Source: Chitinophagaceae bacterium
GTDB lineage: Bacteria; Bacteroidota; Bacteroidia; Chitinophagales; Chitinophagaceae
Reading direction: 5' to 3'
Length of the DNA: 64,000 bases
NCBI GenBank assembly: GCA_947446645.1
Contig: CANFHA010000015.1
Location: 62,001-126,000, forward strand
Both the position numbers and the translations under genes were made by a program. Below are positions 1-64,000 of this stretch, in pieces. The notes beneath the pieces are model-generated. The model saw only the letters and a list, made by a program, of their open reading frames with translations. It searched no databases and was not told where the DNA came from. Numbering within the stretch: the stretch's first letter is position 1; the number at the start of each line of letters is the position of its first letter.

Positions 1-1
1 T

Positions 2-1522
2 AATACGCATACAACTATAATTGGGGGCTATCTGCCCGGTGCAACGTTGCCGGTAGTTGGCCTTTATGCCAATCACCATCCCGACCAACATGAGCTCATT
101 TTCCTGCAGAGTGATCCGGCAAAAATGTATAGCTCGAATGATGGTGGCATATTCTTCACCAACAACGATACTGCTGCCACTGTAGCCTGGACACCACGAA
201 ACAATGGTTACCTGACTACGATGTTTTACTCCTGCGCCATAGACCATGCGACAACAAGCGATATAATAATTGGCGGTGCCCAGGACAATGGTAGCTGGTA
301 TACCAACTCTGCATCGCTTACCGCACCATGGGTAACTCCGCGCGGCGGGGACGGATCTTTCTGCGCGATAGCTGATAACGCCACTGACTTCTATTTTAGC
401 CTGCAGCAAGGCAAAATGTGGCGTACAAAACTTAACGCATCGGGTGGTGTAGACAGCTCAGCACGTATAGATCCGATTGGTGGATTTGGCTACCTGTTTG
501 TAAACCCGTTTGTAATAGATCCGAATAACAATAACATTATGTACCTGGCAGCGGGAAGATGCCTGTGGCGTAACAATAATCTTTCGGGCATACCCCTGGT
601 AAATAACTGGGATAGCATAACTACGAACTGGGTCAAGTTTACCGATTCGCTGCCGGCAGCGGGCACGCAGATAACCGCTATTGCAGCGTGCAAGACACCG
701 GCAAACCGTGTATACTACGGATCGTCCTACAAACGCCTTTACCGCATAGAAAATGCAAACGTAGGTACACCTTCGCGGGTAGATATAACTTCGTCACTTT
801 TCCCGGGCGGAAGCAACATTTCCTGCGTAGCTGTAGACCCATCTAACGGGGACAACCTGCTGGTGGTGTTTTCCAACTATGGGTCTTATAGCTTATTCTA
901 CTCTACAGATGCCGGCGCCACCTTTAAGAAAGTGGGCGGTAACCTGGAGGAGCACCCCAGTGGCGGTGGTAACGGACCATCCATACGCTGGGCAACCATA
1001 ATACCACTGGCGGATGGTACTGTGTACCTGGTAGGGACAAGCGTGGGCTTGTTTGCTACGACTCACCTGCATACTGAAGCAGACTCTACCGTATGGGTGC
1101 AACAGGGGTCTACGACGATAGGATCGTCTGTAGTGAACATGATAGACTACAGGGCAACCGACGGGCTGGTAGTGATAGCAACCCACTCAGCCGGCATGTT
1201 CTCCACGCATATAAACAGCATAGCAGATGTATCTACGGCTACGCCGACTGTGAACAACCATTTCGACCTGGATTTCAACAACTTCCCGAATCCATTTACC
1301 AATACTACTACCATAAGGTTTAGCCTTAAAGAAAGCAGCAATGTGACCCTGAAAGTGTATGACGGGCAGGGACGACTTGTGAAAATACTGGCCAACGGAC
1401 CTATGAATGCCGGCGAACAAAACTTCACCTTTGAGCCTAGTATACTATCAGCAGGTGTGTATTACTGCACGCTGACTGCTGATGGATATACGGAAACGAG
1501 AAAACTGATGTTGCTGAGATAG
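2..1522 (+). CDS. T9SS type A sorting domain protein, beta-propeller type (5' partial)
   Basis: The reading frame is open from base 2 with no stop upstream, so the gene begins outside the window; the TTG at 47 is only an internal codon. The visible 506 residues look like a BNR/sortilin-type propeller: repeated short segments such as YSSNDGGIFF, FYSTDAGATF and GTSVGLFAT, which in this family form blades of extracellular enzymes or adhesins. The last ~80 residues are a typical type A T9SS sorting domain, starting at FPNPF and running through VTLKVYDGQGRLV to a GVYYCTL-like strand and a basic KLMLLR end. The protein is therefore expected to be exported across the outer membrane by the T9SS (SprA is encoded in this window) and anchored or released there. 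Catalytic function cannot be read from the visible part. Confidence 0.85.
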   Translation, partial: NTHTTIIGGYLPGATLPVVGLYANHHPDQHELIFLQSDPAKMYSSNDGGIFFTNNDTAATVAWTPRNNGYLTTMFYSCAIDHATTSDIIIGGAQDNGSWYTNSASLTAPWVTPRGGDGSFCAIADNATDFYFSLQQGKMWRTKLNASGGVDSSARIDPIGGFGYLFVNPFVIDPNNNNIMYLAAGRCLWRNNNLSGIPLVNNWDSITTNWVKFTDSLPAAGTQITAIAACKTPANRVYYGSSYKRLYRIENANVGTPSRVDITSSLFPGGSNISCVAVDPSNGDNLLVVFSNYGSYSLFYSTDAGATFKKVGGNLEEHPSGGGNGPSIRWATIIPLADGTVYLVGTSVGLFATTHLHTEADSTVWVQQGSTTIGSSVVNMIDYRATDGLVVIATHSAGMFSTHINSIADVSTATPTVNNHFDLDFNNFPNPFTNTTTIRFSLKESSNVTLKVYDGQGRLVKILANGPMNAGEQNFTFEPSILSAGVYYCTLTADGYTETRKLMLLR

Positions 1523-1677
1523 ACCAGAGAAGCGAAATTTGCACATGTTGTGATTGACTATTAGCGATTTATGTGTTGAAAATTGCGGATTTTTGCGGGA
1601 GAATTTCCGGTTGTTGCAAACAACTGGAATTGCGGGATCTCTTCCGGTTTTTGCTTTGCTATTTTTAGTGCCTTTTT

Positions 1678-1842
1678 CAAAATGCCCCATTTCCCTGGAA
1701 AAATAAAAACAGCGATATGGGGCATTTTGTTTTAGCATGCGCCAGCATATTTTTCATAATTTCAACACTTTAGGTGCTATATCAGCAATTTATAAAATTC
1801 CCCATTACACCCCACTCTTTCCCGATTGTTACGCTGTGTGAA
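1678..1842. repeat. Dispersed intergenic repeat family A, copy 1 (diverged)
   Basis: The 506-bp spacer 1523-2028 has no convincing gene. It holds a diverged copy of a ~170-bp repeat also found at 4357-4526 and 9751-9922. The shared core is ATATGGGGCATTTT, followed ~80 bases later by an A/T-rich stretch running into TTCCCATTA and CCCCACT. In this copy AAATGCCCCAT (1679-1689) and ATGGGGCATTT (1717-1727) are inverted and can pair as an 11-bp stem. The rest of the spacer is unremarkable. Confidence 0.55.
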
Positions 1843-2028
1843 CGGGAATTTAAGAATATCCGGAATTGCGGCAGTTTATCATTTTCATCCCCCATACCCC
1901 AGGGGTGTCCCGGTGTTGTAAGATCGCTTTGCACTATTCTTCGCGTGAGGCTACGCTATTGGGCACAGCCGGGGGTGGCTTCACACATTGAATTCAGCAA
2001 ATATCGTTGCCAGCGGCTGCTAATAAGT

Positions 2029-3212
2029 CTAGTTAACTGAGTACAAAATATTAGACCAGTTATAGTAGTAAGTAGGTGCATTTACCAGCAAGTCATAGTC
2101 ATAGATACCATTCCACTCTCCACCGCTGGGCGATGTTGCACTTCCGTCAGCATTGGTATCGCCGCCGTGTGCATCATCCTTATAGCTTGTGAAGTACACG
2201 CCGGGCAGGTTGTACCCCACTATTTGCGAGATAGAGCTTTTGATCCAGATACCGGGGCCCTTTTCTGTGGCGCTGGCTGTGGCTACGAACTTAATGATGA
2301 CACCCTGCCCCAAGGTAAAAGTAACGGGCAGATTGTTTGAAATAAGTTGCATGGATTGGGTTTGATAGTAAGCGAATACAACGAATGGCACTTCGTTTTC
2401 CAGCCAGGCAATATTGGTATTGGTCAGCGTACCCAGGTTAGGGTCTATAAAGATGCCCTGGTAAGTATTTTTTTGCGAGGCATTGTCGGGGTTGTGAAAT
2501 ATGTTGCTGCTGTCAATGCTCATGCCGCTGTTCATGGACAGTGGTTTTACGTTGTCATACATTACGTTGTTTGTAAAGCTTGCCCTCAGCACATTATCTG
2601 CATAGGCTACCACACCACGACCTGAAATAGTGGTAGAACCCTTGCAGTGTGCAAATGTGCAATGATCAAAATTGTTGTCGTTGCCGGTGATCTCAAAAAG
2701 AGCATCATCGGACCCACTACCATTATACAAGAACTTGCAATAGTTGAAGTTGCTGCCATCGCCATCGAGCACAATATAAGACCAGTTGCCCAAGGAAGGT
2801 GTGCTACCGGCGCAGTCGCCATTGCTATCGCCGCCCGGGCTGTCGTCTTTCTCAGAAGTAAAAATGATGGGGTTAGCACTTGTACCATTGGCTATAACCT
2901 TACCACCCGCGCTAACGATCCAGATAGCTGCACCTATTGTCTTTGGGAATTTTAAAACTGCCCCTGCTTCAATGGTTAAGGTTGAGCTTATACTATATTG
3001 GTTGGAACCATTAAAATAATACACATTGCCAGCCTTAAGGGTTACCGGCTTGCTGAAGTCAAATGTATCGGAGACCACTACTACGGGCATCAGTTTGTCG
3101 CAAGCAGTTTTTTGTGGCGTGCTGTTATCATTTTTTTACAACCGGGAGCCAGTAAAAAGACGCCTAGAAGCAGCATAGTGGCCCTTGCAATATTTTTTAA
3201 TTGACCCAGCAT
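2029..3212 (-). pseudogene. Right-handed beta-helix-like lipoprotein, frameshifted in an A7 tract
   Basis: The long frame (353 residues from an internal ATG at 3090) has no export signal, but a second frame just upstream starts at 3212 with MLGQLKNIARATMLLL, a hydrophobic core and a lipobox LAPGC followed by KK. The two frames meet at a run of seven A on the coding strand (T7 at 3131-3137). Adding one A gives a continuous ...GCKKNDNSTPQKTACDKL-MPVVVV... lipoprotein of about 394 residues. The body contains repeated SANPIIFTSEKDD, GDSNGD and NNFDHCTFAHC-type segments, as in parallel beta-helix surface proteins. As sequenced the product would stop shortly after the lipobox. This is a true mutation, a phase-variable tract, or a base-calling error in a homopolymer. 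Confidence 0.7.
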
Positions 3213-3326
3213 AGCAAGTAGTTATTTTACTCAAAAGTACCCATATAATTGTCAATATCAAAACAGCAATTGCACATACACTGTTGATTACCAACATTTA
3301 AAGAATTAATGTAAGTGCACAGTACG

Positions 3327-3881
3327 TTACTGCTTCACGTAGCGCAGGGCAACGCAACCTGATTTAAAGGTCTTTGTGCTAACGAGCTTTAGCTGAAGAC
3401 TGCCTTGCAGGTCAGTGCCCTGGAGTAGCCGCGTTCTCGCCCCTGCCAGGATGGGGTGAACCATGAAGTGATATTCATCGACCAGGCCAAGCTCCATGAG
3501 CTGCGAGGGAATGGATACACCACTGGTGAGCATGTTATCGCCTTTTTCCTGTTTCAATCGGAGTATCTCCTCTTTAAGGTTTTTATTTACTACCCTCGTA
3601 TTACCTTCTTCAGTGGCGCCCGATGACTTTGAGAAAACAACCTTGCCGATGGAGTCGAACGCACGGGCAAATTCGTTTTCTGCTTTGTCGCCGGAATTGT
3701 GCTTTGCCATATCGGGCCAGAAGGGGACCATGAGTTCGTAGGTTTTACGGCCATATATGAGTAGGCCTGCATCCTGCGTAAGCTGGGTAAAATAGTTCAG
3801 CACTTCTTCATCCGGGTTAAATTTGGTGTGGTCGCAGCAGCCATCGAGGGAGATGTTGATAGCGAAGATTAGTTTTCTCAT
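3327..3881 (-). CDS. Dihydrofolate reductase family protein (RibD C-terminal domain)
   Basis: This 184-residue protein matches the small stand-alone RibD-C/DHFR-like reductases common in Bacteroidota. It starts MRKLIFAINISLDGCCDH, the usual strand followed by a substrate-loop SLDG motif, and has LLIYGRKTYELMVPFWP (cofactor-binding helix region), VVFSKS, LTSGVSIPSQLMELGLVDEYHFMVHPILAG and a final SGCVALRY strand. Family members bind NADPH and reduce pterin-like or pyrimidine-like substrates, but most have no proven substrate. The length equals the family norm. It is a single gene on the minus strand, convergent with nothing, and stands between the broken lipoprotein and a repeat-filled spacer. 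No signal peptide, so cytoplasmic. Confidence 0.88.
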   Translation of the reverse strand: MRKLIFAINISLDGCCDHTKFNPDEEVLNYFTQLTQDAGLLIYGRKTYELMVPFWPDMAKHNSGDKAENEFARAFDSIGKVVFSKSSGATEEGNTRVVNKNLKEEILRLKQEKGDNMLTSGVSIPSQLMELGLVDEYHFMVHPILAGARTRLLQGTDLQGSLQLKLVSTKTFKSGCVALRYVKQ

Positions 3882-4026
3882 GTTGATTGGTGTTAGTTTT
3901 GGTACACTTCAAATTTATTGCATTTCTTTTCAAGTTATTTTGGCAGCTAGCGGTAAAGAATTTATTTGAATCAGTTGGACATTAATAACATACTGAGTCA
4001 GGTCCGTGCCTCCTTCTGTCATTACC

Positions 4027-4060
4027 TTACTTTCTTTTTACTTCGCCAAAAAGAAAGTAA
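4027..4060. repeat. Inverted repeat, 13-bp perfect arms
   Basis: TTACTTTCTTTTT (4027-4039) and its reverse complement (4048-4060) enclose an 8-base loop. An AAGAAAGTAACAAAG-rich motif next to a purine-rich stretch is a familiar sight in Bacteroidota spacers. It opens a 1.2-kb gene-free stretch (3882-5092) that otherwise consists of the dispersed repeats listed below; I see no gene in it. Confidence 0.6.
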
Positions 4061-4356
4061 CAAAGAAAAAGGCGAGTTTTGGCCAAAGGCTGCGCCGGCC
4101 AAAACATAGCTCTGCGCTGTTATTGCATAGCATCTATCATCGACATGGCGCGAACATTCTGCCTATCATTACTTCTATTAAGCTAATCAATCGTATCAAC
4201 GTCATACTGCTAATTACGTTGCAGAATTCGTATCTACGGCATTCTTAAGGCGCCATCATATGCTCAACTTCATCCCTTCTATCATCTATCCGATTACCGT
4301 ATATTTTAATTATAACCGGTAAAATTTTAATTCCCTTCCGTTATTTTGCTAAGGAA

Positions 4357-4526
4357 AGAAAATGCCCACTTCTGATCAAATAAAAAACCGAGCAATATGG
4401 GGCATTTTATTTTGCGGCAATTTCGCTGTAAGGCTTCAGGGTCAATTGTTTCGGCCATGTTATTAGGATATTTTCAAATTTCCCATAATGCCCCATTTTT
4501 CCCCGTGTGGGGCATTCCTGCCCGAT
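4357..4526. repeat. Dispersed intergenic repeat family A, copy 2
   Basis: This copy pairs closely with the one at 9751-9922. Shared blocks in order are GATCAAATA, ATATGGGGCATTTTATTTT, ATGTTATTAGGATATTT, AAATTTCCCAT, TTTTCCCCGTGTG, GGCAT and CTGCC. AATGCCCCA and TGGGGCATT near the right end form a short stem. No conserved reading frame runs through the copies, so it behaves as a noncoding repeat. Confidence 0.75.
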
Positions 4527-4538
4527 CTATTTTCTCTC

Positions 4539-4576
4539 AATCACGGATCAATTGGGGCGCAAATTTCGCGGATTCT
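4539..4576. repeat. Short dispersed repeat family C, copy 1
   Basis: A ~38-bp element with the pattern TCACGGAT - AATTGGGGCGCAAATTTC - GCGGATTC. A second copy lies at 5719-5757 with the same spacing. The type is a direct duplication of CACGGATT-like words around a short core. Confidence 0.55.
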
Positions 4577-4721
4577 TGCTTTTAGTTGAGGGCAAGGAAT
4601 GATGATATCCAAACCTGGCGGAGAAACAAAAAGTTCTTATTGCGGCACAAAGGTATGACCGGGATTGATCGCCTCCAACACGTTTTGCTTATAGGTCGAT
4701 TGTGGATAGAATGGGGTCCGA

Positions 4722-4911
4722 GTTGCTGATTAAACCACAAACTTACTCGCCAGCCAGAGACTAGCATCCACCCCTGAAGACAGGGATAACCTACGTCCAA
4801 CTACATTTTTTATCTTGGAGAACACCAGGGCTACTGGGGGGCTCTTCAGTAAGATTCATCAATCCTGCGCGAGGCTGTTGGTCAGAAAATAAGACCAACA
4901 GCGGCGGAAAA
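4722..4911. repeat. Dispersed structured repeat family B, full-length copy 1
   Basis: This ~190-bp element is nearly collinear with the copy at 16817-17010. Order: GTTGCTGATTA, a CTCGCCAG..AGAGACT..GC hairpin region, a TATCTTGGAGAACAC block, TCTTCAGTAAGATTCATCAA, CCTGCGCG, then GCTGTTGGTC - AGAAAATAA - GACCAACAGC with a GGCGGAAAA tail. The right hairpin is intact; the left hairpin arms carry two mismatches. No reading frame is shared. Confidence 0.8.
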
Positions 4912-4949
4912 TTGCGTTGCGTATTGTTGACAATTGGAGAATCGACTCA

Positions 4950-5042
4950 ACAGTCAGAGACTGGCTTTCATAGGCAAGCAGGCACAGCCTATGCCTAACA
5001 ACTGTTTTTTTTACAACGGGAACACTACAGCCAACTGGGGAA
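4950..5042. repeat. Repeat family B, partial copy
   Basis: Starts inside the left hairpin (CAGTC-AGA-GACTG, then GCTTTC), carries the AGGCACAGCCTATGCCTAAC block and ends at CCAACTGGGG, where the full copies read CAACTGGGGAG. The right third with the long hairpin is missing. It ends about 50 bp before the DUF433 gene. Confidence 0.65.
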
Positions 5043-5092
5043 AAGCGCTGCCAACTAAGATTTATGTACTAAGAAAATCATAACTTTATAAG

Positions 5093-5332
5093 ATGAATAT
5101 TGAGTCATTAGTGACATATGATAAGGATATCCTGGGCGGGCAACAGGTTTTCGCGGGAACGCGTGTACCTATCGAAACTCTTTTTGACCATCTCGAAGCA
5201 GGCGTTCCACTTGACGAATTTTTAGCCGACTTTCCTACTGTATCGAAGGAGCAAGCCATTGCCATACTAGATATTGCAAATAAAGTAATGACCTCGAAAA
5301 ACCTTCAGCAACTTTATGCGGCTGTTGCTTGA
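5093..5332 (+). CDS. DUF433 domain protein, putative antitoxin
   Basis: This 79-residue protein is a textbook DUF433 member: an N-terminal ITYDKDILGGQQVFAGTRVP-type strand pair, then TLFDHLEAGVPLDEFLADFPTVSKEQAIAILD, a helix-turn-helix-like bundle. DUF433 proteins sit in front of DUF5615 PIN-like genes and are regarded as their antitoxins/DNA-binding partners (established for related VapB-like systems, inferred here). Its 3' end overlaps the next gene by 17 bp, so translation is probably coupled. The pair is embedded between repeat copies, which suggests a mobile or recently gained module. Confidence 0.88.
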   Translation: MNIESLVTYDKDILGGQQVFAGTRVPIETLFDHLEAGVPLDEFLADFPTVSKEQAIAILDIANKVMTSKNLQQLYAAVA

Positions 5333-5645
5333 TGAAAATCTGCCGAAACGGCTAAAGAATGATTTTCCCGGTCATGAAGTTTTTATTGTGCGTGATAAAG
5401 GATGGAACGGCATTAAAAATGGCGAGTTGCTTCGCCTGATGGTTGCGAATGGATTTGATGCCTTACTAACATTCGATAAAAACTTACAACACCAGCAAAA
5501 TTTCTCGAAATATACGATAACTGTGTTTGTATTAAATGCACCAATCAATACATACGGTGAACTGGCTAAGCTATCTTCAAAGATCAATGAGTATTTGGGC
5601 CAGAATAATATTCCTGCCGGGCCAATATTGATAAAAAGTGATTAG
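5316..5645 (+). CDS. DUF5615 PIN-like protein, putative toxin
   Basis: A 109-residue protein starting MRLLLDENLPKRLKNDF, with an acidic DEN near the N-terminus, the VRDKGWNGIKNGELLRLM segment and ALLTFDKNLQHQQN. These are the conserved acidic clusters of PIN-like nucleases (D6/E7, D in TFDKN). Family members are thought to be RNA-cleaving toxins paired with DUF433 antitoxins. The start ATG at 5316 lies inside the antitoxin gene. All expected acidic positions are present, so it looks intact. Activity is inferred, not shown. Confidence 0.85.
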   Translation: MRLLLDENLPKRLKNDFPGHEVFIVRDKGWNGIKNGELLRLMVANGFDALLTFDKNLQHQQNFSKYTITVFVLNAPINTYGELAKLSSKINEYLGQNNIPAGPILIKSD

Positions 5646-5718
5646 GTAGCGGGGGAATACTGTTACGGACTATTTAATTCACCAGGGCGTACGCAGAGTA
5701 TGACCAACGGCATTGTCT

Positions 5719-5757
5719 GATTCACGGATGAATGGGACTGCACGAATTTCACGGATT
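5719..5757. repeat. Short dispersed repeat family C, copy 2
   Basis: Pattern TTCACGGAT - GAATGGGACTGCACGAATTTC - ACGGATTC, matching the copy at 4539-4576. It lies in the 317-bp spacer 5646-5962 with a partial family B copy; no gene is seen there. Confidence 0.55.
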
Positions 5758-5803
5758 CCCTTGGGAACATTTGGAAGAACGTGGCGAATTTGTTTTGTGG
5801 CCA

Positions 5804-5899
5804 TATTCGCCAGTCAGAGACTGGCCTCCACCCAGGACGTAGTCGCTGCTTACGACCAACGACTATATTTTATCTTGGAGAAGACTACGGACAGCTGAG
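5804..5899. repeat. Repeat family B, partial copy (left half)
   Basis: Has the perfect hairpin GCCAGTC-AGA-GACTGGC, then CTCCACCCAGGACGTAG, a TACGACCAACGACTA block and TATCTTGGAGAA, ending near GGACAGCTGAGG. The right half with the long hairpin is absent. Confidence 0.7.
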
Positions 5900-5962
5900 G
5901 CGTATGCTCCAATTCCATTTTATTGGTAACACCAAGATAAAGCGCCTTTTTTGCTCCTCAGC

Positions 5963-7102
5963 TTATTCTACAAATGCTGTAAGCGTCTTTCTATTATAGC
6001 GGTACAAGCCCATGTCTTTAGTGCCAAACCATATGTTGCCTGCATCATCCTCTATCATTGTCCACAGTCTGTTATTTTTCAATTCTCTTGTTGGGAAAGG
6101 AATTAATGACTTGCCGTCATACCTGGTGACAAGCCCGCCATTATCAGTCATTTTTCCTAAGCTGCCTATCCATATGTTTCCTCCTTTATCTTCGAGCAGG
6201 CAGCTTGCATTATCGAGCAAGCCATCCTTTTCATTAAAGTTGGTAAACGTCCTACCATCGTACCTGTAAACGCCATTGTCCCTTGTAGCCAACCATATAT
6301 CGCCTGCTCTGTCTTGCAGCATGTAAAAAATATGTACAGCCGACAGATTACCTACTTTTCACTTACTGATCGATTTCCCATCGTAGCATTTCAGGCCAGC
6401 AATCTTCGAGCCAGCTGTAGTAAACCAGATACGGCCATCTTTGTCTTCCATTATGTATTGTATCAGCCCACTATGCGCGGCGGCATTATATTGCAAGCTA
6501 TCATTGGATACGATCTTCCATGCATTATCAACATACCGGAAATTAGTGAAGGCCGCACCGTCATATCGCCACAAACCACAGGCTTCTGTGCCAAACCATA
6601 CATTTCCCTTCTTATCAACGGCCATGCAATAGACCGGCAACACACCCGCAACACAGTCATGATCATTTCCCAGCCCGGCCATTCCACCCTCCACTGTTGT
6701 ATTCCAATATTTCGCTCCCGGAATGTCAACGCTTTTAAATATACTTCCTTCGCTGCGAAACAATCCGCTATCAGTCCCGACCCATATGTATCCTGCACGG
6801 TCTTCTATAACGCTATATACGGCTGTAACGGGCAATCCCTCTTTTTCTGAAAAATGAGTAAACGACGTTCCATCATACCGGTACAAGCCCGCACTCGTGG
6901 TGCCAAACCAGAGATTGCCCGCTCTGTCTTTCATGGAGCATCTGAACATGCCATGTACATCGGAGCCCGGTGGTATAATAATTTTTGTTTGCTTCCCTGA
7001 AAGTAGTTTATCAGCCGTTTCACCTTGTCCGTTACAGGATGTTGTGCAGATAAGCAACAAGAACATATACCGAGGCAATCGGTGTAAGTAATATGTATTC
7101 AT
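5963..7102 (-). pseudogene. Two-component-regulator-type propeller lipoprotein with an in-frame TGA
   Basis: Two open stretches (7102-6359 and 6358-5963) lie in the same frame and are separated only by a TGA at 6359-6361. Together they give about 378 residues: a lipoprotein signal MNTYYLHRLPRYMFLLLIC with lipobox CTTSC, then repeated MKDRAGNLWFGTTSAGLYRYDG / FSEKEGL blades of the reg_prop type. The frame before and after the stop continues one blade (CYDGKSISK, stop, then a segment leading into MLQDRAGDIW), so a former sense codon is likely. Such propellers normally form the sensor of hybrid kinases or free surface proteins; no kinase follows. ATG at 7102 is preferred over the upstream one because it gives a proper signal peptide. 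Confidence 0.75.
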
Positions 7103-7328
7103 AATCTGCATTTTTGGGTGTACGACAATATTCGCATTCAAATGTACGACAATCTTCGTAATTAGGAATATCACTCGTTATATCAGTGCTACTGCACACG
7201 AAATGGCCCACTATTTAACAGACAATACAAATAAAAAGCGAAGCAAAAAAAGCAGAAATCCAGTTGGAATTTATGAATGAGCGTTTTGCCAACTCCCTCA
7301 TCGTTGCAGACTCTGCTCATCGTGTTAT

Positions 7329-7380
7329 CTGTCCTGCACGAGGCTGTTGTTCAGAAGATAAGACCAACAGCGGCAGAAAT
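7329..7380. repeat. Repeat family B, right-end fragment
   Basis: Contains TCCTGCACGAGGCTGTTG, then TTCAGAAGATAAGACCAACAG and CGGCAGAAA: the right terminal hairpin region of family B. The left arm carries a G-to-T change that is not compensated, so the stem is weakened. It sits 14 bp beyond the stop of the CotH gene, where it could act as a 3' stem-loop. Confidence 0.65.
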
Positions 7381-7394
7381 CTTCACCAACATAA

Positions 7395-9467
7395 CTACTC
7401 TATTAAAACCTTTACAACGGCGGGCTCACCACTTGCGCACTGCACACACACAAGGTATATACCAGTGCTCCATTTTGCACAATCAACAGGCAAATCTAAA
7501 AGAGTGCCGGAGACTTGCTGCGCATAAATCAATTGCCCTATTTGAGAGTATATCTTCACCGAAGTAGCGTTGCCACCGCTGTAGCTGATAGTAAACTTGT
7601 TACCAGCCGGATTTGGTGCGCAGCTTAGCAAAGTTGCTCTGGTGTTTTTTGCTATCCCTAATGTTGGTGTTGGGTTGGGGTCATAAGGGTCCCAGCAGTG
7701 GCCCGGAAGGTTGGCATCCATCCATAGCAGGCGTTTTCCGATGGTGGATTTCAGCGTGTCGATCTCTTCCTGGTAGGAAAGAGAGAAAGGAGGAGCTTCA
7801 GGGGTACCAGTATTAATGCCCAATATGGCCCAGCGCGCAAAATGCCTTGCTTGTGCCTGATTGAGCAGGAGCGCCATGGAATCTATATATCTATTGATAG
7901 AGTCGGTATGGAACGCATGCTGGCGGAAGTATTCCCAATGGCACCTTGCTTCGTTCTGGAATAAGGTATCGTTCATCATTATGTTCCACCACGGCAGAAA
8001 CAGTACATCGCCGGTGCATGGGTCGGCAGTATACATCCATCCCGAATAGTCGGTGGGGGTCCATGGCATACGTTTCAATGACCAGTCGAAATCCCATATC
8101 GGTCCGGCATGCAGTGCAGGGTCGTTGCTGTCTTTATTTTTATGGAAGAACATGCTCTTCTTGAAGCCATCATTGTTCCAGGACATTTCGTTACAAAGAA
8201 GATAATCAACAAAAGATGAGGAATTGATCTTTGGCCTGTAGCCCCAAACTGAGTCAAAGGGAGCCATGCCGAAGAGGCGATTCTCCAGGGTGTCTACGAA
8301 ATGCTGTATATAACTATCCTGCTGTGGCTGAATAGAATCGAATGAGGGGTAGGCATACTTAAACTCGTAAAATCGTGTATTGCAGGAGTCCGGTGCATGC
8401 TGAGTGGTCCAGCCCGGGCTAGGGAAATTATGTTCAAAAATATAGCCACCCGTAAGTTGGTCGCCTGAGATATCTGTAGTTTTTAGTTTAGAAATGTTAA
8501 CCCTGTTTGCATCGCGTTTTATCTTCTCCACGAAAATATATACGCCTACGTACTCACCATTTAACATGACCTCGCAATGGCGTGTGCGTGTAGCATAATG
8601 CCCCATGCTGTTAGCGAGCTTGAACATTAGCGTGTTGCGGATAAATGATTTATCGTTGTAGCCCGAAAGCAGAATCCAGTCGTGCTCCGAGGGCATGCCG
8701 AATATTACAACATTAGTGTCTGTAGCAGTGTCAGCGCCATAGGTGGTGAGCACGTATGATTTCTGAGGGTACGATGCAGATGAGGCCCCTCTTATGGAGA
8801 TATCGATGTTGCCATCATACACATTGCCCGGATCAGTGGAGTGATTTAGAAAGCCAACACCATTGTCTATCACCTTCATATTGGCGAATATTCTTGATCC
8901 ATCAGGAATGGTCTGCCCATTTGTGTTGAGTATTACGAGCGGTATGTCGGTGCTCAAAACAAGCGGTGTGGGTGCGCCGCTGCCGAATGTAAGCTGCCAA
9001 TCTATAACAGATCCGGTGTCAGCCGAGGCATCGTCCTGTATTAAAAGTCTCCATGTGCCGTTGCCGTTCTGTCCATTGTTTAAATTGCCCAGGCAGCCCT
9101 CCGGCAGAAATGTACCTGTAAAAGGCGGAGCACCGCTACTAACAGGAAGTGAAGTGCTTACAGAGTCGAAACAAGTGGCTGTGAAGTTGGTACCACCTCC
9201 GCCAATGTTTGTGAATAGCGATATTACCGTACCATCCGGCGCTATAAGCTTCGCTTCAAGGTCGCCATCGTAGGTGTGATTGATATTTATGCAGACTTGC
9301 ACAAGCCCAAAAGTGTGATCGAGCGTGATTGCCGAAAGGCCACTGACCGGTAATGTAAAATAAACGCCCGGCGCAGCATCTGGTATAGAACCACCAGTAC
9401 CGGAAAAAGTTTGCGCCCGGGTGGTAAACGAAATGAATAGTGCGAGGGCACACAAATATTTAGTCAT
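7395..9467 (-). CDS. CotH-family secreted protein with P-domain and T9SS type A sorting domain
   Basis: Start at 9467 gives MTKYLCALALFISFTTRAQ, a clean signal peptide (the longer frame to 9518 does not). Residues ~20-150 resemble a proprotein-convertase P-domain (VCININHTYDGDLEAKLIAPDG, then NGTWRLLIQDDASADTGSVIDWQLTF). Residues ~190-510 are a CotH kinase-like domain: DISIRGASSASYPQKSY, DWILLSGYNDKSFIRN, MLNGEYVGVYIFVEKIKRD and a late WDFDWSL. The last ~75 residues are a type A sorting domain (APNPAGNKFTISY, GIYLVCVQ, KVLIE). CotH proteins are atypical protein kinases in spore coats; in Bacteroidota the T9SS-linked forms are uncharacterised surface proteins. The combination P-domain plus CotH plus T9SS tag is intact here. 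690 residues. Confidence 0.9.
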   Translation of the reverse strand: MTKYLCALALFISFTTRAQTFSGTGGSIPDAAPGVYFTLPVSGLSAITLDHTFGLVQVCININHTYDGDLEAKLIAPDGTVISLFTNIGGGGTNFTATCFDSVSTSLPVSSGAPPFTGTFLPEGCLGNLNNGQNGNGTWRLLIQDDASADTGSVIDWQLTFGSGAPTPLVLSTDIPLVILNTNGQTIPDGSRIFANMKVIDNGVGFLNHSTDPGNVYDGNIDISIRGASSASYPQKSYVLTTYGADTATDTNVVIFGMPSEHDWILLSGYNDKSFIRNTLMFKLANSMGHYATRTRHCEVMLNGEYVGVYIFVEKIKRDANRVNISKLKTTDISGDQLTGGYIFEHNFPSPGWTTQHAPDSCNTRFYEFKYAYPSFDSIQPQQDSYIQHFVDTLENRLFGMAPFDSVWGYRPKINSSSFVDYLLCNEMSWNNDGFKKSMFFHKNKDSNDPALHAGPIWDFDWSLKRMPWTPTDYSGWMYTADPCTGDVLFLPWWNIMMNDTLFQNEARCHWEYFRQHAFHTDSINRYIDSMALLLNQAQARHFARWAILGINTGTPEAPPFSLSYQEEIDTLKSTIGKRLLWMDANLPGHCWDPYDPNPTPTLGIAKNTRATLLSCAPNPAGNKFTISYSGGNATSVKIYSQIGQLIYAQQVSGTLLDLPVDCAKWSTGIYLVCVQCASGEPAVVKVLIE

Positions 9468-9750
9468 AATCTGGGATTTGCAAGTGCTAGTTATTGCGTA
9501 AAGAGCGTGAAATGTCATTCTCTATTTTAACCAGGAACACAATTACTGTTCGATAGTTATACAAATTAACTGTGTGTTGCTAAGGTATTATTTATTTGTT
9601 AATTCACAGGCCTTTGGAGCTTAATTCTCTCTGCTATTTGTTGAGCAGCAAAAAATAGCGGAGCGTAGCTCTGCGCGAGTACAGGAATGTGGGCAGAATT
9701 GTGATTGGGAATTTAAATAAATTCTCCCCATGCTCTTTTGCTTTTTTTGG

Positions 9751-9922
9751 GAAAATGCGCCATTTTAGATCAAATAGAAAAACGCCACCATATGGGGCAT
9801 TTTATTTTTTGGATAATTCCGATGTGATGCTTGGTGGGCAATGGCTTTGGTAATGTTATTAGGATATTTAAAATTTCCCATTTATACCCCACTTTTCCCC
9901 GTGTGTGGCATATCTGCCAGAC
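9751..9922. repeat. Dispersed intergenic repeat family A, copy 3
   Basis: Closest partner is 4357-4526. It shares GATCAAATA, CATATGGGGCATTTTATTTT, ATGTTATTAGGATATTT, AAATTTCCCAT, CTTTTCCCCGTGTG, TGGCAT and CTGCCAGA. It lies in the 541-bp spacer 9468-10008, which has no gene that I can see. Confidence 0.75.
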
Positions 9923-10008
9923 TACGATTACAAGATTGATACCTACTAATGGTGCGCGGTAAAACATCTGAAAGAACCTGGATAACGCTAACATCGAATC
10001 CTACTATT

Positions 10009-10398
10009 TCACATCGGCCCGCCAAGCGACAACCAGTGACGGATCTTCATTAACGAGCAGGTATCAATAATATAAGACGGTGGCATAGGGAGCGCATTAG
10101 GACTGTGAAGTATACAATGGTATAATTTGGAGCCATAAATACCATCGCCACGGAAGCCGTATTGCAGATATTGTTTTAGCGATGTGGAATCTTCGAGATT
10201 GAGGCCACCATTATTTGTTGCGTCACCATGACAAGAATAGCAATTGTTTCTGAAAATAGTCTGAATATCTGTTTTGTAAAGAATATTCAAAGTGTCACAC
10301 ACAGTATTATGTGTCGGGGGCACCGCAGATATGGCACCCGGCTGATGAACACATCCCGACAATACTAAAAGAGCCACAACACCAAGTCTATATTTCAT
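10009..10398 (-). CDS. Cytochrome c-like lipoprotein with one CxxCH heme site
   Basis: This 129-residue protein begins MKYRLGVVALLVLSGC, a lipoprotein signal with lipobox LSGC (Cys16). A single heme attachment site CYSCH lies at residues 53-57, preceded by DIQTIFRNNC, the pattern of the short c-type cytochrome domains often found in Bacteroidota lipoproteins. A PMPPS segment near residue 108 could give the distal Met ligand. The C-terminus IRHWLSLGGPM is also typical of this group (helix followed by GG). It would be a periplasm- or surface-facing lipid-anchored electron-transfer or heme-binding protein. It stands alone, so no partner can be named. Confidence 0.8.
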   Translation of the reverse strand: MKYRLGVVALLVLSGCVHQPGAISAVPPTHNTVCDTLNILYKTDIQTIFRNNCYSCHGDATNNGGLNLEDSTSLKQYLQYGFRGDGIYGSKLYHCILHSPNALPMPPSYIIDTCSLMKIRHWLSLGGPM

Positions 10399-10665
10399 AA
10401 AGTAAAATTCCGAAAAAAATGTGTCCCTAGTATTAATTCAGTCGCAATGATCTTAGCCAGTCGCGGATAGCAGCTTTCTATTTTGGAATAATGTGATCAA
10501 TATAGCACCGGAACAATTTCCTTTCAGAGCTTCAGAAGGCGGCAGGAGAAAAGCAGTGTGGCATTAATCTTCATGACGCAATGACTGAATCCGGCAGATG
10601 GAACAAATAACCAAAACATAATATTGTAGTAAGACTATTATCGGAACCTTGCGGCAAAACAGGCC

Positions 10666-13600
10666 ATGCGTTCACGGAACATTTCTTTTCTCTTATTCAT
10701 TCTTACATTCCTGTGCAATGAGCAATTTGCCTTTTCCCAACTTACAGTAAGTGCGGGCGCTACTGCAGCATCGCTTGCTGCATCACTTGCCGGCCCGGGA
10801 GTATCCATCTCGGGCGCTTCTCTCAGCTGCAACGGCATAGCAAACGGAACATTCACGGTTACACCCGGCACTCCTTTGGGTAGCGGCTCAACGGTATGGG
10901 GCATTGGGACAGGAATTATGCTCTCTACCGGAAGTATTGGCAGCGGAACAGGTCCGGAGGTGATACTTGCGAGCACTAACCTTGGTATGCCCGGAGACCC
11001 AGCATTGGCAGCTCTTGCAGGGGCGACCACGCGCGATGCCTGCATCCTGCAATTCGATGTTGTACCGCAGGGTGATAGCATTAAGTTCAACTACATTTTT
11101 GGTTCGGAAGAGTATAACAATTCTACCTGCGGCCCTTATAATGATGCCTTTGCGTTTTTTATCTCGGGCCCCGGAATTGCGGGCACTCAAAACATGGCCC
11201 TTGTACCGGGTACCACGATACCTGTAACGGTAAACAGCATTAACAACGGGATACCGGGTCCCGGCTACTCGCTAGCAACGTGCACCGCGATGGGGGGCGG
11301 ATCTCCCTTTACCTCATACTATGCTGATAATACCGGCGGAGCCAACTTTACCATGAAGGGCTTTACTATAAAAATGACCGCCAAACACAATGTGACCCCC
11401 TGCAATACGTATCACCTGTATATATCAATAGCAGATGCAGGGAACTACCTGTATGACTCCGAGGTATTCGTTGAAGGCGGCAGCCTGACGTCAAATACGA
11501 TCAGTGGCACATCAACACTATGCGCAGGGGCAACTACCACGCTAAGCACAGGCGCTACCGGTGGCACCTGGTCATCTTCCAATACTTCCGTAGCAACAGC
11601 AGGCCCAGCAACCGGCGTGGTGACAGGCGTAGCCAGCGGCACATCAACAATCAGCTATACTAACGGGCCGGGCTGCTTTTCTACATTAGTAATTACAATA
11701 AGTGCGGTACCGGTCATCTCTGGTCCTTCATCTTTTTGCGCAGCAGGTACGGCCACACTTACAGCCACACCCGCATCAGGCACCTGGACAAGTACCGGCA
11801 GCGCTACAATCGGGCCTTTGTCCGGCATTGTGACGGGTGGTTCGGCAGGCACGGCGGTAATCAGCTATATAGTGCCGGGAGGATGTGCTGCATCGAAAGT
11901 GATAACTATCAATCCGCAGCCAACCATGTCGGGCCTCACAGGTATCTGTGTTGGCAACAGCTACACCATAACAGCTACGCCGGCAGGAGGCATATGGAGT
12001 GGCACTGGCGGCGTTACCGTTAGCACTTCCGGCGTCGTTACTGCTATTACGCCCGGGCCAGCTACTGTTGCATATACCGGCTCATCGGGTTGTATAGCTA
12101 TGAACCCGCTAACCGTATTTGCATTGCCTGTTATCTCCGGCGCTTCATCTGTGTGTGTGGCGGGCACCACCACACTCACCGGTACGCCAGCGGCAGGCAC
12201 ATGGAGCAGCACGGGCAGCGCCAGTGTTGGGCTTTCATCTGGTATTGTAACGGGCGTTTCTTTGGGAACTGTAGTTATAAGTTACCTGGCCCCATACGGG
12301 TGCGAGGCAGCAATAACGATGGCCGTCAATCCTCCGCCAACCTTATCCGGCCTGTCAGGAGTATGCGTTGGCAACAGCATTACCGTTACAGCAACGCCAA
12401 CAGGCGGTATATGGAGCGGAACAGGCGGCATTGTAGTAGGCGCGGCTACCGGCATTGTATCCGGCAGCACAGCAGGAACTGCAACCGTCAGTTATACAGA
12501 TCTGCTTGGCTGCACAGCCAGTGGCTTAGTAACCGTGAATGCGGTACCCACTATTTCGGGAACGCTGGTCAAATGCGTGGGCAGCGGTGAAACTTTTACT
12601 GCGCTACCGGGCGGAGGTACATGGACGAGCACAGATGTAGCAATAGGACCCTCAACGGGAGTGGTTGGCGGGTTTCCGTTAGGCTCTGCAGTGATCACCT
12701 ACACTGCGCCAACAGGCTGCTTGAGCACCTCGACCATAACCGGGGAACCAATACCCTCGATAACCAGCCCTATGTCCGTATGCCAGGGAAGCAGCATAAC
12801 ACTTGGTGCATCTACCGGTACGGGAACATGGTCTGGAGGAGGAGGAGCGGCAACGATCACTGTAGCCGGCGTTGTAAATGGCGTAGCCGGAGGAACTACA
12901 TCTGTCACGTACACATCTGCTGCGGGGTGCACTACTACAGGCGTGGTAACTGTGCTCCCGGTAACACCCACAACCGGCATAACGGGACTCTGTACTGGAG
13001 CCGCAACTACACTGGGGAACAGCACAGCAGGGGGAACATGGACCAGCAATGATACGACGGTTGCCACCATAACAACAGCGGGCTCGTGGACCGGCATTGG
13101 TTCTGGCACCACAACTATATCTTACACCCTGCCGTCAGGCTGCGCGGCTACGGTTGTCGTCACTGTGTTTCCTATACCCCCGGCACCAATCACAAGAAAC
13201 ATAAACTACTGCCAGTATGCCACACCACTGCCACTTACGGCAATAGGCACCAACCTGGTCTGGTACGTCGGCGATACGACGGCACCAGGTTCGGCCACTG
13301 CCCCTACCCCATTAGCTACTGTGCCGGGTACCTACCTGTTTTACGTGACACAAACATCGGCAGCTGGCTGCACAAGTGCAAGTGCATTAATAAGCGTACA
13401 CATAGTTCCGGAAACAGCGCCAGTATTGACTGTTACAGATACGGTAATTTGCGCAGGAGTGTACATTACATTTACCGGTAGCTCACCGGGATCACCGGAT
13501 TTTTCGAGCATGAACTGGGACTTTGACGACGGATCGCATGTGGATGGTATTAACCCAGTGAAACACGCCTTTAGCTCACCCGGCACCTATAACGTAAGCG

Positions 13601-14166
13601 GAACGGCTATCTACGACGTATGCATAGGGCAGAATGTAACGCAAGAAATACAGGTTTATGCTGCACCCTATGTAAACCTTGGCAATGACACATCTATATG
13701 CGCGGGATCAAATGCTATTGTACTTAGAGACAGGAATGGCCAGGCAGGCGGCCCGGTAAGCTGGCTGTGGAGCACAGGGGCGCATACTGCGGCCATAGCG
13801 ATAACGGCCCCCGGTACTTATTATGTGCAGGGCGAAATGAACGGATGCACAGCAACTGATACAATACTGGTGCGGCCGGACTGCTACCTTGATATTCCAA
13901 ATGTATTCACGCCGAACGGTGACGGCCTAAATGATTATTTCTTCCCACGCAACCTCTTATCCAGCGGACTTGCGCAATTTGTCATGAGCATTTATAACAG
14001 GTGGGGTGAGCTCATCTTCCACAGCACCCTTATAGATGGATCAGGATGGGACGGCAGTTACAACGGAGCGCGGCAGCCTGAGGGAGTTTACATTTATACC
14101 ATGGACGCCACATTCAAAGACGGGCAGCACGAACACCACCAAGGGAACGTGACCCTTTTCAGATAG
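10666..14166 (+). CDS. Choice-of-anchor L / Big2-repeat protein with gliding-motility C-terminal domain (type B T9SS cargo)
   Basis: Signal peptide MRSRNISFLLFILTFLCNEQ (cleavage after FAFSQ). Residues ~25-270 form a choice-of-anchor L domain (VPQGDSIKFNYIFGSEEYN, NDAFAFFISGP, LYISIADAGNYLYDSEVF). Then come eight ~70-residue Ig-like Big2 repeats (~275-835), each with a conserved Cys near its start (TLC, SFC, GIC, SVC, GVC, VKC, SVC, GLC), a GGTW/GTW block and a SGC-type Cys at the end. A PKD domain (NWDFDDGSHVDG) lies at ~920-1000. The final ~90 residues are the CHU_C/type B sorting domain (IPNVFTPNGDGLNDYFFP, IYNRWGELIF, GWDGSYNG, GVYIYTMDATF). The 1166-residue protein is expected at the cell surface as an adhesin-like filament; the paired cysteines could cross-link each repeat. 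Confidence 0.92.
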   Translation: MRSRNISFLLFILTFLCNEQFAFSQLTVSAGATAASLAASLAGPGVSISGASLSCNGIANGTFTVTPGTPLGSGSTVWGIGTGIMLSTGSIGSGTGPEVILASTNLGMPGDPALAALAGATTRDACILQFDVVPQGDSIKFNYIFGSEEYNNSTCGPYNDAFAFFISGPGIAGTQNMALVPGTTIPVTVNSINNGIPGPGYSLATCTAMGGGSPFTSYYADNTGGANFTMKGFTIKMTAKHNVTPCNTYHLYISIADAGNYLYDSEVFVEGGSLTSNTISGTSTLCAGATTTLSTGATGGTWSSSNTSVATAGPATGVVTGVASGTSTISYTNGPGCFSTLVITISAVPVISGPSSFCAAGTATLTATPASGTWTSTGSATIGPLSGIVTGGSAGTAVISYIVPGGCAASKVITINPQPTMSGLTGICVGNSYTITATPAGGIWSGTGGVTVSTSGVVTAITPGPATVAYTGSSGCIAMNPLTVFALPVISGASSVCVAGTTTLTGTPAAGTWSSTGSASVGLSSGIVTGVSLGTVVISYLAPYGCEAAITMAVNPPPTLSGLSGVCVGNSITVTATPTGGIWSGTGGIVVGAATGIVSGSTAGTATVSYTDLLGCTASGLVTVNAVPTISGTLVKCVGSGETFTALPGGGTWTSTDVAIGPSTGVVGGFPLGSAVITYTAPTGCLSTSTITGEPIPSITSPMSVCQGSSITLGASTGTGTWSGGGGAATITVAGVVNGVAGGTTSVTYTSAAGCTTTGVVTVLPVTPTTGITGLCTGAATTLGNSTAGGTWTSNDTTVATITTAGSWTGIGSGTTTISYTLPSGCAATVVVTVFPIPPAPITRNINYCQYATPLPLTAIGTNLVWYVGDTTAPGSATAPTPLATVPGTYLFYVTQTSAAGCTSASALISVHIVPETAPVLTVTDTVICAGVYITFTGSSPGSPDFSSMNWDFDDGSHVDGINPVKHAFSSPGTYNVSGTAIYDVCIGQNVTQEIQVYAAPYVNLGNDTSICAGSNAIVLRDRNGQAGGPVSWLWSTGAHTAAIAITAPGTYYVQGEMNGCTATDTILVRPDCYLDIPNVFTPNGDGLNDYFFPRNLLSSGLAQFVMSIYNRWGELIFHSTLIDGSGWDGSYNGARQPEGVYIYTMDATFKDGQHEHHQGNVTLFR

Positions 14167-14362
14167 TAAGGACGACTGATCTTTAAGACTTAGCGCAAAC
14201 AATGTATCACGGGTGCAATAACCGTGAACAAAACTACTCTTTCAAAACTTTATAAAGGCGGGCTCCCCTTTTTTAAGTCGCTCGTTGTGTTCACCAAAAA
14301 CCGCTCCGTTGCGAGAAAACCAACATAATTTCTAAAAGATTTATGACACCCATGTTTTGCTC

Positions 14363-14494
14363 AGTTGGATAACACACATACTCGCCTGCCGGAGACTGGC
14401 TTCCACGCAGGACGTAGGCGCTGCGTGCGCCCAGCTACTATAGATTTTTATCTTGGAGAAAAGTAGGGACAACTGGGGAGTTCTCTGATTAGAT
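14363..14494. repeat. Repeat family B, partial copy lacking the right hairpin
   Basis: Covers TTGGATAACACACATACTCGCC, a degraded left hairpin ending GGAGACTGGC, TTCCACGCAGGACGTAGGCG, TTATCTTGGAGAA, AGGGACAACTGGGGAGTTCT, and then departs from the family. It lies in the 526-bp spacer 14167-14692, where a short gene-end remnant may also sit (see findings). Confidence 0.7.
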
Positions 14495-14692
14495 CGGAGC
14501 GGGCCAAATCTCAAGATTTGCAAAGAGCAACAAAGAGAGAATACAGGAGCGAAAAAAGACGGGTAAACGCTTAGCAGACGCAGAACCGCAGCATCCTCGT
14601 TAGAGATGAGGTAGTAAGGGGATATCTTTCGAACCAATGACCTCACTCTCATAAAACAACTATCTTTACAGTGTATTTATTTCAGGAAAAAA

Positions 14693-15571
14693 ATGTCATT
14701 AAGTAATCAGGAAAAAGCTATTAGAACAACATATTTCAGTATTGTGAGCAATGCTGGTATGGCACTAATTAAAGGGCTTACAGGTTACTTTGGCAATTCA
14801 TATGCAATCATTGCTGACGCTATTGAGTCCACCGCAGATATATTTTCGTCATTATTTGTATTATTTGGATTAAAATATACAAACAGGCCAGCAGACAAAA
14901 ACCATCCCTATGGGCACGGCAGAGCGGAACCGCTAATTACATTCCTTGTTGTCGGTTTCCTAATTGCTTCTGCGATATTAATAGCCCACGAAAGTATTAT
15001 CAACATTCGAACACCGCATGAACTACCTAAAGCTTATACGCTTTTTATTCTTGGTGCAATTATCATTTGGAAAGAATATTCTTTTAGGCTGGTAATGAAA
15101 AAGAGCAAAGAAACTAATAGCTCTTCTCTTAAGGCAGACGCATGGCACCACAGGAGTGATGCAGTGACATCAGTTGCTGCATTTATCGGGATATCAGTAG
15201 CATTAATAATGGGTAAAGGGTATGAAGCCGCAGACGACTGGGCCGCATTATTTGCTGCCGGGTTTATTTTATATAATAGCTATTTAATATTCAGACCAGC
15301 ATTAGGGGAAATAATGGATGAGCATTTAAATGATGATCTGGTAACTGAGATCAAGGAGGTTTCTCTGACTGTACAGGGTATAGTTGGCACGGAAAAGTGT
15401 TTCATTCGAAAGGCAGGAATGCAATACCACGTTGATCTACACGCAGTGGTTGACAGCAGTATTACAGTAAAACAAGGTCATCAGATTGCCCATTTACTTA
15501 AAGACACACTTCGAAGGGAAATACCTGAATTAGGTCATGTCCTAATTCACATTGAGCCTAATTCTTTGTAA
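14693..15571 (+). CDS. Cation diffusion facilitator family transporter
   Basis: 292 residues, the standard size of CDF proteins. Six hydrophobic segments with the family signatures: FGNSYAIIADAIESTADIFSS in TM2 (metal-site Asp), HPYGHGRAEP at residues 71-80 in the cytosolic loop, and AWHHRSDAVTSVAAF at ~150 with the HxxxD metal site (H152-D156). The C-terminal ~75 residues form the cytosolic ferredoxin-like domain (GIVGTEKCFIRKAGMQYHVDLHAVVD, GHQIAHLLKDTL, VLIHIEP). The protein exports Zn2+, Fe2+ or similar divalent ions in exchange for protons; the ion cannot be fixed from sequence. It is followed by a strong stem-loop terminator and has no operon partner. Confidence 0.95.
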   Translation: MSLSNQEKAIRTTYFSIVSNAGMALIKGLTGYFGNSYAIIADAIESTADIFSSLFVLFGLKYTNRPADKNHPYGHGRAEPLITFLVVGFLIASAILIAHESIINIRTPHELPKAYTLFILGAIIIWKEYSFRLVMKKSKETNSSSLKADAWHHRSDAVTSVAAFIGISVALIMGKGYEAADDWAALFAAGFILYNSYLIFRPALGEIMDEHLNDDLVTEIKEVSLTVQGIVGTEKCFIRKAGMQYHVDLHAVVDSSITVKQGHQIAHLLKDTLRREIPELGHVLIHIEPNSL

Positions 15572-15612
15572 AGAAACTATAGAATAGAAAACGGAGGCAA
15601 TAGAACACTGTA

Positions 15613-15648
15613 ACAGAAAAGCCACTCAACATTGAGTGGCTTTTCTGT
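15613..15648 (+). terminator. Strong intrinsic terminator after the CDF gene
   Basis: A 17-bp perfect inverted repeat: left arm 15613-15629 with AGCCACTCAA, right arm 15632-15648 with TTGAGTGGCT, two-base spacer. A-rich and T-rich ends make it usable on both strands, but the nearest gene upstream on the plus strand ends 41 bp before it. The following 15649-15897 spacer shows no gene. Confidence 0.85.
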
Positions 15649-15897
15649 ATTGTTTAGCAATAAAGACTAATAGTTAGCAACTATAAGGATCTTAAAGCAT
15701 TCGCGCCCCAAACGGGAAGGTTATCGAACGGGTTATAGGCAATTCGAAAACAACTGAGTAAGTTTTAGCCTTAGTTCGTTTTAGCGCCTTAAGAGACTAA
15801 GCTTTATTACGGGTTCCTGATGCCCTTCGAAGCATCCGGAAGAATAATCTCTTTTTGGGCGCACTTAAATTTTGAATGCTGTTTTTGCAGCCTATGA

Positions 15898-16410
15898 TTA
15901 TGGCATGAGAACACTGTTAATGACGTGAATGACGCCATTGCTTGCCTCTAAGTCGGTAGCCGTCACAGTAGCTTTTCCACCTTTTGCATCAGTCAACACC
16001 ACTTTACCATCCACTAGAGATGCTTTTAATTCACCACCAGCTACTGTTTTTAATGCTACAGAACCATGCCCTTTTTTAATAGCTGCCAGAACCGCCTTAG
16101 CGTCCAATTTGCCGGCAACTACATGGTATGTAAGGATACCTGCCAACTTTGTTTTGTTTTCAGGTTTTAGTAAAGTTGCCACTGTACCAGCAGGTAATTT
16201 ATCGAAAGCAGCATTGGTAGGTGCAAATACAGTAAAAGGCCCTTTGCTTTGCAGCGTGGCAACGAGATCTGCTCCTTTTATAGCAGCGACCAGGGTTGTG
16301 TGATCGTTCGATGCAGCTGCTACGCCAACGATGTCTTTTGATTGTGCCATTGCATTGCCGGCAACGAAACTAGCTGCTATAAACAGCGCGACTTTTTTAA
16401 TTGTGTTCAT
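15898..16410 (-). CDS. Fasciclin (FAS1) domain secreted protein
   Basis: A 170-residue protein with signal peptide MNTIKKVALFIAASFVAGNAMAQ and one FAS1 domain over residues ~26-168. Family marks are TLVAAIKGADLVATLQSKGP, the H1 box FTVFAPTNAAFDKLPAGTV, LTYHVVAGKLDAK (the YH motif) and the H2 box ATDLEASNGVIHVINSVLMP. FAS1 domains mediate adhesion; single-domain bacterial versions are secreted to the periplasm or outside and are often induced under stress. The size fits the single-domain class. Start chosen because it gives the signal peptide. Alone on the minus strand. Confidence 0.95.
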   Translation of the reverse strand: MNTIKKVALFIAASFVAGNAMAQSKDIVGVAAASNDHTTLVAAIKGADLVATLQSKGPFTVFAPTNAAFDKLPAGTVATLLKPENKTKLAGILTYHVVAGKLDAKAVLAAIKKGHGSVALKTVAGGELKASLVDGKVVLTDAKGGKATVTATDLEASNGVIHVINSVLMP

Positions 16411-16816
16411 TTTTTTGTTTTTATTGGTTAAGAAACTCTTTAGTATTGTTATTTTAAATAGTATTAAATGTTATTTGAAATGGGCGCCAGGCCGTTTGTT
16501 TAACTTTTACTCAAATTATTTAAACAAAAATAGTCTATCCATTTTTAGTACCATCTTTTTATATCTTATAACGCTATCAGGATAGCTTATAATATAAAAA
16601 GCATAAAATATACATATATTAATTTAACCTGCGATGGATATAGTTATACATTGGCGAGTCTTTTTAGCACCTTCCCAAACTTTCATAAATACTTTTCAGT
16701 TAACTGGATTTGGCGGCTAATTCATGAAAGCTTTTACAGCAAAGGAACACAGCCTATTACAAATCAGGATTGCTGTAACGAGGGAAACATCCAGAAGAAC
16801 ACGAATTGAGTTGCGT
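16411..16816. other. A/T-rich spacer without a recognisable gene
   Basis: The region upstream of the fasciclin gene is A/T-rich and probably contains its promoter, but I cannot point to a TAnnTTTG box with confidence. Downstream of it runs a spacer without a convincing reading frame until the family B repeat at 16817. Confidence 0.5.
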
Positions 16817-17010
16817 GTTGCTGATTAGACAAAAGACGCACTCGCCAGTCAGAGACTGGCTTCCACCAAGGACATAGGCACAGCCTACGCCTAACGACTA
16901 CATTCTTTTATATTGGAGAACACAAGGGACAACTGGGGAGTTCTTCAGTAAGATTCATCAATCCTGCGCGCCGCTGTTGGTCAGAAAATAAGACCAACAG
17001 CGGCGGAAAA
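16817..17010. repeat. Dispersed structured repeat family B, best-preserved copy
   Basis: The reference copy. Two perfect stem-loops: GCCAGTC-AGA-GACTGGC (16844-16860) and a 12-bp stem CCGCTGTTGGTC / GACCAACAGCGG around an AGAAAATAA loop (16971-17003). Between them lie a small TAGGC-ACA-GCCTA hairpin, TATTGGAGAACACAAGGGAC, AACTGGGGAGTTCTTCAGTA and AGATTCATCAATCCTGCGCG. The last ~60 bases are almost identical to the copy at 4722-4911, 12 kb away. Confidence 0.85.
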
Positions 17011-17090
17011 TACTTATTTTAATTTCAAAGTAATATACGGAATTTGATAAAAAAAAGCGGACAAGCCGCTCATCGCTTTGTAACAGACAA

Positions 17091-17441
17091 TTACTCTTCC
17101 AGATTTTTAATCATTGTAAATAAGATTCTAGAAAGCTCTTCATAAATCTTACCTATTTCGTCGAAGACACCTGTTTCTATCTCTCCCTCGTCGCTTAGAA
17201 AAGTAAGTAATGCTGCACATTCAAATACGGAACCCCTCGCAGTAACATAAAAATTCCTTCTATCCTTATTGCTAAACTTGGCGCTGCCTTCTGCAATATT
17301 GAGCATAATACTCAGGCTCGCCCGCCCCAATTGATCTTTGACATAGCCAGGTATTCCTTTATTCCCTTTCAGAAACCGGTATATCTTTTGATTCGTCGCG
17401 AATGCTTTTTTGTATACTTCGAGGTTTTCGTAGGGAAACAT
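17091..17441 (-). CDS. Four helix bundle protein (S23-like family)
   Basis: 116 residues with the family start NLEVYKKAFATNQKIYRF, then VKDQLGRASLSIMLNIAEGSAKFSNKDRRNFYVTARGSVFECAALL, and a last helix YEELSRILFTMIKNLEE. These four helices match the four-helix-bundle/S23-like proteins that are widespread in Bacteroidota, either as free genes or within rRNA intervening sequences. The biochemical role is unknown. No rRNA is near. The gene is followed on its 5' side by the tandem array at 17469. Confidence 0.9.
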   Translation of the reverse strand: MFPYENLEVYKKAFATNQKIYRFLKGNKGIPGYVKDQLGRASLSIMLNIAEGSAKFSNKDRRNFYVTARGSVFECAALLTFLSDEGEIETGVFDEIGKIYEELSRILFTMIKNLEE

Positions 17442-17468
17442 ATAAAAAGGTTTGGGCTAAAATAATTG

Positions 17469-17752
17469 TTTAGAGCGGGAAACAGAAAGAGAGCGAAGAG
17501 GTCTTTTCGAGCGGGAAACAGAAAGAGAGTGAAGGGAATTTTAGAGTGGGAAAGAGAAAAAGAGTGAAGGAGACTTTTAGAGCGGCAAACAAAAAGAGAG
17601 CGAAGGGGGTCTTTTAGAGCGGGAAACAGAAAGAGAGCGAAGAGGACTTTTAGAGCGGGAAACAGAAAGAGAGTGAAGGGGACTTTTAGAGCGGGAAACA
17701 GAAAGAGAGCGAAGAGGACTTTTAGAGCGGGAAACAGAGCGGAGAAAGAGGG
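17469..17752. repeat. 36-bp tandem repeat array, about eight units
   Basis: Seven full units and one truncated unit of roughly 36 bp. Consensus (plus strand) is TTTTAGAGCGGGAAACAG followed by AAAGAGAGCGAAGAGGAC. Units 5-7 are nearly identical; units 2-4 differ by point changes such as GAGTGAAGG for GAGCGAAGA. The strand bias is extreme (purines on plus). It lies between the four-helix-bundle gene and the terminator of tRNA-Leu. The word GAAAGAGAGCG also forms the left arm of that terminator, which hints that the array grew out of it. It is not a CRISPR, because there are no unique spacers. Confidence 0.9.
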
Positions 17753-17808
17753 AAAAATGAGAAAGAGAGCGCATCGCTCTTCGCTCTGCCGCTCTCTTTC
17801 TCATTTTT
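17753..17808 (-). terminator. Terminator-like hairpin behind tRNA-Leu
   Basis: Perfect 18-bp inverted repeat, AAAAATGAGAAAGAGAGC (17753-17770) and its complement (17791-17808), extendable by one G-C pair, loop ~18-20 bases. On the minus strand it begins directly behind the 3' end of the tRNA gene and ends in T5, as expected for an intrinsic terminator. Confidence 0.8.
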
Positions 17809-17809
17809 G

Positions 17810-17893
17810 TGCCCCGAACAGGAATCGAACCTGCACTACCTTGCGATAACCAGATTTTGAGTCTAGCGCGTCTACCAATTCCGCCATCGAGGC
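17810..17893 (-). tRNA. tRNA-Leu (anticodon CAA)
   Basis: 84 nt, a type II tRNA. The acceptor stem GCCTCGA pairs fully with TCGGGGC (one G-T), followed by discriminator A; CCA is not encoded. The D-arm contains GGCGGAATTGGTAGACGC, typical of tRNA-Leu, the anticodon loop is CTCAAAA (anticodon CAA, reading UUG), a variable arm GTTATCGCAAGGTAG follows, and the T-loop is GGTTCGATTCC. Confidence 0.97.
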
Positions 17894-18055
17894 CTTTTAA
17901 CTCTACAGTTCGCAGTTGGTAGATGCTGCGGACCACCGGCTATTTTTGCCGGGCTGCAAATCTATCAATTCTTTACCTAATGTGCAACAGCTATTTTTTC
18001 TGCTATGCCAAACAGGCAAATAGCGAGGAATGAAAAGGAGGATACTGCACGTACC

Positions 18056-18169
18056 CTAGTAGGTAGCAAGAAGCAGCTGAACGCAAAGACCGAGCAAACC
18101 AACCAGGATACCAACTAAGAGTAAAGGGGAAAATAAGTCCCAAAGAGAAAAAAGAAAATTCCGTATCAT
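18056..18169 (-). CDS. Possible small single-span membrane protein (37 aa)
   Basis: Within the gene-free stretch 17894-18320 a minus-strand frame from ATG 18169 gives MIRNFLFSLWDLFSPLLLVG followed by ILVGLLGLCVQLLLATY. It has a short basic head and then an almost unbroken hydrophobic helix with GxxxG-like spacing (GILVG, GLLG). This is what small bacterial membrane proteins or type I toxin-like peptides look like, but a 37-codon frame can also arise by chance. No homolog is known to me. Confidence 0.35.
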   Translation of the reverse strand: MIRNFLFSLWDLFSPLLLVGILVGLLGLCVQLLLATY

Positions 18170-18320
18170 TTTAAATAAATAATAGGTTAACTGAAAAAAT
18201 TTTCAGGACCACAATATTATCGCAAGATGAAACGGCATTTCCTACTGAAACTAGTAGTAATAAGACGTGATACGAAAATAAATGAATACCATAAGTCGAG
18301 CAGAGCGGAAGTTTTGCAGC

Positions 18321-18872
18321 CTACCTGGCACGTGCCGCGAAGCGGTCTATCCGCTCCTTTATACGTAGCAAATACTTTTTGCGGAAGTACTGATCCTTTA
18401 TCTGGAGTAGCAGGTCGTTGTTTTTATGCCCTGCCTCAAAGCGCTGCACCAGTAGTTTTGTGGCATCCTCCCATAGTTCCAACTGCTCGTTGAGCATTTC
18501 TGTGGCGCCCGTCATTTCGTCATCGTCAGTAGGGTCGTCTTTATCGTGGTTGGTCTCGTAGTCGCTTATGGCTTCGTTTATATCCATCATCTCCATCAGG
18601 AATGCCGGAGGGAGTGCGTATTTTTCTTCGTCTGCCAGCAGGCCGTGGTGTTTCAGTATATAGGCCATGGTAGCATCGGGGTCGCGAAGGGTTTTATAGG
18701 CTTCATTGTTTATGGCAGCCATACGTAACGCCTCGGTAAGCCCTGCGCCGCCTGCATGTGCAAAGCGATCGGGATGGTACTGCCGGCTTAGCTCGTAAAA
18801 CCGGGCCTTCACCTCAGCCTGAGGGGGCGAGAAAGAAACGGGCAGCTGGTATAGTGTGAAATAGTCTGTCAT
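18321..18872 (-). CDS. hscB: Fe-S cluster assembly co-chaperone HscB
   Basis: 183 residues from ATG 18872; the frame stays open further upstream but adds a non-homologous tail that overlaps the divergent gene. The N-terminal J-domain reads MTDYFTLYQLPVSFSPP, with HPD at residues 33-35 (RQYHPDRF), the site that stimulates the ATPase of the partner Hsp70 HscA. The HSCB-type C-terminal helical bundle follows: MEMMDINEAISDYE, EMLNEQLELWEDATKLL, KKYLLRIKERIDRF. HscB carries the scaffold IscU to HscA for Fe-S cluster transfer. No isc genes are adjacent, so it is a stand-alone copy. It is divergent from the dehydrogenase gene with only 32 bp between the start codons. Confidence 0.9.
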   Translation of the reverse strand: MTDYFTLYQLPVSFSPPQAEVKARFYELSRQYHPDRFAHAGGAGLTEALRMAAINNEAYKTLRDPDATMAYILKHHGLLADEEKYALPPAFLMEMMDINEAISDYETNHDKDDPTDDDEMTGATEMLNEQLELWEDATKLLVQRFEAGHKNNDLLLQIKDQYFRKKYLLRIKERIDRFAARAR

Positions 18873-18880
18873 GGGTGTGT

Positions 18881-18888
18881 TATCTTTG
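18881..18888 (+). promoter_or_regulatory. TAnnTTTG -7 box for the dehydrogenase gene
   Basis: TATCTTTG matches the Bacteroidota sigma-ABfr -7 consensus TAnnTTTG and lies 16 bp before ATG 18905. The box sits between two divergent starts, so its -33 region must overlap the hscB coding start. Confidence 0.6.
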
Positions 18889-18904
18889 CGCAAAATTACT
18901 AAAG

Positions 18905-20113
18905 ATGATCCGCATAGGGCTGATAAGAGAAATGAAAAAGCTGCCAGATGAGCGCGTGCCACTAATACCGAGGCAATGCAGCTTTATTGAAGCGCACTAT
19001 CCAGGCGTAAAGATAGTAGTAGCGCCATCGCCTACACGCAGCTATACTGATGCCGAATATATAGCCGAGGGCATAGAGATGAACGACGACCTCAGCGGCT
19101 GTGACATATTGCTTGGTGTAAAGGAAGTGCCCGCGGAGTTGCTTATACCCAACAAGACGTATTTTTTCTTTTCGCACACCAAGAAGAAGCAACCGTACAA
19201 CCAGTGCCTGATGCGTGCGCTGATCGGCAAAAACATACGGATGATAGACTATGAGTGCCTCACCCACAGCGATGAGCAACGCATACTGGGCTTTGGTCTG
19301 TATGCCGGTATAGTGGGCGCGCACAACGGATTGATGACTTATGGCAAGAAGTTTGGCCTCTATGACCTGCCTGCAGCGCACGCTGTAAAAGGCTTTAAAG
19401 AGCTGCTGGCTGCATATGAGCACGTGAAGCTGCCTAACATAAAAATAGTAATTACAGGATCCGGCAAAGTATCTGCCGGTGTGCTGGAGGTACTGACGCA
19501 ACTGGACATAGAGGCGGTAGAGCCAAACGACTTCCTGACCCATGAGTATGAGTATCCGGTGTTCACACACGTTAAGGGCGCTGACCTGTATGCCCGCAAA
19601 GACAACGATATGTTTTTCCGCGACGACTTTCATGCAAACCCGGAGGCTTATAAATGCCTGTTTGCCTCTTATGTGAACCAGGCAGATATACTTATGAACG
19701 GTATATACTGGGAGCAGAGGATAGCCCGGCTGTTTGAAAAAGAAGACATCAAGCGGCGCGACTGGCGCGTGAGTGTGATATCGGATATTACGTGCGATGT
19801 TGATGGTTCTGTGCCAATCAACCTGGGTTCGTCTACCATTGCTGACCCGGTATATGGTGTGGACAGGGAAACCGGTGAGCGCACGGCACCATTTCAGCAC
19901 ACAAAGGGCATAATAGATGTGATGGCCGTAGATAACCTGCCAAATGAGTTGCCCCGGGACGCGTCGCGCTACTTCGGCATACACTTTGAAAAACATATAT
20001 TGCCTGAGTTGCTGAAAGACGAAAGCGATATACTGAGGCGGGCAACAATATGCGAGAACGGGCAGCTAACAAAGAAGTATGAATACCTGAGCGACTACGC
20101 ATACGGTAGTTAA
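18905..20113 (+). CDS. Alanine dehydrogenase / saccharopine dehydrogenase-like NAD(P) oxidoreductase
   Basis: 402 residues from ATG 18905, chosen because MIRIGLIREMKKLPDERVPL is the family N-terminus; the ten residues before it are not. The AlaDH/PNT N-terminal fold continues with VVAPSPTRSYTDAEY, YFFFSHTKKKQPYN and IRMIDYECLT, which is closer to LYS1-type saccharopine dehydrogenases than to classical alanine dehydrogenases. The Rossmann part is IKIVITGSGKVSAGVLEVL (GxGxxxxG). Later segments ISDITCDVDGSVP and VDNLPNELPRDAS are typical for this group. The enzyme should reversibly deaminate or form amino-acid conjugates with NAD(P); the substrate is not fixed. Possibly transcribed with the CAP-domain gene 45 bp downstream. 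Confidence 0.85.
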   Translation: MIRIGLIREMKKLPDERVPLIPRQCSFIEAHYPGVKIVVAPSPTRSYTDAEYIAEGIEMNDDLSGCDILLGVKEVPAELLIPNKTYFFFSHTKKKQPYNQCLMRALIGKNIRMIDYECLTHSDEQRILGFGLYAGIVGAHNGLMTYGKKFGLYDLPAAHAVKGFKELLAAYEHVKLPNIKIVITGSGKVSAGVLEVLTQLDIEAVEPNDFLTHEYEYPVFTHVKGADLYARKDNDMFFRDDFHANPEAYKCLFASYVNQADILMNGIYWEQRIARLFEKEDIKRRDWRVSVISDITCDVDGSVPINLGSSTIADPVYGVDRETGERTAPFQHTKGIIDVMAVDNLPNELPRDASRYFGIHFEKHILPELLKDESDILRRATICENGQLTKKYEYLSDYAYGS

Positions 20114-20158
20114 AACTGCTTAACGAATTCTGGCACATATTTGGTTTTAACTGGTACT

Positions 20159-20635
20159 ATGATATTGAAAAGACTATTTGCCGCGATGTTGCTGCTGGCC
20201 GCTGTTTGCACTAATGTGCCACATGCATGGGCCCAGGGGGCCGGAGAGAACTACAAGGACCTGAAAAATGGTATACTGGTGCTTGTAAACAAGCACCGCA
20301 CGGCGATGGGCCTGGGCACGCTGAAGATGAATGACGACATCTCTACCGCAGCAGACAAGCACAGCCGCAACATGGCGACGAATAAGATACCGTTTGGCCA
20401 TAATGGCTTTGACAATCGCATGGCGGGCTTACGGAGTAAGATAAAGGGCACTAATGGCTGGGCCGAAAATGTAGCCTATGGCGCTGCAACAGCAGATGAG
20501 GCTGTAGAGATGTGGCTGGGCAGCCCCGGACATAAGAAGAACATAGAAGGTAGCTACAACCTTACGGGCATTGGCATTGCCAAGGGTAAGGATGGCCAAC
20601 TTTATTATACACAGATATTTGTGAAGGCAGATTAG
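20159..20635 (+). CDS. CAP (SCP/PR-1) domain secreted protein
   Basis: 158 residues from ATG 20159, which gives the signal peptide MILKRLFAAMLLLAAVCTNV ending at AWAQ. The CAP domain covers residues ~40-155: VNKHRTAMGLGTLKMND, a first helix with HSRNMA, FGHNGF (His of the cavity), GWAENVAYG (ENV motif), EMWLGSPGHKKNIEG (second His) and YYTQIFVK. The cavity residues His, Glu and His are all present. CAP proteins are secreted; bacterial members are little characterised. No membrane anchor. Confidence 0.92.
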   Translation: MILKRLFAAMLLLAAVCTNVPHAWAQGAGENYKDLKNGILVLVNKHRTAMGLGTLKMNDDISTAADKHSRNMATNKIPFGHNGFDNRMAGLRSKIKGTNGWAENVAYGAATADEAVEMWLGSPGHKKNIEGSYNLTGIGIAKGKDGQLYYTQIFVKAD

Positions 20636-20779
20636 AAATTCAAAAGTCAAAAACCAAAAAGCACATCGATAACAAAATTGAGTTTCGAAAGATTGCTTTG
20701 CCACGGCCACCGCACGAGGCTAAACATCGTGGCGCGCAATGACGCGGGTGATTAGTGTAGTTCAAAAGTATAAATGGTA

Positions 20780-22045
20780 TTAATAGTTGTATTTTTCTTT
20801 CCAGCAGTTTTTGAGGTATTCTCTTATGCGGCTCTCTGATGGGTTACTAGAGGGGTCGTAGATCTTTGTACCGCTTATTTGGTCGGGCAGAAATTCCTGG
20901 TCTGCAAAGTTGCCTGCGTAGTCGTGGGCATATTGATAGCCTTTGCCATAGTCCATCTTCTTCATAAGGCCGGTAGGTGCATTGCGAATGGATAGCGGCA
21001 CAGGGAGGTCGCCGGTCTTGTTAACGAGCGCCATGGCCATGCCTATAGCTGTTGTAGCGCTGTTGCTCTTGGCGGATGTGGCAAGGTATATTGCAGTTTG
21101 CGAAAGTATGAGGTTACACTCAGGGTAGCCTATCATTGTGACTGCCTGGAAACAACTGGTAGCCAGCAGCAGCGCATTAGGGTTAGCATTGCCAATATCT
21201 TCGCTGGCCAATATAAGCATGCGCCGCGCTATAAATTTAGGGTCTTCTCCGCCCTCTATCATACGGGCCAGCCAGTACACGGCAGCATTAGGATCGCTGC
21301 CACGCATTGACTTTATAAAGGCGGATATAATGTCGTAGTGCTGCTCGCCTGTTTTATCGTACAGCGCCATCTTCTTTTGCACTATGTCCTGCACTATGTC
21401 GTTGGTCACCGTTTTATCATCGGGTAGTGAGCCTGCCACCAGCTCTACCAGGTTAAGCAGCCTGCGGGCGTCGCCGCCGCTCAGCTGCAGCAGGGCATCC
21501 CACTCTTTTATGGTTATATGCTGGTCTGCCAGCCATTGGTCTTTTTGCATGGCCTGCTCTACCAGTGTTACCAGGTGCTCCTCGGTAAGCGACTTCAGCA
21601 CATATACCTGGCAGCGGCTAAGCAAGGCACTGATGACCTCAAAAGAAGGATTCTCAGTAGTGGCACCTATAAGCGTGATAATGCCCTTCTCCACTGCCCC
21701 CAGCAGGCTGTCCTGCTGGGCCTTGTTGAAGCGATGTATCTCATCTATAAACAATAGTGCGTGCCCGCTTTTGCGTGCCATTTCTATTACTGCGCGTACA
21801 TCCTTTACCCCGCTATCTATGGCACTAAGGGTAAAAAAAGGCATATCCAGCGAGTGGGCAATTATCTGCGCAAGTGTGGTCTTACCCACACCGGGCGGTC
21901 CCCAGAATATGATAGAGTGGCCCTTGCGGTTGTGTACCATCTGCTCCAGCACCTTGCCTGGCGCTACCAAGTGCTCCTGCCCTATAAACTCTTCCAGCGA
22001 CTGCGGCCTCACCCGCTCAGCGAGCGGCATATTCGAACCCTGCAT
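20780..22045 (-). CDS. rarA: Replication-associated recombination protein A
   Basis: 421 residues, full length for RarA/MgsA/WHIP AAA+ ATPases. Motifs: PLAERVRPQSLEEFIGQEHL at the start, Walker A GPPGVGKTT at 49-57, Walker B LLFIDEIHRF near 95-104, sensor I TLIGATTENPSFEV, arginine-finger region LLSRCQVYVLK, the KMALYDKTGEQHYD linker and the C-terminal tetramerisation part SMRGSDPNAAVYWLARM, PECNLILSQTAIYLA. RarA acts at stalled replication forks and in recombination. The gene is divergent to the thioredoxin-like pair with 43 bp between starts. Cytoplasmic, intact. Confidence 0.96.
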   Translation of the reverse strand: MQGSNMPLAERVRPQSLEEFIGQEHLVAPGKVLEQMVHNRKGHSIIFWGPPGVGKTTLAQIIAHSLDMPFFTLSAIDSGVKDVRAVIEMARKSGHALLFIDEIHRFNKAQQDSLLGAVEKGIITLIGATTENPSFEVISALLSRCQVYVLKSLTEEHLVTLVEQAMQKDQWLADQHITIKEWDALLQLSGGDARRLLNLVELVAGSLPDDKTVTNDIVQDIVQKKMALYDKTGEQHYDIISAFIKSMRGSDPNAAVYWLARMIEGGEDPKFIARRMLILASEDIGNANPNALLLATSCFQAVTMIGYPECNLILSQTAIYLATSAKSNSATTAIGMAMALVNKTGDLPVPLSIRNAPTGLMKKMDYGKGYQYAHDYAGNFADQEFLPDQISGTKIYDPSSNPSESRIREYLKNCWKEKYNY

Positions 22046-22088
22046 AGTAATAACGTTTTATTTTAAAGTAATTCCCTAAATTAGCCCC

Positions 22089-22721
22089 ATGTTACGCAAA
22101 CTGATGATACTGGCGTGCCTTACACTGGCGACAAATGTTTTTGCCCAACATCACCCCACTTCCAAAACTACGGAAAAGCCGGACGATGCTAAAATAGATT
22201 ACCAGCAGATGGGTGCCCCGATGCCACCACTTAAACTACTGGTGTTTCACGATACAAGTAGACAAAATCGCATGCCTGCAGCTGCACCTGCAGAAAATGA
22301 CCGGAAGAAATTTACCTCGGGTAAACTGCGCAAGATGGACGACTCTAAACTAGAATACCTGACGGGTAATGACGTAAAAAATGACGCAAACCTGCTGGTA
22401 ATGATCTTTAATCCGAGCTGCTCACATTGCGAGGACGAAACGGCGATCATACAGAAGAACATATCTTTCTTCAACAAGTCGCAACTGGTAATGGTGGCGA
22501 AACCTGTGAATGCAGTGCCGCTCAGCGATTTTTACCTCAGGCGCAGGCTTGGCGAATTTCAGCCGCCTATTCACATAGGCACTGACAGCTCTGATTTTAT
22601 AGGTAAGACATTTGTATTTGGTATGCTGCCACAGATCAATATCTATGACCATGATCGTAAGTTAGTGAAAACATTTAACGGAGAGATTGCCATAGACAGC
22701 CTGAAACAGTATATAGAATAA
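22089..22721 (+). CDS. Thioredoxin-like secreted protein (paralog 1)
   Basis: 210 residues with signal peptide MLRKLMILACLTLATNVFAQ. A charged segment with YQQMGAPMPPLKLL and a Lys/Asp-rich stretch precedes the thioredoxin-like fold. The CxxC motif is C111-S-H-C114 in LVMIFNPSCSHCEDE, and MLPQINIYDHDRKLVKTFNG forms the later strand with the cis-Pro region. The CSHC motif fits an extracytoplasmic disulfide reductase or redoxin, as in TlpA/ResA-like proteins; the partner is unknown. It is 84 bp upstream of a close paralog, and the short leader CCTAAATTAGCCCC is copied there too, so gene and promoter were duplicated together. Confidence 0.85.
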   Translation: MLRKLMILACLTLATNVFAQHHPTSKTTEKPDDAKIDYQQMGAPMPPLKLLVFHDTSRQNRMPAAAPAENDRKKFTSGKLRKMDDSKLEYLTGNDVKNDANLLVMIFNPSCSHCEDETAIIQKNISFFNKSQLVMVAKPVNAVPLSDFYLRRRLGEFQPPIHIGTDSSDFIGKTFVFGMLPQINIYDHDRKLVKTFNGEIAIDSLKQYIE

Positions 22722-22805
22722 GCATCTTAGAGCAGTCCAAAGAAAAGAAGTTTGCCGATCTGCAAAGATTTTTTATGTTTTACCCAATTACCTAAATTAG
22801 CTTTC

Positions 22806-23366
22806 ATGTTACGCCACCTGCTTACACTCTCACTCACGATCTTTATTGCCGGATCAGCGACCGCACAGAAAAACAAGCATGCCGCACCACATGCTGATAA
22901 ACAAGCAAACGAACAGGACTATAAACAACCAGGTGCCCCTATGCCACGCATGAAGGTGCAACTCTACAAGGATACAACAAAGGATAATGGTAAAGACTAT
23001 GTGTATCTGACGGATAAAGATGTAAGCAATGATGCTAATCTGCTGGTAATGATGTTCAATCCTACCTGCTCACATTGCGAGGATGAAACGGACCTTTTTG
23101 AGAAGAATATTTTCATGTTCAAAAAGTCGAACCTGGTGCTGATGGCCAACCCGGGGATGAAGCCATATCTACGGGACTTTGTGAACCGGCTGCATGTAAA
23201 TGAATACGAATCAATACGTGTAGGGATAGACAGTGGAGACTTTATTTCTAAAGTATACCTCTACGGCATGCTGCCGCAGATCAATATTTATGACCACGAC
23301 AGAAAGCTACTTAAAACATTTAACGGGAGCGTAAAGATCGACAGCCTGAAAAAATATATAGAATAG
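22806..23366 (+). CDS. Thioredoxin-like secreted protein (paralog 2)
   Basis: 186 residues from ATG 22806 (signal peptide MLRHLLTLSLTIFIAGSATAQ; the open frame upstream from 22752 encodes no signal). Same layout as the preceding gene: YKQPGAPMPRMKVQLYKD, YVYLTDKDVSNDANLLVMMF, CSHC at residues 88-91, then MLPQINIYDHDRKLLKTFNG and a KYIE end identical to its paralog. It lacks the ~24-residue linker between the KDT block and the fold. The leader ACCTAAATTAGCTTTC before the ATG mirrors that of paralog 1. Probably a tandem duplicate with the same extracytoplasmic redox role. Confidence 0.85.
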   Translation: MLRHLLTLSLTIFIAGSATAQKNKHAAPHADKQANEQDYKQPGAPMPRMKVQLYKDTTKDNGKDYVYLTDKDVSNDANLLVMMFNPTCSHCEDETDLFEKNIFMFKKSNLVLMANPGMKPYLRDFVNRLHVNEYESIRVGIDSGDFISKVYLYGMLPQINIYDHDRKLLKTFNGSVKIDSLKKYIE

Positions 23367-23422
23367 ACTTTACTTCCCCGCATAAGTATGCGGGAGAAAC
23401 AAGCCTGTAAATGAAGCACGCT

Positions 23423-23929
23423 TTACATGGCTACCTGGGCAGATGAACCAGAACCAGAAATGGCATCGGCCTTGGCCATAACGTAGTTACGTACCTTGTG
23501 CACATAGTCGAAGTAGCCTACCTGCAAGCGATACAAAAACAACGAAAATATAAGCACATCACTGCCCAGCAGTATCAATGAAACTGTCCAGTCGCCATTC
23601 TTATCAACAAGGCGTAAAACGAAGGCTGCGATAAAAATGAAAAAGCAGAATATTAAAATTATCTGCGGGCCACCAGAGTCCACTTTTCTCATTTTAGAGT
23701 TTATCGTTACATTGCTCTTCCCGTCACGTTCTTCAATATCTACATGAGTGATAGGCAGTGTCTTTATGGATTCTTCCTGCTCTGCGTGAGGAATGATAAG
23801 GAGCGATCCATCCCGCTCTATTATTTCGAAGTCTAGATTATGTATTTTAACATGACTTCCCATCAGCCTCTTTTTTAATTCAGGTTTTGATACGGGCGAA
23901 TTGAAATTGCGCGTTTTTGTGAAAAACAT
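23423..23929 (-). CDS. Conserved-looking two-TM membrane protein of unknown function
   Basis: 168 residues, not recognised. The first ~90 residues are polar and mixed alpha/beta (MFFTKTRNFNSPVSKPELKK, THVDIEERDGKSNVTINSKM), then two hydrophobic spans follow: IILIFCFFIFIAAFVLRLV and TVSLILLGSDVLIFSLFLY. A short tail LQVGYFDYVHKVRNYVMAKA ends in a Ser/Gly-rich stretch. No signal peptide and no Cys motif. The gene converges with the thioredoxin-like pair; a GC-rich hairpin (23377-23394) lies between. Function unknown. Confidence 0.7.
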   Translation of the reverse strand: MFFTKTRNFNSPVSKPELKKRLMGSHVKIHNLDFEIIERDGSLLIIPHAEQEESIKTLPITHVDIEERDGKSNVTINSKMRKVDSGGPQIILIFCFFIFIAAFVLRLVDKNGDWTVSLILLGSDVLIFSLFLYRLQVGYFDYVHKVRNYVMAKADAISGSGSSAQVAM

Positions 23930-24152
23930 AGGCCAAGTTTTAATGGTTAGAACAATTCAATAAATTGAAGTTAAGCTTTATTTTTTGCATTGCAAGTACT
24001 CCAATATATTTTATCTAAATCCAAAATCATGCCAAAATGCCAATCAGATATAACTAATAGACAATCTATTAGGTCTATTACTATACGCCTGGGAATAAAG
24101 TTATTTTATTCTTATTTGAAGAATAACAACTTTGATTGTGGATAACATGTTA

Positions 24153-27100
24153 TTACTTATTACCAATGATGTGAAAATAATTTTCGACCATATCCCGGTA
24201 ATAAGGCTTCAACTGAGGGGGGACGGTTTTGTAAAGTTCAAGCAGTTCCTTTTGATCTGTGAGATATTTCTGCAAGGCCGGTGGGACGGGGCGACTTACA
24301 TCGTCACCACTGCGTGAAGACCGCTTATCGTCCTGCTCCTGCTCGCGGAGCGACTTTTCTGTTTCGAGCAGGCGGGTGGTGATCTCTTTCTGGCGCAGCA
24401 ATAGTTCGCTAGTTATACGGCGGTTCACGAGGTCTGTCTCGTTTTTGTCCATCTTCTGCTCTATTTCCCTTAGCTCATTCGCGCTCTTTCCCATGCCGCC
24501 CTTACTATTCAGCTGGCTGCTTAGCTCCTGTATTTTGCGCCTTATCATCGCCTGCTGCTCTGCCATCCTTGCGAGCTGCTCCGCATCACCATTCTCGCCG
24601 GGCTTACCCTGGCCGCCGCCTTGCCCCTGACCCTCACCTTGCCCCGGCTTTTGCCCGGCACCGGGTTTCTTACCGCCGTCCTTCTGCATTTTCTGCATGC
24701 CGTCGCCCATCTTCTGCTGTTCGGTTATAATGTCGGATAGCTGGCTACCCGGACCCTTCTGCGGCTTTTTGCCACCTGGAGAGCTGCACATGCCATCACC
24801 TCCGGGCTTATTGCCGTCATTCTGCTGCTGTATCAGGTTTGCGAGTACCTCATTGAGCATTAATGCCAGGTTATTGGCGTGGGTCATTACATACTGCTGG
24901 TCCATCATGGCAACACCCAAGTTCCTGTCCTCAAGGTTGTCAACCGCTTTTTGCATATTGCGTTCCAGCTCGGTGGTTTCCTTATTTATGGTGGTGGCAA
25001 TCTTTACGATACGCTTGCTGAGTGCAAACATACTGTCTCGTATCATCTGAGAATTGTGATGCAGGCGGTTTTCCTCCTCCTGGTTGAGCACGTATTGCTG
25101 ACTGGTAGGCGATGTAACCTTTACCGAGCCCATAAGATCTTCCTGGTCGAATGACAGCCTGATAAGATTGCTAAGTATCTGGCGGGTGGCGCGGATATCT
25201 ATCTCGATCTGCTCCTTATCTTGCCCGCTTGCCTTTTTGCGCATAAACTTGGCCATTTTCTCCAGGTTATCTGCTGCTTGTTTCTGAGACTTGCCTGCTT
25301 TATCGTTTTTCTTCTCATCCAGCTCTTCCTTGCTGTCCTGCATATCTTTTTGCGCGTCCTTTCCCTGCTTCTCTTCTTCTTCCATCCTATCCTTCTGCTT
25401 CGTTTCCTTTGCCAGTTTCTGAGCCTCCGCAAGGTCTTCCTTCATTGCTTTGTCCAGCTGATCTTTCAATGCCTTCTGGTCCTTGCTTAGGGCAGCGTTA
25501 TCTTTCTTCCCTTCTTCCGTTTGCTTCTGCAGATCCCTTTCTTTCTTAGCGAGGTCGTCCATCTTGTTGGCCATGTCCTCCATATGCATCTGCATTTCCA
25601 GCTTCTTCATCAGCTCCTGCATGCGCTGCATGTCCATGTTGAAAAGCTTATTGTCCTGCTGCATCTGTTTCATGGCGTCTACGGCCTGCTCCTTGTTCAG
25701 TTTAGCCATGAGCTCCTGCAGCTTTTTCATTTCCTCTTTCAACTCATTGTTCAGCAGGTTGTCCAACTGTTTATCCAGCTCTTTCTGTTTTTCCTTCAGG
25801 TCTTCACTATATTTTTTCTGCTCGCTTTGCTGCATCTGCTCTTCAAACCGCTGCTTGATATTCTCAACATTGGCCTTCAGGTCCATCTGCTTTTTCATCA
25901 TCTCCTGCAGCGACTGTTGCTGCTCCCACTCCATGCCATTGCTTTGCAGCATTTTGCTCTGCATGTCTTTATACTCATTCTGCAGTTGCTGTGTTTTTTG
26001 AGAACTGTTGCTCAGGCCTGAATTGATCTGCTGTGAATTTTCGTTTATCGCCGAATCGAGTTGCTTAGGGTCATACATCTGGAACGTCATCACCTCGCTG
26101 CGCGATGCTTTGCTGCCATGTACACCGTCGTTGTCCCATGCCTCGATGTAGTAGGAAAGCTTTTGACCAGTCTGCATTTTCAGGCTTTCGATATCGAAGT
26201 ACTGCTCAAAGGCAGCAACGGCACCTTGGGTAATTTTTAGCGGGATGCTCTTAGTTAAGATTTTGCGGTCTTTATCGGTTACTTCGAAATTAAATGAAGC
26301 GCGTGTGATCGCATAGTCATCGCCGGCAGTACCCGTAAGTAATATCTGCTTGCCAGATACCGAATCTTTAAACTGCTGCACCTGTATGACAGGGTATTGA
26401 TCGGGTATTACCTGCACCTGGTAGCGGTAGCTATCTGCAATTGCCGCCTCCTTATTATGCAAGGTGATCGTATAGGCGGTATCGCTCATAAAGCGATATT
26501 GGTAAGAATAGGTGGAAGAGCTATTGGGCAATGCCAGGCTTTCGCCGCTTCCGAAATGAATAGTAGCCTTGTCTGTATGATCTGTAACAAATGACCAACT
26601 GACCGTTGTACCTACTGGCAGTGTCATATCGCTAAGGCTGTTGCGCACCTCATTTTTCCTGCCAGTATAAGCGGGATAGTTTACCTGTATCTTAAACGCC
26701 TTAAGCACAGGGCGCTGTATAACCCGAAGCGTGCTGGCCTGGGAATAGAACCCGGCGGCATAGAAACGAAAATTTATCGCCTCAGTTACATTCTTGAACG
26801 TATATTGGAAAGCATGGTTTTCCATGGGCTGCATGGGTATCCTTTCTCCTGCTATCTCTATGGTAGCATCGGCAGGCAGCATGCTGCCTGTGGCCTGAAC
26901 GCTGAGCACATAGTCGGCATTGCGCACGGCTATGAGCGATGGATTTTTTATGATAAAATGGAAGGGAGAAGGTTTTTCAAAAGCCTTTGTAGGCTGCAAT
27001 AAGCGCCGTGAACCCTCTGTAAACACACTTGGGGCTGCAACCAGTATAAACACACCAATGAGCAGCAGCGGTAAAAGATATGGAAGGTATTTTTTGTTTT

Positions 27101-27557
27101 TAGAGAAGTCGACAGCGCCGGTAATAGGGACTACTGATATCTGGCTTATCTTCTGATTAATGCTGGCCTCGGCCAACTCCCTGCTGGCATTATTATCAGG
27201 ATTGGATTTAAGCTGAAGGATGTTCAACAGTCTGTCGCTTACCTCTGGAAAGTGAACGCCAATGATCTTCGCCGCCTGCTCGTGCGAGATAACTTTACCA
27301 AGGCGCCACATTTTGCTAAGGGGAATAGCCACCCACAGCACCAAAGATGATAAACCCAGCACGGCAAATAAAGAAACAATAGACAGCTTAGACCAAACGG
27401 GCAGATAGAGAAAATATTCGCCAACGCTTACGGTGAGTATGTAGAATAGCAGGCAACTCAGGAATACAAGACTGCCACGTATCACCTTATTGGCGTAATA
27501 CTTTCGTATAAATGCATCCAGCCGCTCTATCAGCCACTCATAGTTGTTCGTACTCAT
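24153..27557 (-). CDS. DUF4175 family coiled-coil membrane protein
   Basis: 1134 residues from ATG 27557 (MSTNNYEWLIERLDAFIRKY); the upstream 38 residues of the open frame look unrelated. N-terminal hydrophobic spans include VFLSCLLFYILTVSVGEYF, SIVSLFAVLGLSSLVLWVA and one near residue 155 (LPLLLIGVFILVAA). An Ig-like extracytoplasmic part (~200-520) leads into a very long Gln/Lys/Glu/Met-rich coiled coil (~530-830; QMQQDNKLFNMDMQRMQEL, EAQKLAKETKQKDRM), then a Gly/Pro/Gln-rich linker (GAGQKPGQGEGQGQGGGQGK) and a basic C-terminus. This is the DUF4175 arrangement known from Bacteroidota and alphaproteobacteria; function unknown, probably an envelope scaffold. The 5' end is divergent from mutS2. 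Confidence 0.85.
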   Translation of the reverse strand: MSTNNYEWLIERLDAFIRKYYANKVIRGSLVFLSCLLFYILTVSVGEYFLYLPVWSKLSIVSLFAVLGLSSLVLWVAIPLSKMWRLGKVISHEQAAKIIGVHFPEVSDRLLNILQLKSNPDNNASRELAEASINQKISQISVVPITGAVDFSKNKKYLPYLLPLLLIGVFILVAAPSVFTEGSRRLLQPTKAFEKPSPFHFIIKNPSLIAVRNADYVLSVQATGSMLPADATIEIAGERIPMQPMENHAFQYTFKNVTEAINFRFYAAGFYSQASTLRVIQRPVLKAFKIQVNYPAYTGRKNEVRNSLSDMTLPVGTTVSWSFVTDHTDKATIHFGSGESLALPNSSSTYSYQYRFMSDTAYTITLHNKEAAIADSYRYQVQVIPDQYPVIQVQQFKDSVSGKQILLTGTAGDDYAITRASFNFEVTDKDRKILTKSIPLKITQGAVAAFEQYFDIESLKMQTGQKLSYYIEAWDNDGVHGSKASRSEVMTFQMYDPKQLDSAINENSQQINSGLSNSSQKTQQLQNEYKDMQSKMLQSNGMEWEQQQSLQEMMKKQMDLKANVENIKQRFEEQMQQSEQKKYSEDLKEKQKELDKQLDNLLNNELKEEMKKLQELMAKLNKEQAVDAMKQMQQDNKLFNMDMQRMQELMKKLEMQMHMEDMANKMDDLAKKERDLQKQTEEGKKDNAALSKDQKALKDQLDKAMKEDLAEAQKLAKETKQKDRMEEEEKQGKDAQKDMQDSKEELDEKKNDKAGKSQKQAADNLEKMAKFMRKKASGQDKEQIEIDIRATRQILSNLIRLSFDQEDLMGSVKVTSPTSQQYVLNQEEENRLHHNSQMIRDSMFALSKRIVKIATTINKETTELERNMQKAVDNLEDRNLGVAMMDQQYVMTHANNLALMLNEVLANLIQQQNDGNKPGGDGMCSSPGGKKPQKGPGSQLSDIITEQQKMGDGMQKMQKDGGKKPGAGQKPGQGEGQGQGGGQGKPGENGDAEQLARMAEQQAMIRRKIQELSSQLNSKGGMGKSANELREIEQKMDKNETDLVNRRITSELLLRQKEITTRLLETEKSLREQEQDDKRSSRSGDDVSRPVPPALQKYLTDQKELLELYKTVPPQLKPYYRDMVENYFHIIGNK

Positions 27558-27703
27558 CAGGGTATGCAATTTAATGGATTTTCCTGATGGTGAAAGGTTA
27601 AAAAAAGGGGTAATTGGGCCAGACAGATGAGAAACGAATGGGCAGCAGGAACAATCGGCGCCGCATGGCAAATATTATCTGTAGAATCTCCCTGCCGAAT
27701 TCC

Positions 27704-27711
27704 TAATTTTG
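27704..27711 (+). promoter_or_regulatory. TAnnTTTG -7 box for mutS2
   Basis: TAATTTTG fits the sigma-ABfr -7 consensus and lies 28 bp before ATG 27740. It is in the divergent spacer with the DUF4175 gene. Confidence 0.55.
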
Positions 27712-27739
27712 CGTTGATAAATATCGGGATTGAATAGAG

Positions 27740-29842
27740 ATGATGCAATTGTACCCGGCCCATGCCGCTGAAGCCCTGGAATTTAATAAAGTCTGCGACC
27801 TGCTTTTACAAAAGTGCCGAACGGATGCCGCCCGTGAGCGCGTAGAAAATATACGGTTCCATACGCGGATGGACCATATGGAACGGCAATTGCTGCAAGC
27901 CAATGAATTTAAGTGGATACTGAATGGTGGCGAGCATTTTCCCAATGACTTTACACGCAATATGCAGAAAGAGCTGAAGCTGCTTTCTATAACCGGCGGG
28001 GTATTGAACGGCGAGCAGTTGATCGCCTTCAACCAACTGGCGCTGAATATGCGCGATATCCTGATGTGGTTTAAGAAACACAATGAGCTCTTCCCTACCC
28101 TGCTGGCCCTGTGCAACGACATAGTTTATGAGAAGAAGATAACGGAGATCATCACCTCAGTAGTTGATGATTCGGGTATAGTGCGTGATACTGCTTCGAA
28201 AGAGCTGATGATCATAAGATCAGAGCTGGGCAAAGCAAGGCATGAGACAAGACGTACGTTTGAAGGTGTACTAAGGAAACTAAGCAAAGCAGGTTACCTG
28301 GCCGATATATCTGAGAGCTTTCTGAATGGGAGAAGGACGGCTGCAGTACTGGCGGAATACAAACGCATTGTAAAAGGCATATTGCACGGCGAGAGTGATA
28401 CACAGAAAACCGTATTCATAGAGCCGGAAGAGACGATAGAGCTGAACAATGAGATCTTTTCGCTGGAGCGGGCCGAAGGACGAGAGATACAGCGTATACT
28501 GGTGCAGGCGACGAAGGATCTCTCTGCATTTTCCGGGCAACTGGAATCCTATTTCCAGGTGAGCGGCATATATGACTTTATACGCGCAAAGGCGGCGCTG
28601 GCCGTAGATATGAAAGCAAATATGCCCCGGCTAAGCCCACACCCCGGTGTGCAGCTGGTAAAGGCGTATCATCCACTTTTGTTTTTGAGGAACCAGTACC
28701 CACAAAAACCAACTGTGCCGCTAAACCTGACGCTGGACCGGCAGCAACGAATACTGATCATAAGCGGGCCGAATGCAGGTGGCAAAACGGTAGCTATGAA
28801 AACCGTGGGGCTGCTGCAGCTGATGGCACAGGCCGGGCTGCTGATAACCGCAGATGAAAGCTCGGAGATCGGTATTTTCCGCCAGCTGATGGTGCAGATA
28901 GGCGACACCCAATCTATAGAACATGAACTGAGCACCTATAGCGCGCACCTGCAGGACATGAAACATTTCATGGATTTTGCCAGTGGGAAAACGCTATTCT
29001 TTATAGACGAACTCGGCAGCGGCTCAGACCCGAACCTGGGCGGAGCATTTGCAGAAGCTATTGTGGAAGACCTGGCCGCCAAGCATGCGCTAGGCATTAT
29101 AACCACCCACTACCTGAACCTGAAAGTAATGGCTGGAAAGGTGCGTGGCATATTCAACGGGGCCATGGCCTTTGATGAAGAAAAACTGGAACCTCTGTAC
29201 CAGCTGACCATAGGCAAACCGGGCAGCTCCTATACATTTGCGATAGCACAACGGAGCGGCCTGCCCAAATCTGTGATCGAACGGGCAAAACAACTTACAC
29301 AGCGCGAGCATTTTAAGCTGGACAAAATGCTGCACCATACAGAACAGCAATCGGTGCGCCTATCTGACAAAGAAAAAGAATTGGATAAGCTGCTGAAGGA
29401 GAATGAAAAGCTTAAAAAACAATATGCCGAGCTTACCGATAACGAGAAACTACGGCAGCAGCATGAAACAATACGCCTTCAAAATGCGATAAAGAAAGAG
29501 GAACTGGATTATCTGCGGGATACGGAGCGTAAGTTCAAACAAATAATACACGACTGGAAGAAGACAGATAACAAGCAGGAGGTAATGAATGCGGCAGAAA
29601 ACGTATTGTTTAGAAAGAAGCAGATAGCGACAAATGCTGCCGCGGCCAAAAAGGCTGACAAAAACTATGATACTATAGGCGGCAAACCAAAACCCGGTGA
29701 CCTGGTAAGAAACAAAGATAACCACCAGGTAGGCTCACTCACAGAGTACCGAGATAAGCGGGCTATAGTGCAGATAGGCAATCTACCCTTCAACGTGAAC
29801 ATCAGCGAGTGGGTGGTAGTAAAACGGAAAGAGAAAAAATAA
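27740..29842 (+). CDS. mutS2: MutS2-family protein without Smr domain
   Basis: 700 residues, shorter than the ~780 of MutS2 proteins with an Smr nuclease tail. The start LYPAHAAEALEFNKVCDLLL, the clamp/lever helices and the ATPase are present: Walker A GPNAGGKT (343-350), KTLFFIDELGSGSDPNLGGA (Walker B and signature D-E-L-G-S-G), ITTHYLNLK. A Lys/Glu-rich coiled coil (~540-640) and a KOW-like end (KPGDLVRNKDNHQVGSLTEY) follow, and the protein stops at VVVKRKEKK where Smr would begin. MutS2 acts in recombination control and at stalled ribosomes rather than mismatch repair. Loss of Smr suggests it lacks the nuclease step or uses another protein; similar short forms may be usual in this lineage. 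Confidence 0.9.
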   Translation: MMQLYPAHAAEALEFNKVCDLLLQKCRTDAARERVENIRFHTRMDHMERQLLQANEFKWILNGGEHFPNDFTRNMQKELKLLSITGGVLNGEQLIAFNQLALNMRDILMWFKKHNELFPTLLALCNDIVYEKKITEIITSVVDDSGIVRDTASKELMIIRSELGKARHETRRTFEGVLRKLSKAGYLADISESFLNGRRTAAVLAEYKRIVKGILHGESDTQKTVFIEPEETIELNNEIFSLERAEGREIQRILVQATKDLSAFSGQLESYFQVSGIYDFIRAKAALAVDMKANMPRLSPHPGVQLVKAYHPLLFLRNQYPQKPTVPLNLTLDRQQRILIISGPNAGGKTVAMKTVGLLQLMAQAGLLITADESSEIGIFRQLMVQIGDTQSIEHELSTYSAHLQDMKHFMDFASGKTLFFIDELGSGSDPNLGGAFAEAIVEDLAAKHALGIITTHYLNLKVMAGKVRGIFNGAMAFDEEKLEPLYQLTIGKPGSSYTFAIAQRSGLPKSVIERAKQLTQREHFKLDKMLHHTEQQSVRLSDKEKELDKLLKENEKLKKQYAELTDNEKLRQQHETIRLQNAIKKEELDYLRDTERKFKQIIHDWKKTDNKQEVMNAAENVLFRKKQIATNAAAAKKADKNYDTIGGKPKPGDLVRNKDNHQVGSLTEYRDKRAIVQIGNLPFNVNISEWVVVKRKEKK

Positions 29843-29843
29843 A

Positions 29844-29876
29844 AAACAGGCTGCGGGTATGACCTGCAGCCTGTTT
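29844..29876. terminator. Bidirectional terminator between mutS2 and secG
   Basis: A 15-bp stem with one G-T wobble: AAACAGGCTGCGGGT (29844-29858) and ACCTGCAGCCTGTTT (29862-29876), loop ATG. A-rich on the left and T-rich on the right, it can end transcription from both convergent genes. Confidence 0.85.
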
Positions 29877-29893
29877 GCTTTATCAGACAGTAA

Positions 29894-30181
29894 TTATTTC
29901 TTAGCCGGAGCGCTAGTCTGCTTAGCCGTATTGTTAGTTTTGGTAGCACCTTCTGGTTTCTGCATGAAGAAAACAGAGATAATGCAAAGCCCACCTACGA
30001 CACCAAGAAGGGTCCAGGTGCCTTTTTCCATCACATCAGAGCTTTGCTTTACGCCCATTACCTGTGAACTCATAGAGCCGAAGCTACCTGTAAGCCCGCC
30101 ACCCTTAGGGTTCTGGATGAGAATAAAGAATGCCAACGCCACACAGGCCAACAGTATAAGTATTGTAATAATAGATATCAT
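29894..30181 (-). CDS. secG: Preprotein translocase subunit SecG
   Basis: 95 residues with the two-helix SecG layout: TM1 ISIITILILLACVALAFFIL, the conserved loop IQNPKGGGLTGSFGS, TM2 GTWTLLGVVGGLCIISVFFM, and a Lys/Ala/Thr-rich cytosolic tail. SecG joins SecYE to assist export through the inner membrane, the first step for every T9SS cargo in this window. Last gene of the lptE-TPR-secG block; its start ATG overlaps the stop of the TPR gene (ATGA, 30178-30181), so translation is coupled. Confidence 0.95.
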   Translation of the reverse strand: MISIITILILLACVALAFFILIQNPKGGGLTGSFGSMSSQVMGVKQSSDVMEKGTWTLLGVVGGLCIISVFFMQKPEGATKTNNTAKQTSAPAKK

Positions 30182-31395
30182 GATTGCTTTTCCTTTAAAA
30201 CTTCTTCTATTTTGAGGGCAAAGTAAGCGTTTTTTTGAGGATTTCGCAAACTTAATTTGCGATACATATCTATCGCCTTTTCATATTTACCCTGCTTTAT
30301 ATATATGTCTGCCAATGACTCACTGGCAAGGCCGTCTTCCTTAGCTATTGAATTTACCGCCATTTCGAAGACATTTTCGGGAATCTCTTCATTCTCTTCT
30401 TCCATAGCGGCAGCCAGCTTCTCCTTTTGCCACATAGTGCGCAGGGCACGCTGGTCTTTCTTTTCCTCTTCCTTTTTCTGCTTTGTACTCTTGAAATGCA
30501 GTAACCATTCTGAGAAACTCATAACCACCATCAGTGATCTGTCTTCATCGTCCAGGTCATCTACCAGGTCGCTTATCACAGCGGGGATGTCTTCCGATAT
30601 TCTTTCACCTTGCTGGAGGTAATAGTCCTGGGTGTAGATAGGGGATATCAGATCTGCCTCGTCTTCAGGTGTTACTGATACAGGTGCTGCAGCTGCGGAC
30701 GAGTCCACATTTGCCGGAATGACTTGTATGTGCACCTTTTCCTCACTTACCGCGGCAGATAGCGGCTGAGCCTCAGCAACCGGCAGTTCTTCAGGCGCAA
30801 TCTTGTCTTCGAAATTTCCCGATAGCTCCGAACCTGCAGGAATTTCTTTTTCAGCCTGTGGTTCCGGAACTTCTTCCCTTATCATACGCAAAAACTCCTC
30901 GCTCACGCCAACAACAGGCGGGGTAGTTTCCTGTGCCTGCGGGGTTACTTCATTGTCTTGTGGCATGGAAGCAATGGGTTCTTCTTGTTGCGGTTCGGGC
31001 TGCACAGAGGTTTCCTGCGTCGGAACCGGCTCCGTTTCTTCCTCCTTCGCAACTAACTCTGGTTCATCCACCTCTGGTTCAGGTTGCACAGGAAGCAGTA
31101 CGTCTTCATTTGTGGCATCCTGTATAGGGTGCACCGAAACTTCAGGTGCCTGACCTGCTGCAGTGACTACGTCGCAAAACCGGATCCAGTTTCCCAGGTA
31201 TGGCTGAATGTTCGTCAGCATCTCCGGCGAAAAAGGCTGGTCCCGATATTTTTCTATAGCGGCAACGTAACGCAGCGGCACAAAATAGGGGTAGGCATGC
31301 AAAAACGCATCTACACTCACCCTATCCTCACCGGAGATAGTAGAAGGCCTGGCCAGTAGCCCGGAGATATATTCTATAGAAAACTGATTAGTCAT
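30178..31395 (-). CDS. TPR-like protein between lptE and secG
   Basis: 405 residues. The N-terminal ~85 residues are folded (MTNQFSIEYISGLLARPSTI, AFLHAYPYFVPLRYVAAIEK), the middle (~90-260) is Pro/Glu/Gln-rich and disordered (EPEPVPTQETSVQPEPQQEE-like), and the C-terminal part has YLQQGERISEDIPAVISDLV and two TPR-type helices SLADIYIKQGKYEKAIDMYR. Bacteroidota often carry such a gene between lptE and secG; its role is unknown. No signal peptide, so cytoplasmic. Coupled by ATGA to secG and 13 bp downstream of lptE, so one operon. Confidence 0.85.
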   Translation of the reverse strand: MTNQFSIEYISGLLARPSTISGEDRVSVDAFLHAYPYFVPLRYVAAIEKYRDQPFSPEMLTNIQPYLGNWIRFCDVVTAAGQAPEVSVHPIQDATNEDVLLPVQPEPEVDEPELVAKEEETEPVPTQETSVQPEPQQEEPIASMPQDNEVTPQAQETTPPVVGVSEEFLRMIREEVPEPQAEKEIPAGSELSGNFEDKIAPEELPVAEAQPLSAAVSEEKVHIQVIPANVDSSAAAAPVSVTPEDEADLISPIYTQDYYLQQGERISEDIPAVISDLVDDLDDEDRSLMVVMSFSEWLLHFKSTKQKKEEEKKDQRALRTMWQKEKLAAAMEEENEEIPENVFEMAVNSIAKEDGLASESLADIYIKQGKYEKAIDMYRKLSLRNPQKNAYFALKIEEVLKEKQS

Positions 31396-31408
31396 TTGCC
31401 CGAATCGG

Positions 31409-31912
31409 CTACCAATTTACGAAAGCTTTATTAAAAATATCATCCGCCAGCTGATTTCCGATATCCTCTATCAAGGCGGCCTTTACATTATCCAGTATCT
31501 GGGTGGCCGCAAAATCGGAAAAACGGGTAAACGTTTGGCTGAAGTTAGCCTTTTCGTTCAGCCTGTTTTTGAAAGTAACCTTAAGACTAATGGTAAGCCT
31601 GTTTTTTGAAGCCACCTGCACATTAGAGGCTCCTGTTACCGTGACTTCGTAAGCGGTTATTTGGCCGGTCATGTCGTAATCAGCATCATCTTTATTTACG
31701 GGCGAAAGGCCGGTTTGGGATAGAATTCTGTTTTTGAGCTTATCAGTGAGCGTGGAACTAAGGCTGGGTTCTACATTTCTTGCCTTATTGTCGAACTGGT
31801 GAATATTAATATTTTTACCCTCAATGGTTGCCCCGGAAAAACTATATACATGGCACCCTGCCAATAACAGCAAGGCGGGCAATAATATTAATAATAATCG
31901 TTTTACCTGCAT
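31409..31912 (-). CDS. lptE: LPS assembly lipoprotein LptE
   Basis: 167 residues with lipoprotein signal MQVKRLLLILLPALLLLAGC (lipobox LAGC, Cys20) and then CHVYSFSGATIEGKNINIHQ, the hallmark of Bacteroidota LptE. Later parts (LSSTLTDKLKNRILSQTGLS, DYDMTGQITAYEVTVTG, LTISLKVTFKNRL, GNQLADDIFNKAFVNW) complete the family pattern. LptE plugs LptD at the outer membrane and helps insert LPS. First gene of the lptE-TPR-secG block. Upstream lies hicBA; the apparent overlap with hicA disappears once the hicA frameshift is repaired. Confidence 0.93.
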   Translation of the reverse strand: MQVKRLLLILLPALLLLAGCHVYSFSGATIEGKNINIHQFDNKARNVEPSLSSTLTDKLKNRILSQTGLSPVNKDDADYDMTGQITAYEVTVTGASNVQVASKNRLTISLKVTFKNRLNEKANFSQTFTRFSDFAATQILDNVKAALIEDIGNQLADDIFNKAFVNW

Positions 31913-32133
31913 GAGATGTAAAAATAGTGAACTCGAAGGAATATGGATTTATGGATTCTTAATGTCGAGATCTTTGCAATTTTTTTTACAAGAAAATCAT
32001 TGATTTCATTATGCCTGGGAACTGTAGACATTTTGCTATTAGAAACATTGAGATACACTGAATGACTTCCGCCTTCACGCTTAAGTAAACACTTATTATC
32101 GTTTAGATGGCGAATAAATTCTTTCCTTTTCAT
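31903..32133 (-). CDS. hicA: HicA-family toxin, frameshifted near its C-terminus
   Basis: The start MKRKEFIRHLNDNKCLLKRE, then GGSHSVYLN (the catalytic His of the dsRBD-like fold) and STVPRHNEINDFLVKKI, are diagnostic for HicA mRNA interferases. After KKI the frame runs through an unrelated tail of 25 residues that overlaps lptE. One extra base at the A8/TT tract (31978-31987) would give KKICKDLDIKNP and a stop at 31949-31951, i.e. a normal ~60-residue HicA. So the toxin is either mutated, slip-controlled or misread in sequencing. The catalytic His is intact. ATG overlaps the hicB stop (TGATG). Confidence 0.85.
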   Translation of the reverse strand: MKRKEFIRHLNDNKCLLKREGGSHSVYLNVSNSKMSTVPRHNEINDFLVKKIAKISTLRIHKSIFLRVHYFYISCR

Positions 32134-32360
32134 CAGGCAACCATCTTAATTTCCTCTTTAGTTATCATTCGGCCAACCTGCTCTTCTTTTGCCATCTCCC
32201 GCCGCACTTCAAGTAACAACTCAAGCGCTTCAACAAGGTTTGCCCGTGCTTCACTCAGCGTTGCACCCTGTGTATTCACTCCGGGGATTTCTTCAATATA
32301 GGCGATGTAATTATTACCCTGCTGTTCGAACACTGCCGTTAACCCTGTATGAATATCCAT
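32133..32360 (-). CDS. hicB: HicB-family antitoxin
   Basis: 75 residues from ATG 32360 (MDIHTGLTAVFEQQGNNYIA); the frame upstream to 32396 adds a non-family tail. The partial RNase H-like HicB fold reads YIAYIEEIPGVNTQGATLSE followed by ARANLVEALELLLEV, ending in REMAKEEQVGRMITKEE. HicB binds and silences HicA and often represses the operon. Order is hicB then hicA with a one-base overlap. The antitoxin is complete. The pair sits between lptE and the divergent paaA. Confidence 0.9.
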   Translation of the reverse strand: MDIHTGLTAVFEQQGNNYIAYIEEIPGVNTQGATLSEARANLVEALELLLEVRREMAKEEQVGRMITKEEIKMVA

Positions 32361-32506
32361 TGCGATATAATTTATTTTTCCAAAGGTACAAATCAAATTC
32401 CGCTCTCTATACCGGCGGCAATCTAAAATATTTGGCCAAGATTATCGCGAACTTCTGCTTTAGCCAATTCTTTATGAAAAACGATACGGCTCAAAGCAAT
32501 AAATCG

Positions 32507-32514
32507 TATATTTG
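32507..32514 (+). promoter_or_regulatory. TAnnTTTG -7 box of the paa operon
   Basis: TATATTTG is an exact match to the consensus and lies 21 bp before the paaA ATG (32536). It would drive paaA and, by close spacing, the genes to 39907. Confidence 0.65.
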
Positions 32515-32535
32515 TAGTTCAAAATTTTTATATAC

Positions 32536-33474
32536 ATGAGCAACTCTTTCCAGGAGCATTTTGACCGCCTGATAGACAGCGAGGTGACCATAGAGCCCAA
32601 AGACTGGATGCCGGATGATTATCGAAAAACGCTCATCAGGCAGATATCCCAGCACGCACACAGCGAAATAGTGGGGATGCTGCCGGAAGGTAACTGGATA
32701 ACGCGCGCTCCCAGCCTGCGCCGCAAAGCAGTGCTGCTGGCGAAGGTGCAGGATGAGGCAGGCCATGGCCTGTACCTGTACAGCGCAGCCGAAACGCTGG
32801 GTGTAACCCGGGATGAGCTTTACAACCAACTGCATACCGGCAAGGCAAAATACTCCTCCATCTTTAACTACCCTACCCTTACATGGGCAGATATGGGCGC
32901 TGTGGGCTGGCTGGTAGATGGTGCTGCGATAATGAACCAGGTGCCGCTTTGCCGCACATCTTACGGGCCGTATGCGAGAGCGATGGTGCGTGTGTGCAAA
33001 GAGGAAAGCTTTCACCAGCGCCAGGGATTTGAAATAATGCTAACCCTTAGCAAGGGGACTGAAATACAAAAGAAGATGGCACAGGATGCGTTTAACCGCT
33101 GGTGGTGGCCGTCGCTGATGATGTTTGGCCCACCGGATGCGGAAAGTCCGCATACGGCGCAAAGTGTACGCTGGCGCATAAAACGCCTGACAAATGATGA
33201 GCTACGGCAGAAATTTGTAGACGTAACCGTGGAGCAGGCGAAAGTGCTGGGACTGGAGATGCCGGACAAAGACATAAAGTGGAATGAGGAACGCGGACAT
33301 CATGATTTTGGCGCCATCAACTGGGAGGAATTCCGGAATGTGGTGAAAGGAAATGGACCGTGTAACAAGCAGCGCCTGGAAACCCGCAAGAAAGCATGGG
33401 ACGAAGGCCAATGGGTGCGTGATGCAGCAATGGCTCATGCTGAAAAAAGAAAAAGCAGGAAGAAAGCCGCGTAG
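32536..33474 (+). CDS. paaA: Phenylacetyl-CoA 1,2-epoxidase subunit PaaA (catalytic)
   Basis: 312 residues, the usual length. The di-iron ferritin-like core carries two ExxH motifs: E74-AG-H77 in [20 protein letters not shown] and E157-SF-H160 in [17 protein letters not shown]-terminal [20 protein letters not shown] and a late [18 protein letters not shown] match PaaA as well. It puts O2 across the ring of phenylacetyl-CoA, forming the 1,2-epoxide with PaaBCE. First gene of the operon, preceded by a -7 box. All visible metal ligands are intact. Cytoplasmic. Confidence 0.96.
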
Positions 33475-33522
33475 TATTTTATTGCATACCGGGGAATCTG
33501 AAATCTGGAATTTAAATTAGTT

Positions 33523-33831
33523 ATGACACAAGAAATAAAGAAGACTAACAAGACTGAATGGCCGCTGTGGGAAGTATTTATTCGCAGCAAGGCCGGGCTG
33601 GATCATAAGCATGCCGGCAGCCTGCATGCCGCAGATGCACAGATGGCGGTGGAAAATGCCCGCGATGTATACACCCGCCGGATGGAAGGAGTAAGCATCT
33701 GGGTGGTGGAGAGCCGCCATATACATGCGAGCGACCCTGACCAGTCTGAATCTATGTACGAACCGGCGAATGATAAGATATACCGCCATCCAACGTTCTA
33801 CAACTTACCTGAAGAGGTGAAGTATATGTAA
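33523..33831 (+). CDS. paaB: Phenylacetyl-CoA epoxidase subunit PaaB
   Basis: 102 residues, about the size of PaaB. Signature WPLWEVFIRSKAGLDHKHAG, SLHAADAQMAVENARDVYTR, RMEGVSIWVVESRHIHASDP and a C-terminal YRHPTFYNLPEEVKYM. It is the small structural subunit that bridges PaaAC units. It lies 48 bp after paaA and 37 bp before paaC in the same direction. Confidence 0.95.
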   Translation: MTQEIKKTNKTEWPLWEVFIRSKAGLDHKHAGSLHAADAQMAVENARDVYTRRMEGVSIWVVESRHIHASDPDQSESMYEPANDKIYRHPTFYNLPEEVKYM

Positions 33832-33833
33832 GT

Positions 33834-33860
33834 AAGTCAAAAGTTAAAAGTCAAAACCCA
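33834..33860. repeat. 27-bp dispersed repeat, copy 1
   Basis: AAGTCAAAAGTTAAAAGTCA plus AAACCCA is identical to 63526-63552. A looser relative lies at 20640-20668 (AAAAGTCAAAAACC...AGCACAT). It ends 8 bp before the GTG start of paaC. Confidence 0.8.
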
Positions 33861-33868
33861 AAGCACAC

Positions 33869-34717
33869 GTGGATACAAATTCCAAATTGCAAATTCCAAA
33901 TTCCAAATTACTGGATTATACCTTGCGCCTTGCTGACGATGCGCTTATACTCGGACATCGCCTTGGAGAATGGTGCGGGCACGGGCCTATACTGGAACAG
34001 GATATTGCACTTACCAATACGGCGCTGGACCACCTGGGCAGGGCGCGCAGTCTCTACCAATATGCTGCCGAGCTGTTTAATCAAATGCCGGCAGATGAAA
34101 AGAAACAAGTATTTACCTCTGTAGCTATACAGAACCTGGTGAGCACAGGCGCAAATGTGGATGAAGACGATCTTGCTTACCTGCGGGATGGCTGGGATTT
34201 CAGAAATGCGCTGCTGCTGGAACAGCCCAACATTGACTGGGCATATACAGTAGCGCGTGCACTTTTCTACGACACGTTCAATTATTTTTTCTTCACAGAG
34301 CTTAGCAAAAGCAAGAACGAGAGCCTGGCCGCAGTAGCAGAGAAATCACTTAAAGAAGTGACCTATCACCTGCGCTGGAGCAGCGAGTGGGCTGTGAGGC
34401 TGGGCGACGGCACAGACGAAAGCCACGCACGGATGCAAAAAGCAGTAAACGAGCTGTGGATGTATTCCGGAGAGCTTTTCACGCCAAATGAAACTGACGA
34501 GGAAATGAGCCGGGCAGGCCTGGGCGTTGACCTGACCAAAATTAAACCATTGTATATGGCACGTGTTCAGGAAGTGCTCAGCGAGGCTACTCTTACTACG
34601 CCACCGGATACATGGATGCAGCAAGGCGGCAGAAATGGACGCCACTCAGAGCACCTGGGCTATGTGCTGGCTGAGCTCCAGTTCATGCAGCGCGCATACC
34701 CTGGTATGGAGTGGTAG
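33869..34717 (+). CDS. paaC: Phenylacetyl-CoA epoxidase subunit PaaC
   Basis: 282 residues. From LLDYTLRLADDALILGHRLG on it matches PaaC (EWCGHGPILEQDIALTNTAL, DHLGRARSLYQYAAELF), with later LLLEQPNIDWAYTVARALFY, EVTYHLRWSSEWAVRLGDGT and GGRNGRHSEHLGYVLAELQ. PaaC has the ferritin fold but does not bind iron and pairs with PaaA. No ATG lies at a good place; the frame opens at GTG 33869, and the first ~13 residues (NSKLQIPNSKL) come from a short ATTCCAAATT repeat rather than from the family. A real start further in is possible. Upstream region carries the 27-bp repeat. Confidence 0.92.
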   Translation: MDTNSKLQIPNSKLLDYTLRLADDALILGHRLGEWCGHGPILEQDIALTNTALDHLGRARSLYQYAAELFNQMPADEKKQVFTSVAIQNLVSTGANVDEDDLAYLRDGWDFRNALLLEQPNIDWAYTVARALFYDTFNYFFFTELSKSKNESLAAVAEKSLKEVTYHLRWSSEWAVRLGDGTDESHARMQKAVNELWMYSGELFTPNETDEEMSRAGLGVDLTKIKPLYMARVQEVLSEATLTTPPDTWMQQGGRNGRHSEHLGYVLAELQFMQRAYPGMEW

Positions 34718-34749
34718 ATAAGATATTCCCTGTTTTAGCCAAGCCCTTT

Positions 34750-36339
34750 ATGTATGATCTTTTGAAAAGCAGGTGGTTTCTTATCGTTGTCCTGATATTT
34801 TTTATCATGTTCAAGATACCCCACCTGCTTTATCCTTTTTACTGGGATGAGAGCACGCCCTATGTTCCCGCTATAAAAGAGATGTACCGGAATGGTATAA
34901 GCCTGATGCCGGGAGCAATAAATGTAGACCTTTCCCGCGGCCACCCGATGTTCTTCCATGCGATAGCTGCAATGTGGATGCATATGTTTGGTCCTTCAAA
35001 TTTCTCTCTGCATTGCTTTGCGCTGTCAATTTCCATACTTTTTCTTATCACGATTTACGAAACCGGTTACCGGCTTTATAACGGGCGGGTTGCAGCAATC
35101 GCACTATTCCTTACCGCCACACACGTATCTTTCTTTATTCAGTCTTCTTTTGTTCTTTTTGAAATACTGGTAGCGTTCCTCTGTTTTTTGAGTATAGTAT
35201 TGTACGCCAGGGAAAAATACGTGCTATGCACACTTGTGCTTACGGGCCTGTTTCTCACTAAAGAAAGTGGCCTTATGGCGGGATTTATAATAGGAATTGA
35301 TGCACTAATCTGTCTGTTCAGAAAGAATTTAAGTATAAAGACCAAAGGGCTGAAACTGATGCCGACAGCGGTAGCATGCCTGGCAATCGGATTGTTTTTC
35401 GTACTCCAAAAACAAAAAACCGGTTTTTATGTTTTGCCGCTATACTCTGAAACGATCCACACGAAATGGCTTGATATCTGGTACGTTTTTCATGCATGCT
35501 GCCTGCCCACGGTCTTCCTCCAGGATTATGAACATGCAATTTTTATAGCATTATTATGCATGGCGACAGCCGTAGTATTCAAGCAAAGAAGCAAAAAAAA
35601 TGCATCCCTTCTGCTTGCTTTCATTCCCGCTACACTAGGCTATCTTTTTCTGGAGAGCCGCGTAGCCATATTTAATCCCGAATACGCTTCCCAATTCGCC
35701 TTCTGTGGATTTATTATCTTTTATATCGGAGCGCTGCTCACCTATTCTGCCCCATCTTACTACCAGGGAAATAGACAAGCAGCACAACTGAACATACTTT
35801 TGGGCCTTTTCACACTGAGTTTTATACTGTTTTCATCAGTTGCCTATTTTATCCCACGCTACCTGCTGGCGGCAATTGTGCCTATGCTGTTTCTGCTCAG
35901 TGTTTTCCTGGATATGGCAATCAGGCATTCATACAGTTTTTTATGGTACCCTTTGCTCCTGGTGATTGGCGCTTCTTCTTTCTTCGCCATTAGAGAAAAT
36001 ACAAGTTGGGGGGATGATGGTATGGCATTCACCGATGCCATCAAGACACAGACCGCTACTGTGGAATACCTGGAAAGAAGCAAATACCACAAAAAGCACA
36101 TTACGGCGCCGTTCCTTTGTCAGCGACATTTGAAAGATAAGAATACCGGTTTTCTGACAGGAAGCGATACTTTTATTCATGTAGTTAATGAGCTTGAACC
36201 AACTACAGAACTTGTGGTACTGGATAATATTGAGGCAGATGAGTACAAAAGAAATATCATATTAAATGACACTACCTATCAACTCGCCTATAAGATCTCG
36301 TATAACGAAGTCTGGAGCGAGATTTACAAAAGAAAATAA
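34750..36339 (+). CDS. Polytopic membrane glycosyltransferase, GT39/PMT-like
   Basis: 529 residues from ATG 34750, 32 bp after the paaC stop (a GTG at 34711 would overlap paaC and is less likely). About ten membrane spans follow a short head. YPFYWDESTPYVPAIKEMYR in the first loop has the acidic motif found in GT-C enzymes of the dolichyl-P-mannose/ArnT type, and GHPMFFHAIAAMWMHMFG is the usual next segment. Such enzymes move sugars from lipid-phosphate carriers to lipids or proteins on the outer face of the inner membrane. The last ~100 residues are a soluble domain. The acceptor is unknown. Placed in the middle of the paa operon. Confidence 0.8.
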   Translation: MYDLLKSRWFLIVVLIFFIMFKIPHLLYPFYWDESTPYVPAIKEMYRNGISLMPGAINVDLSRGHPMFFHAIAAMWMHMFGPSNFSLHCFALSISILFLITIYETGYRLYNGRVAAIALFLTATHVSFFIQSSFVLFEILVAFLCFLSIVLYAREKYVLCTLVLTGLFLTKESGLMAGFIIGIDALICLFRKNLSIKTKGLKLMPTAVACLAIGLFFVLQKQKTGFYVLPLYSETIHTKWLDIWYVFHACCLPTVFLQDYEHAIFIALLCMATAVVFKQRSKKNASLLLAFIPATLGYLFLESRVAIFNPEYASQFAFCGFIIFYIGALLTYSAPSYYQGNRQAAQLNILLGLFTLSFILFSSVAYFIPRYLLAAIVPMLFLLSVFLDMAIRHSYSFLWYPLLLVIGASSFFAIRENTSWGDDGMAFTDAIKTQTATVEYLERSKYHKKHITAPFLCQRHLKDKNTGFLTGSDTFIHVVNELEPTTELVVLDNIEADEYKRNIILNDTTYQLAYKISYNEVWSEIYKRK

Positions 36340-36369
36340 TTTTACAGGCACATTTACTAATTTCCGCAA

Positions 36370-37077
36370 ATGATCATATCCCTGGTTTTACCGTGCTACA
36401 ACCCTCCGGCAGATTGGGAAAAGGTCGTGTATGAAAATTTCGGTTCCTTCAGTAATAAAATTGCAGAAAAATCAGAGCTCATATTGGCACTGGATGGGAA
36501 AAGTGCAAACGTAAAAGAACAAAGTCTGCAATATTTAAAGGATCACATTCAGCAGCTCACAGTTGTTAACTACGAGGAAAACAGGGGTAAAGGGTATGCG
36601 ATAAGACAAGGCGTAGCAAAAGCTAAAGGGGACATTATCATTTATACCGATGTGGATTTCCCTTACGATGCAGCGAGTATGTACAGCATTTACAAACAAC
36701 TCGTGTCCGACACATGCGATGTAGCTGTAGGAGTGAAAAATGAAAGCTACTATACTCATGTACCCCTTGTAAGGCGTATTATTTCCAAATTCCTCAGGTC
36801 GGTTGTCCGTACATTTTTGTCTATGCCTATTACCGATACGCAATGCGGGCTGAAAGGATTTAAACGTGTCGTTGCCCCTTTATTTTTACAAACAACTATA
36901 GACAGGTATTTATTCGACCTGGAGTTTGTGCGCAACTGCTATGTAAGCAAAAAGTACCGGGTGCTGGCAGTGCCGGTGGCACTTAACGACAATGTTCATT
37001 TCCGGAAAATGAATTTTCGTATATTATTGCCTGAAATGCTCAACTTTGCGAAGTTGCTTTTCCGAAAAACCAGATGA
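36370..37077 (+). CDS. Family 2 glycosyltransferase, DPM1/GtrB-like
   Basis: 235 residues with MIISLVLPCYNPPADWEKVV, LILALDG, NRGKGYAIRQGVAKAKGDII, then TDVDFPYD with the D94-x-D96 metal/nucleotide motif, and ITDTQCGLKGFKR, which is typical of polyprenyl-phosphate mannose/glucose synthases. No membrane span at the C-terminus, so it is DPM1-like without anchor. It would load a sugar from NDP-sugar onto undecaprenyl phosphate, feeding the flanking GT-C enzymes. Gap 30 bp to the previous gene and ATGA overlap with the next one. Confidence 0.9.
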   Translation: MIISLVLPCYNPPADWEKVVYENFGSFSNKIAEKSELILALDGKSANVKEQSLQYLKDHIQQLTVVNYEENRGKGYAIRQGVAKAKGDIIIYTDVDFPYDAASMYSIYKQLVSDTCDVAVGVKNESYYTHVPLVRRIISKFLRSVVRTFLSMPITDTQCGLKGFKRVVAPLFLQTTIDRYLFDLEFVRNCYVSKKYRVLAVPVALNDNVHFRKMNFRILLPEMLNFAKLLFRKTR

Positions 37078-39401
37078 ACAAAATACAACGAAATGGCTGG
37101 TTGCTCATTGCTGTGCTGTTTGCAGTAGTGGTCACCGCCTTTACCCTGTCGCATATAGTCACCGAGCCATGGCGCATACTGCCGGATATAGGCGGCGATG
37201 GCTCTAAGAATAATTTCACCTACCTATACCATTCTATGTTCGGCTCCGAAAGCCATCGGAGTTATTGGTTTGAAGGAATGAACTATCCCTACGGGGAGCA
37301 TATCGTTTATACAGATGGAATTCCCCTGCTTTCGGTTATTCTCGCACACTTCAAACAGGTATCCTCTGAAACTGCGCTGACCCTGCTGTGGTGGCTTCTG
37401 GGCACCGGCTATGTGCTGGCAATGGTGTATGTGTATAAGATACTGGGTTACTTTAAAGTTGCTCCTGTTTTTGCCATCGTGTTTGCTGCACTCATTGTAG
37501 TATGCTCACCACAGCTTTTCTGCCTGAATGGCCATTACGCCCTGGCTTTCAACTGCGTGGCGCCTATGTTGTTTTACTGGACAATACGGTATCATGAGCG
37601 GGCGCAGCTAAAGTACTGCTGCTACATTTTTATCCTGGGAAGCCTCATGGCTTTTATACACCCGTACTACCTTGCGCTGATGCTGGTGTGGACTATGAGC
37701 TATGCAGCCGGATACATGCTGCTTGTGAAAGGATCCTTTGCCGCTAAACTGAAAGCAGCAATTTCCCCACTCATTTTCGCAGGGTTTGTTTTTGTGTTGG
37801 TTGCTATAGTGATGAAGGCCACTGATCCTATAAAAGACCGGCCGGTGTCACCGTATTTTGAGCGCGGCATGTACACGCAGTTGTCGCACATCTTCTCATC
37901 CAACTGGTCGCCTGTGTGGCAGCTGGCTATAGCCATGAAGATAGTGCCGCGGGCAAGTATGGGCGGTGAAGGATTCACCTATCTCGGCGTTGTTGCGGCA
38001 ACAGTTATTGTTATTTCGCTGGCAATTTTCCTTTGGCGAACCTTGCGTAAAAAGGAAGCTGGCTTTGAGGCCGAAACCGGTGGCTTTGCCCCCATATGGC
38101 TGTTCATGGCATTTACCGTGCTGGCGCTGAGCATGGGCATACCTTTCATCTGGAAAATGGAATGGCTGTTCGATTACTTCTCGGTACTGAAACAGTTCAG
38201 AACACTGGGGAGGTTTAGCTGGATATTTTATAACGTCATTACCATTTATAGTGTGGTGGTGCTGTATGCATGGTACTCAAGATTTATTAAAACACATAAG
38301 CCGGGTTACGGACATGCTCTACTTACCCTGTGCATAGGTTTATGGGCATACGAAGCAAGCGGCTGCACTGAATTTTCACGGCAATTGTCGCGCAATGCAA
38401 AGTATAATTATGGTTTTATCTTCTGCAAGTTTGACGACACCAAAGGCTGGGAACCATTCCTCAAAGAAAACAAGGCGGATAAAAATAACTTTCAGGGGTT
38501 GCTGTTGCTTCCTTTTTTCCACATAGGCACAGAGAAGCTATGGGTGGGTGATCCCGGTTGGCTGATAACCATAGGGACACAGGCATCGTTACAGCTGCAA
38601 CTACCAATGGTAGATGTGATGCTTTCACGCTCCTCATGGTCTGCAGCGGAGAAGCAGGTGAGGCTCATGGGTGGACCATTCGCCGACAAGCCCATACTCC
38701 GGGATACAAAAAGCAATAAGCCATTCCTGCTGCTGGATATAGGCACTAACGCTACAAATGCAGACCAGCATTACCTGCTCACCGCATCTGACTTCATAGG
38801 AACAAACATGGGCGTAAAGGTCTATGCGCTTTACCCGGACAGGATACTGGCCAATGACAAACGTATGGCCGACAGTGTAAGCAAACTGTTGGTTGGCCTA
38901 CCTCCTGCCGATACCTGTATTGGAGAAAAAGGATCGCTGTACATTGAGCATTTTGACGCAACGGCAAATACCAATCATTTGTTTGGCAAGGGCGCGGCAG
39001 CGCCTGTGAAAGAAATCAACAGCACCTTTCTGACCATCTCCATAAAACCTGGTTCGGACAGCACGCTATACGAATTCTCATGCTGGTTCCTGCTTGGGGA
39101 TAAAGACCCGAGATCTCCGTACTTTACACTGGAGCAACTGGATAAATCAGGTAAAGTGATAGCATCATGCGATGCGCTTACAAAGATGGCAACAGACAAT
39201 GATGGCATGTGGTACCGGGCAGGCTGCTACTTTTATTTGAGACAGGGCTGTGAGCAACTGAAGTGTGTACTTGTCAATGATCCATCACCATCGTATAAAA
39301 TGATGGATGAATTACTTTTGCGCCCGGCAGCTTCAATGGTAATTTCGAAAGGAGGTGATGGAAATGTAATGGTGAATAACCATAAATTCAAAGTAAAATA
39401 A
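37074..39401 (+). CDS. Large polytopic membrane protein, GT-C-like
   Basis: 775 residues. The N-terminal ~430 residues have about ten spans, with DIGGDGSKNNFTYLYH and MNYPYGEHIVYTDG in the first periplasmic loop, the place of the acidic site of GT-C transferases. LCIGLWAYEASG is the last span; ~330 residues of soluble domain follow, including LDIGTNATNADQHYL and a beta-rich C-terminus (FTLEQLDKSGKVI). Known related bacterial proteins are simply called membrane or YfhO-like. It probably works with the two upstream glycosyltransferases. Starts inside the stop of the GT2 gene, ends 5 bp before paaD. Confidence 0.75.
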   Translation: MNKIQRNGWLLIAVLFAVVVTAFTLSHIVTEPWRILPDIGGDGSKNNFTYLYHSMFGSESHRSYWFEGMNYPYGEHIVYTDGIPLLSVILAHFKQVSSETALTLLWWLLGTGYVLAMVYVYKILGYFKVAPVFAIVFAALIVVCSPQLFCLNGHYALAFNCVAPMLFYWTIRYHERAQLKYCCYIFILGSLMAFIHPYYLALMLVWTMSYAAGYMLLVKGSFAAKLKAAISPLIFAGFVFVLVAIVMKATDPIKDRPVSPYFERGMYTQLSHIFSSNWSPVWQLAIAMKIVPRASMGGEGFTYLGVVAATVIVISLAIFLWRTLRKKEAGFEAETGGFAPIWLFMAFTVLALSMGIPFIWKMEWLFDYFSVLKQFRTLGRFSWIFYNVITIYSVVVLYAWYSRFIKTHKPGYGHALLTLCIGLWAYEASGCTEFSRQLSRNAKYNYGFIFCKFDDTKGWEPFLKENKADKNNFQGLLLLPFFHIGTEKLWVGDPGWLITIGTQASLQLQLPMVDVMLSRSSWSAAEKQVRLMGGPFADKPILRDTKSNKPFLLLDIGTNATNADQHYLLTASDFIGTNMGVKVYALYPDRILANDKRMADSVSKLLVGLPPADTCIGEKGSLYIEHFDATANTNHLFGKGAAAPVKEINSTFLTISIKPGSDSTLYEFSCWFLLGDKDPRSPYFTLEQLDKSGKVIASCDALTKMATDNDGMWYRAGCYFYLRQGCEQLKCVLVNDPSPSYKMMDELLLRPAASMVISKGGDGNVMVNNHKFKVK

Positions 39402-39406
39402 TAAAG

Positions 39407-39907
39407 ATGGCAGAGCTGAATAAAGAACAGGTGTATGAATGGCTGTCGAGTGTTACTGACCCTGAGGTGCCAGCACTAACTATACTGGACCTTGGAATAG
39501 TGCGTGAAGTAGCAGTAAGTGGCAGCGGCACAGAAACGGATGTAAAGGTTGTGATAACACCTACCTATAGCGGATGCCCCGCCATGGACGTAATATCCAT
39601 TGGCGTGCGGATGGCGCTGATGAGCAGAGGGATTCGCAAAGTAAACATTGAATTGCAGCTGAGCCCGGCGTGGACCACGGACTGGATGACGGAAGAAGGA
39701 AAACAAAAGCTAAAAGCCTATGGCATAGCGCCGCCCAACCGTAAGGCTTTTAAGCCACTGGGGTTGTTTGAAGAGGATGAGGTGAGTTGCCCGAGGTGCG
39801 GATCGGAAGAAACAGAACTGGTAAGCCAGTTTGGCCCTACATCGTGCAAAGCATTGTATAAATGTCTTTCCTGCAAAGAGCCTTTTGAGCATTTTAAATG
39901 CCATTAG
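39407..39907 (+). CDS. paaD: Phenylacetate-CoA oxygenase assembly protein PaaD (PaaJ)
   Basis: 166 residues. N-terminal MIP18/DUF59 domain EWLSSVTDPEVPALTILDLG, ITPTYSGCPAMDVISIGVR; C-terminal zinc-ribbon-like part with CPRCGSEETELVSQFGPTSC, CLSCKEPFEHFKCH. This is the layout of PaaD, which helps insert Fe-S or iron centres into the epoxidase and its reductase. It is separated from paaC by three glycosyltransferase-type genes yet starts only 5 bp after the last of them. paaE, the reductase, is not in the window. Confidence 0.95.
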   Translation: MAELNKEQVYEWLSSVTDPEVPALTILDLGIVREVAVSGSGTETDVKVVITPTYSGCPAMDVISIGVRMALMSRGIRKVNIELQLSPAWTTDWMTEEGKQKLKAYGIAPPNRKAFKPLGLFEEDEVSCPRCGSEETELVSQFGPTSCKALYKCLSCKEPFEHFKCH

Positions 39908-40021
39908 AGAAGTCGTAAGTCGTGAGTCATAAGTCTCACGTCAAGTTAGCCTTTCCCTGATTTGCGCCGGCGCTGATTACAAGGATAGTTAAATTCATAT
40001 TTCACAGGTTAAAATTGCAGC

Positions 40022-40387
40022 ATGTTCGAAAATAAATATCAACCTCTTGCCCCCCTGAAAGTTTTTTACCAGCGGGTGTTGAAAAGCCTTTTAGTGGCTA
40101 TGTTGATTTTAATGATCTGCCTGTTAATAGGCATCTTAGGATACCATTATATTGCAAAAATAGGATGGATAGATGCTATACACAATGCCTCAATGATACT
40201 GAGTGGAATGGGGCCGGTAGCCGAGATAAAAAACACAAGCGGCAAGTTATTCTCTTCTGCCTACGCACTGTTTAGCGGCGTAGCATTTATTACCAATGTC
40301 GGTTTCCTGCTGGCACCTGCGGCGCACCGCTTTTTTCACAAACTACATGTTGATGACTCAGATGTGCAGGGCGAAGACACCGAGTAA
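40022..40387 (+). CDS. Small two-TM protein resembling a single-pore channel
   Basis: 121 residues. TM1 LLVAMLILMICLLIGILGYH, a re-entrant-like segment DAIHNASMILSGMGPVAEIK, TM2 SAYALFSGVAFITNVGFLLA, then HRFFHKLHVDD. This is the topology of ion_trans_2 pore domains, but the selectivity filter TVGYG is replaced by SGMGP. Conserved relatives exist in other bacteria as far as I recall, usually named hypothetical or channel-like. Whether it conducts ions cannot be said. Confidence 0.6.
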   Translation: MFENKYQPLAPLKVFYQRVLKSLLVAMLILMICLLIGILGYHYIAKIGWIDAIHNASMILSGMGPVAEIKNTSGKLFSSAYALFSGVAFITNVGFLLAPAAHRFFHKLHVDDSDVQGEDTE

Positions 40388-40397
40388 ATTGTGAAGA

Positions 40398-41279
40398 CTA
40401 TTGAACAGCCGTTTTTACGGTAGTGCAGGCTATACCATTGCTCAACCTTATAAGGTACATGCCGGACGCAAGGTTAAGTCCCGAGATCATATGTGTTGAC
40501 TTGCTGTTTTCCAACATTATATCCTCGCTGTAAAGCTGCCGGCCCACAAGATCATATAGGCCCAGTTTTGCAGGACCCGGTACATCCGACGTGCAGGATA
40601 AGGTAATAGATGATGACGTACTCATACCAACAACATTAACCAGAAGTTTTTCCTTGCCAGGACCTGATAGCTGTGTAGGAAATGTAGTAGTAAACACATT
40701 ATCTATAAACCACGTGCTACCTGTGCTTGCAGTAGATGTGTACCTGAACGCTACATACAACGGTACTGTGTTTTTATAAGGTGTGAGATCTGCACTATGC
40801 GTTACCCACTCGGTGGAATCATCATTGCCAAACGTGGGGCTGATGAAACTGGTGCGATCAGAATAGGTTGTTCCTCCAACCGTGTCAAACTTCGACGAGT
40901 CGGAAGTAACAACAAAAGCCATACGGGCGCCCAGGTTTATGTTGGACACTTTGGTGTCGAAATGGATAAAAATAGAACCCCCATAACCAGAAAGGTCGAG
41001 GCCTCGCGTTATGAGATAAGCAGTATCAGCATGATAAGCGGCAGGTGTTCCCCAAACTCCTGTGCATTTTATACCCGATGTGCCGTACCTGCCATTTACA
41101 GGCGCGCAGGTCCATGCGCCATCAGGCACAGTTGATGGGATGGTATTATACGATATCCAATCCATGGGAAAACCTGCGATTCCGCTGCAAACAGTGTTAA
41201 AGTCTTCAGCCACATTGGTCTGGGCATTGGCGCATAGCGCACCGGTAATAAGTAAAAGGGAAGTAAGAATTTTTTTCAT
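40398..41279 (-). CDS. Choice-of-anchor J-like T9SS type A cargo
   Basis: 293 residues: signal peptide MKKILTSLLLITGALCANAQ, then a beta-sandwich region with VAEDFNTVCSG (choice-of-anchor J start), DTAYLITRGLDLSGYGG, FIHFDTKVSN, YVAFRYTSTASTGSTWFIDN, and a short type A sorting domain LGLYDLVGRQLYSEDI, GMYLIRLSNG. The family is carbohydrate-binding-like and works as an accessory domain. As the whole mature protein is only this domain plus the tag, it may be a binding or structural surface protein. Convergent with the channel-like gene. Confidence 0.88.
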   Translation of the reverse strand: MKKILTSLLLITGALCANAQTNVAEDFNTVCSGIAGFPMDWISYNTIPSTVPDGAWTCAPVNGRYGTSGIKCTGVWGTPAAYHADTAYLITRGLDLSGYGGSIFIHFDTKVSNINLGARMAFVVTSDSSKFDTVGGTTYSDRTSFISPTFGNDDSTEWVTHSADLTPYKNTVPLYVAFRYTSTASTGSTWFIDNVFTTTFPTQLSGPGKEKLLVNVVGMSTSSSITLSCTSDVPGPAKLGLYDLVGRQLYSEDIMLENSKSTHMISGLNLASGMYLIRLSNGIACTTVKTAVQ

Positions 41280-41629
41280 CTGAATGTCTCTTTTTTTGTA
41301 CCCGCTAAATATGCCTTCAAATATTTATAGCGCACCTCGAAATTCGCTCAAAAATAGCCAACCCTAATCGCCCATCGTCACGTAAATATCAATATTTAAT
41401 ATAAACCAACCACTCCGTACTTGCCAATCCCAGCTACACATTAACTTATATCTAAATTCATGAATTCTCAAGCCTGGTTGCACTATTGTAATGACGACGA
41501 ATGAAGGGTAAATGTTAGTAACTTAGGAAAATATTTATCAGATTCCTCACATTTCTGCCATAAACCTCGTCAATTAACCACAAGCGATGGTTTATCTACA
41601 GAAATGTAGATTAAATATATAAATAAACA
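41280..41629. other. Divergent promoter spacer (350 bp)
   Basis: An A/T-rich spacer between the divergent T9SS cargo and sigma factor genes. Contains no gene that I can see. It probably holds both promoters and any site autoregulated by the ECF factor, but no clear TAnnTTTG box stands out near either start. Confidence 0.5.
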
Positions 41630-42217
41630 TTGGCAGAAGTCCTGAATATAAGCAGTAAAATTTCCGTGGTGGAAAAGAATTTTACCAGTCATAATGACCT
41701 AAGCATTCTGATACGGGATTGTATTGCCAAATCACCAAGCGCTCAGAAAAAGCTATATGACCTGTTTGCGCCAGCCGCATACGGTGTCATAAAGCGGTAT
41801 TTGTACCATGACGAGTTTGCCGCGCAGGAAGTATTGAATGACTCATTTTACAAAATACTCACCAAGCTGGACCAGTATTCTTTCCAGGGGGCTTTTGAAG
41901 GGTGGATCAGAAAAATTGTAGTAAACACGGTTACCGATCATCTGAGAAAAAACATAAAGGAAGGACAAACCAGCAAAGAAGTTCAGGAAGATGATGCCTG
42001 CGTAGGGAGCGACTCTGTGGAAAAACTATCGCACAAAGAACTGCTGAATATTATACAAACTATACCGGATGCTCAACGGGTGGTTTTTAACCTGTACGTG
42101 TTCGAAAATTATTCGCATAAAGAAATAGCAGCACTGTTGAACCTGACAGAGAGTAACAGCAGATGGTATCTGAACGATGCCAGGAGGAGACTGAAAGAAA
42201 AAATAAACTTGTACTGA
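41630..42217 (+). CDS. ECF-type RNA polymerase sigma factor
   Basis: 195 residues. Region 2: AQKKLYDLFAPAAYGVIKRY, NDSFYKILTKLDQYSFQGAF, EGWIRKIVVNTVTDHLRK (sigma 2.3/2.4 helix with the WIRKI motif). Region 4: IIQTIPDAQRVVFNLYVFENYSHKEIAALL followed by NLTESNSRWYLNDARRRL, the HTH that reads the -35 element. No ATG fits; the start is TTG 41630 or a GTG at codon 12, both without strong ribosome binding site. Such sigmas in Bacteroidota act with anti-sigma proteins in the inner membrane. The next gene starts 14 bp downstream and carries an anti-sigma-like N-terminus, so they form one unit. Confidence 0.92.
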   Translation: MAEVLNISSKISVVEKNFTSHNDLSILIRDCIAKSPSAQKKLYDLFAPAAYGVIKRYLYHDEFAAQEVLNDSFYKILTKLDQYSFQGAFEGWIRKIVVNTVTDHLRKNIKEGQTSKEVQEDDACVGSDSVEKLSHKELLNIIQTIPDAQRVVFNLYVFENYSHKEIAALLNLTESNSRWYLNDARRRLKEKINLY

Positions 42218-42231
42218 CGTAATTGAAAAAG

Positions 42232-45200
42232 ATGGAACAGAATTTTAACGACATTGATCACCTTTTCAAAGAAGAGCTCGGTGGCTACACCGAGACTCCG
42301 CCTCCCGCGGTATGGGATGCGCTTGAGAAAAGACTAAAAGGCGAAGACAAGCGCCGAATATTCCCGTATCGCTGGTGGTGGTATGTGAGTATCGTATCCT
42401 TTATTGTATTGCTTGGCTCTTCCGTTGCCTGGAAAATGTCTCGTGATGCAGCGCATAAAACAAACATGGCCAGCCTGGCAGCCGCTATACCGCAGCAGAC
42501 TGCTACAGCCAACAGCCCAGAAACAGCAAAAAAACAGGACGCAAACGGGGACGTAACCAATAATAAATCTAAGGCCGGTAAGAAGGACCATACTGCCTAT
42601 ACTACTACTGAAAACAATGTAACTAAAGAAATCAATCAGGAAGACAGAACAGCAGTAAACCATAGAAGGCACAAAAGGCACCAGCAAAAACATATTGGCT
42701 CACCTGTGAAAACCTTTACGCACGAGGATCTGTATGCCGACACTGACGACGACCAGTACACCGTAGGCGGCCATAGAAACAATGTGAAATATGAACATAG
42801 CGAGCCAAGGCCGGAATATATAACAGAACCAAGAACGCAGCACAACATAAGAGTAGCAGAAACTGACCCAACACAAAAGGCAGGAGAAAGTAATTACGGT
42901 AGCTATACTGCGGTATCAGCTTCAAAATTGAAAACAACCACAGGAAGCCATCTTGATATAGATCTTTCTGATGACGCTGAGCCTAAAACAAAAAATAGCA
43001 GCTCCGCAAGATCAGCCGCCCGCACTAAACCAGGTAAAGAGATCCTGTATGCCAGCACATCGCGCCATCTAGTAACACACGCAAAACCACCGCACAAGGC
43101 CGCTCCGTCTTCCCCAGAGATGTCTGCTTCTATGCCTGTTACAAATGCAAGTGTAAAAAAACATAGTCTGGCTGGCAGAAAGAAATCGCTGAAGACTGAA
43201 ATAAGGCAAACTAAACCCGAAGTATCGGTTGCAAAAAAGACTTCTTCACACAAGCCCACAACTAATGCTACAGCTACGACAAAAATTGCAGCTGTAACTG
43301 AGCCTGCTGCTGCACCGATCGTAAAAGAAGAGAAGCTGCCAAACGTTGCTAAAACAGAAAGCAAAGTTGCATCGAAAGAAACCCCAGCAGCGAGTACTAA
43401 TGTCAAAAAAGCAAGCTCAGACGAAGCAAAAGTTGTTACCGTACAAAAGAATGAACGTACTGCAACGACCGCCGCCCCTACTAAGACCCAGGCGCTGAAA
43501 ACAGCTACAAAGAGCGCGACAGCAGATATTACGTCTGCCGCCTCAACTTCGACTACAGGCAGCACTGCAATGCAGGGTACTCACAGCCCTACATCTAAAA
43601 CTAAAAACAGCACAGAGCAGACGACCACAAACTCTGTACCAGTAAAGACAACAGAGAAGATTGCACTGGTTGCTTTAGCTAGTGCTCCTGCAAATAAAGA
43701 CAAACACATAACCGCGAAAGCGAAACGAGTACATGCTCCTAAAACACATAGCGTTGTTTCAACACCGACATTGCCAGGCAACTCACCGACACCCACAAAT
43801 GCGTCGCCTTCATCGGTAGCAACGAGCAAATCCAAATCTGAATCAAAGAAGGGCAAAGAGCTCAAGGACGATAAGATACGCCCGGTTGTGAATAGCAATA
43901 TTGCGGCAACCACTACCAAGCATTCTGCCATTAAGACGCAATTTGGCAGTAGTAAATCAGCCACCGCACCGAAACCGGATAAAACCAATAACGTCGTTGC
44001 ACAAGATGAGCATGAAGTTGCAGCAAGCGCTACCACAGGCAGCCTGAAAGAACATGGTGATCACAAAAAGAAAAACAGGCGGACCAAAGATCCTGGCACT
44101 GCACCTGCCCAACCAGCAAAAATATTAGCAGTATCAAAGTCTGGTAACTCACGCACTGAGATTGCAGAAAATCAAGCTGTATCTAAAGTGCCTGCGAATG
44201 AGCATAGTAAAGACACCAACAGCATTAAAAATTCTAAGGCTGACGAAACAAGTACTGCCGCGAAAACACTTACAGGAAAAGAAAGCAGCAAATCTAAAAG
44301 TTCAAATTCCCGCAGCTCTAAAAACAGCGGAAATAAACACAACGAGCCGGCACCCCGGCAGCTATATGCTTACAGCAACAGCCTCCAGAAATTTGCGCTG
44401 GAAGACGAGACTGTACTTGTGGACAATCTGAAGGTGAACACATTTACGGACACAGCCCCCATTACAAGCAGCAACAGTGACGAACAGTTGATGGGAACAT
44501 TTAAGAATGATGCTAATACGGGAGATTCAAAAGTAAGCGCACCAGGTGCTGCCAACGATGACAGCACAACAAAACACCGCCGCTTTGCAGGTAAATTTGA
44601 GGCTGGTGTAAAAGGTGGTGTTGAAACAGCTTTCAACGGCTATGGCGCCAACAAGCTGGTGATTTCACCTTACCTGCAGTATAATCTCTCAGACAAGTTC
44701 TCCCTGCTGACACAACCTTCGTTTAAAGCATCTCATGTAAGCCGGCACGGTGCAGGACAGGATGCAACTTATAACGACCGGTCGCATGGCGTGTATACAC
44801 AAACCGATAGCGGTGCACTGTATACGGTTGTGTACGCAGGCAGTAATGCCGTAACTATAAGGAACACACTCAGAAAGTACAATTTCAGCTATGATTCCAT
44901 TGTAAAGTCTTACGCAACGGATTACACCTATATGGAAGTTGAACTGCCACTGCTGCTGAAGTATAAAATAGGTAAAGGTTTCTCGGTATATGGCGGAGCA
45001 AATAGTGTATGGAGCAAATATGCAAATCTGAAAGAGCATACCAATACCTACACAAGCACATACCACACACTCACCGTATTGCCAGCCAGCAGCCCTGCAA
45101 CACTGCCTGTTACCGCTAACCTGAACTTACCTGGTACGCCTATATCCAAGTATAACGGCCCACTTTATCCGGAACAAAAAGGAAGCCTGCTAAGGTTCGG

Positions 45201-45363
45201 ATACATGCTTGGCATCAGCTACGAATTCAAAAAGAAATGGATGGTAGATATGCTGGTGCAGCAGGCGATGGTGAAACCTCATAACGAAGCAGGAATTAAC
45301 ACGAACCAACCACTCTCACTGCCATATATCCGTTTCACACTTGGATATAAACTTAGTAAGTAA
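42232..45363 (+). CDS. Trans-envelope protein: anti-sigma-like N-terminus, TM, long linker, outer-membrane beta-barrel
   Basis: 1043 residues from ATG 42232. Residues 1-47 are cytosolic: FNDIDHLFKEELGGYTETPP with PPPAVWDALEKRL, a motif recurring at the head of sigma-linked membrane proteins in this phylum. Residues 48-67 (WWWYVSIVSFIVLLGSSVAW) form one TM helix. Residues ~70-780 are an extremely Ala/Thr/Lys/Ser-rich, almost surely disordered linker with repeated TTA, KTK, SKS words. Residues ~784-1043 look like a PorT-type outer-membrane barrel (FEAGVKGGVETAFNG, LVISPYLQYNLSDKFSLLTQ, MEVELPLLLKYKIGKGFSVY, LRFGYMLGISYEFKKKWMVD) ending in the aromatic strand YIRFTLGYKLSK. No signal peptide. It would join both membranes and pass a surface cue to the sigma factor 14 bp upstream. 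The role is inferred. Confidence 0.75.
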   Translation: MEQNFNDIDHLFKEELGGYTETPPPAVWDALEKRLKGEDKRRIFPYRWWWYVSIVSFIVLLGSSVAWKMSRDAAHKTNMASLAAAIPQQTATANSPETAKKQDANGDVTNNKSKAGKKDHTAYTTTENNVTKEINQEDRTAVNHRRHKRHQQKHIGSPVKTFTHEDLYADTDDDQYTVGGHRNNVKYEHSEPRPEYITEPRTQHNIRVAETDPTQKAGESNYGSYTAVSASKLKTTTGSHLDIDLSDDAEPKTKNSSSARSAARTKPGKEILYASTSRHLVTHAKPPHKAAPSSPEMSASMPVTNASVKKHSLAGRKKSLKTEIRQTKPEVSVAKKTSSHKPTTNATATTKIAAVTEPAAAPIVKEEKLPNVAKTESKVASKETPAASTNVKKASSDEAKVVTVQKNERTATTAAPTKTQALKTATKSATADITSAASTSTTGSTAMQGTHSPTSKTKNSTEQTTTNSVPVKTTEKIALVALASAPANKDKHITAKAKRVHAPKTHSVVSTPTLPGNSPTPTNASPSSVATSKSKSESKKGKELKDDKIRPVVNSNIAATTTKHSAIKTQFGSSKSATAPKPDKTNNVVAQDEHEVAASATTGSLKEHGDHKKKNRRTKDPGTAPAQPAKILAVSKSGNSRTEIAENQAVSKVPANEHSKDTNSIKNSKADETSTAAKTLTGKESSKSKSSNSRSSKNSGNKHNEPAPRQLYAYSNSLQKFALEDETVLVDNLKVNTFTDTAPITSSNSDEQLMGTFKNDANTGDSKVSAPGAANDDSTTKHRRFAGKFEAGVKGGVETAFNGYGANKLVISPYLQYNLSDKFSLLTQPSFKASHVSRHGAGQDATYNDRSHGVYTQTDSGALYTVVYAGSNAVTIRNTLRKYNFSYDSIVKSYATDYTYMEVELPLLLKYKIGKGFSVYGGANSVWSKYANLKEHTNTYTSTYHTLTVLPASSPATLPVTANLNLPGTPISKYNGPLYPEQKGSLLRFGYMLGISYEFKKKWMVDMLVQQAMVKPHNEAGINTNQPLSLPYIRFTLGYKLSK

Positions 45364-45405
45364 GCACAAATATGACGCAAACCAGGCCCTATCAGGCTTT
45401 GAAAG

Positions 45406-45431
45406 AGCTCTCAGTAATTGAGGGCTTTTTT
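45406..45431 (+). terminator. Intrinsic terminator after the sigma/barrel operon
   Basis: AGCTCTCA (45406-45413), loop GTAAT, TGAGGGCT (45419-45426) with one G-T pair, then TTTTT. It lies 43 bp after the barrel stop. Behind it, 45432-45893 is a gene-free spacer; the frame at 45418-45678 has no support. Confidence 0.75.
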
Positions 45432-45893
45432 GTTGCTGTACCCACGTAGTTCGCTTACCTTTTTGCCGAAACCTTTCTTATCTCTTAGCAGGTTCGCAGC
45501 ATCCGCTTTCTGTGGAACTGGTATTGAAAAACTACCTCTTTGCTCATCCATCCGCCAGCATTCCGTACAGCAGTCTCACCAAGACATTGCGCCCGTTTTA
45601 AGCAAACACATACGGATATACATATCCTTACTTCGTATAATCTGGATGCGGTTTGAAATATCTAATGCAAAACATTGATTTACAAGTCGAATTTAATGTG
45701 CGAGACCAGCACACTATGATTTAGATTTATTTCTATTTGTTAATTAATTGTGAATGAATGAAAACTATCTTAACTTGCATTCAATTAGCATATTATTAAC
45801 AAATATACAAAAATTCATAAGCTGTCAAAATTAACGCACCAAGTACAGAAGCAATGCCTGAAATGTAGCCATTAACCATTAAAACCAGAGCGT

Positions 45894-45995
45894 ATGGAAA
45901 AATTTATTACCCCCACGTTCGACAACACTACAGCTTCCCCTGAAGCATGCACGGTTTTTCAATTTCACACACAGTCATCTGTTACGACATCCTAA
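45894..45995 (+). CDS. Possible 33-residue leader peptide upstream of the giant surface protein
   Basis: ATG GAA AAA TTT ATT ACC opens a short frame of 33 codons, MEKFITPTFDNTTASPEA and so on, rich in Thr/Ser/Phe, ending 25 bp before the ATG of the 1717-residue gene. It could be an upstream ORF in the leader or a chance frame. No homolog known. Confidence 0.25.
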   Translation: MEKFITPTFDNTTASPEACTVFQFHTQSSVTTS

Positions 45996-46020
45996 GCGTT
46001 TCATTTTAAAACACACAGTT

Positions 46021-49000
46021 ATGAAAAATAAACTGATTTGTGGCCTGATAGCAACAATGCTATTACTCGCAGCTGGCACAGTGCAGGCCAGTACACTTTC
46101 GTATAACTTCAATAGCACATCGATACCAGCAGGAAAAAAGATCTGGTTTAGCGCCGTGGTAAGAGTAAATGGCACTGCTACTTACCCGCTGGTAATAAAT
46201 TTTACCAACCAAACCATAACAAGCTCGGCTTTCAACCTCTCCGTGCCAGACGGGCAGTTGATCATCGACGCTTCCGTAGCTACCGCTACAACAGTATTTA
46301 CTGGCGGTAAATGGGTAACAACTGCGCCACCAAGCACATCAGGCAACTACTTCATTTCCGGCTATTGCGACTCGCTCACCAACAGCATAGTCGGCGGACT
46401 GCACCCGGTATCATGGAATGGCACCTTTACGACCTGCAAAACCGGCATATCTATAAACTGGCAATGGGCTGCGGCAGTTTACAATTCGTTCCATTCCAAC
46501 ATGAACAATTTAGGTGTTAAGCCATCTGATTGCAGCCATTGCTCTGCATACAGCAATTCAGACAAAGCAGGAACACCCGAAAATTACAAATCATCAGTTA
46601 CAACGGTTGCTGGTGGCGGCAGCAGCACTTCAGGAAGCGGCGGCTGCGGGGGCGGATCAGGAGCAAGCAACGTAGGTACATATTCTGCTATCGGTACAGT
46701 AACACCGGCAGCCGGCAGCTACGCCGGCGCACTCTGCGCGGGCAGCACACTTTCAGAAACAGCCACAATAGCCGGAGGCTCGTGGAGCAGCGGTGTACCT
46801 GCTGTGGCAACCATTAATTCCTCTGGCGTAGTAAGCGCGCTGGCTGCAGGCACAACGAGGAGAACCTACACAGTTAACGGTTGCAGATCATGGGGAACAG
46901 TAACAGTGAATGCAGTTCCAGTTGTGAGTGCGACAACAACTACCAGTCTTCTCTGCGGTGGAAATACACTAAATCTTCAGTCAACCAGCAGCACTAGCGG
47001 AAGTGGTGGTAGTGGCGGCGGTTGTGGTGGAGGAAGCGGAAGTTCAGTTTCATACATATGGCGTGGCCCGGCTGGCTTTTACTCTGCTGCGCAAAATTGC
47101 AGCCGTAGCGGCATAACAACGGCCATGTCTGGAGTATACACAGTTATTGTTACCAGCAACGGCTGCAGTGCCAACGCTACAACAACTGCGGTTACGGTAA
47201 ACCAAATGCCATCTTCGATGGCGGTATCCGTAAGCCCAAATCCGGTATGTGCTGGTAACACAACACACCTTAATGCTACAGTTAGCGGTGGGTCAGGTTA
47301 TTCACTTTTGTGGAGAGGAGGCGTTAGCACAATCAGTAATAACACAACGACGAATGCTACGATAACATCAGTAACAATGGCCGATGCAGGCGTATATACC
47401 TTATCAGCAAGCGCTCCGGGATGTACAGGAAGTAACCGCACAACTGTAGCACTGGCAGTAAATGCAATACCAACATCAACCGGAGCTACAAACAGCGGCG
47501 CTACATGTACAGGCCTGGTAACGCTAAGCGCACATTCAAGCTCGGCTACCCGGTGGTCATGGGTAGGTTCTAACGGATTCACATCGAGCCTTCAGAACCC
47601 TTCAACAACTATTTCAGGCACAACTACGTTCTCAGTTACACTCAGCAATGCTACGACAGGCTGTAGCTCTGATGAAGTATACACTACTGTGGCTACCCTA
47701 GCAGGAACAGCTGACGCAGGCTCAATTTCCGGCGCAGCAGCTATGTGCACCGGAACCACAACAACGTTCAGCGGGTCGGTAACGGGCGGCATTTGGAGTT
47801 CAAATGCAGCAGCGGTGGCCAGTGTGAACGCGGCAGGTGAAGTAACAGGCGTTAGCGCCGGAATGGCAACTATTTCTTACGTAGTTACCAACGGCTGCGG
47901 CACAGCAATTACAACCCGCGATATCACAGTGAATGGGGTACCTGATGCAGGATCTATCAACGGCGGATCGGCTGCATGCGCCGGAACATCATTGTTGCTG
48001 AGCAATACAGTAAACGGTGGCGAATGGACTACCGATGCGCCGGCAATAGCGACTATAGACGCAGCCGGCAATGTATCGGCCAATGGCGCCGGCATAGCGC
48101 ATATCGCGTATACAGTGGCAAACAGCTGTGGCAGCTCATCCAGCAGTACTGCCATAAATGTAAATGCAGCACCTACACCAGGCAATATAGAGGGGCTTAC
48201 CGCCATCTGCCCGGGCACGAGCGCAAACCTTACAAATGCGGTGACCGGTGGCGCATGGACCACAGAACCTGTGGCCACAGCAACAATAGACGCAGCGGGT
48301 GTAATAACCGGCCTTGCAGCAGGCACCGCGATAGTATCCTATACTGCGGGCAATGAGTGTGGTTCGACAACAGCAACAGCTGTGGCAACTGTAAATGCAC
48401 TGCCTGAAGCCGGAACAATAACTGCGGCAGCTAATCTTTGCGCCGGCACATCCACTGCACTTAACAATACCGTTAGCGAAGGCGAATGGAGTACTGATGC
48501 GGCAGCAATTGCAACCGTAGATGCCTCAGGAAATGTAGCTGGCATAGGTGCCGGTATTGCAAATATTGTGTACCGGGTGTCTAACAGCTGCGGCATAGCC
48601 AGCGCCAGCTCGGTTGTAACAGTTACAGGGCTGCCTGATGCAGGCACTATAAGCGGCGCAGCATCCCTTTGCGCAGGTGCAACAACAACAATGTACAACA
48701 CAGCACCTGGCGGAGTATGGAGCACCAGCGGCACAGGTGCTGCTGCAGTTGATGCAACAGGAGTACTCACAGGAAACAATGGAGGCAGCGAAACTATCTC
48801 TTACGCGGTTTCAAACAACTGCGGCTCTGCAACCGCTACCCGTGTAATAATTGTAACATCAATGCCGGATGCCGGCACAATAAGCGGCAGCTCAGACATA
48901 TGCACAGGGACTAGCACCATGATGAACAACACTGCAAACGGCGGTGTATGGGCATCTGAGGCTTCGCCAATTGCAACTATAAATGCGACCGGCGTAATAA

Positions 49001-51174
49001 CCGGGGTAGCAGCAGGTGCTGCAACCATCCGATACACAGTGTCAAACAGTTGCGGCTCGGCAAGCACAACCACAATGATCAGCGTAAATACATTGCCTGT
49101 AGCCGGAACGATAACCGGAGCGGCACCAGTATGTGCCGGCAACTCAGTGACACTTGCAAACCTATTGAGCGGCGGCAGCTGGACTTCAGCTAACCCCGGA
49201 ATAGCGACTGTAAATAGCCTGGGAGTAGTAACCGGCGTAGCGGATGGAGATGCAACGATTTCTTATACCGTAGCAAATAGCTGTGGCACGGCCAGCGCAA
49301 CAGCACTAATACCTGTAACAGGGCTTCCAAATGCGGGAGCAATGGCAGGACCATCGCATGTAGGAGTAGACTCGATAATAGTACTTACTAATCCTACAGG
49401 CGATGCGGGTGGCACATGGACTGCAAACAACAGCTGTGTAATGATAGCAGGCGGGCTTATAAATGGCCTCGTACCCGGCACTGTTACTGTATCTTATACA
49501 GTAAGTAACAGCTGTGGCATAGCCAGAACCACCCGCGTAATAACCATTGACTCGCCTGTTTTCCGCATTTCTGATATCGCGGGGACTTCTTTCTTATCGT
49601 GTGTAGGCGGGCAGGCGGCATTCTGGAACAATACAACTGGTGGAATATTTACAATGAGCGATGCTGACGCCGCTGTAGCAACTGTTTCGCCGATAGGTGT
49701 TGTAACCGGTGTGAGTGCAGGAACAGCAACCCTAAGCTATACAGCATGGGGCGCTACCACTACCAGCATTGTTACTGTTTATCCTGTGCCTGCAGCCATC
49801 GCGGGACCGGCCAATGTTTGCAATGGTTCTACAAGCATGCTTACCAATGTAACTCCGGGTGGTGTCTGGACCAGCGGCATACCATCAACTGCAAGCATAA
49901 GCCCAGACGGAATTATTACCGGCAATAATGCAGGCACCGTAACTATGTACTACACCCTGGTTGCGCCTGCCGGCTGCAGATCATCAATAGTTGTAACTGT
50001 GAACCCTAACCCGATGGGCATTGTTGGCCCGGAGAGTGTATGCACTGGTGCAACTATAGCCCTTACTGATGCTACACCCGGTGGCACATGGAGCGGGTCT
50101 AACTCACATGCAAGTGTGGATGCTGCGGGTAATATTACCGGAATTTCAACAGGGGGAGTAAGTGTTTCTTATACCGGCCTTAATGGTTGCTTCAGGTATT
50201 ATGTAGTAAACATTACACAAGGCCCTACCGCTATCAATGGTAATCTGAATGCGTGTATCGGCACCTATACCTACCTTTCAGATGCTGTAACTCCCGGTGT
50301 TGGTTGGAGCAGCAGTAACCCTGCGGTTGCTACGATAACCGCGTCCGGCGCAGTAACGCCTATCACTGCAGGTACTACCAGGATCACCTATACGCTGAGC
50401 CCTGGCTGCCTGACTACTTCCGTAGTTACAGTAAATACTATCCCGGTCGTTTCGGCAATTCTTGGTGCTTCATCGGTATCCCGTACCGGCCCTGGAGTAA
50501 CATTGTCTGATCTTACGCCTGGTGGTATCTGGACCAGCAGCAACACGGCAATACTCACCGTGGGTTCTGCAACAGGGGTTGTTACCGCAAATGTATCTGC
50601 AGGCTCTGCCTACATCAACTATATCGTTACAAATGCCGCGGGTTGTGCCGGTTTTGCATATCGCATTCTCAGTGCCAGCCCTGCTCCCAGGAGCCACGGC
50701 GGCACCACTACTTCTCCAGGCTCATTAATAAACCTGAATAGCGAAATGTCTGCCGGAGAGTGGATAAGCAGCGACAACAGCGTAGCTACCGTAGACGAGA
50801 ATGGTATTGTAAACGCTATAGCTGAAGGCAGCACTGAGATAGCGCACACGGTTACAAATAGTGCCGGCGAAATAGCCACATCAGTAACTACGGTAACGGT
50901 TAAGGCTCAGCCACTGCAGGTGAGCATGGCACCAAATCCGAACAATGGAAGGTTTGTACTAAAGGGCACCACCGGTTCTGTTACAGATGCTGTCGTTAAC
51001 ATTGATGTTCTGAACATGGCCGGACAAGTAGTTTATACCACCCAAATCGTAGCTAACCGAGGTGTTATGAATGAGGCAGTTCAAACAGACAGCAGCCTTC
51101 CAAATGGCACATACATTATGAATGTTCGCAACGGGAACGAAACACAGATAGTACATTTTGTGATCGGGAAATAA
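46021..51174 (+). CDS. Giant Big2-repeat surface protein, T9SS type A cargo
   Basis: 1717 residues. Signal peptide MKNKLICGLIATMLLLAAGT ending VQAS, then a unique ~170-residue beta domain (STLSYNFNSTSIPAGKKIWF) with DCSHCSAYSNSD. Two Gly/Ser/Cys inserts (SGSGGCGGGSGAS at ~205; GGSGGGCGGGSGSS at ~335) flank the first Ig-like domains. About 14 Big2/Ig-like repeats of ~70 residues follow; most run GTISGAASLCAG - GGVWST - IATI..GVITGVAAG - ISYTVSNSCG, so each begins and ends with a Cys. The C-terminal ~80 residues are a type A sorting domain (MAPNPNNGRFVLKG, VLNMAGQVVYTTQI, NGTYIMNVRNG). Likely an outer-surface adhesin or stalk; shares its repeat type with the protein at 10666. Confidence 0.92.
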   Translation: MKNKLICGLIATMLLLAAGTVQASTLSYNFNSTSIPAGKKIWFSAVVRVNGTATYPLVINFTNQTITSSAFNLSVPDGQLIIDASVATATTVFTGGKWVTTAPPSTSGNYFISGYCDSLTNSIVGGLHPVSWNGTFTTCKTGISINWQWAAAVYNSFHSNMNNLGVKPSDCSHCSAYSNSDKAGTPENYKSSVTTVAGGGSSTSGSGGCGGGSGASNVGTYSAIGTVTPAAGSYAGALCAGSTLSETATIAGGSWSSGVPAVATINSSGVVSALAAGTTRRTYTVNGCRSWGTVTVNAVPVVSATTTTSLLCGGNTLNLQSTSSTSGSGGSGGGCGGGSGSSVSYIWRGPAGFYSAAQNCSRSGITTAMSGVYTVIVTSNGCSANATTTAVTVNQMPSSMAVSVSPNPVCAGNTTHLNATVSGGSGYSLLWRGGVSTISNNTTTNATITSVTMADAGVYTLSASAPGCTGSNRTTVALAVNAIPTSTGATNSGATCTGLVTLSAHSSSATRWSWVGSNGFTSSLQNPSTTISGTTTFSVTLSNATTGCSSDEVYTTVATLAGTADAGSISGAAAMCTGTTTTFSGSVTGGIWSSNAAAVASVNAAGEVTGVSAGMATISYVVTNGCGTAITTRDITVNGVPDAGSINGGSAACAGTSLLLSNTVNGGEWTTDAPAIATIDAAGNVSANGAGIAHIAYTVANSCGSSSSSTAINVNAAPTPGNIEGLTAICPGTSANLTNAVTGGAWTTEPVATATIDAAGVITGLAAGTAIVSYTAGNECGSTTATAVATVNALPEAGTITAAANLCAGTSTALNNTVSEGEWSTDAAAIATVDASGNVAGIGAGIANIVYRVSNSCGIASASSVVTVTGLPDAGTISGAASLCAGATTTMYNTAPGGVWSTSGTGAAAVDATGVLTGNNGGSETISYAVSNNCGSATATRVIIVTSMPDAGTISGSSDICTGTSTMMNNTANGGVWASEASPIATINATGVITGVAAGAATIRYTVSNSCGSASTTTMISVNTLPVAGTITGAAPVCAGNSVTLANLLSGGSWTSANPGIATVNSLGVVTGVADGDATISYTVANSCGTASATALIPVTGLPNAGAMAGPSHVGVDSIIVLTNPTGDAGGTWTANNSCVMIAGGLINGLVPGTVTVSYTVSNSCGIARTTRVITIDSPVFRISDIAGTSFLSCVGGQAAFWNNTTGGIFTMSDADAAVATVSPIGVVTGVSAGTATLSYTAWGATTTSIVTVYPVPAAIAGPANVCNGSTSMLTNVTPGGVWTSGIPSTASISPDGIITGNNAGTVTMYYTLVAPAGCRSSIVVTVNPNPMGIVGPESVCTGATIALTDATPGGTWSGSNSHASVDAAGNITGISTGGVSVSYTGLNGCFRYYVVNITQGPTAINGNLNACIGTYTYLSDAVTPGVGWSSSNPAVATITASGAVTPITAGTTRITYTLSPGCLTTSVVTVNTIPVVSAILGASSVSRTGPGVTLSDLTPGGIWTSSNTAILTVGSATGVVTANVSAGSAYINYIVTNAAGCAGFAYRILSASPAPRSHGGTTTSPGSLINLNSEMSAGEWISSDNSVATVDENGIVNAIAEGSTEIAHTVTNSAGEIATSVTTVTVKAQPLQVSMAPNPNNGRFVLKGTTGSVTDAVVNIDVLNMAGQVVYTTQIVANRGVMNEAVQTDSSLPNGTYIMNVRNGNETQIVHFVIGK

Positions 51175-51222
51175 AACTAAGATTTGCAAGATCTAAGGAT
51201 TCTTAAGATTGTTTTAGATCAG

Positions 51223-51250
51223 AGGGCTGGTGGAGACACTGGCCCTTTTT
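51223..51250 (+). terminator. Intrinsic terminator after the giant surface protein
   Basis: AGGGCTGGTG (51223-51232), loop GAGA, CACTGGCCCT (51237-51246) with two G-T pairs, followed by TTTTA-rich sequence. It is 48 bp after the stop. Confidence 0.85.
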
Positions 51251-51354
51251 ATTTATGAAAAAAGATATCATTATGCTTCCCTTGAGATAAATCACCGGAT
51301 TTTATAGTGAATGGTATCACTCGTTTAAACAGCATTTTCGGTCGAAACTCCCAT

Positions 51355-51362
51355 TATTTTTG
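51355..51362 (+). promoter_or_regulatory. TAnnTTTG -7 box before ruvA
   Basis: TATTTTTG at 66 bp before the ruvA ATG. It fits the consensus and would leave a ~60-nt leader. Confidence 0.45.
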
Positions 51363-51428
51363 TATCTTTCCGGCGGTATGAGCAATCATACCATTTTTTA
51401 TTATCTATATTCCAAACGAGAGGTATAA

Positions 51429-52007
51429 ATGTTCGCATATTTAGAGGGTGTCCTTGTCTATAAATCCCCGTCTGTACTGAACATGGACGTACATGGCGTA
51501 GGCTATGAGCTACAGATCACTTTGCAGACCTTTGCCGTAATTCAGCCCCTTGAAAAGTGCCGGTTATACACGCACTTACAGGTGAGGGAAGATGCCTGGG
51601 TACTGTATGGCTTTGCCGACGAGGAAGAGCGTGCCACCTTCAGGCAGCTGCTGAATATAAGCGGGGTTGGTGCGGCCACTGCACGCATCATATTATCATC
51701 GCTCAACACTGGTGAGCTGGAACGTGCGGTAAATGGCCAGGACGCCAAAACGCTGGAACGTGTAAAGGGAATAGGCGCAAAAACAGCCCAGAGAATCATA
51801 TTAGAACTAAAAGGCAAGCTGCTGACGCAGAAAAATACATCATCGCAATCGCCTGTTATACACAATACAATGCAGGAAGATGCGTTAATAGCATTGGTGA
51901 ATTTAGGCATAAACCGGGGTGTTGCAGAAAATGCTATAAAGAAAATTGATAACGGTTCTTCGCTGACAGTAGAAGAACTGATCAAACAGGCACTCCGGGC
52001 ATTGTAA
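51429..52007 (+). CDS. ruvA: Holliday junction DNA helicase subunit RuvA
   Basis: 192 residues, standard size. OB domain MFAYLEGVLVYKSPSVLNMD, GYELQITLQTF, LQVREDAWVLYGFADEEERA; double helix-hairpin-helix ISGVGAATARIILSSLN and VKGIGAKTAQRIILELKGKL; domain III AVNLGINRGVAENAIKK-like tail (ALVNLGINRG) ending EELIKQALRAL. RuvA binds four-way junctions and recruits RuvB for branch migration. It is followed by sprA with a 101-bp gap, the gene order conserved in many Bacteroidota. Confidence 0.97.
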   Translation: MFAYLEGVLVYKSPSVLNMDVHGVGYELQITLQTFAVIQPLEKCRLYTHLQVREDAWVLYGFADEEERATFRQLLNISGVGAATARIILSSLNTGELERAVNGQDAKTLERVKGIGAKTAQRIILELKGKLLTQKNTSSQSPVIHNTMQEDALIALVNLGINRGVAENAIKKIDNGSSLTVEELIKQALRAL

Positions 52008-52108
52008 GACTGGTTCCCGGCATCGGTAAAACATTATTGAAAGACTTAGTACGCAAAGGAATAAAATAATATTTTATTTTATTCCTTGTTTATTATAAAG
52101 GAAAAAAC

Positions 52109-55100
52109 TTGAAGGGCAAGGGTAATTTAGGATACAGGTTTTTAGTTTTCATCGCACTGATGATAGCTATAGCAAATGCAGCCGCCAGGGGCTACCACCC
52201 TTTCTATGCCTTCTATGAGCCGACAGATAAAGATGACAGCACCGCAGACCGAAAGAAAGACAGTATCGAAAGAGCACTACAAGCCAAGAGAGACTCCCTC
52301 CACTTTCCGCTCCACGACCAGACCGGTGACCCGGTAACAGATTACAATCGCCCAAAAAGCATAGACCTGGCCGACCCTAAAAATCAAAGCCAGGGTTTTG
52401 ATTATGATGCCGATGGCAACCGGTACTACTTTTCTGAGCGCATGGGCAACGAATTTTTGCGCAATCCTACGTACCTCACCATGGATGAGTACCTGAAGTA
52501 CAGGGGCAAACAGGACCAGGATGCCTATTGGCAGCGCCGGCTTGATGCCCTTATGCTCTTCAACAAAACACCCGAGCTGCCACAGATGTATAAGGAAGGT
52601 CTGTTTGACCGCATTTTCGGCAGCAATACCATATCTGTAAAGCCCCAGGGCAATGTTGACGTAACCTTTGGCGGCAACTGGCAAAACATAAAGAATCCTA
52701 CGCTTACCCAGCGTGCGCAGAAATACGGCGTGTTCGACTTTGACATGCAGATGAACATCAACCTGCTGGCGCAGGTGGGCGACAAACTAAAGCTGAACAT
52801 CAGTAACAATACCAAAGCTACATTTGACTACCAGAATGTGCAGAAGCTGGACTATAGCGGCAAGGAAGATGAAATGCTTAAGAAGATAGAAGCCGGTAAC
52901 GTGAGCTTCCCTTTGAAAAGCAATCTTATCAGTGGTGTGCAATCGCTGTTTGGTCTCAAAACAAAATTGCAGTTTGGTAAGCTTTGGGTAACGGCCGTGA
53001 TCTCGCAGCAGAAATCGCAACGCAAGAGCCTGACCGTGCAGGGCGGTGCACAGTCGCAGCAGATAGCCATAAAGGCCGACAACTACGATGAGAATAAGGA
53101 CTTCCTGCTTGGCCAGTATTTCCGCGACAACTACAATAAGGCAATGGCTAACTTCCCGTTACTCAACTCGCAGGTCACCATCAGCAAAGTAGAAATATGG
53201 GTTACTAACCGCACAGGTGCGGTAACAGGCGTGCGCGATGTGCTCGGCTTTATGGACCTTGGCGAGGGCACACCATACCTGCAGCAAATGAACAACCCTA
53301 ACAGCGGCATACGTGATGGGCTGCCGGACAACAGGGCCAACAGGCTGTATACACAATTGGTTCAAAGTCCTAATGGACGTTTGCAGCGCTCTGCTACCAA
53401 TGCCGCGGTAAATCTTGGCCTCACGCAGGGGCAGGATTTTGAACGTACCACAGCCCGCCAGCTTGCACCTACCGAGTTCACCTTCAACTCGCAGCTGGGT
53501 TATATAATGCTGAATACCCAGCTCAACTCGGATGATGTGCTGGGCGTAGCGTATCGTTATACCTATCGCGGTAAGGTGTACCAGGTGGGTGAGTTTGCTG
53601 AAGACCTTCCGCCGGATACGACTAACCCTAAAGTACTTTACCTGAAATTACTGAAAGGCACTGCGTCGCGCCCAACCTTGCCGGTGTGGAAGCTGATGAT
53701 GAAAAACATCTACTCACTCGGCGGTTTCGGCGTATCGCGTGAGAATTTCACTTTAAATATCCTGTACCAGGACCCGGGCGGTGGCGAGCGCAGGTATATG
53801 CCTGAGGGACATGATGCCGGTATCCCTTTCCTTACTTTGTTAAACCTGGACAGGCTGAATACCCAGGGCGAGCGCTCGCCGGACGGAGTGTTCGACTTTG
53901 TAGAAGGGCTGACCATAAACACACAGCAGGGCAAGATCATCTTCCCTGTGCTGGAGCCATTTGGTAAAGACCTGCTGCCCGCAGTTATAGACTCTACGAA
54001 AGGTATTACGCCAGACCCAATTCTGAGGCGCAAGTATATCTTCCAGGTGCTCTATGACTCTACAAAGACCGTTGCCATGCAATCGCAGTCTAACGACAGG
54101 TATATCATGCGTGGCTCCTACAAATCCTCGTCTTCGTCCGAAATATTTTTGGGCGGTTTCAATATACCGCAGGGCTCTGTATCGGTATCAGCCGGCGGCA
54201 CAAGGCTGGTAGAGAACCAGGACTATACTGTAGACTACGGCCTGGGCAGATTAAAAATTATCAATACCGGCATTCTTAATTCCGGCGTGCCTATAAACAT
54301 CCAGTATGAGGATAATGCAACCTTTGGCTTTCAGCAGCAGAATTTCATGGCTGCCCGACTGGACTACTATGTGAACAAAAACCTGACACTCGGTACTACA
54401 GTAATGAGGCTCAACGAGCGTCCGTTCACACAGCAGGTATCTTATGGCGATGATCCTATCAAGAATACGGTACTTGGTGCAGATGCGAACTACCAGACCG
54501 AATTCCCGGCCCTTACCCGGCTGCTTGACAAACTACCTATCTATTCCACTACTGCATCGTCTTTCGTAAACAGCAACCTGGAAGTTGCGGCCCTCCTTCC
54601 CGGCCACCCAAAGCAGATAGACGCGCTGGACCCCGAAGGATCTATATACATAGACAACTTTGAGGGTACCAGCAGCGCATACGATCTTAAGTTCCCGGCC
54701 CAGTCATGGTCGCTGGCCTCTACGCCCTTCGGTGCCATAGACAGGGCGGCGCACAGCCTTTTCCCTGAGGCTCAGCTGGATGACCAGCTGATAAACGGCG
54801 CGAACAGGGCCCGCCTGGCCTGGTACAATATAGAACCTACCCTGGTAGACCCGGGCTCCACGGCACCTGCCTATGTGAGCAAGGATCCTAACCAGCACTA
54901 TATAAGAATGATATCGCTGCAGGACGTATTCCCGAATCAGCAGTTCCCTGCACTGCAAAACGCCGCCAGTACATTCGACCTTGGTTATTATCCAAAAGAA
55001 AGAGGACCCTACAACTTTGATGTAAATCCATCAGTTTATACAGCAGGTGTAAATTCGGACGGTACACTCGCCGCACCCGAAACAAGGTGGGGCGGTATCA

Positions 55101-58100
55101 CACGCCCTATTGACAATACCGACTTTGAATCATCCAATGTAGAGTATATTCAGTTTTGGGTGATGGATCCCTTTATCAATAACCCTACAGCAGCAGGTGG
55201 CTCGCTGTATTTTAACCTGGGCAATGTATCTGAGGACATCCTTAAGGACTCAAGGATGTTCTTTGAAAATGGAATCCCTTCGCCTTTTGATGGAACCAAA
55301 CTCGACACCACGGCATGGGGCTATCTGCCGAAATTCGAGCAACAAATAACACGCGCATTCGACAACGATAACACAGCCCGTACGCTGCAGGATGTAGGAT
55401 ACGATGGTCTACCGGACACGTCTTCGATACCAGGCCAGCTTACGGAACAAAAGAAATTTGAAAACTTCCTTACACAGCTTCGCCAAAAAATAGGCGCCGC
55501 AAACCCGGCATACCAGCAGGCATTGAGTGATCCGTCTAACGATGACTACCACTATTTCCGTGGTTCAGATTTTGACACGGTAAACAACGGAATAGGGCTT
55601 GGGGTACTTGCGCGCTACAAGCGCTACAACAGCCCACAGGGCAACTCACCTATTACCGACCCAAAATCTTCTTACGCCACCTCATCTACAACGATTCCGG
55701 AATCGGAAGATATTAACCGGGACAACACGCTGAATGAAGGCGAGAGCTACTTCCAGTATCGTATTGATATGACGCCAAACATGCAGGTTGGCCAGAACAA
55801 TATCATCAACATTCAGCCCAGCCTGGTAAAATTGCCTAACGGTAACACGGAAGAAGAAAAATGGTACCAGTTTAAAATACCTATTGAGAGCTATGATCAC
55901 AAAGTTGGCGGCATCGGCGACTTCCGTTCCATCCGCTTCCTCCGCATGTTCATGGCCGGCTGGAGAGATAGCGCAATCCTTCGGTTTGCCACGCTGGAGC
56001 TGGGCCGCAACCAATGGCGCAACTATAAATACTCGCTGCAGACACCGGGCGAAGAGTCTCCACAACAAAACCAGGGCCTTACTGACTTCACCGTCACATC
56101 TGTCAGCATTGAGGAAAACGGATCACGGTCACCAATACCGTATGTAATACCTCCGGGAGTGAACCGCCAGCTGTCTACTGTGGCACAGGGTTCCACTATC
56201 CAGCTAAATGAAAGAGCACTTTCCCTGAAAACCTGCGCACTGCAGGATGGAGATGCACGCGCCGTGTACAAAGAGGTGAATGTGGATATGCGCCAGTTCT
56301 CCTACCTGCGTATGTTTGTACACGCTGAGAGCGCAGTAGGTCAGCCGGTGGTAAGAAATGCTGATGTGGATGCCTTTATACGTATAGGCAGTGACTTCAC
56401 TAACAACTATTACGAATACCGTATGCCGCTGGCGGTAACCTCACCGGTTGCAGCTTCAGCAGCCTCTTCAGATCTCGTATGGCCTGCATCAAATGAAATG
56501 AACATAGTATTGCAGGACCTGGTAAACGCAAAAAAGAAACGCGACGAACTGGGCTGGCAAACATTTGTGCCTTACTATGACAAAGACTCCAAGGGCAACA
56601 TAATAGTTATTGTGGGCAACCCCAACATAGGTGGTGCAAAAAATATAATGCTGGGCCTGCTGAACCCTAAAAAAACAAACACTACCCAGGGCGATGACGG
56701 GCTGCCAAAATGCGTAGAAGTATGGTTTGATGAACTACGTATGGCTGGCATCAATGACCAGGCCGGCTATGCTGCGGCAGGTAAGGTTGCCGTTCAGTTG
56801 GCGGACTTTGGCAATGTAAATCTTTCCGGCAGCATGCATACTGCCGGGTATGGCAATATAGACCAGAAGATACAGCAGCGCTCTCAGGATCAGTACACCC
56901 AATACAACACTTCTACCAACCTGGCACTAGGTAAGCTGATGCCTAAGGATTGGGGCGTGCAGCTTCCGTTCTTTGCCGGCTACACACAAAGCGTAAGCAA
57001 CCCCAAATATGACCCCAATGATGCCGACGTACTGATAAGTGATGAGCTGAGCAAAGCACGGTCTGCCGCCGCACGCGACTCCATAAAGAACGCGACACAG
57101 GATTTTACATCTATTAAAAGCTTCAACTTCACGAACGTAAAGATCACCGGAAACAGCACAGCTACTGCCAAGCCCCGTAAGATCTGGAGCATAAAGAACT
57201 TTGATTTCAGCTATTCGTACAACGACCAGAAGAAACACAACCCAACTGTAACAATGGACGAATTGAAGACGCAGAAATATGGCCTGGGTTATACCTACGC
57301 CATCAAATCAAAACCAATTGAGCCTTTTAAAAAGTACATCCGGTCAAAATCCAAATGGTTTTCATTGGTGAAAGACTTCAATTTTAATCCGCTTCCGTCC
57401 AGCCTGTCTATGCGCAATGACCTTACGCGTATAAATGAGAAAACACAGGTGCGGAATATAAACGACGGCAGCGACTACCAGATACAGCCCACGTTCTACA
57501 AAATCTTCAACTGGAACCGCGTCTACAACCTGCGCTGGGAGCTTGCTAAATCCCTTTCTTTCGACTATTCGGCTACTAATATCTCGCGTATTGATGAGCC
57601 TTATGGGGAAGTGAATACAAAGGCCAAAAAGGACTCTCTTTGGAACAGGGTAAAGACGTTTGGTCACAATACTTCCTATGCGCAAACTTTCAACAGTACC
57701 TACAATGTGCCACTGGCAAAGCTGCCGGCCACGGACTGGATAACCGTTCGCCTTGGTTATGCAGCAAACTACTCATGGACCGGAGCCGCGCCGGTAGCTT
57801 ACGATCTTGGCAATACCATTGGCAATACACAAACCAAAACACTGACAGGAGAACTGAACCTAACCCAGCTTTACAATAAATCAAGGTATCTCAAAGCGCT
57901 GAATGCTAAGCCCGGGCCAAAACCTGGTGAAAAGCCCGTTGAAAAGAACGGCCCTGCAGGCCCTTCCGGTGACAATGGTAAAAACCTGAAAGACCTCCGT
58001 CAGTCAAAAACAGGCGGTGGCAAGGGCGGGCAACAAGACCCGGTCAATGGCACCGAGGATAATAATAGCGGCAGCACTGGCACTGGCAATACCAGCGGTG

Positions 58101-60028
58101 GCGGCAAGACCGGCAACGCAGGTGGCAATATTAGTGCAGCAGCCGGCAATGGAAATAGCAACAACGGCGGCGGCACATCCGGTAACAATGCAGGCGGAAA
58201 CACCGGTAACACTAACATTGGAACCAACGGTGTGGGCAGCACGGGCACAGGCACCAACACTGCCACCGGCGGCGGGAGCAATACCAATAACGGCAAGGGT
58301 GGAACCGGCAATAACGGTACCGGCATCGCAGGTGGCAACACAGGCACAGGTGGCAAGCAGGACAGTACAAAGAAAGGCGGCAGCACAACCGGCAGTGCCG
58401 GCAACACCGGCACTACAAGCACTGGCGGTACGTCTACGCTCCAGAACATAACTAACGGGAACCTGACGGATGACCAGCTGGACTCAATGGTGCAGGCGCA
58501 GAAAGACCAGGATGCTGCAAAAAGAGCAGCAGAAAAGGCGAAAAAGAAAGCTGCGAAAAAAGCTGCAAGAAAATTAAGACGCAGTAAACCACCTGTACTT
58601 TCAACAACAGAGCAAGTAATTGGCCATATCCTTACCATGGTAAACAGGGTGACACTGAACTATACCGAAACGGGTGGTACTATATTGCCGGGCTATATGG
58701 ATAGTACGCGGTTCATGGGGGTTAACAACTATTCAAGCGCTCCGGGCTTTAACTTTGTATATGGCTACCAGCCCAACTACAGCTGGCTCGCGTCGCAGGC
58801 AGCCGCAGGCAGGCTCACAAGGGATTCCCTGTTCAATGCCCAGTTCCAGCAAACGTATTCGCGTAATATAAACGCCACGGCTACTATACAGCCACAAAAA
58901 GATTTCAGGATCGACCTCACACTGACACAGACATTCAGCAAATCGCACTCTGAGCTATATGCTGATACACTTGGAAAGAATGGTCCGAATGTGTTTAACC
59001 ATTTTAATCCATTTGAGACCGGATCCTTCAACATCAGTTATGTGGCGCTTCGCAGCATGTTCAATAGCACAGATGTAACCTCTGATATCTATAAGCAATT
59101 CCTGAATGACAGGCCAATAATATCCCAACGTATAGGCAGGAGCAACCCGTATACCAACAGCGTACCCGACCCATCTAACCCCGGGTATACCAAAGGCTAC
59201 GGTCCATTCTCGCAGGATGTGTTAGTTCCTTCCTTTATTGCGGCATATTCTGGTAAAGACGCCAGCACAGCGCCATTGGTAGACTACACCCATGTGGGCG
59301 TTCACAATAATCCGTTCAGATATTTCACACCGCTGCCTAACTGGAAAGTGAATTATAACGGCCTGAGCAAAATACCATTGATGTCAAAGATCTTCTCAAA
59401 CTTTGTCATCAACCATGCTTATACCGGCACTATGTCTATGAACGGGTTTAATTCGAACCTGCTCTTCAATGACCTTTACGGCCTTGGCTTCCCATCGTTT
59501 ATTGATTCCAACTCGCACAACTACATTCCGTTCTTCCAGGTACCGAACGTCACCATTTCACAGGCGTTCAATCCGTTGATAGGATTTGATGCTGCGCTTA
59601 AGAATCACCTCACCGGCAAGTTTGAAATTCGCAAGTCAAAGATGGAAAGCCTGAGCCTTATAGACTACCAGATAAGCGAGAACGCTAGCACTGAATATGT
59701 GATAGGTATGGGCTACCGCAAAAAGGGCATCAAGCTGCCATTCAAGGTATTTGGCGTTACCAAGTTGAAGAACGAGCTGATCATGAAAATGGACATTGGT
59801 ATCCGCGATGACAAATCAAGCAATACCTTCTTTGCCAACAATATCAGTGTAGTGTCGCGGGGACAGAAAGTAATAAGAATATCGCCGTCTGTAGACTATT
59901 CGGTAAACCAGAAGCTGACCCTTCACTTCTTCTTCGACCGGTCGCAAACAATACCATATGTGTCTAACTCATACCCCACTACCACAACCCGGGCTGGACT
60001 GACACTACGGTTTATCTTTGCGAATTAG
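52109..60028 (+). CDS. sprA: T9SS outer-membrane translocon SprA (Sov)
   Basis: 2639 residues, starting at TTG 52109 with an AAAGGA site 8 bp before it; signal peptide KGNLGYRFLVFIALMIAIAN ends at AAARG. The whole protein matches SprA/Sov, the 36-strand barrel that moves cargo with C-terminal tags across the outer membrane: YDADGNRYYFSERMGNEFLR, DRIFGSNTISVKPQGNVDVT, EFTFNSQLGYIMLNTQLNSD, LDPEGSIYIDNFEGTSSAYD, RSIRFLRMFMAGWRDSAILR, CVEVWFDELRMAGINDQAGY, and strand-rich C-terminal SNSYPTTTTRAGLTLRFIFA. Between barrel strands lies an extra segment: residues ~1967-2111 are almost pure Gly/Asn/Thr/Ser and ~2131-2159 are Lys/Ala/Arg-rich (KRAAEKAKKKAAKKAARKLR). This makes it longer than most SprA proteins. 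It exports the T9SS cargos found here. Confidence 0.97.
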   Translation: MKGKGNLGYRFLVFIALMIAIANAAARGYHPFYAFYEPTDKDDSTADRKKDSIERALQAKRDSLHFPLHDQTGDPVTDYNRPKSIDLADPKNQSQGFDYDADGNRYYFSERMGNEFLRNPTYLTMDEYLKYRGKQDQDAYWQRRLDALMLFNKTPELPQMYKEGLFDRIFGSNTISVKPQGNVDVTFGGNWQNIKNPTLTQRAQKYGVFDFDMQMNINLLAQVGDKLKLNISNNTKATFDYQNVQKLDYSGKEDEMLKKIEAGNVSFPLKSNLISGVQSLFGLKTKLQFGKLWVTAVISQQKSQRKSLTVQGGAQSQQIAIKADNYDENKDFLLGQYFRDNYNKAMANFPLLNSQVTISKVEIWVTNRTGAVTGVRDVLGFMDLGEGTPYLQQMNNPNSGIRDGLPDNRANRLYTQLVQSPNGRLQRSATNAAVNLGLTQGQDFERTTARQLAPTEFTFNSQLGYIMLNTQLNSDDVLGVAYRYTYRGKVYQVGEFAEDLPPDTTNPKVLYLKLLKGTASRPTLPVWKLMMKNIYSLGGFGVSRENFTLNILYQDPGGGERRYMPEGHDAGIPFLTLLNLDRLNTQGERSPDGVFDFVEGLTINTQQGKIIFPVLEPFGKDLLPAVIDSTKGITPDPILRRKYIFQVLYDSTKTVAMQSQSNDRYIMRGSYKSSSSSEIFLGGFNIPQGSVSVSAGGTRLVENQDYTVDYGLGRLKIINTGILNSGVPINIQYEDNATFGFQQQNFMAARLDYYVNKNLTLGTTVMRLNERPFTQQVSYGDDPIKNTVLGADANYQTEFPALTRLLDKLPIYSTTASSFVNSNLEVAALLPGHPKQIDALDPEGSIYIDNFEGTSSAYDLKFPAQSWSLASTPFGAIDRAAHSLFPEAQLDDQLINGANRARLAWYNIEPTLVDPGSTAPAYVSKDPNQHYIRMISLQDVFPNQQFPALQNAASTFDLGYYPKERGPYNFDVNPSVYTAGVNSDGTLAAPETRWGGITRPIDNTDFESSNVEYIQFWVMDPFINNPTAAGGSLYFNLGNVSEDILKDSRMFFENGIPSPFDGTKLDTTAWGYLPKFEQQITRAFDNDNTARTLQDVGYDGLPDTSSIPGQLTEQKKFENFLTQLRQKIGAANPAYQQALSDPSNDDYHYFRGSDFDTVNNGIGLGVLARYKRYNSPQGNSPITDPKSSYATSSTTIPESEDINRDNTLNEGESYFQYRIDMTPNMQVGQNNIINIQPSLVKLPNGNTEEEKWYQFKIPIESYDHKVGGIGDFRSIRFLRMFMAGWRDSAILRFATLELGRNQWRNYKYSLQTPGEESPQQNQGLTDFTVTSVSIEENGSRSPIPYVIPPGVNRQLSTVAQGSTIQLNERALSLKTCALQDGDARAVYKEVNVDMRQFSYLRMFVHAESAVGQPVVRNADVDAFIRIGSDFTNNYYEYRMPLAVTSPVAASAASSDLVWPASNEMNIVLQDLVNAKKKRDELGWQTFVPYYDKDSKGNIIVIVGNPNIGGAKNIMLGLLNPKKTNTTQGDDGLPKCVEVWFDELRMAGINDQAGYAAAGKVAVQLADFGNVNLSGSMHTAGYGNIDQKIQQRSQDQYTQYNTSTNLALGKLMPKDWGVQLPFFAGYTQSVSNPKYDPNDADVLISDELSKARSAAARDSIKNATQDFTSIKSFNFTNVKITGNSTATAKPRKIWSIKNFDFSYSYNDQKKHNPTVTMDELKTQKYGLGYTYAIKSKPIEPFKKYIRSKSKWFSLVKDFNFNPLPSSLSMRNDLTRINEKTQVRNINDGSDYQIQPTFYKIFNWNRVYNLRWELAKSLSFDYSATNISRIDEPYGEVNTKAKKDSLWNRVKTFGHNTSYAQTFNSTYNVPLAKLPATDWITVRLGYAANYSWTGAAPVAYDLGNTIGNTQTKTLTGELNLTQLYNKSRYLKALNAKPGPKPGEKPVEKNGPAGPSGDNGKNLKDLRQSKTGGGKGGQQDPVNGTEDNNSGSTGTGNTSGGGKTGNAGGNISAAAGNGNSNNGGGTSGNNAGGNTGNTNIGTNGVGSTGTGTNTATGGGSNTNNGKGGTGNNGTGIAGGNTGTGGKQDSTKKGGSTTGSAGNTGTTSTGGTSTLQNITNGNLTDDQLDSMVQAQKDQDAAKRAAEKAKKKAAKKAARKLRRSKPPVLSTTEQVIGHILTMVNRVTLNYTETGGTILPGYMDSTRFMGVNNYSSAPGFNFVYGYQPNYSWLASQAAAGRLTRDSLFNAQFQQTYSRNINATATIQPQKDFRIDLTLTQTFSKSHSELYADTLGKNGPNVFNHFNPFETGSFNISYVALRSMFNSTDVTSDIYKQFLNDRPIISQRIGRSNPYTNSVPDPSNPGYTKGYGPFSQDVLVPSFIAAYSGKDASTAPLVDYTHVGVHNNPFRYFTPLPNWKVNYNGLSKIPLMSKIFSNFVINHAYTGTMSMNGFNSNLLFNDLYGLGFPSFIDSNSHNYIPFFQVPNVTISQAFNPLIGFDAALKNHLTGKFEIRKSKMESLSLIDYQISENASTEYVIGMGYRKKGIKLPFKVFGVTKLKNELIMKMDIGIRDDKSSNTFFANNISVVSRGQKVIRISPSVDYSVNQKLTLHFFFDRSQTIPYVSNSYPTTTTRAGLTLRFIFAN

Positions 60029-60039
60029 TAGAAACGCTC

Positions 60040-61629
60040 ATGCAGAAAATAGTACAGGCCTTACTGTTTGTTGGGTTGGGTTTGTGCCTGCTGCAGGTAT
60101 GGACCCCGGCATATTACATTACCGGCGACGGCCCCTGCCATTTGTACAATGCGCAGGTTTTGCATGACCTATGGTGTCATCAGAATACTGATTTTTACAC
60201 GCGCTATTACAGCGTATCTACCCACCCCGACCCTAACTGGCTATCCACGATAGCACTTTCGCTGCTGTTATATATTTTCAATGGCATTGTGGCTGAAAAA
60301 ATCCTGCTATCACTATATGTGCTGGTTTTCGTTAGCGGCTTTTACTCATTGCTGAAGAAAATAAGCGGCGGCACATCATATTGGCTGTTAGCGCTCTTCC
60401 TCTTTGTATTTCCGCACGAGTTGGCAAAAGGTTTTTACAACAGCACCTTTGGTATTGCGTTTTATTTCTGGGCCATATGGGGCTGGTTGCGCTTCCTTGA
60501 GAAAAGGTCTATAGTTAGTTCCCTTGTTTTCCTGGCGCTTACTGCGTTGACTTATTTCACCCATCTTCTTGCATTCGGGTTCGAGGCTTTTACCTGTGCA
60601 GCACTGGTTGTATCCTATACGCTAGCAGAAAACAAGGGGAAACCTGCAAAATACTTTATAGCGTATGCGGGCTGGCTGGGGCTGTTTCTAGCACCATTTC
60701 TGCTGCTGATGCTCATGTTCACCCGGCAGCAGGGCGGTCTTCAGTTGTCGCTGGGTCATCACTTCCACCGCCTGGTGGAATTGGCGCAGCTTAAATACAT
60801 GGTAAACATCACCGCTGGCGAAGATGTATTTGCGTTGGCAGCTGGTGTCACTATTCTATCCCTATTTTCATATGTCCTTATCCGGTACAAAATCAGGACT
60901 GGCCTCCACAAATACGACGGCTTTTTGCTGGCACTAACACTCGCCGGTTTCGTTTATCTATTTTTCCCCGAAAGCTTTCTGGGCAGGCTGATACTGATAA
61001 ATATGAGGGTGCAACCTATTGTAGCCGCTCTTGTTGTTTGTTGCATTGCTTACTTCCCTGGCGGACAAAAAATAAAAAATGCTGGGGCACTTATACTATT
61101 TACCTGTTTCATATGCCTGACTTTACTAAGAATTCAATGTTTAATAACAGCGTCAAAAGCTGTTACAGATTATGGTTCTCCCTGCAATAGCATCAAGCCT
61201 CATTCAATAGTGCTGCCGCTTGATTTTTCACCTGCGGGTAAGGATGAGCAGGGTTGTATCATCGCCAGCAGGAATTACCTCTTCTCACATGCCGCAGACT
61301 ACATGGGCCTGAAAAAGCCATTAATAATGCTGGACAACTACGAAGCCAATATGGGCTACTTCCCATTATTATGGAATGAGCAACTGAATCCTTACCACCA
61401 CCTGGATAGGGCCGAAGGAATAGAAGGGCTGCCACCCTCGGCAAGTATCTCTGCTTACAAGCGGTATTCCGGCGTTACTATTGACTACATAATTATGTGG
61501 TGCTACGATGCCGCCTTTCTGGAAAATCAGCACTTCAGGGCTTTATATAACGAGATCCAGGCGGGCTATCATATGGTATACACATCTCCTACAGGTAGAA
61601 CCATTTTGTACGAGGCCAACGTACATTGA
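60040..61629 (+). CDS. Polytopic membrane protein, GT-C-like
   Basis: 529 residues with ~10-11 spans. The first loop YITGDGPCHLYNAQVLHDLW carries the acidic/aromatic motif at the position of the GT-C catalytic Asp, and THPDPNWLSTIALSLLLYIF follows. The C-terminal ~150 residues are soluble, with PHSIVLPLDFSPAGKDEQGC and LDNYEANMGYFPLLWNEQLN. Relatives in Bacteroidota are hypothetical membrane proteins; a sugar-transfer role is an inference. It starts 11 bp after sprA and may be cotranscribed with it. Confidence 0.7.
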   Translation: MQKIVQALLFVGLGLCLLQVWTPAYYITGDGPCHLYNAQVLHDLWCHQNTDFYTRYYSVSTHPDPNWLSTIALSLLLYIFNGIVAEKILLSLYVLVFVSGFYSLLKKISGGTSYWLLALFLFVFPHELAKGFYNSTFGIAFYFWAIWGWLRFLEKRSIVSSLVFLALTALTYFTHLLAFGFEAFTCAALVVSYTLAENKGKPAKYFIAYAGWLGLFLAPFLLLMLMFTRQQGGLQLSLGHHFHRLVELAQLKYMVNITAGEDVFALAAGVTILSLFSYVLIRYKIRTGLHKYDGFLLALTLAGFVYLFFPESFLGRLILINMRVQPIVAALVVCCIAYFPGGQKIKNAGALILFTCFICLTLLRIQCLITASKAVTDYGSPCNSIKPHSIVLPLDFSPAGKDEQGCIIASRNYLFSHAADYMGLKKPLIMLDNYEANMGYFPLLWNEQLNPYHHLDRAEGIEGLPPSASISAYKRYSGVTIDYIIMWCYDAAFLENQHFRALYNEIQAGYHMVYTSPTGRTILYEANVH

Positions 61630-61659
61630 CCTAAATCCGCCTTCTCAGGATAATTTAGT

Positions 61660-61667
61660 TATTTTTG
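61660..61667 (+). promoter_or_regulatory. TAnnTTTG -7 box
   Basis: TATTTTTG, 24 bp before the ATG at 61692. The preceding gene stops 31 bp upstream of the box, so the small secreted protein can have its own promoter. Confidence 0.6.
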
Positions 61668-61691
61668 GCGCTTAGTAACAATTTTACAGCA

Positions 61692-62261
61692 ATGCACATT
61701 TACAATTTTTTGGCAGGTACGCTCCTATTTTCCTCATTGTGCTTTGGCGCAAATGCTCAGAGTGAAGACTGGAAGAAAAAAGATCTTGAAGAAAAAAGGA
61801 AGGTTTGGGTAAATGCAAATCTGTACACAGCACAGGATGCCATTGATTTTATCACCACTACCTATAAAGACTTTACCGTGCTGTCGTCAAAACGGTCGGT
61901 AGAAAGTGGCATATTCAAGCGCACCATCAAGTATAGCGACTGTGAGCTTACCATAGAGACAGAAAGCCGCCAGCAGGAATCTATGTGGAAGTCAGACCAT
62001 GAATTTGTGAAAGACATAGTGGTAATAGATATGGACCTGGTAATGCTTGATGGCAATGATATAAAGCCTAAGAGCACAGAAAAGCCTAAAGGCCTTTTTG
62101 AGGGCAAAACGTACGGGCACTTTCATAAAATACCTTCCTACTCTATTCTTTCCGGTGTGCCCAACAAGGATGATAACGACAAATTTGCCAACCTGCACTA
62201 CGAGCAGCATTTACAGTGGGCTTTCCAGTTTTTGATAGATGAGTGCAAAGACAGAAAGTAA
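61692..62261 (+). CDS. Small secreted protein of unknown function
   Basis: 189 residues from ATG 61692, which gives the signal peptide MHIYNFLAGTLLFSSLCFGA ending NAQ; the longer frame to 61665 does not. The mature part begins SEDWKKKDLEEKRKVWVNAN and alternates helices and strands (YTAQDAIDFITTTYKDFTVL, ESGIFKRTIKYSDCELTIET). A Lys/Pro-rich stretch (KPKSTEKPKG) lies in the middle and the end is EQHLQWAFQFLIDECKDRK. No family recognised. Its 3' end converges with the sigma-54 regulator gene, 17 bp apart. Confidence 0.75.
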   Translation: MHIYNFLAGTLLFSSLCFGANAQSEDWKKKDLEEKRKVWVNANLYTAQDAIDFITTTYKDFTVLSSKRSVESGIFKRTIKYSDCELTIETESRQQESMWKSDHEFVKDIVVIDMDLVMLDGNDIKPKSTEKPKGLFEGKTYGHFHKIPSYSILSGVPNKDDNDKFANLHYEQHLQWAFQFLIDECKDRK

Positions 62262-62278
62262 CTTTTCAATCTAAATTA

Positions 62279-63523
62279 TTACTCCTCTATATCATACTCC
62301 TTTATCTTCCGGTAAAGTGTGCGCTCAGATATGCCCAGCTCGGCAGCCGCATCGCGGCGACGGCTTTTGTGTTTTTTCAGAGCTTTGGTAATAAATTCCT
62401 TTTCCCTGTCAGCAAGTAACAGTGTCTCTTCTACATCCTCGTGATGATCGTTGGACTCCAGCAATATTGGTGTGCTCTGGTTGAAATTTGTAGTTGGCTG
62501 ATGCTCGGTATCATTGTACACGGGCATCAGTGCAGCGCTACTCGTATTGGCTGACGGGTCAACGGGCGTATAGCCCTGGTTGTGCGCCACATCAAATATC
62601 ATCTGCTTCAAATCGTTCATGTCCTTTTTCAGGTCAAAGAACAACTTGTAAAGGATATCACGCTCCGTATTGAAATCCGCAGAACCGGGCGTAGTACCCC
62701 CCTGGCCTGACGAAGGTATAATGGCAAGACTACGCGATGCTTCACGCTGAGGCAGAAAACGTTGCATAGCCTCGGCATTTATGGCCTTATCGGTTGAGAG
62801 CACTGATATCTGCTCTGCAATATTTTTAAGCTCACGCACATTTCCGGGCCAGTAGTAGCTCACTAGCATTTGTTGTGCTGCAGCATCCAGCTGCACAGAT
62901 TGCGTTTTATATCGCTCAGCAAAATCAGCTGCAAATTTTCTGAACAGCAACGGCACATCTTCTTTCCTGTCACGCAGTGATGGCACACGTATCGGCACGG
63001 TGCTGAGGCGGTAATATAGATCCTGCCTGAAATCGCCCGACTGTGTATATTCCAAAAGATCACGGTTAGTAGCTGCGATAACCCGAACATCTGTCTTTTG
63101 CACTTTTGATGAACCCACGCGTATGAACTCACCTGTCTCCAGCACGCGCAGCAGGCGGGCTTGGGTGCCGAGTGGCATTTCACCTATCTCATCGAGGAAA
63201 ATGGTACCACCATTTACCGTTTCAAAATAACCCTTGCGGCTATCAACAGCGCCGGTAAAAGAGCCCTTCTCATGGCCAAACAATTCACTATCAATTGTAC
63301 CCTCTGGAATGGCACCGCAGTTCACCGCTATAAACGGGTTATGCTTGCGCGGAGACAGCGCATGAATGATCATTGAAAACACCTCTTTACCTACCCCGCT
63401 CTCGCCCACTATCAATACAGAAAGGTCTGTATTTGCCACTTGTACAGCAGTGTTGAGTGCATGGTTCAGCGCAGGCGAATTGCCTATTATGCCAAACCTG
63501 TTTTTTATACTTTGAATATCCAT
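62279..63523 (-). CDS. Sigma-54-dependent transcriptional activator (Fis-type HTH, no receiver domain)
   Basis: 414 residues. The AAA+ domain starts almost at once (FGIIGNSPALNHALNTAVQV): Walker A GESGVGKE at 40-47, GSFTGA at 87-92 (loop that contacts sigma-54; A to S at the second place is common), Walker B GGTIFLDEIGEMP, sensor I VIAATNRDLLEYTQSGDFRQDLYYRL split here as VIAATNRDL and FRQDLYYRL, and YYWPGNVRELKNI. A Gln/Ser/Thr-rich linker (~265-360) precedes the Fis HTH RRRDAAAELGISERTLYRKI. With no receiver or sensor domain it may be controlled by its level or by a partner. Relatives in this phylum often sit next to lptE, TPR and secG; here those genes are ~31 kb away. Confidence 0.93.
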   Translation of the reverse strand: MDIQSIKNRFGIIGNSPALNHALNTAVQVANTDLSVLIVGESGVGKEVFSMIIHALSPRKHNPFIAVNCGAIPEGTIDSELFGHEKGSFTGAVDSRKGYFETVNGGTIFLDEIGEMPLGTQARLLRVLETGEFIRVGSSKVQKTDVRVIAATNRDLLEYTQSGDFRQDLYYRLSTVPIRVPSLRDRKEDVPLLFRKFAADFAERYKTQSVQLDAAAQQMLVSYYWPGNVRELKNIAEQISVLSTDKAINAEAMQRFLPQREASRSLAIIPSSGQGGTTPGSADFNTERDILYKLFFDLKKDMNDLKQMIFDVAHNQGYTPVDPSANTSSAALMPVYNDTEHQPTTNFNQSTPILLESNDHHEDVEETLLLADREKEFITKALKKHKSRRRDAAAELGISERTLYRKIKEYDIEE

Positions 63524-63525
63524 TT

Positions 63526-63552
63526 AAGTCAAAAGTTAAAAGTCAAAACCCA
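63526..63552. repeat. 27-bp dispersed repeat, copy 2
   Basis: Identical to 33834-33860. Lies immediately upstream of the sigma-54 regulator start (ATG at 63523). Confidence 0.8.
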
Positions 63553-63572
63553 TTAGTTAATGACATCTGGTT

Positions 63573-63911
63573 CTATTTTGAGTTTAAAATTATTTCTACT
63601 TCATTTTTCAGAACAGGAAGATGTTGCTTACAGATTATCCATATTGCACTATCATCTACAATATCGTAATCGTGAACAATTATATCCCTCAAAGCGATAA
63701 TCTTGTCCTTATTAGAAATAGCAATCGTAATATCTTTCTTGTTTGCTTTCCAGAGCGCTTCTCCAATGATCGAAAGCCTGCGTTCAACTGCATCTACCGT
63801 CTTCAAATCGCTGGAATAAGCAGATAGAGAATCGATATTTTGAAAATACGACTTAATCAATATAATAGAATCGAATACATCCTTTAACAGCTTTTTGATC
63901 TCAAGACTCAT
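63573..63911 (-). CDS. HepT-like toxin (DUF86 ribonuclease/adenylylation target)
   Basis: 112 residues. A helical bundle starting MSLEIKKLLKDVFDSIILIK with the HepT signature Rx4HxY: R75-DIIV-H80-D-Y82 in IIALRDIIVHDYDIVDDSAI. ERRLSIIGEALWKA is the usual preceding helix. HepT toxins pair with MntA nucleotidyltransferase antitoxins that AMPylate the Tyr of this motif (known for MntA/HepT). The upstream partner gene would lie to the right, and an open frame there overlaps this start by ATGA. All signature residues are present. Confidence 0.88.
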   Translation of the reverse strand: MSLEIKKLLKDVFDSIILIKSYFQNIDSLSAYSSDLKTVDAVERRLSIIGEALWKANKKDITIAISNKDKIIALRDIIVHDYDIVDDSAIWIICKQHLPVLKNEVEIILNSK

Positions 63912-64000
63912 ATATCAGCTGTTTGCTCGCATTTATGCTTTGAATAAAGTAAGGGTTCCCCATTTTCGTTTCGGAAACCAAGTCTACTTTTCGTTTCAGA
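63908..64000 (-). CDS. 3' end of the gene upstream of hepT, probably a nucleotidyltransferase (partial)
   Basis: Reading inward from the window edge on the minus strand a frame is open for 30 codons and stops at TGA 63908-63910, sharing ATGA with the HepT start. The visible end SETKSRLGFRNENGEPLLYS plus KHKCEQTADI is not diagnostic. By gene order and coupling it should be the MntA antitoxin, but this is inference from context. Confidence 0.5.
   Translation of the reverse strand, partial: SETKSRLGFRNENGEPLLYSKHKCEQTADI

What the first reader, a model, noticed from the sequence alone, without database searches (positions are those of the whole stretch)
41630..45363. ECF sigma factor coupled to a single protein that may link cytosol and outer membrane
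Directly downstream of the sigma gene is one protein with a cytosolic head containing a PPPAVWDALEKRL motif, one TM helix, a ~700-residue Ala/Thr/Lys/Ser-rich linker and a C-terminal PorT-like outer-membrane barrel. There is no signal peptide; the TM acts as anchor. In the classical FecI/FecR/FecA scheme these parts are three proteins. Here surface state could be passed to the sigma factor through a periplasm-spanning tether. The linker is long enough to cross the periplasm, and its length could itself report on periplasm width or barrel insertion.
Basis: partly seen in the sequence, partly recalled or inferred. Interest (0 to 1): 0.8.

Follow-up and report, generated by a model that had tools for sequence, protein, structure and literature searches.

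The report
Two-membrane anti-sigma factor controlling surface proteins
A single bacterial protein probably reaches from the outer membrane through the cell envelope to hold back a gene-switching factor inside the cell; this design was already known from gut bacteria, but here it appears to govern proteins that the cell displays on its surface.

Summary
An ECF sigma gene (41630-42217) is followed by a 1043-residue protein (42232-45363): a 51-residue cytosolic head, one TM helix, a 714-residue tether of disordered composition and a confidently predicted outer-membrane barrel (pLDDT 93.3).

The idea is not new: this is the published layout of the Bacteroidota "dual membrane-spanning anti-sigma" (Dma) family (PMC13088901, PMC9308784). 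The pair is conserved: 77 of 77 sigma relatives with room have a head gene next, and 113 of 114 further head ORFs lie beside a sigma gene. Tether length runs from 162 to 718 residues among relatives with the same divergent partner, which argues against a periplasm ruler.

What I did not find in print is the circuit. A motif, CTAACATTT-N13-CGTC, precedes the sigma gene, and its mirror image faces a divergent gene for a T9SS-type surface protein. Exact copies: 51 in 12 genomes with near relatives of this sigma, 0 in 12 whose nearest sigma is at most 40% identical. Of 34 secreted-type proteins downstream of sites, 29 have T9SS tails, against 6 of 96 neighbours.

Verdict: a Dma-type pair probably governing T9SS cargo; a new variant of a known kind.

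The parts
40398..41279 (-). Divergent partner gene: 293-aa choice-of-anchor-J protein with signal-peptide-like start and weak T9SS sorting tail
   Evidence: NF038128 38.3 bits over cut-off 30; TIGR04183 19.5 bits under cut-off 23. Relatives upstream of sigma in 30 of 66 loci with at least 1100 nt there, 29 divergent
41493..41518 (-). Mirror-image promoter site CTAACATTT-N13-CGTC, exact, facing the divergent gene
41546..41571 (+). Forward promoter site (CTcACATTT, one mismatch), 58 nt before the sigma start codon
41630..42217 (+). ECF sigma factor, 195 aa, TTG start
   Evidence: Pfam Sigma70_r2/r4_2, TIGR02937
42232..45363 (+). Dma-type anti-sigma protein, 1043 aa
42232..42384 (+). Cytosolic head, residues 1-51, with the PPPAVW motif; predicted sigma-binding part
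   Evidence: Conserved profile A2; 113 of 114 head ORFs beside a sigma gene; model
42385..42441 (+). Transmembrane helix, residues 52-70
   Evidence: Hydropathy
42442..44583 (+). Tether of disordered composition, residues 71-784, rich in Ala/Thr/Ser/Lys
44584..45360 (+). C-terminal outer-membrane-type beta-barrel, residues 785-1043
   Evidence: AF2 pLDDT 93.3; OprF/PagL/OmpA matches

Best explanation
This is a sigma/anti-sigma pair of the Dma type that controls a set of T9SS-exported surface proteins. At rest the two-helix head clamps the ECF sigma factor at the inner membrane; the TM helix anchors it; the long disordered tether crosses the periplasm; the C-terminal barrel sits in the outer membrane as the sensing part. 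A change at the barrel (ligand, surface partner, or failed assembly or damage of the outer membrane) is passed through the tether and frees the sigma factor, probably by proteolysis. The free sigma factor then reads promoters of the form CTAACATTT-N13-CGTC: its own operon, the divergent surface protein 40398-41279, and a scattered regulon rich in T9SS cargo. Shown by computation: gene pairing, anatomy, barrel fold, the motif and its link to T9SS cargo. Inferred: that the motif is this sigma factor's promoter, that the head inhibits the sigma factor, membrane placement, direction of signalling, the signal and the release step.
Against: No experiment touches this organism. In the window's own genome the motif is not enriched by count: 11 sites with at most 1 mismatch against 9 for the reversed control, 34 against 54 for the TCGTC form with at most 2; one of its four exact sites (C6:196685) precedes no gene. 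The forward site in the window has one mismatch. The 34 targets include orthologs and paralogs (8 are the divergent partner), mix exact sites in relatives with 1-mismatch sites in the own genome, and the tail threshold is E 0.001, not the curated cut-off. The sigma-head model came from a chain read through a stop codon, with 24 paired rows, no pair-confidence output and no sigma-alone control; the sigma linker (blocks of 67) and the start of the head (72) are weak. Homology to the Bacteroides Dma1/Dma2 sequences was not tested. In 33 of 106 pairs from other genomes the head protein is under 300 aa, too short for this barrel.
Confidence: 0.76

Rival explanations
1. The barrel reports outer-membrane assembly or damage, not a ligand or surface partner. 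When the barrel cannot fold or the membrane is hurt, the tether is cut and the sigma factor is freed; the T9SS cargo is then a coat-repair response.
For: In P. vulgatus a pair of the same layout is induced by the toxin BcpT, and overlapping genes by bacteroidetocin A, which inhibits BamA (PMC9308784, passages). The tether is disordered and open to proteases. The layout needs no ligand.
Against: The predicted targets are T9SS cargo, not assembly or repair factors. A conserved divergent surface protein suggests a more specific input.
Confidence: 0.35
2. The protein is cut after synthesis: the head half stays as an ordinary inner-membrane anti-sigma factor, the barrel half is an independent outer-membrane protein, and no continuous link carries a signal.
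For: The same head works, to judge by its gene pairing, on proteins too short for a barrel (33 of 106), and near relatives L045 and L056 have a tail but no barrel. The tether is fast-evolving, 29-36% identical in four near orthologs.
Against: Head and barrel stay in one frame in 65 of 67 complete proteins of 340 aa or more, across tethers of 117 to 718 residues. A mere pair of proteins could have split into two genes; no conserved cleavage site was looked for.
Confidence: 0.15
3. The tether is a ruler: its length measures periplasm width or barrel insertion.
For: Lengths are similar (624-714) in the five nearest complete relatives plus the window. Long tethers cluster on the sigma tree, 4 changes against 17.7 in shuffles.
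Against: 162 to 718 residues among relatives with the same divergent partner; even 162 residues, fully extended, would exceed a periplasm (my estimate of about 0.36 nm per residue, no call).
Confidence: 0.05
4. The motif belongs to another regulator that is inherited together with this sigma group, so the T9SS genes are neighbours in a network but not targets of this sigma factor.
For: No transcript data; own-genome count not above control.
Against: The site lies at a near-fixed 49-64 nt before the sigma gene in the window-type loci, looks like an ECF promoter (AAC and CGTC; recalled), and tracks the sigma group: 51 sites in 12 genomes with it, 0 in 12 without. The paralogous sigma clade has a matching one-base change.
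Confidence: 0.12

Closest known systems
Dma1/Das1 and Dma2/Das2 of Bacteroides thetaiotaomicron (PMC13088901; the 2024 PNAS paper is not held, seen only as a reference entry)
   Same: Same four parts in the same order (N-terminal anti-sigma domain, TM helix, long disordered tether, C-terminal barrel), next to an ECF sigma gene
   Different: Here the predicted regulon is T9SS cargo rather than NigD, PULs and vesicle traits; there is a mirror-image promoter with a divergent T9SS protein. Tether lengths of the Bacteroides proteins were not seen.
P. vulgatus M0N98_03760/03761 and the similar B. fragilis pair (EcfO) cited there (PMC9308784, passages)
   Same: Sigma gene followed by a large anti-sigma predicted to span the periplasm, with a C-terminal outer-membrane barrel
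   Different: Induced by envelope-acting toxins and linked to O-antigen length; other targets
PorA-PorXY-SigP of Porphyromonas gingivalis (PMC7712824, abstract and first part of the discussion)
   Same: A T9SS-tail protein at the surface is proposed to feed an ECF sigma factor that serves T9SS genes; a parallel for the divergent protein here
   Different: Works through a two-component system, and its targets are T9SS machinery rather than cargo
CnrH-CnrY, a class II two-helix anti-sigma factor (PMC7406223, passages; PDB 4cxf)
   Different: No sequence relation tested; CnrY has no tether and barrel (recalled)
FecI/FecR/FecA
   Same: Surface signal passed to an ECF sigma factor
   Different: Three proteins with a TonB-dependent receptor (recalled); the sigma here misses the TIGR02985 cut-off

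Membership tests
Dma (dual membrane-spanning anti-sigma) family | N-terminal anti-sigma domain | tested here: inconclusive
   Conserved head beside a sigma gene and a supportive model; no binding data; no curated model reaches its cut-off on the head
Dma family | Single transmembrane helix after the head | tested here: met
   Hydropathy peak at residues 52-70; K+R excess on the head side in 43 of 63 proteins
Dma family | Long intrinsically disordered tether | tested here: met
   714 residues, charge-hydropathy on the disordered side, 29-36% identity in four near orthologs
Dma family | C-terminal beta-barrel | tested here: met
   AF2 pLDDT 93.3; OprF/PagL/OmpA-type matches
Dma family | Adjacent cognate sigma factor of the ECF21 family | tested here: inconclusive
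   An ECF sigma gene is adjacent; no ECF21 model was at hand
Dma family | Sequence homology to Dma1/Dma2 of B. thetaiotaomicron | not tested
   Their sequences were not obtained. The Bacteroidales relatives L078 and L079 have the head, and L078 a weak PF13568 match, 21.3 bits against 27
Dma family | Deletion frees the cognate sigma factor | not testable with these tools
   Needs a mutant
FecI/FecR-type system | Sigma factor of TIGR02985 and a FecR-domain partner | tested here: not met
   75.7 bits against a cut-off of 126.4; no FecR match in the partner at E up to 1
PF13568 OMP_b-brl_2 | Score over the gathering cut-off | tested here: not met
   17.5 against 27 bits for the window protein; the distant relative L112 passes with 31.1

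The most novel reading that the evidence does not exclude
The module is a closed surface-to-cytosol loop for the type IX secretion system. The divergent T9SS-exported protein, made from the mirror promoter, docks on the Dma barrel from outside once it has been exported. The barrel thereby reads whether surface display is working, and the tether sets the expression of the wider T9SS cargo, so that a two-membrane anti-sigma factor gauges the cell's own exported coat.
Probability: 0.22. Interest if true: 0.75.

Novelty: new variant of a known kind. Interest (0 to 1): 0.52.

Why it matters
How a signal crosses the outer membrane and the periplasm to reach a sigma factor in one polypeptide is open even for the published Dma proteins, whose inputs are unknown (PMC13088901 discussion). 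Here the genome names a candidate input (the divergent surface protein), a promoter motif and a regulon in environmental bacteria, so the circuit can be tested directly. It also points to how T9SS cargo genes may be regulated outside the PorXY-SigP pathway, and to a short anti-sigma head that may help explain why only 6% of Bacteroidetes ECF sigma factors have a class I anti-sigma domain nearby (PMC7406223, passages).

Tried and rejected
Ruler idea: rejected on tether length variation. FecI/FecR filing: rejected. Curated families for the head: none over a cut-off in the window protein or in ten relatives; sub-threshold hits to anti-sigma models in L115 (NF052375, 16.2 bits, cut-off 100) and L081 (PRK13920, 13.3 bits, cut-off 225) are noted only. 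Natural sigma-head fusions (Dma3-like): none among 113 pairs. First paired alignment of sigma and head rows (A3): dropped because MAFFT laid heads over the sigma factor; replaced by A4. A crude signal-peptide score: not used as evidence of enrichment, because 261 of 405 background ORFs passed it; the T9SS-tail test took its place. Promoter count in the own genome: not enriched. Motif at the other head loci of the own genome: none at L199 or L201 and one 2-mismatch match at L200; the second full-length copy of the divergent protein (L320) has no site with up to 2 mismatches. Synteny with sprA and ruvA: no hit in loci L004-L082, which reach at most 6 kb past the sigma gene. Own-genome PF13568 matches: 23, three of them in head-protein loci. 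Foldseek on the barrel gave low TM-scores before the VIA second look. Rows dropped: L045 and L056 from A1 (no barrel), L161 from A4 (five stops between the genes), L009 and L042 from the promoter count (under 120 nt upstream); 2 of 51 promoter sites in relatives were not read downstream (both belong to the sigma locus of L007). Literature: one search found nothing; some searches were read as listings. Seen: PMC13088901 abstract, introduction, first results section, discussion, first part of the reference list and passages; PMC9308784, PMC7406223, PMC12045153, PMC11878027 and PMC13114119 passages; PMC7712824 abstract and first part of the discussion. No paper describing this T9SS-linked circuit appeared in those seven searches; the library lacks most subscription journals.

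Full report
The observation. The two ORFs are as described. The sigma gene is 41630-42217. The second gene is best read from the ATG at 42232 and gives 1043 residues. Its parts, by hydropathy and by alignment with 66 other complete relatives of 340 aa or more, are: head 1-51, TM 52-70, tether 71-784, barrel 785-1043. The tether is A13 T13 S12 K12 percent.

The pairing. A scan with the sigma factor kept 79 loci. In 77 the next gene is a head protein; the other two contigs end too soon. Five of the 77 (L070-L072, L077, L080) have a divergent head without the PP..W motif. A profile of the head matched in 111 of 392 Bacteroidota genomes at E 0.001 and four times in the own genome. I read loci of the better matches: of 114 head ORFs in L106-L218, 113 have a sigma gene beside them and one (L213) does not (the four own-genome copies are included, three of them twice). 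Outside the own genome these are 106 pairs: 33 proteins under 300 aa, too short for this barrel, 71 of 360 aa or more, and 2 cut by the locus end. So the head looks like a portable anti-sigma module, and the longer form is the commoner one.

Comparison with print. [quoted passage not shown] the extra vesicles of the dma2 mutant need das2. PMC9308784 (passages) describes a P. vulgatus anti-sigma predicted to span the periplasm with an outer-membrane barrel.

The tether. Among relatives with the divergent partner it runs from 162 (L031) to 718 (L076) residues. Long tethers (450 or more) need 4 changes on the sigma tree, 3-4 in bootstraps, against 17.7 in shuffles; one origin is not ruled out. 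In four orthologs whose sigma factors are 84-88% identical to the window's, the tether is 29-36% identical and the barrel 64-68%. A tether kept by composition fits; a ruler does not.

The promoter. Aligned upstream regions show a block CTAACATTT-N12-TCGTC and its mirror image. In the window the mirror site 41493-41518 is exact and the forward site 41546-41571 has one mismatch. With at most one mismatch (A or G allowed at position 6) the forward site is in 61 of 72 loci of this group, the mirror in 30, both in 29; the forward site is in 1 of 114 other loci and in 0 of 3720 mononucleotide shuffles. Of the 72, 22 end in CGCC instead of CGTC (read off the list); they lack the mirror and the partner. 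The 19 of them in the tree form one clade, support 100/100, with short tethers. The two paralogous sigma factors thus seem kept apart by one base of the -10 element.

The partner. The mirror site faces a conserved divergent gene, 40398-41279 in the window: a choice-of-anchor-J protein with a weak T9SS tail. Relatives of it lie upstream of the sigma gene in 30 of 66 loci with at least 1100 nt there, 29 of them divergent. An alignment of eight is A6.

The regulon. In 12 genomes behind near relatives the exact pattern CTAACRTTT-N13-CGTC occurs 51 times, the reversed control 11 times. In 12 other genomes of the class it occurs 0 times, the control 11 times; their nearest sigma factors are at most 40% identical to the window's, against 66-87% in three carriers checked. 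I read 49 of the 51 sites: 9 precede the sigma gene itself; 27 precede an ORF of 200 aa or more with a hydrophobic start, at 23-192 nt; 5 have no ORF of 90 aa or more starting within 350 nt; the other 8 precede shorter ORFs, among them another ECF sigma gene in two genomes. Of the 11 own-genome sites with at most 1 mismatch, 7 precede such secreted-type proteins, 1 the sigma gene, 1 no gene and 2 short ORFs. These 34 proteins were scanned: 29 match TIGR04183 and 26 PF18962 at E 0.001, with Ig-like, NHL, PKD and SprB repeats in some. Of 96 neighbouring ORFs of 200 aa or more, 6 match TIGR04183 at the same threshold; Fisher p 4e-18, though the targets include orthologs and paralogs. In the own genome alone the site count is not above control.

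Mechanism. Shown: pairing, parts, predicted fold, motif, link to T9SS cargo. Inferred: that the motif is read by this sigma factor, inhibition, placement, signal, release. The input may be the divergent T9SS protein, in the way that PorA is proposed to feed PorXY-SigP (PMC7712824), or outer-membrane damage, as with BcpT (PMC9308784).

Verdict. Real, conserved and of a known architecture, with a regulatory circuit that I did not find described in the seven literature searches made.

Noticed in passing
window 52109-60028 (+), 51429-52007 (+), 46021-51174 (+): Downstream lie the T9SS translocon gene sprA/sov (TIGR04189, 2455.7 bits), ruvA and a 1717-aa Big_2-repeat protein with a T9SS tail. No promoter site precedes the Big_2 gene.
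   Followed up: partly
L065 6581-8644 and L063 6533-8545: The head motif is repeated in tandem before the TM, three times in L065 and twice in L063; it might hold more than one sigma molecule.
   Followed up: no
L199 (G000:C8:106500-111500) and L057: The own genome's short-tether copy of the pair looks decayed: the sigma frame is disturbed, head and barrel lie in separate ORFs, no promoter site is left. L057 also has an in-frame stop in its sigma gene.
   Followed up: partly
22 short-tether loci, e.g. L026, L029, L034, L047, upstream of sigma: They carry CTAACATTT-N13-CGCC, one base away from the CGTC of the window type: paralogous sigma factors apparently kept apart by one base.
   Followed up: partly
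L045 2247-3365 and L056 6599-7705: Near relatives with head, TM and a disordered tail ending in a basic stretch, but no barrel.
   Followed up: no
L296 and L315: In two genomes an exact promoter site lies 189 nt before another ECF sigma gene (192 aa), hinting at a sigma cascade.
   Followed up: no
G000:C12:144195 (L201) and G000:C3:67917 (L200): Two more distant head proteins (808 and 398 aa) beside sigma genes in the own genome.
   Followed up: partly
window 41630 and relatives: The codon at the sigma start is TTG in 40 of 43 loci checked, suggesting that a weak start is kept by selection.
   Followed up: no
L287 and L234: A 154-158-aa protein without a family match in NCBIfam (L287) has the promoter site in a relative (exact) and in the own genome (1 mismatch).
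   Followed up: no
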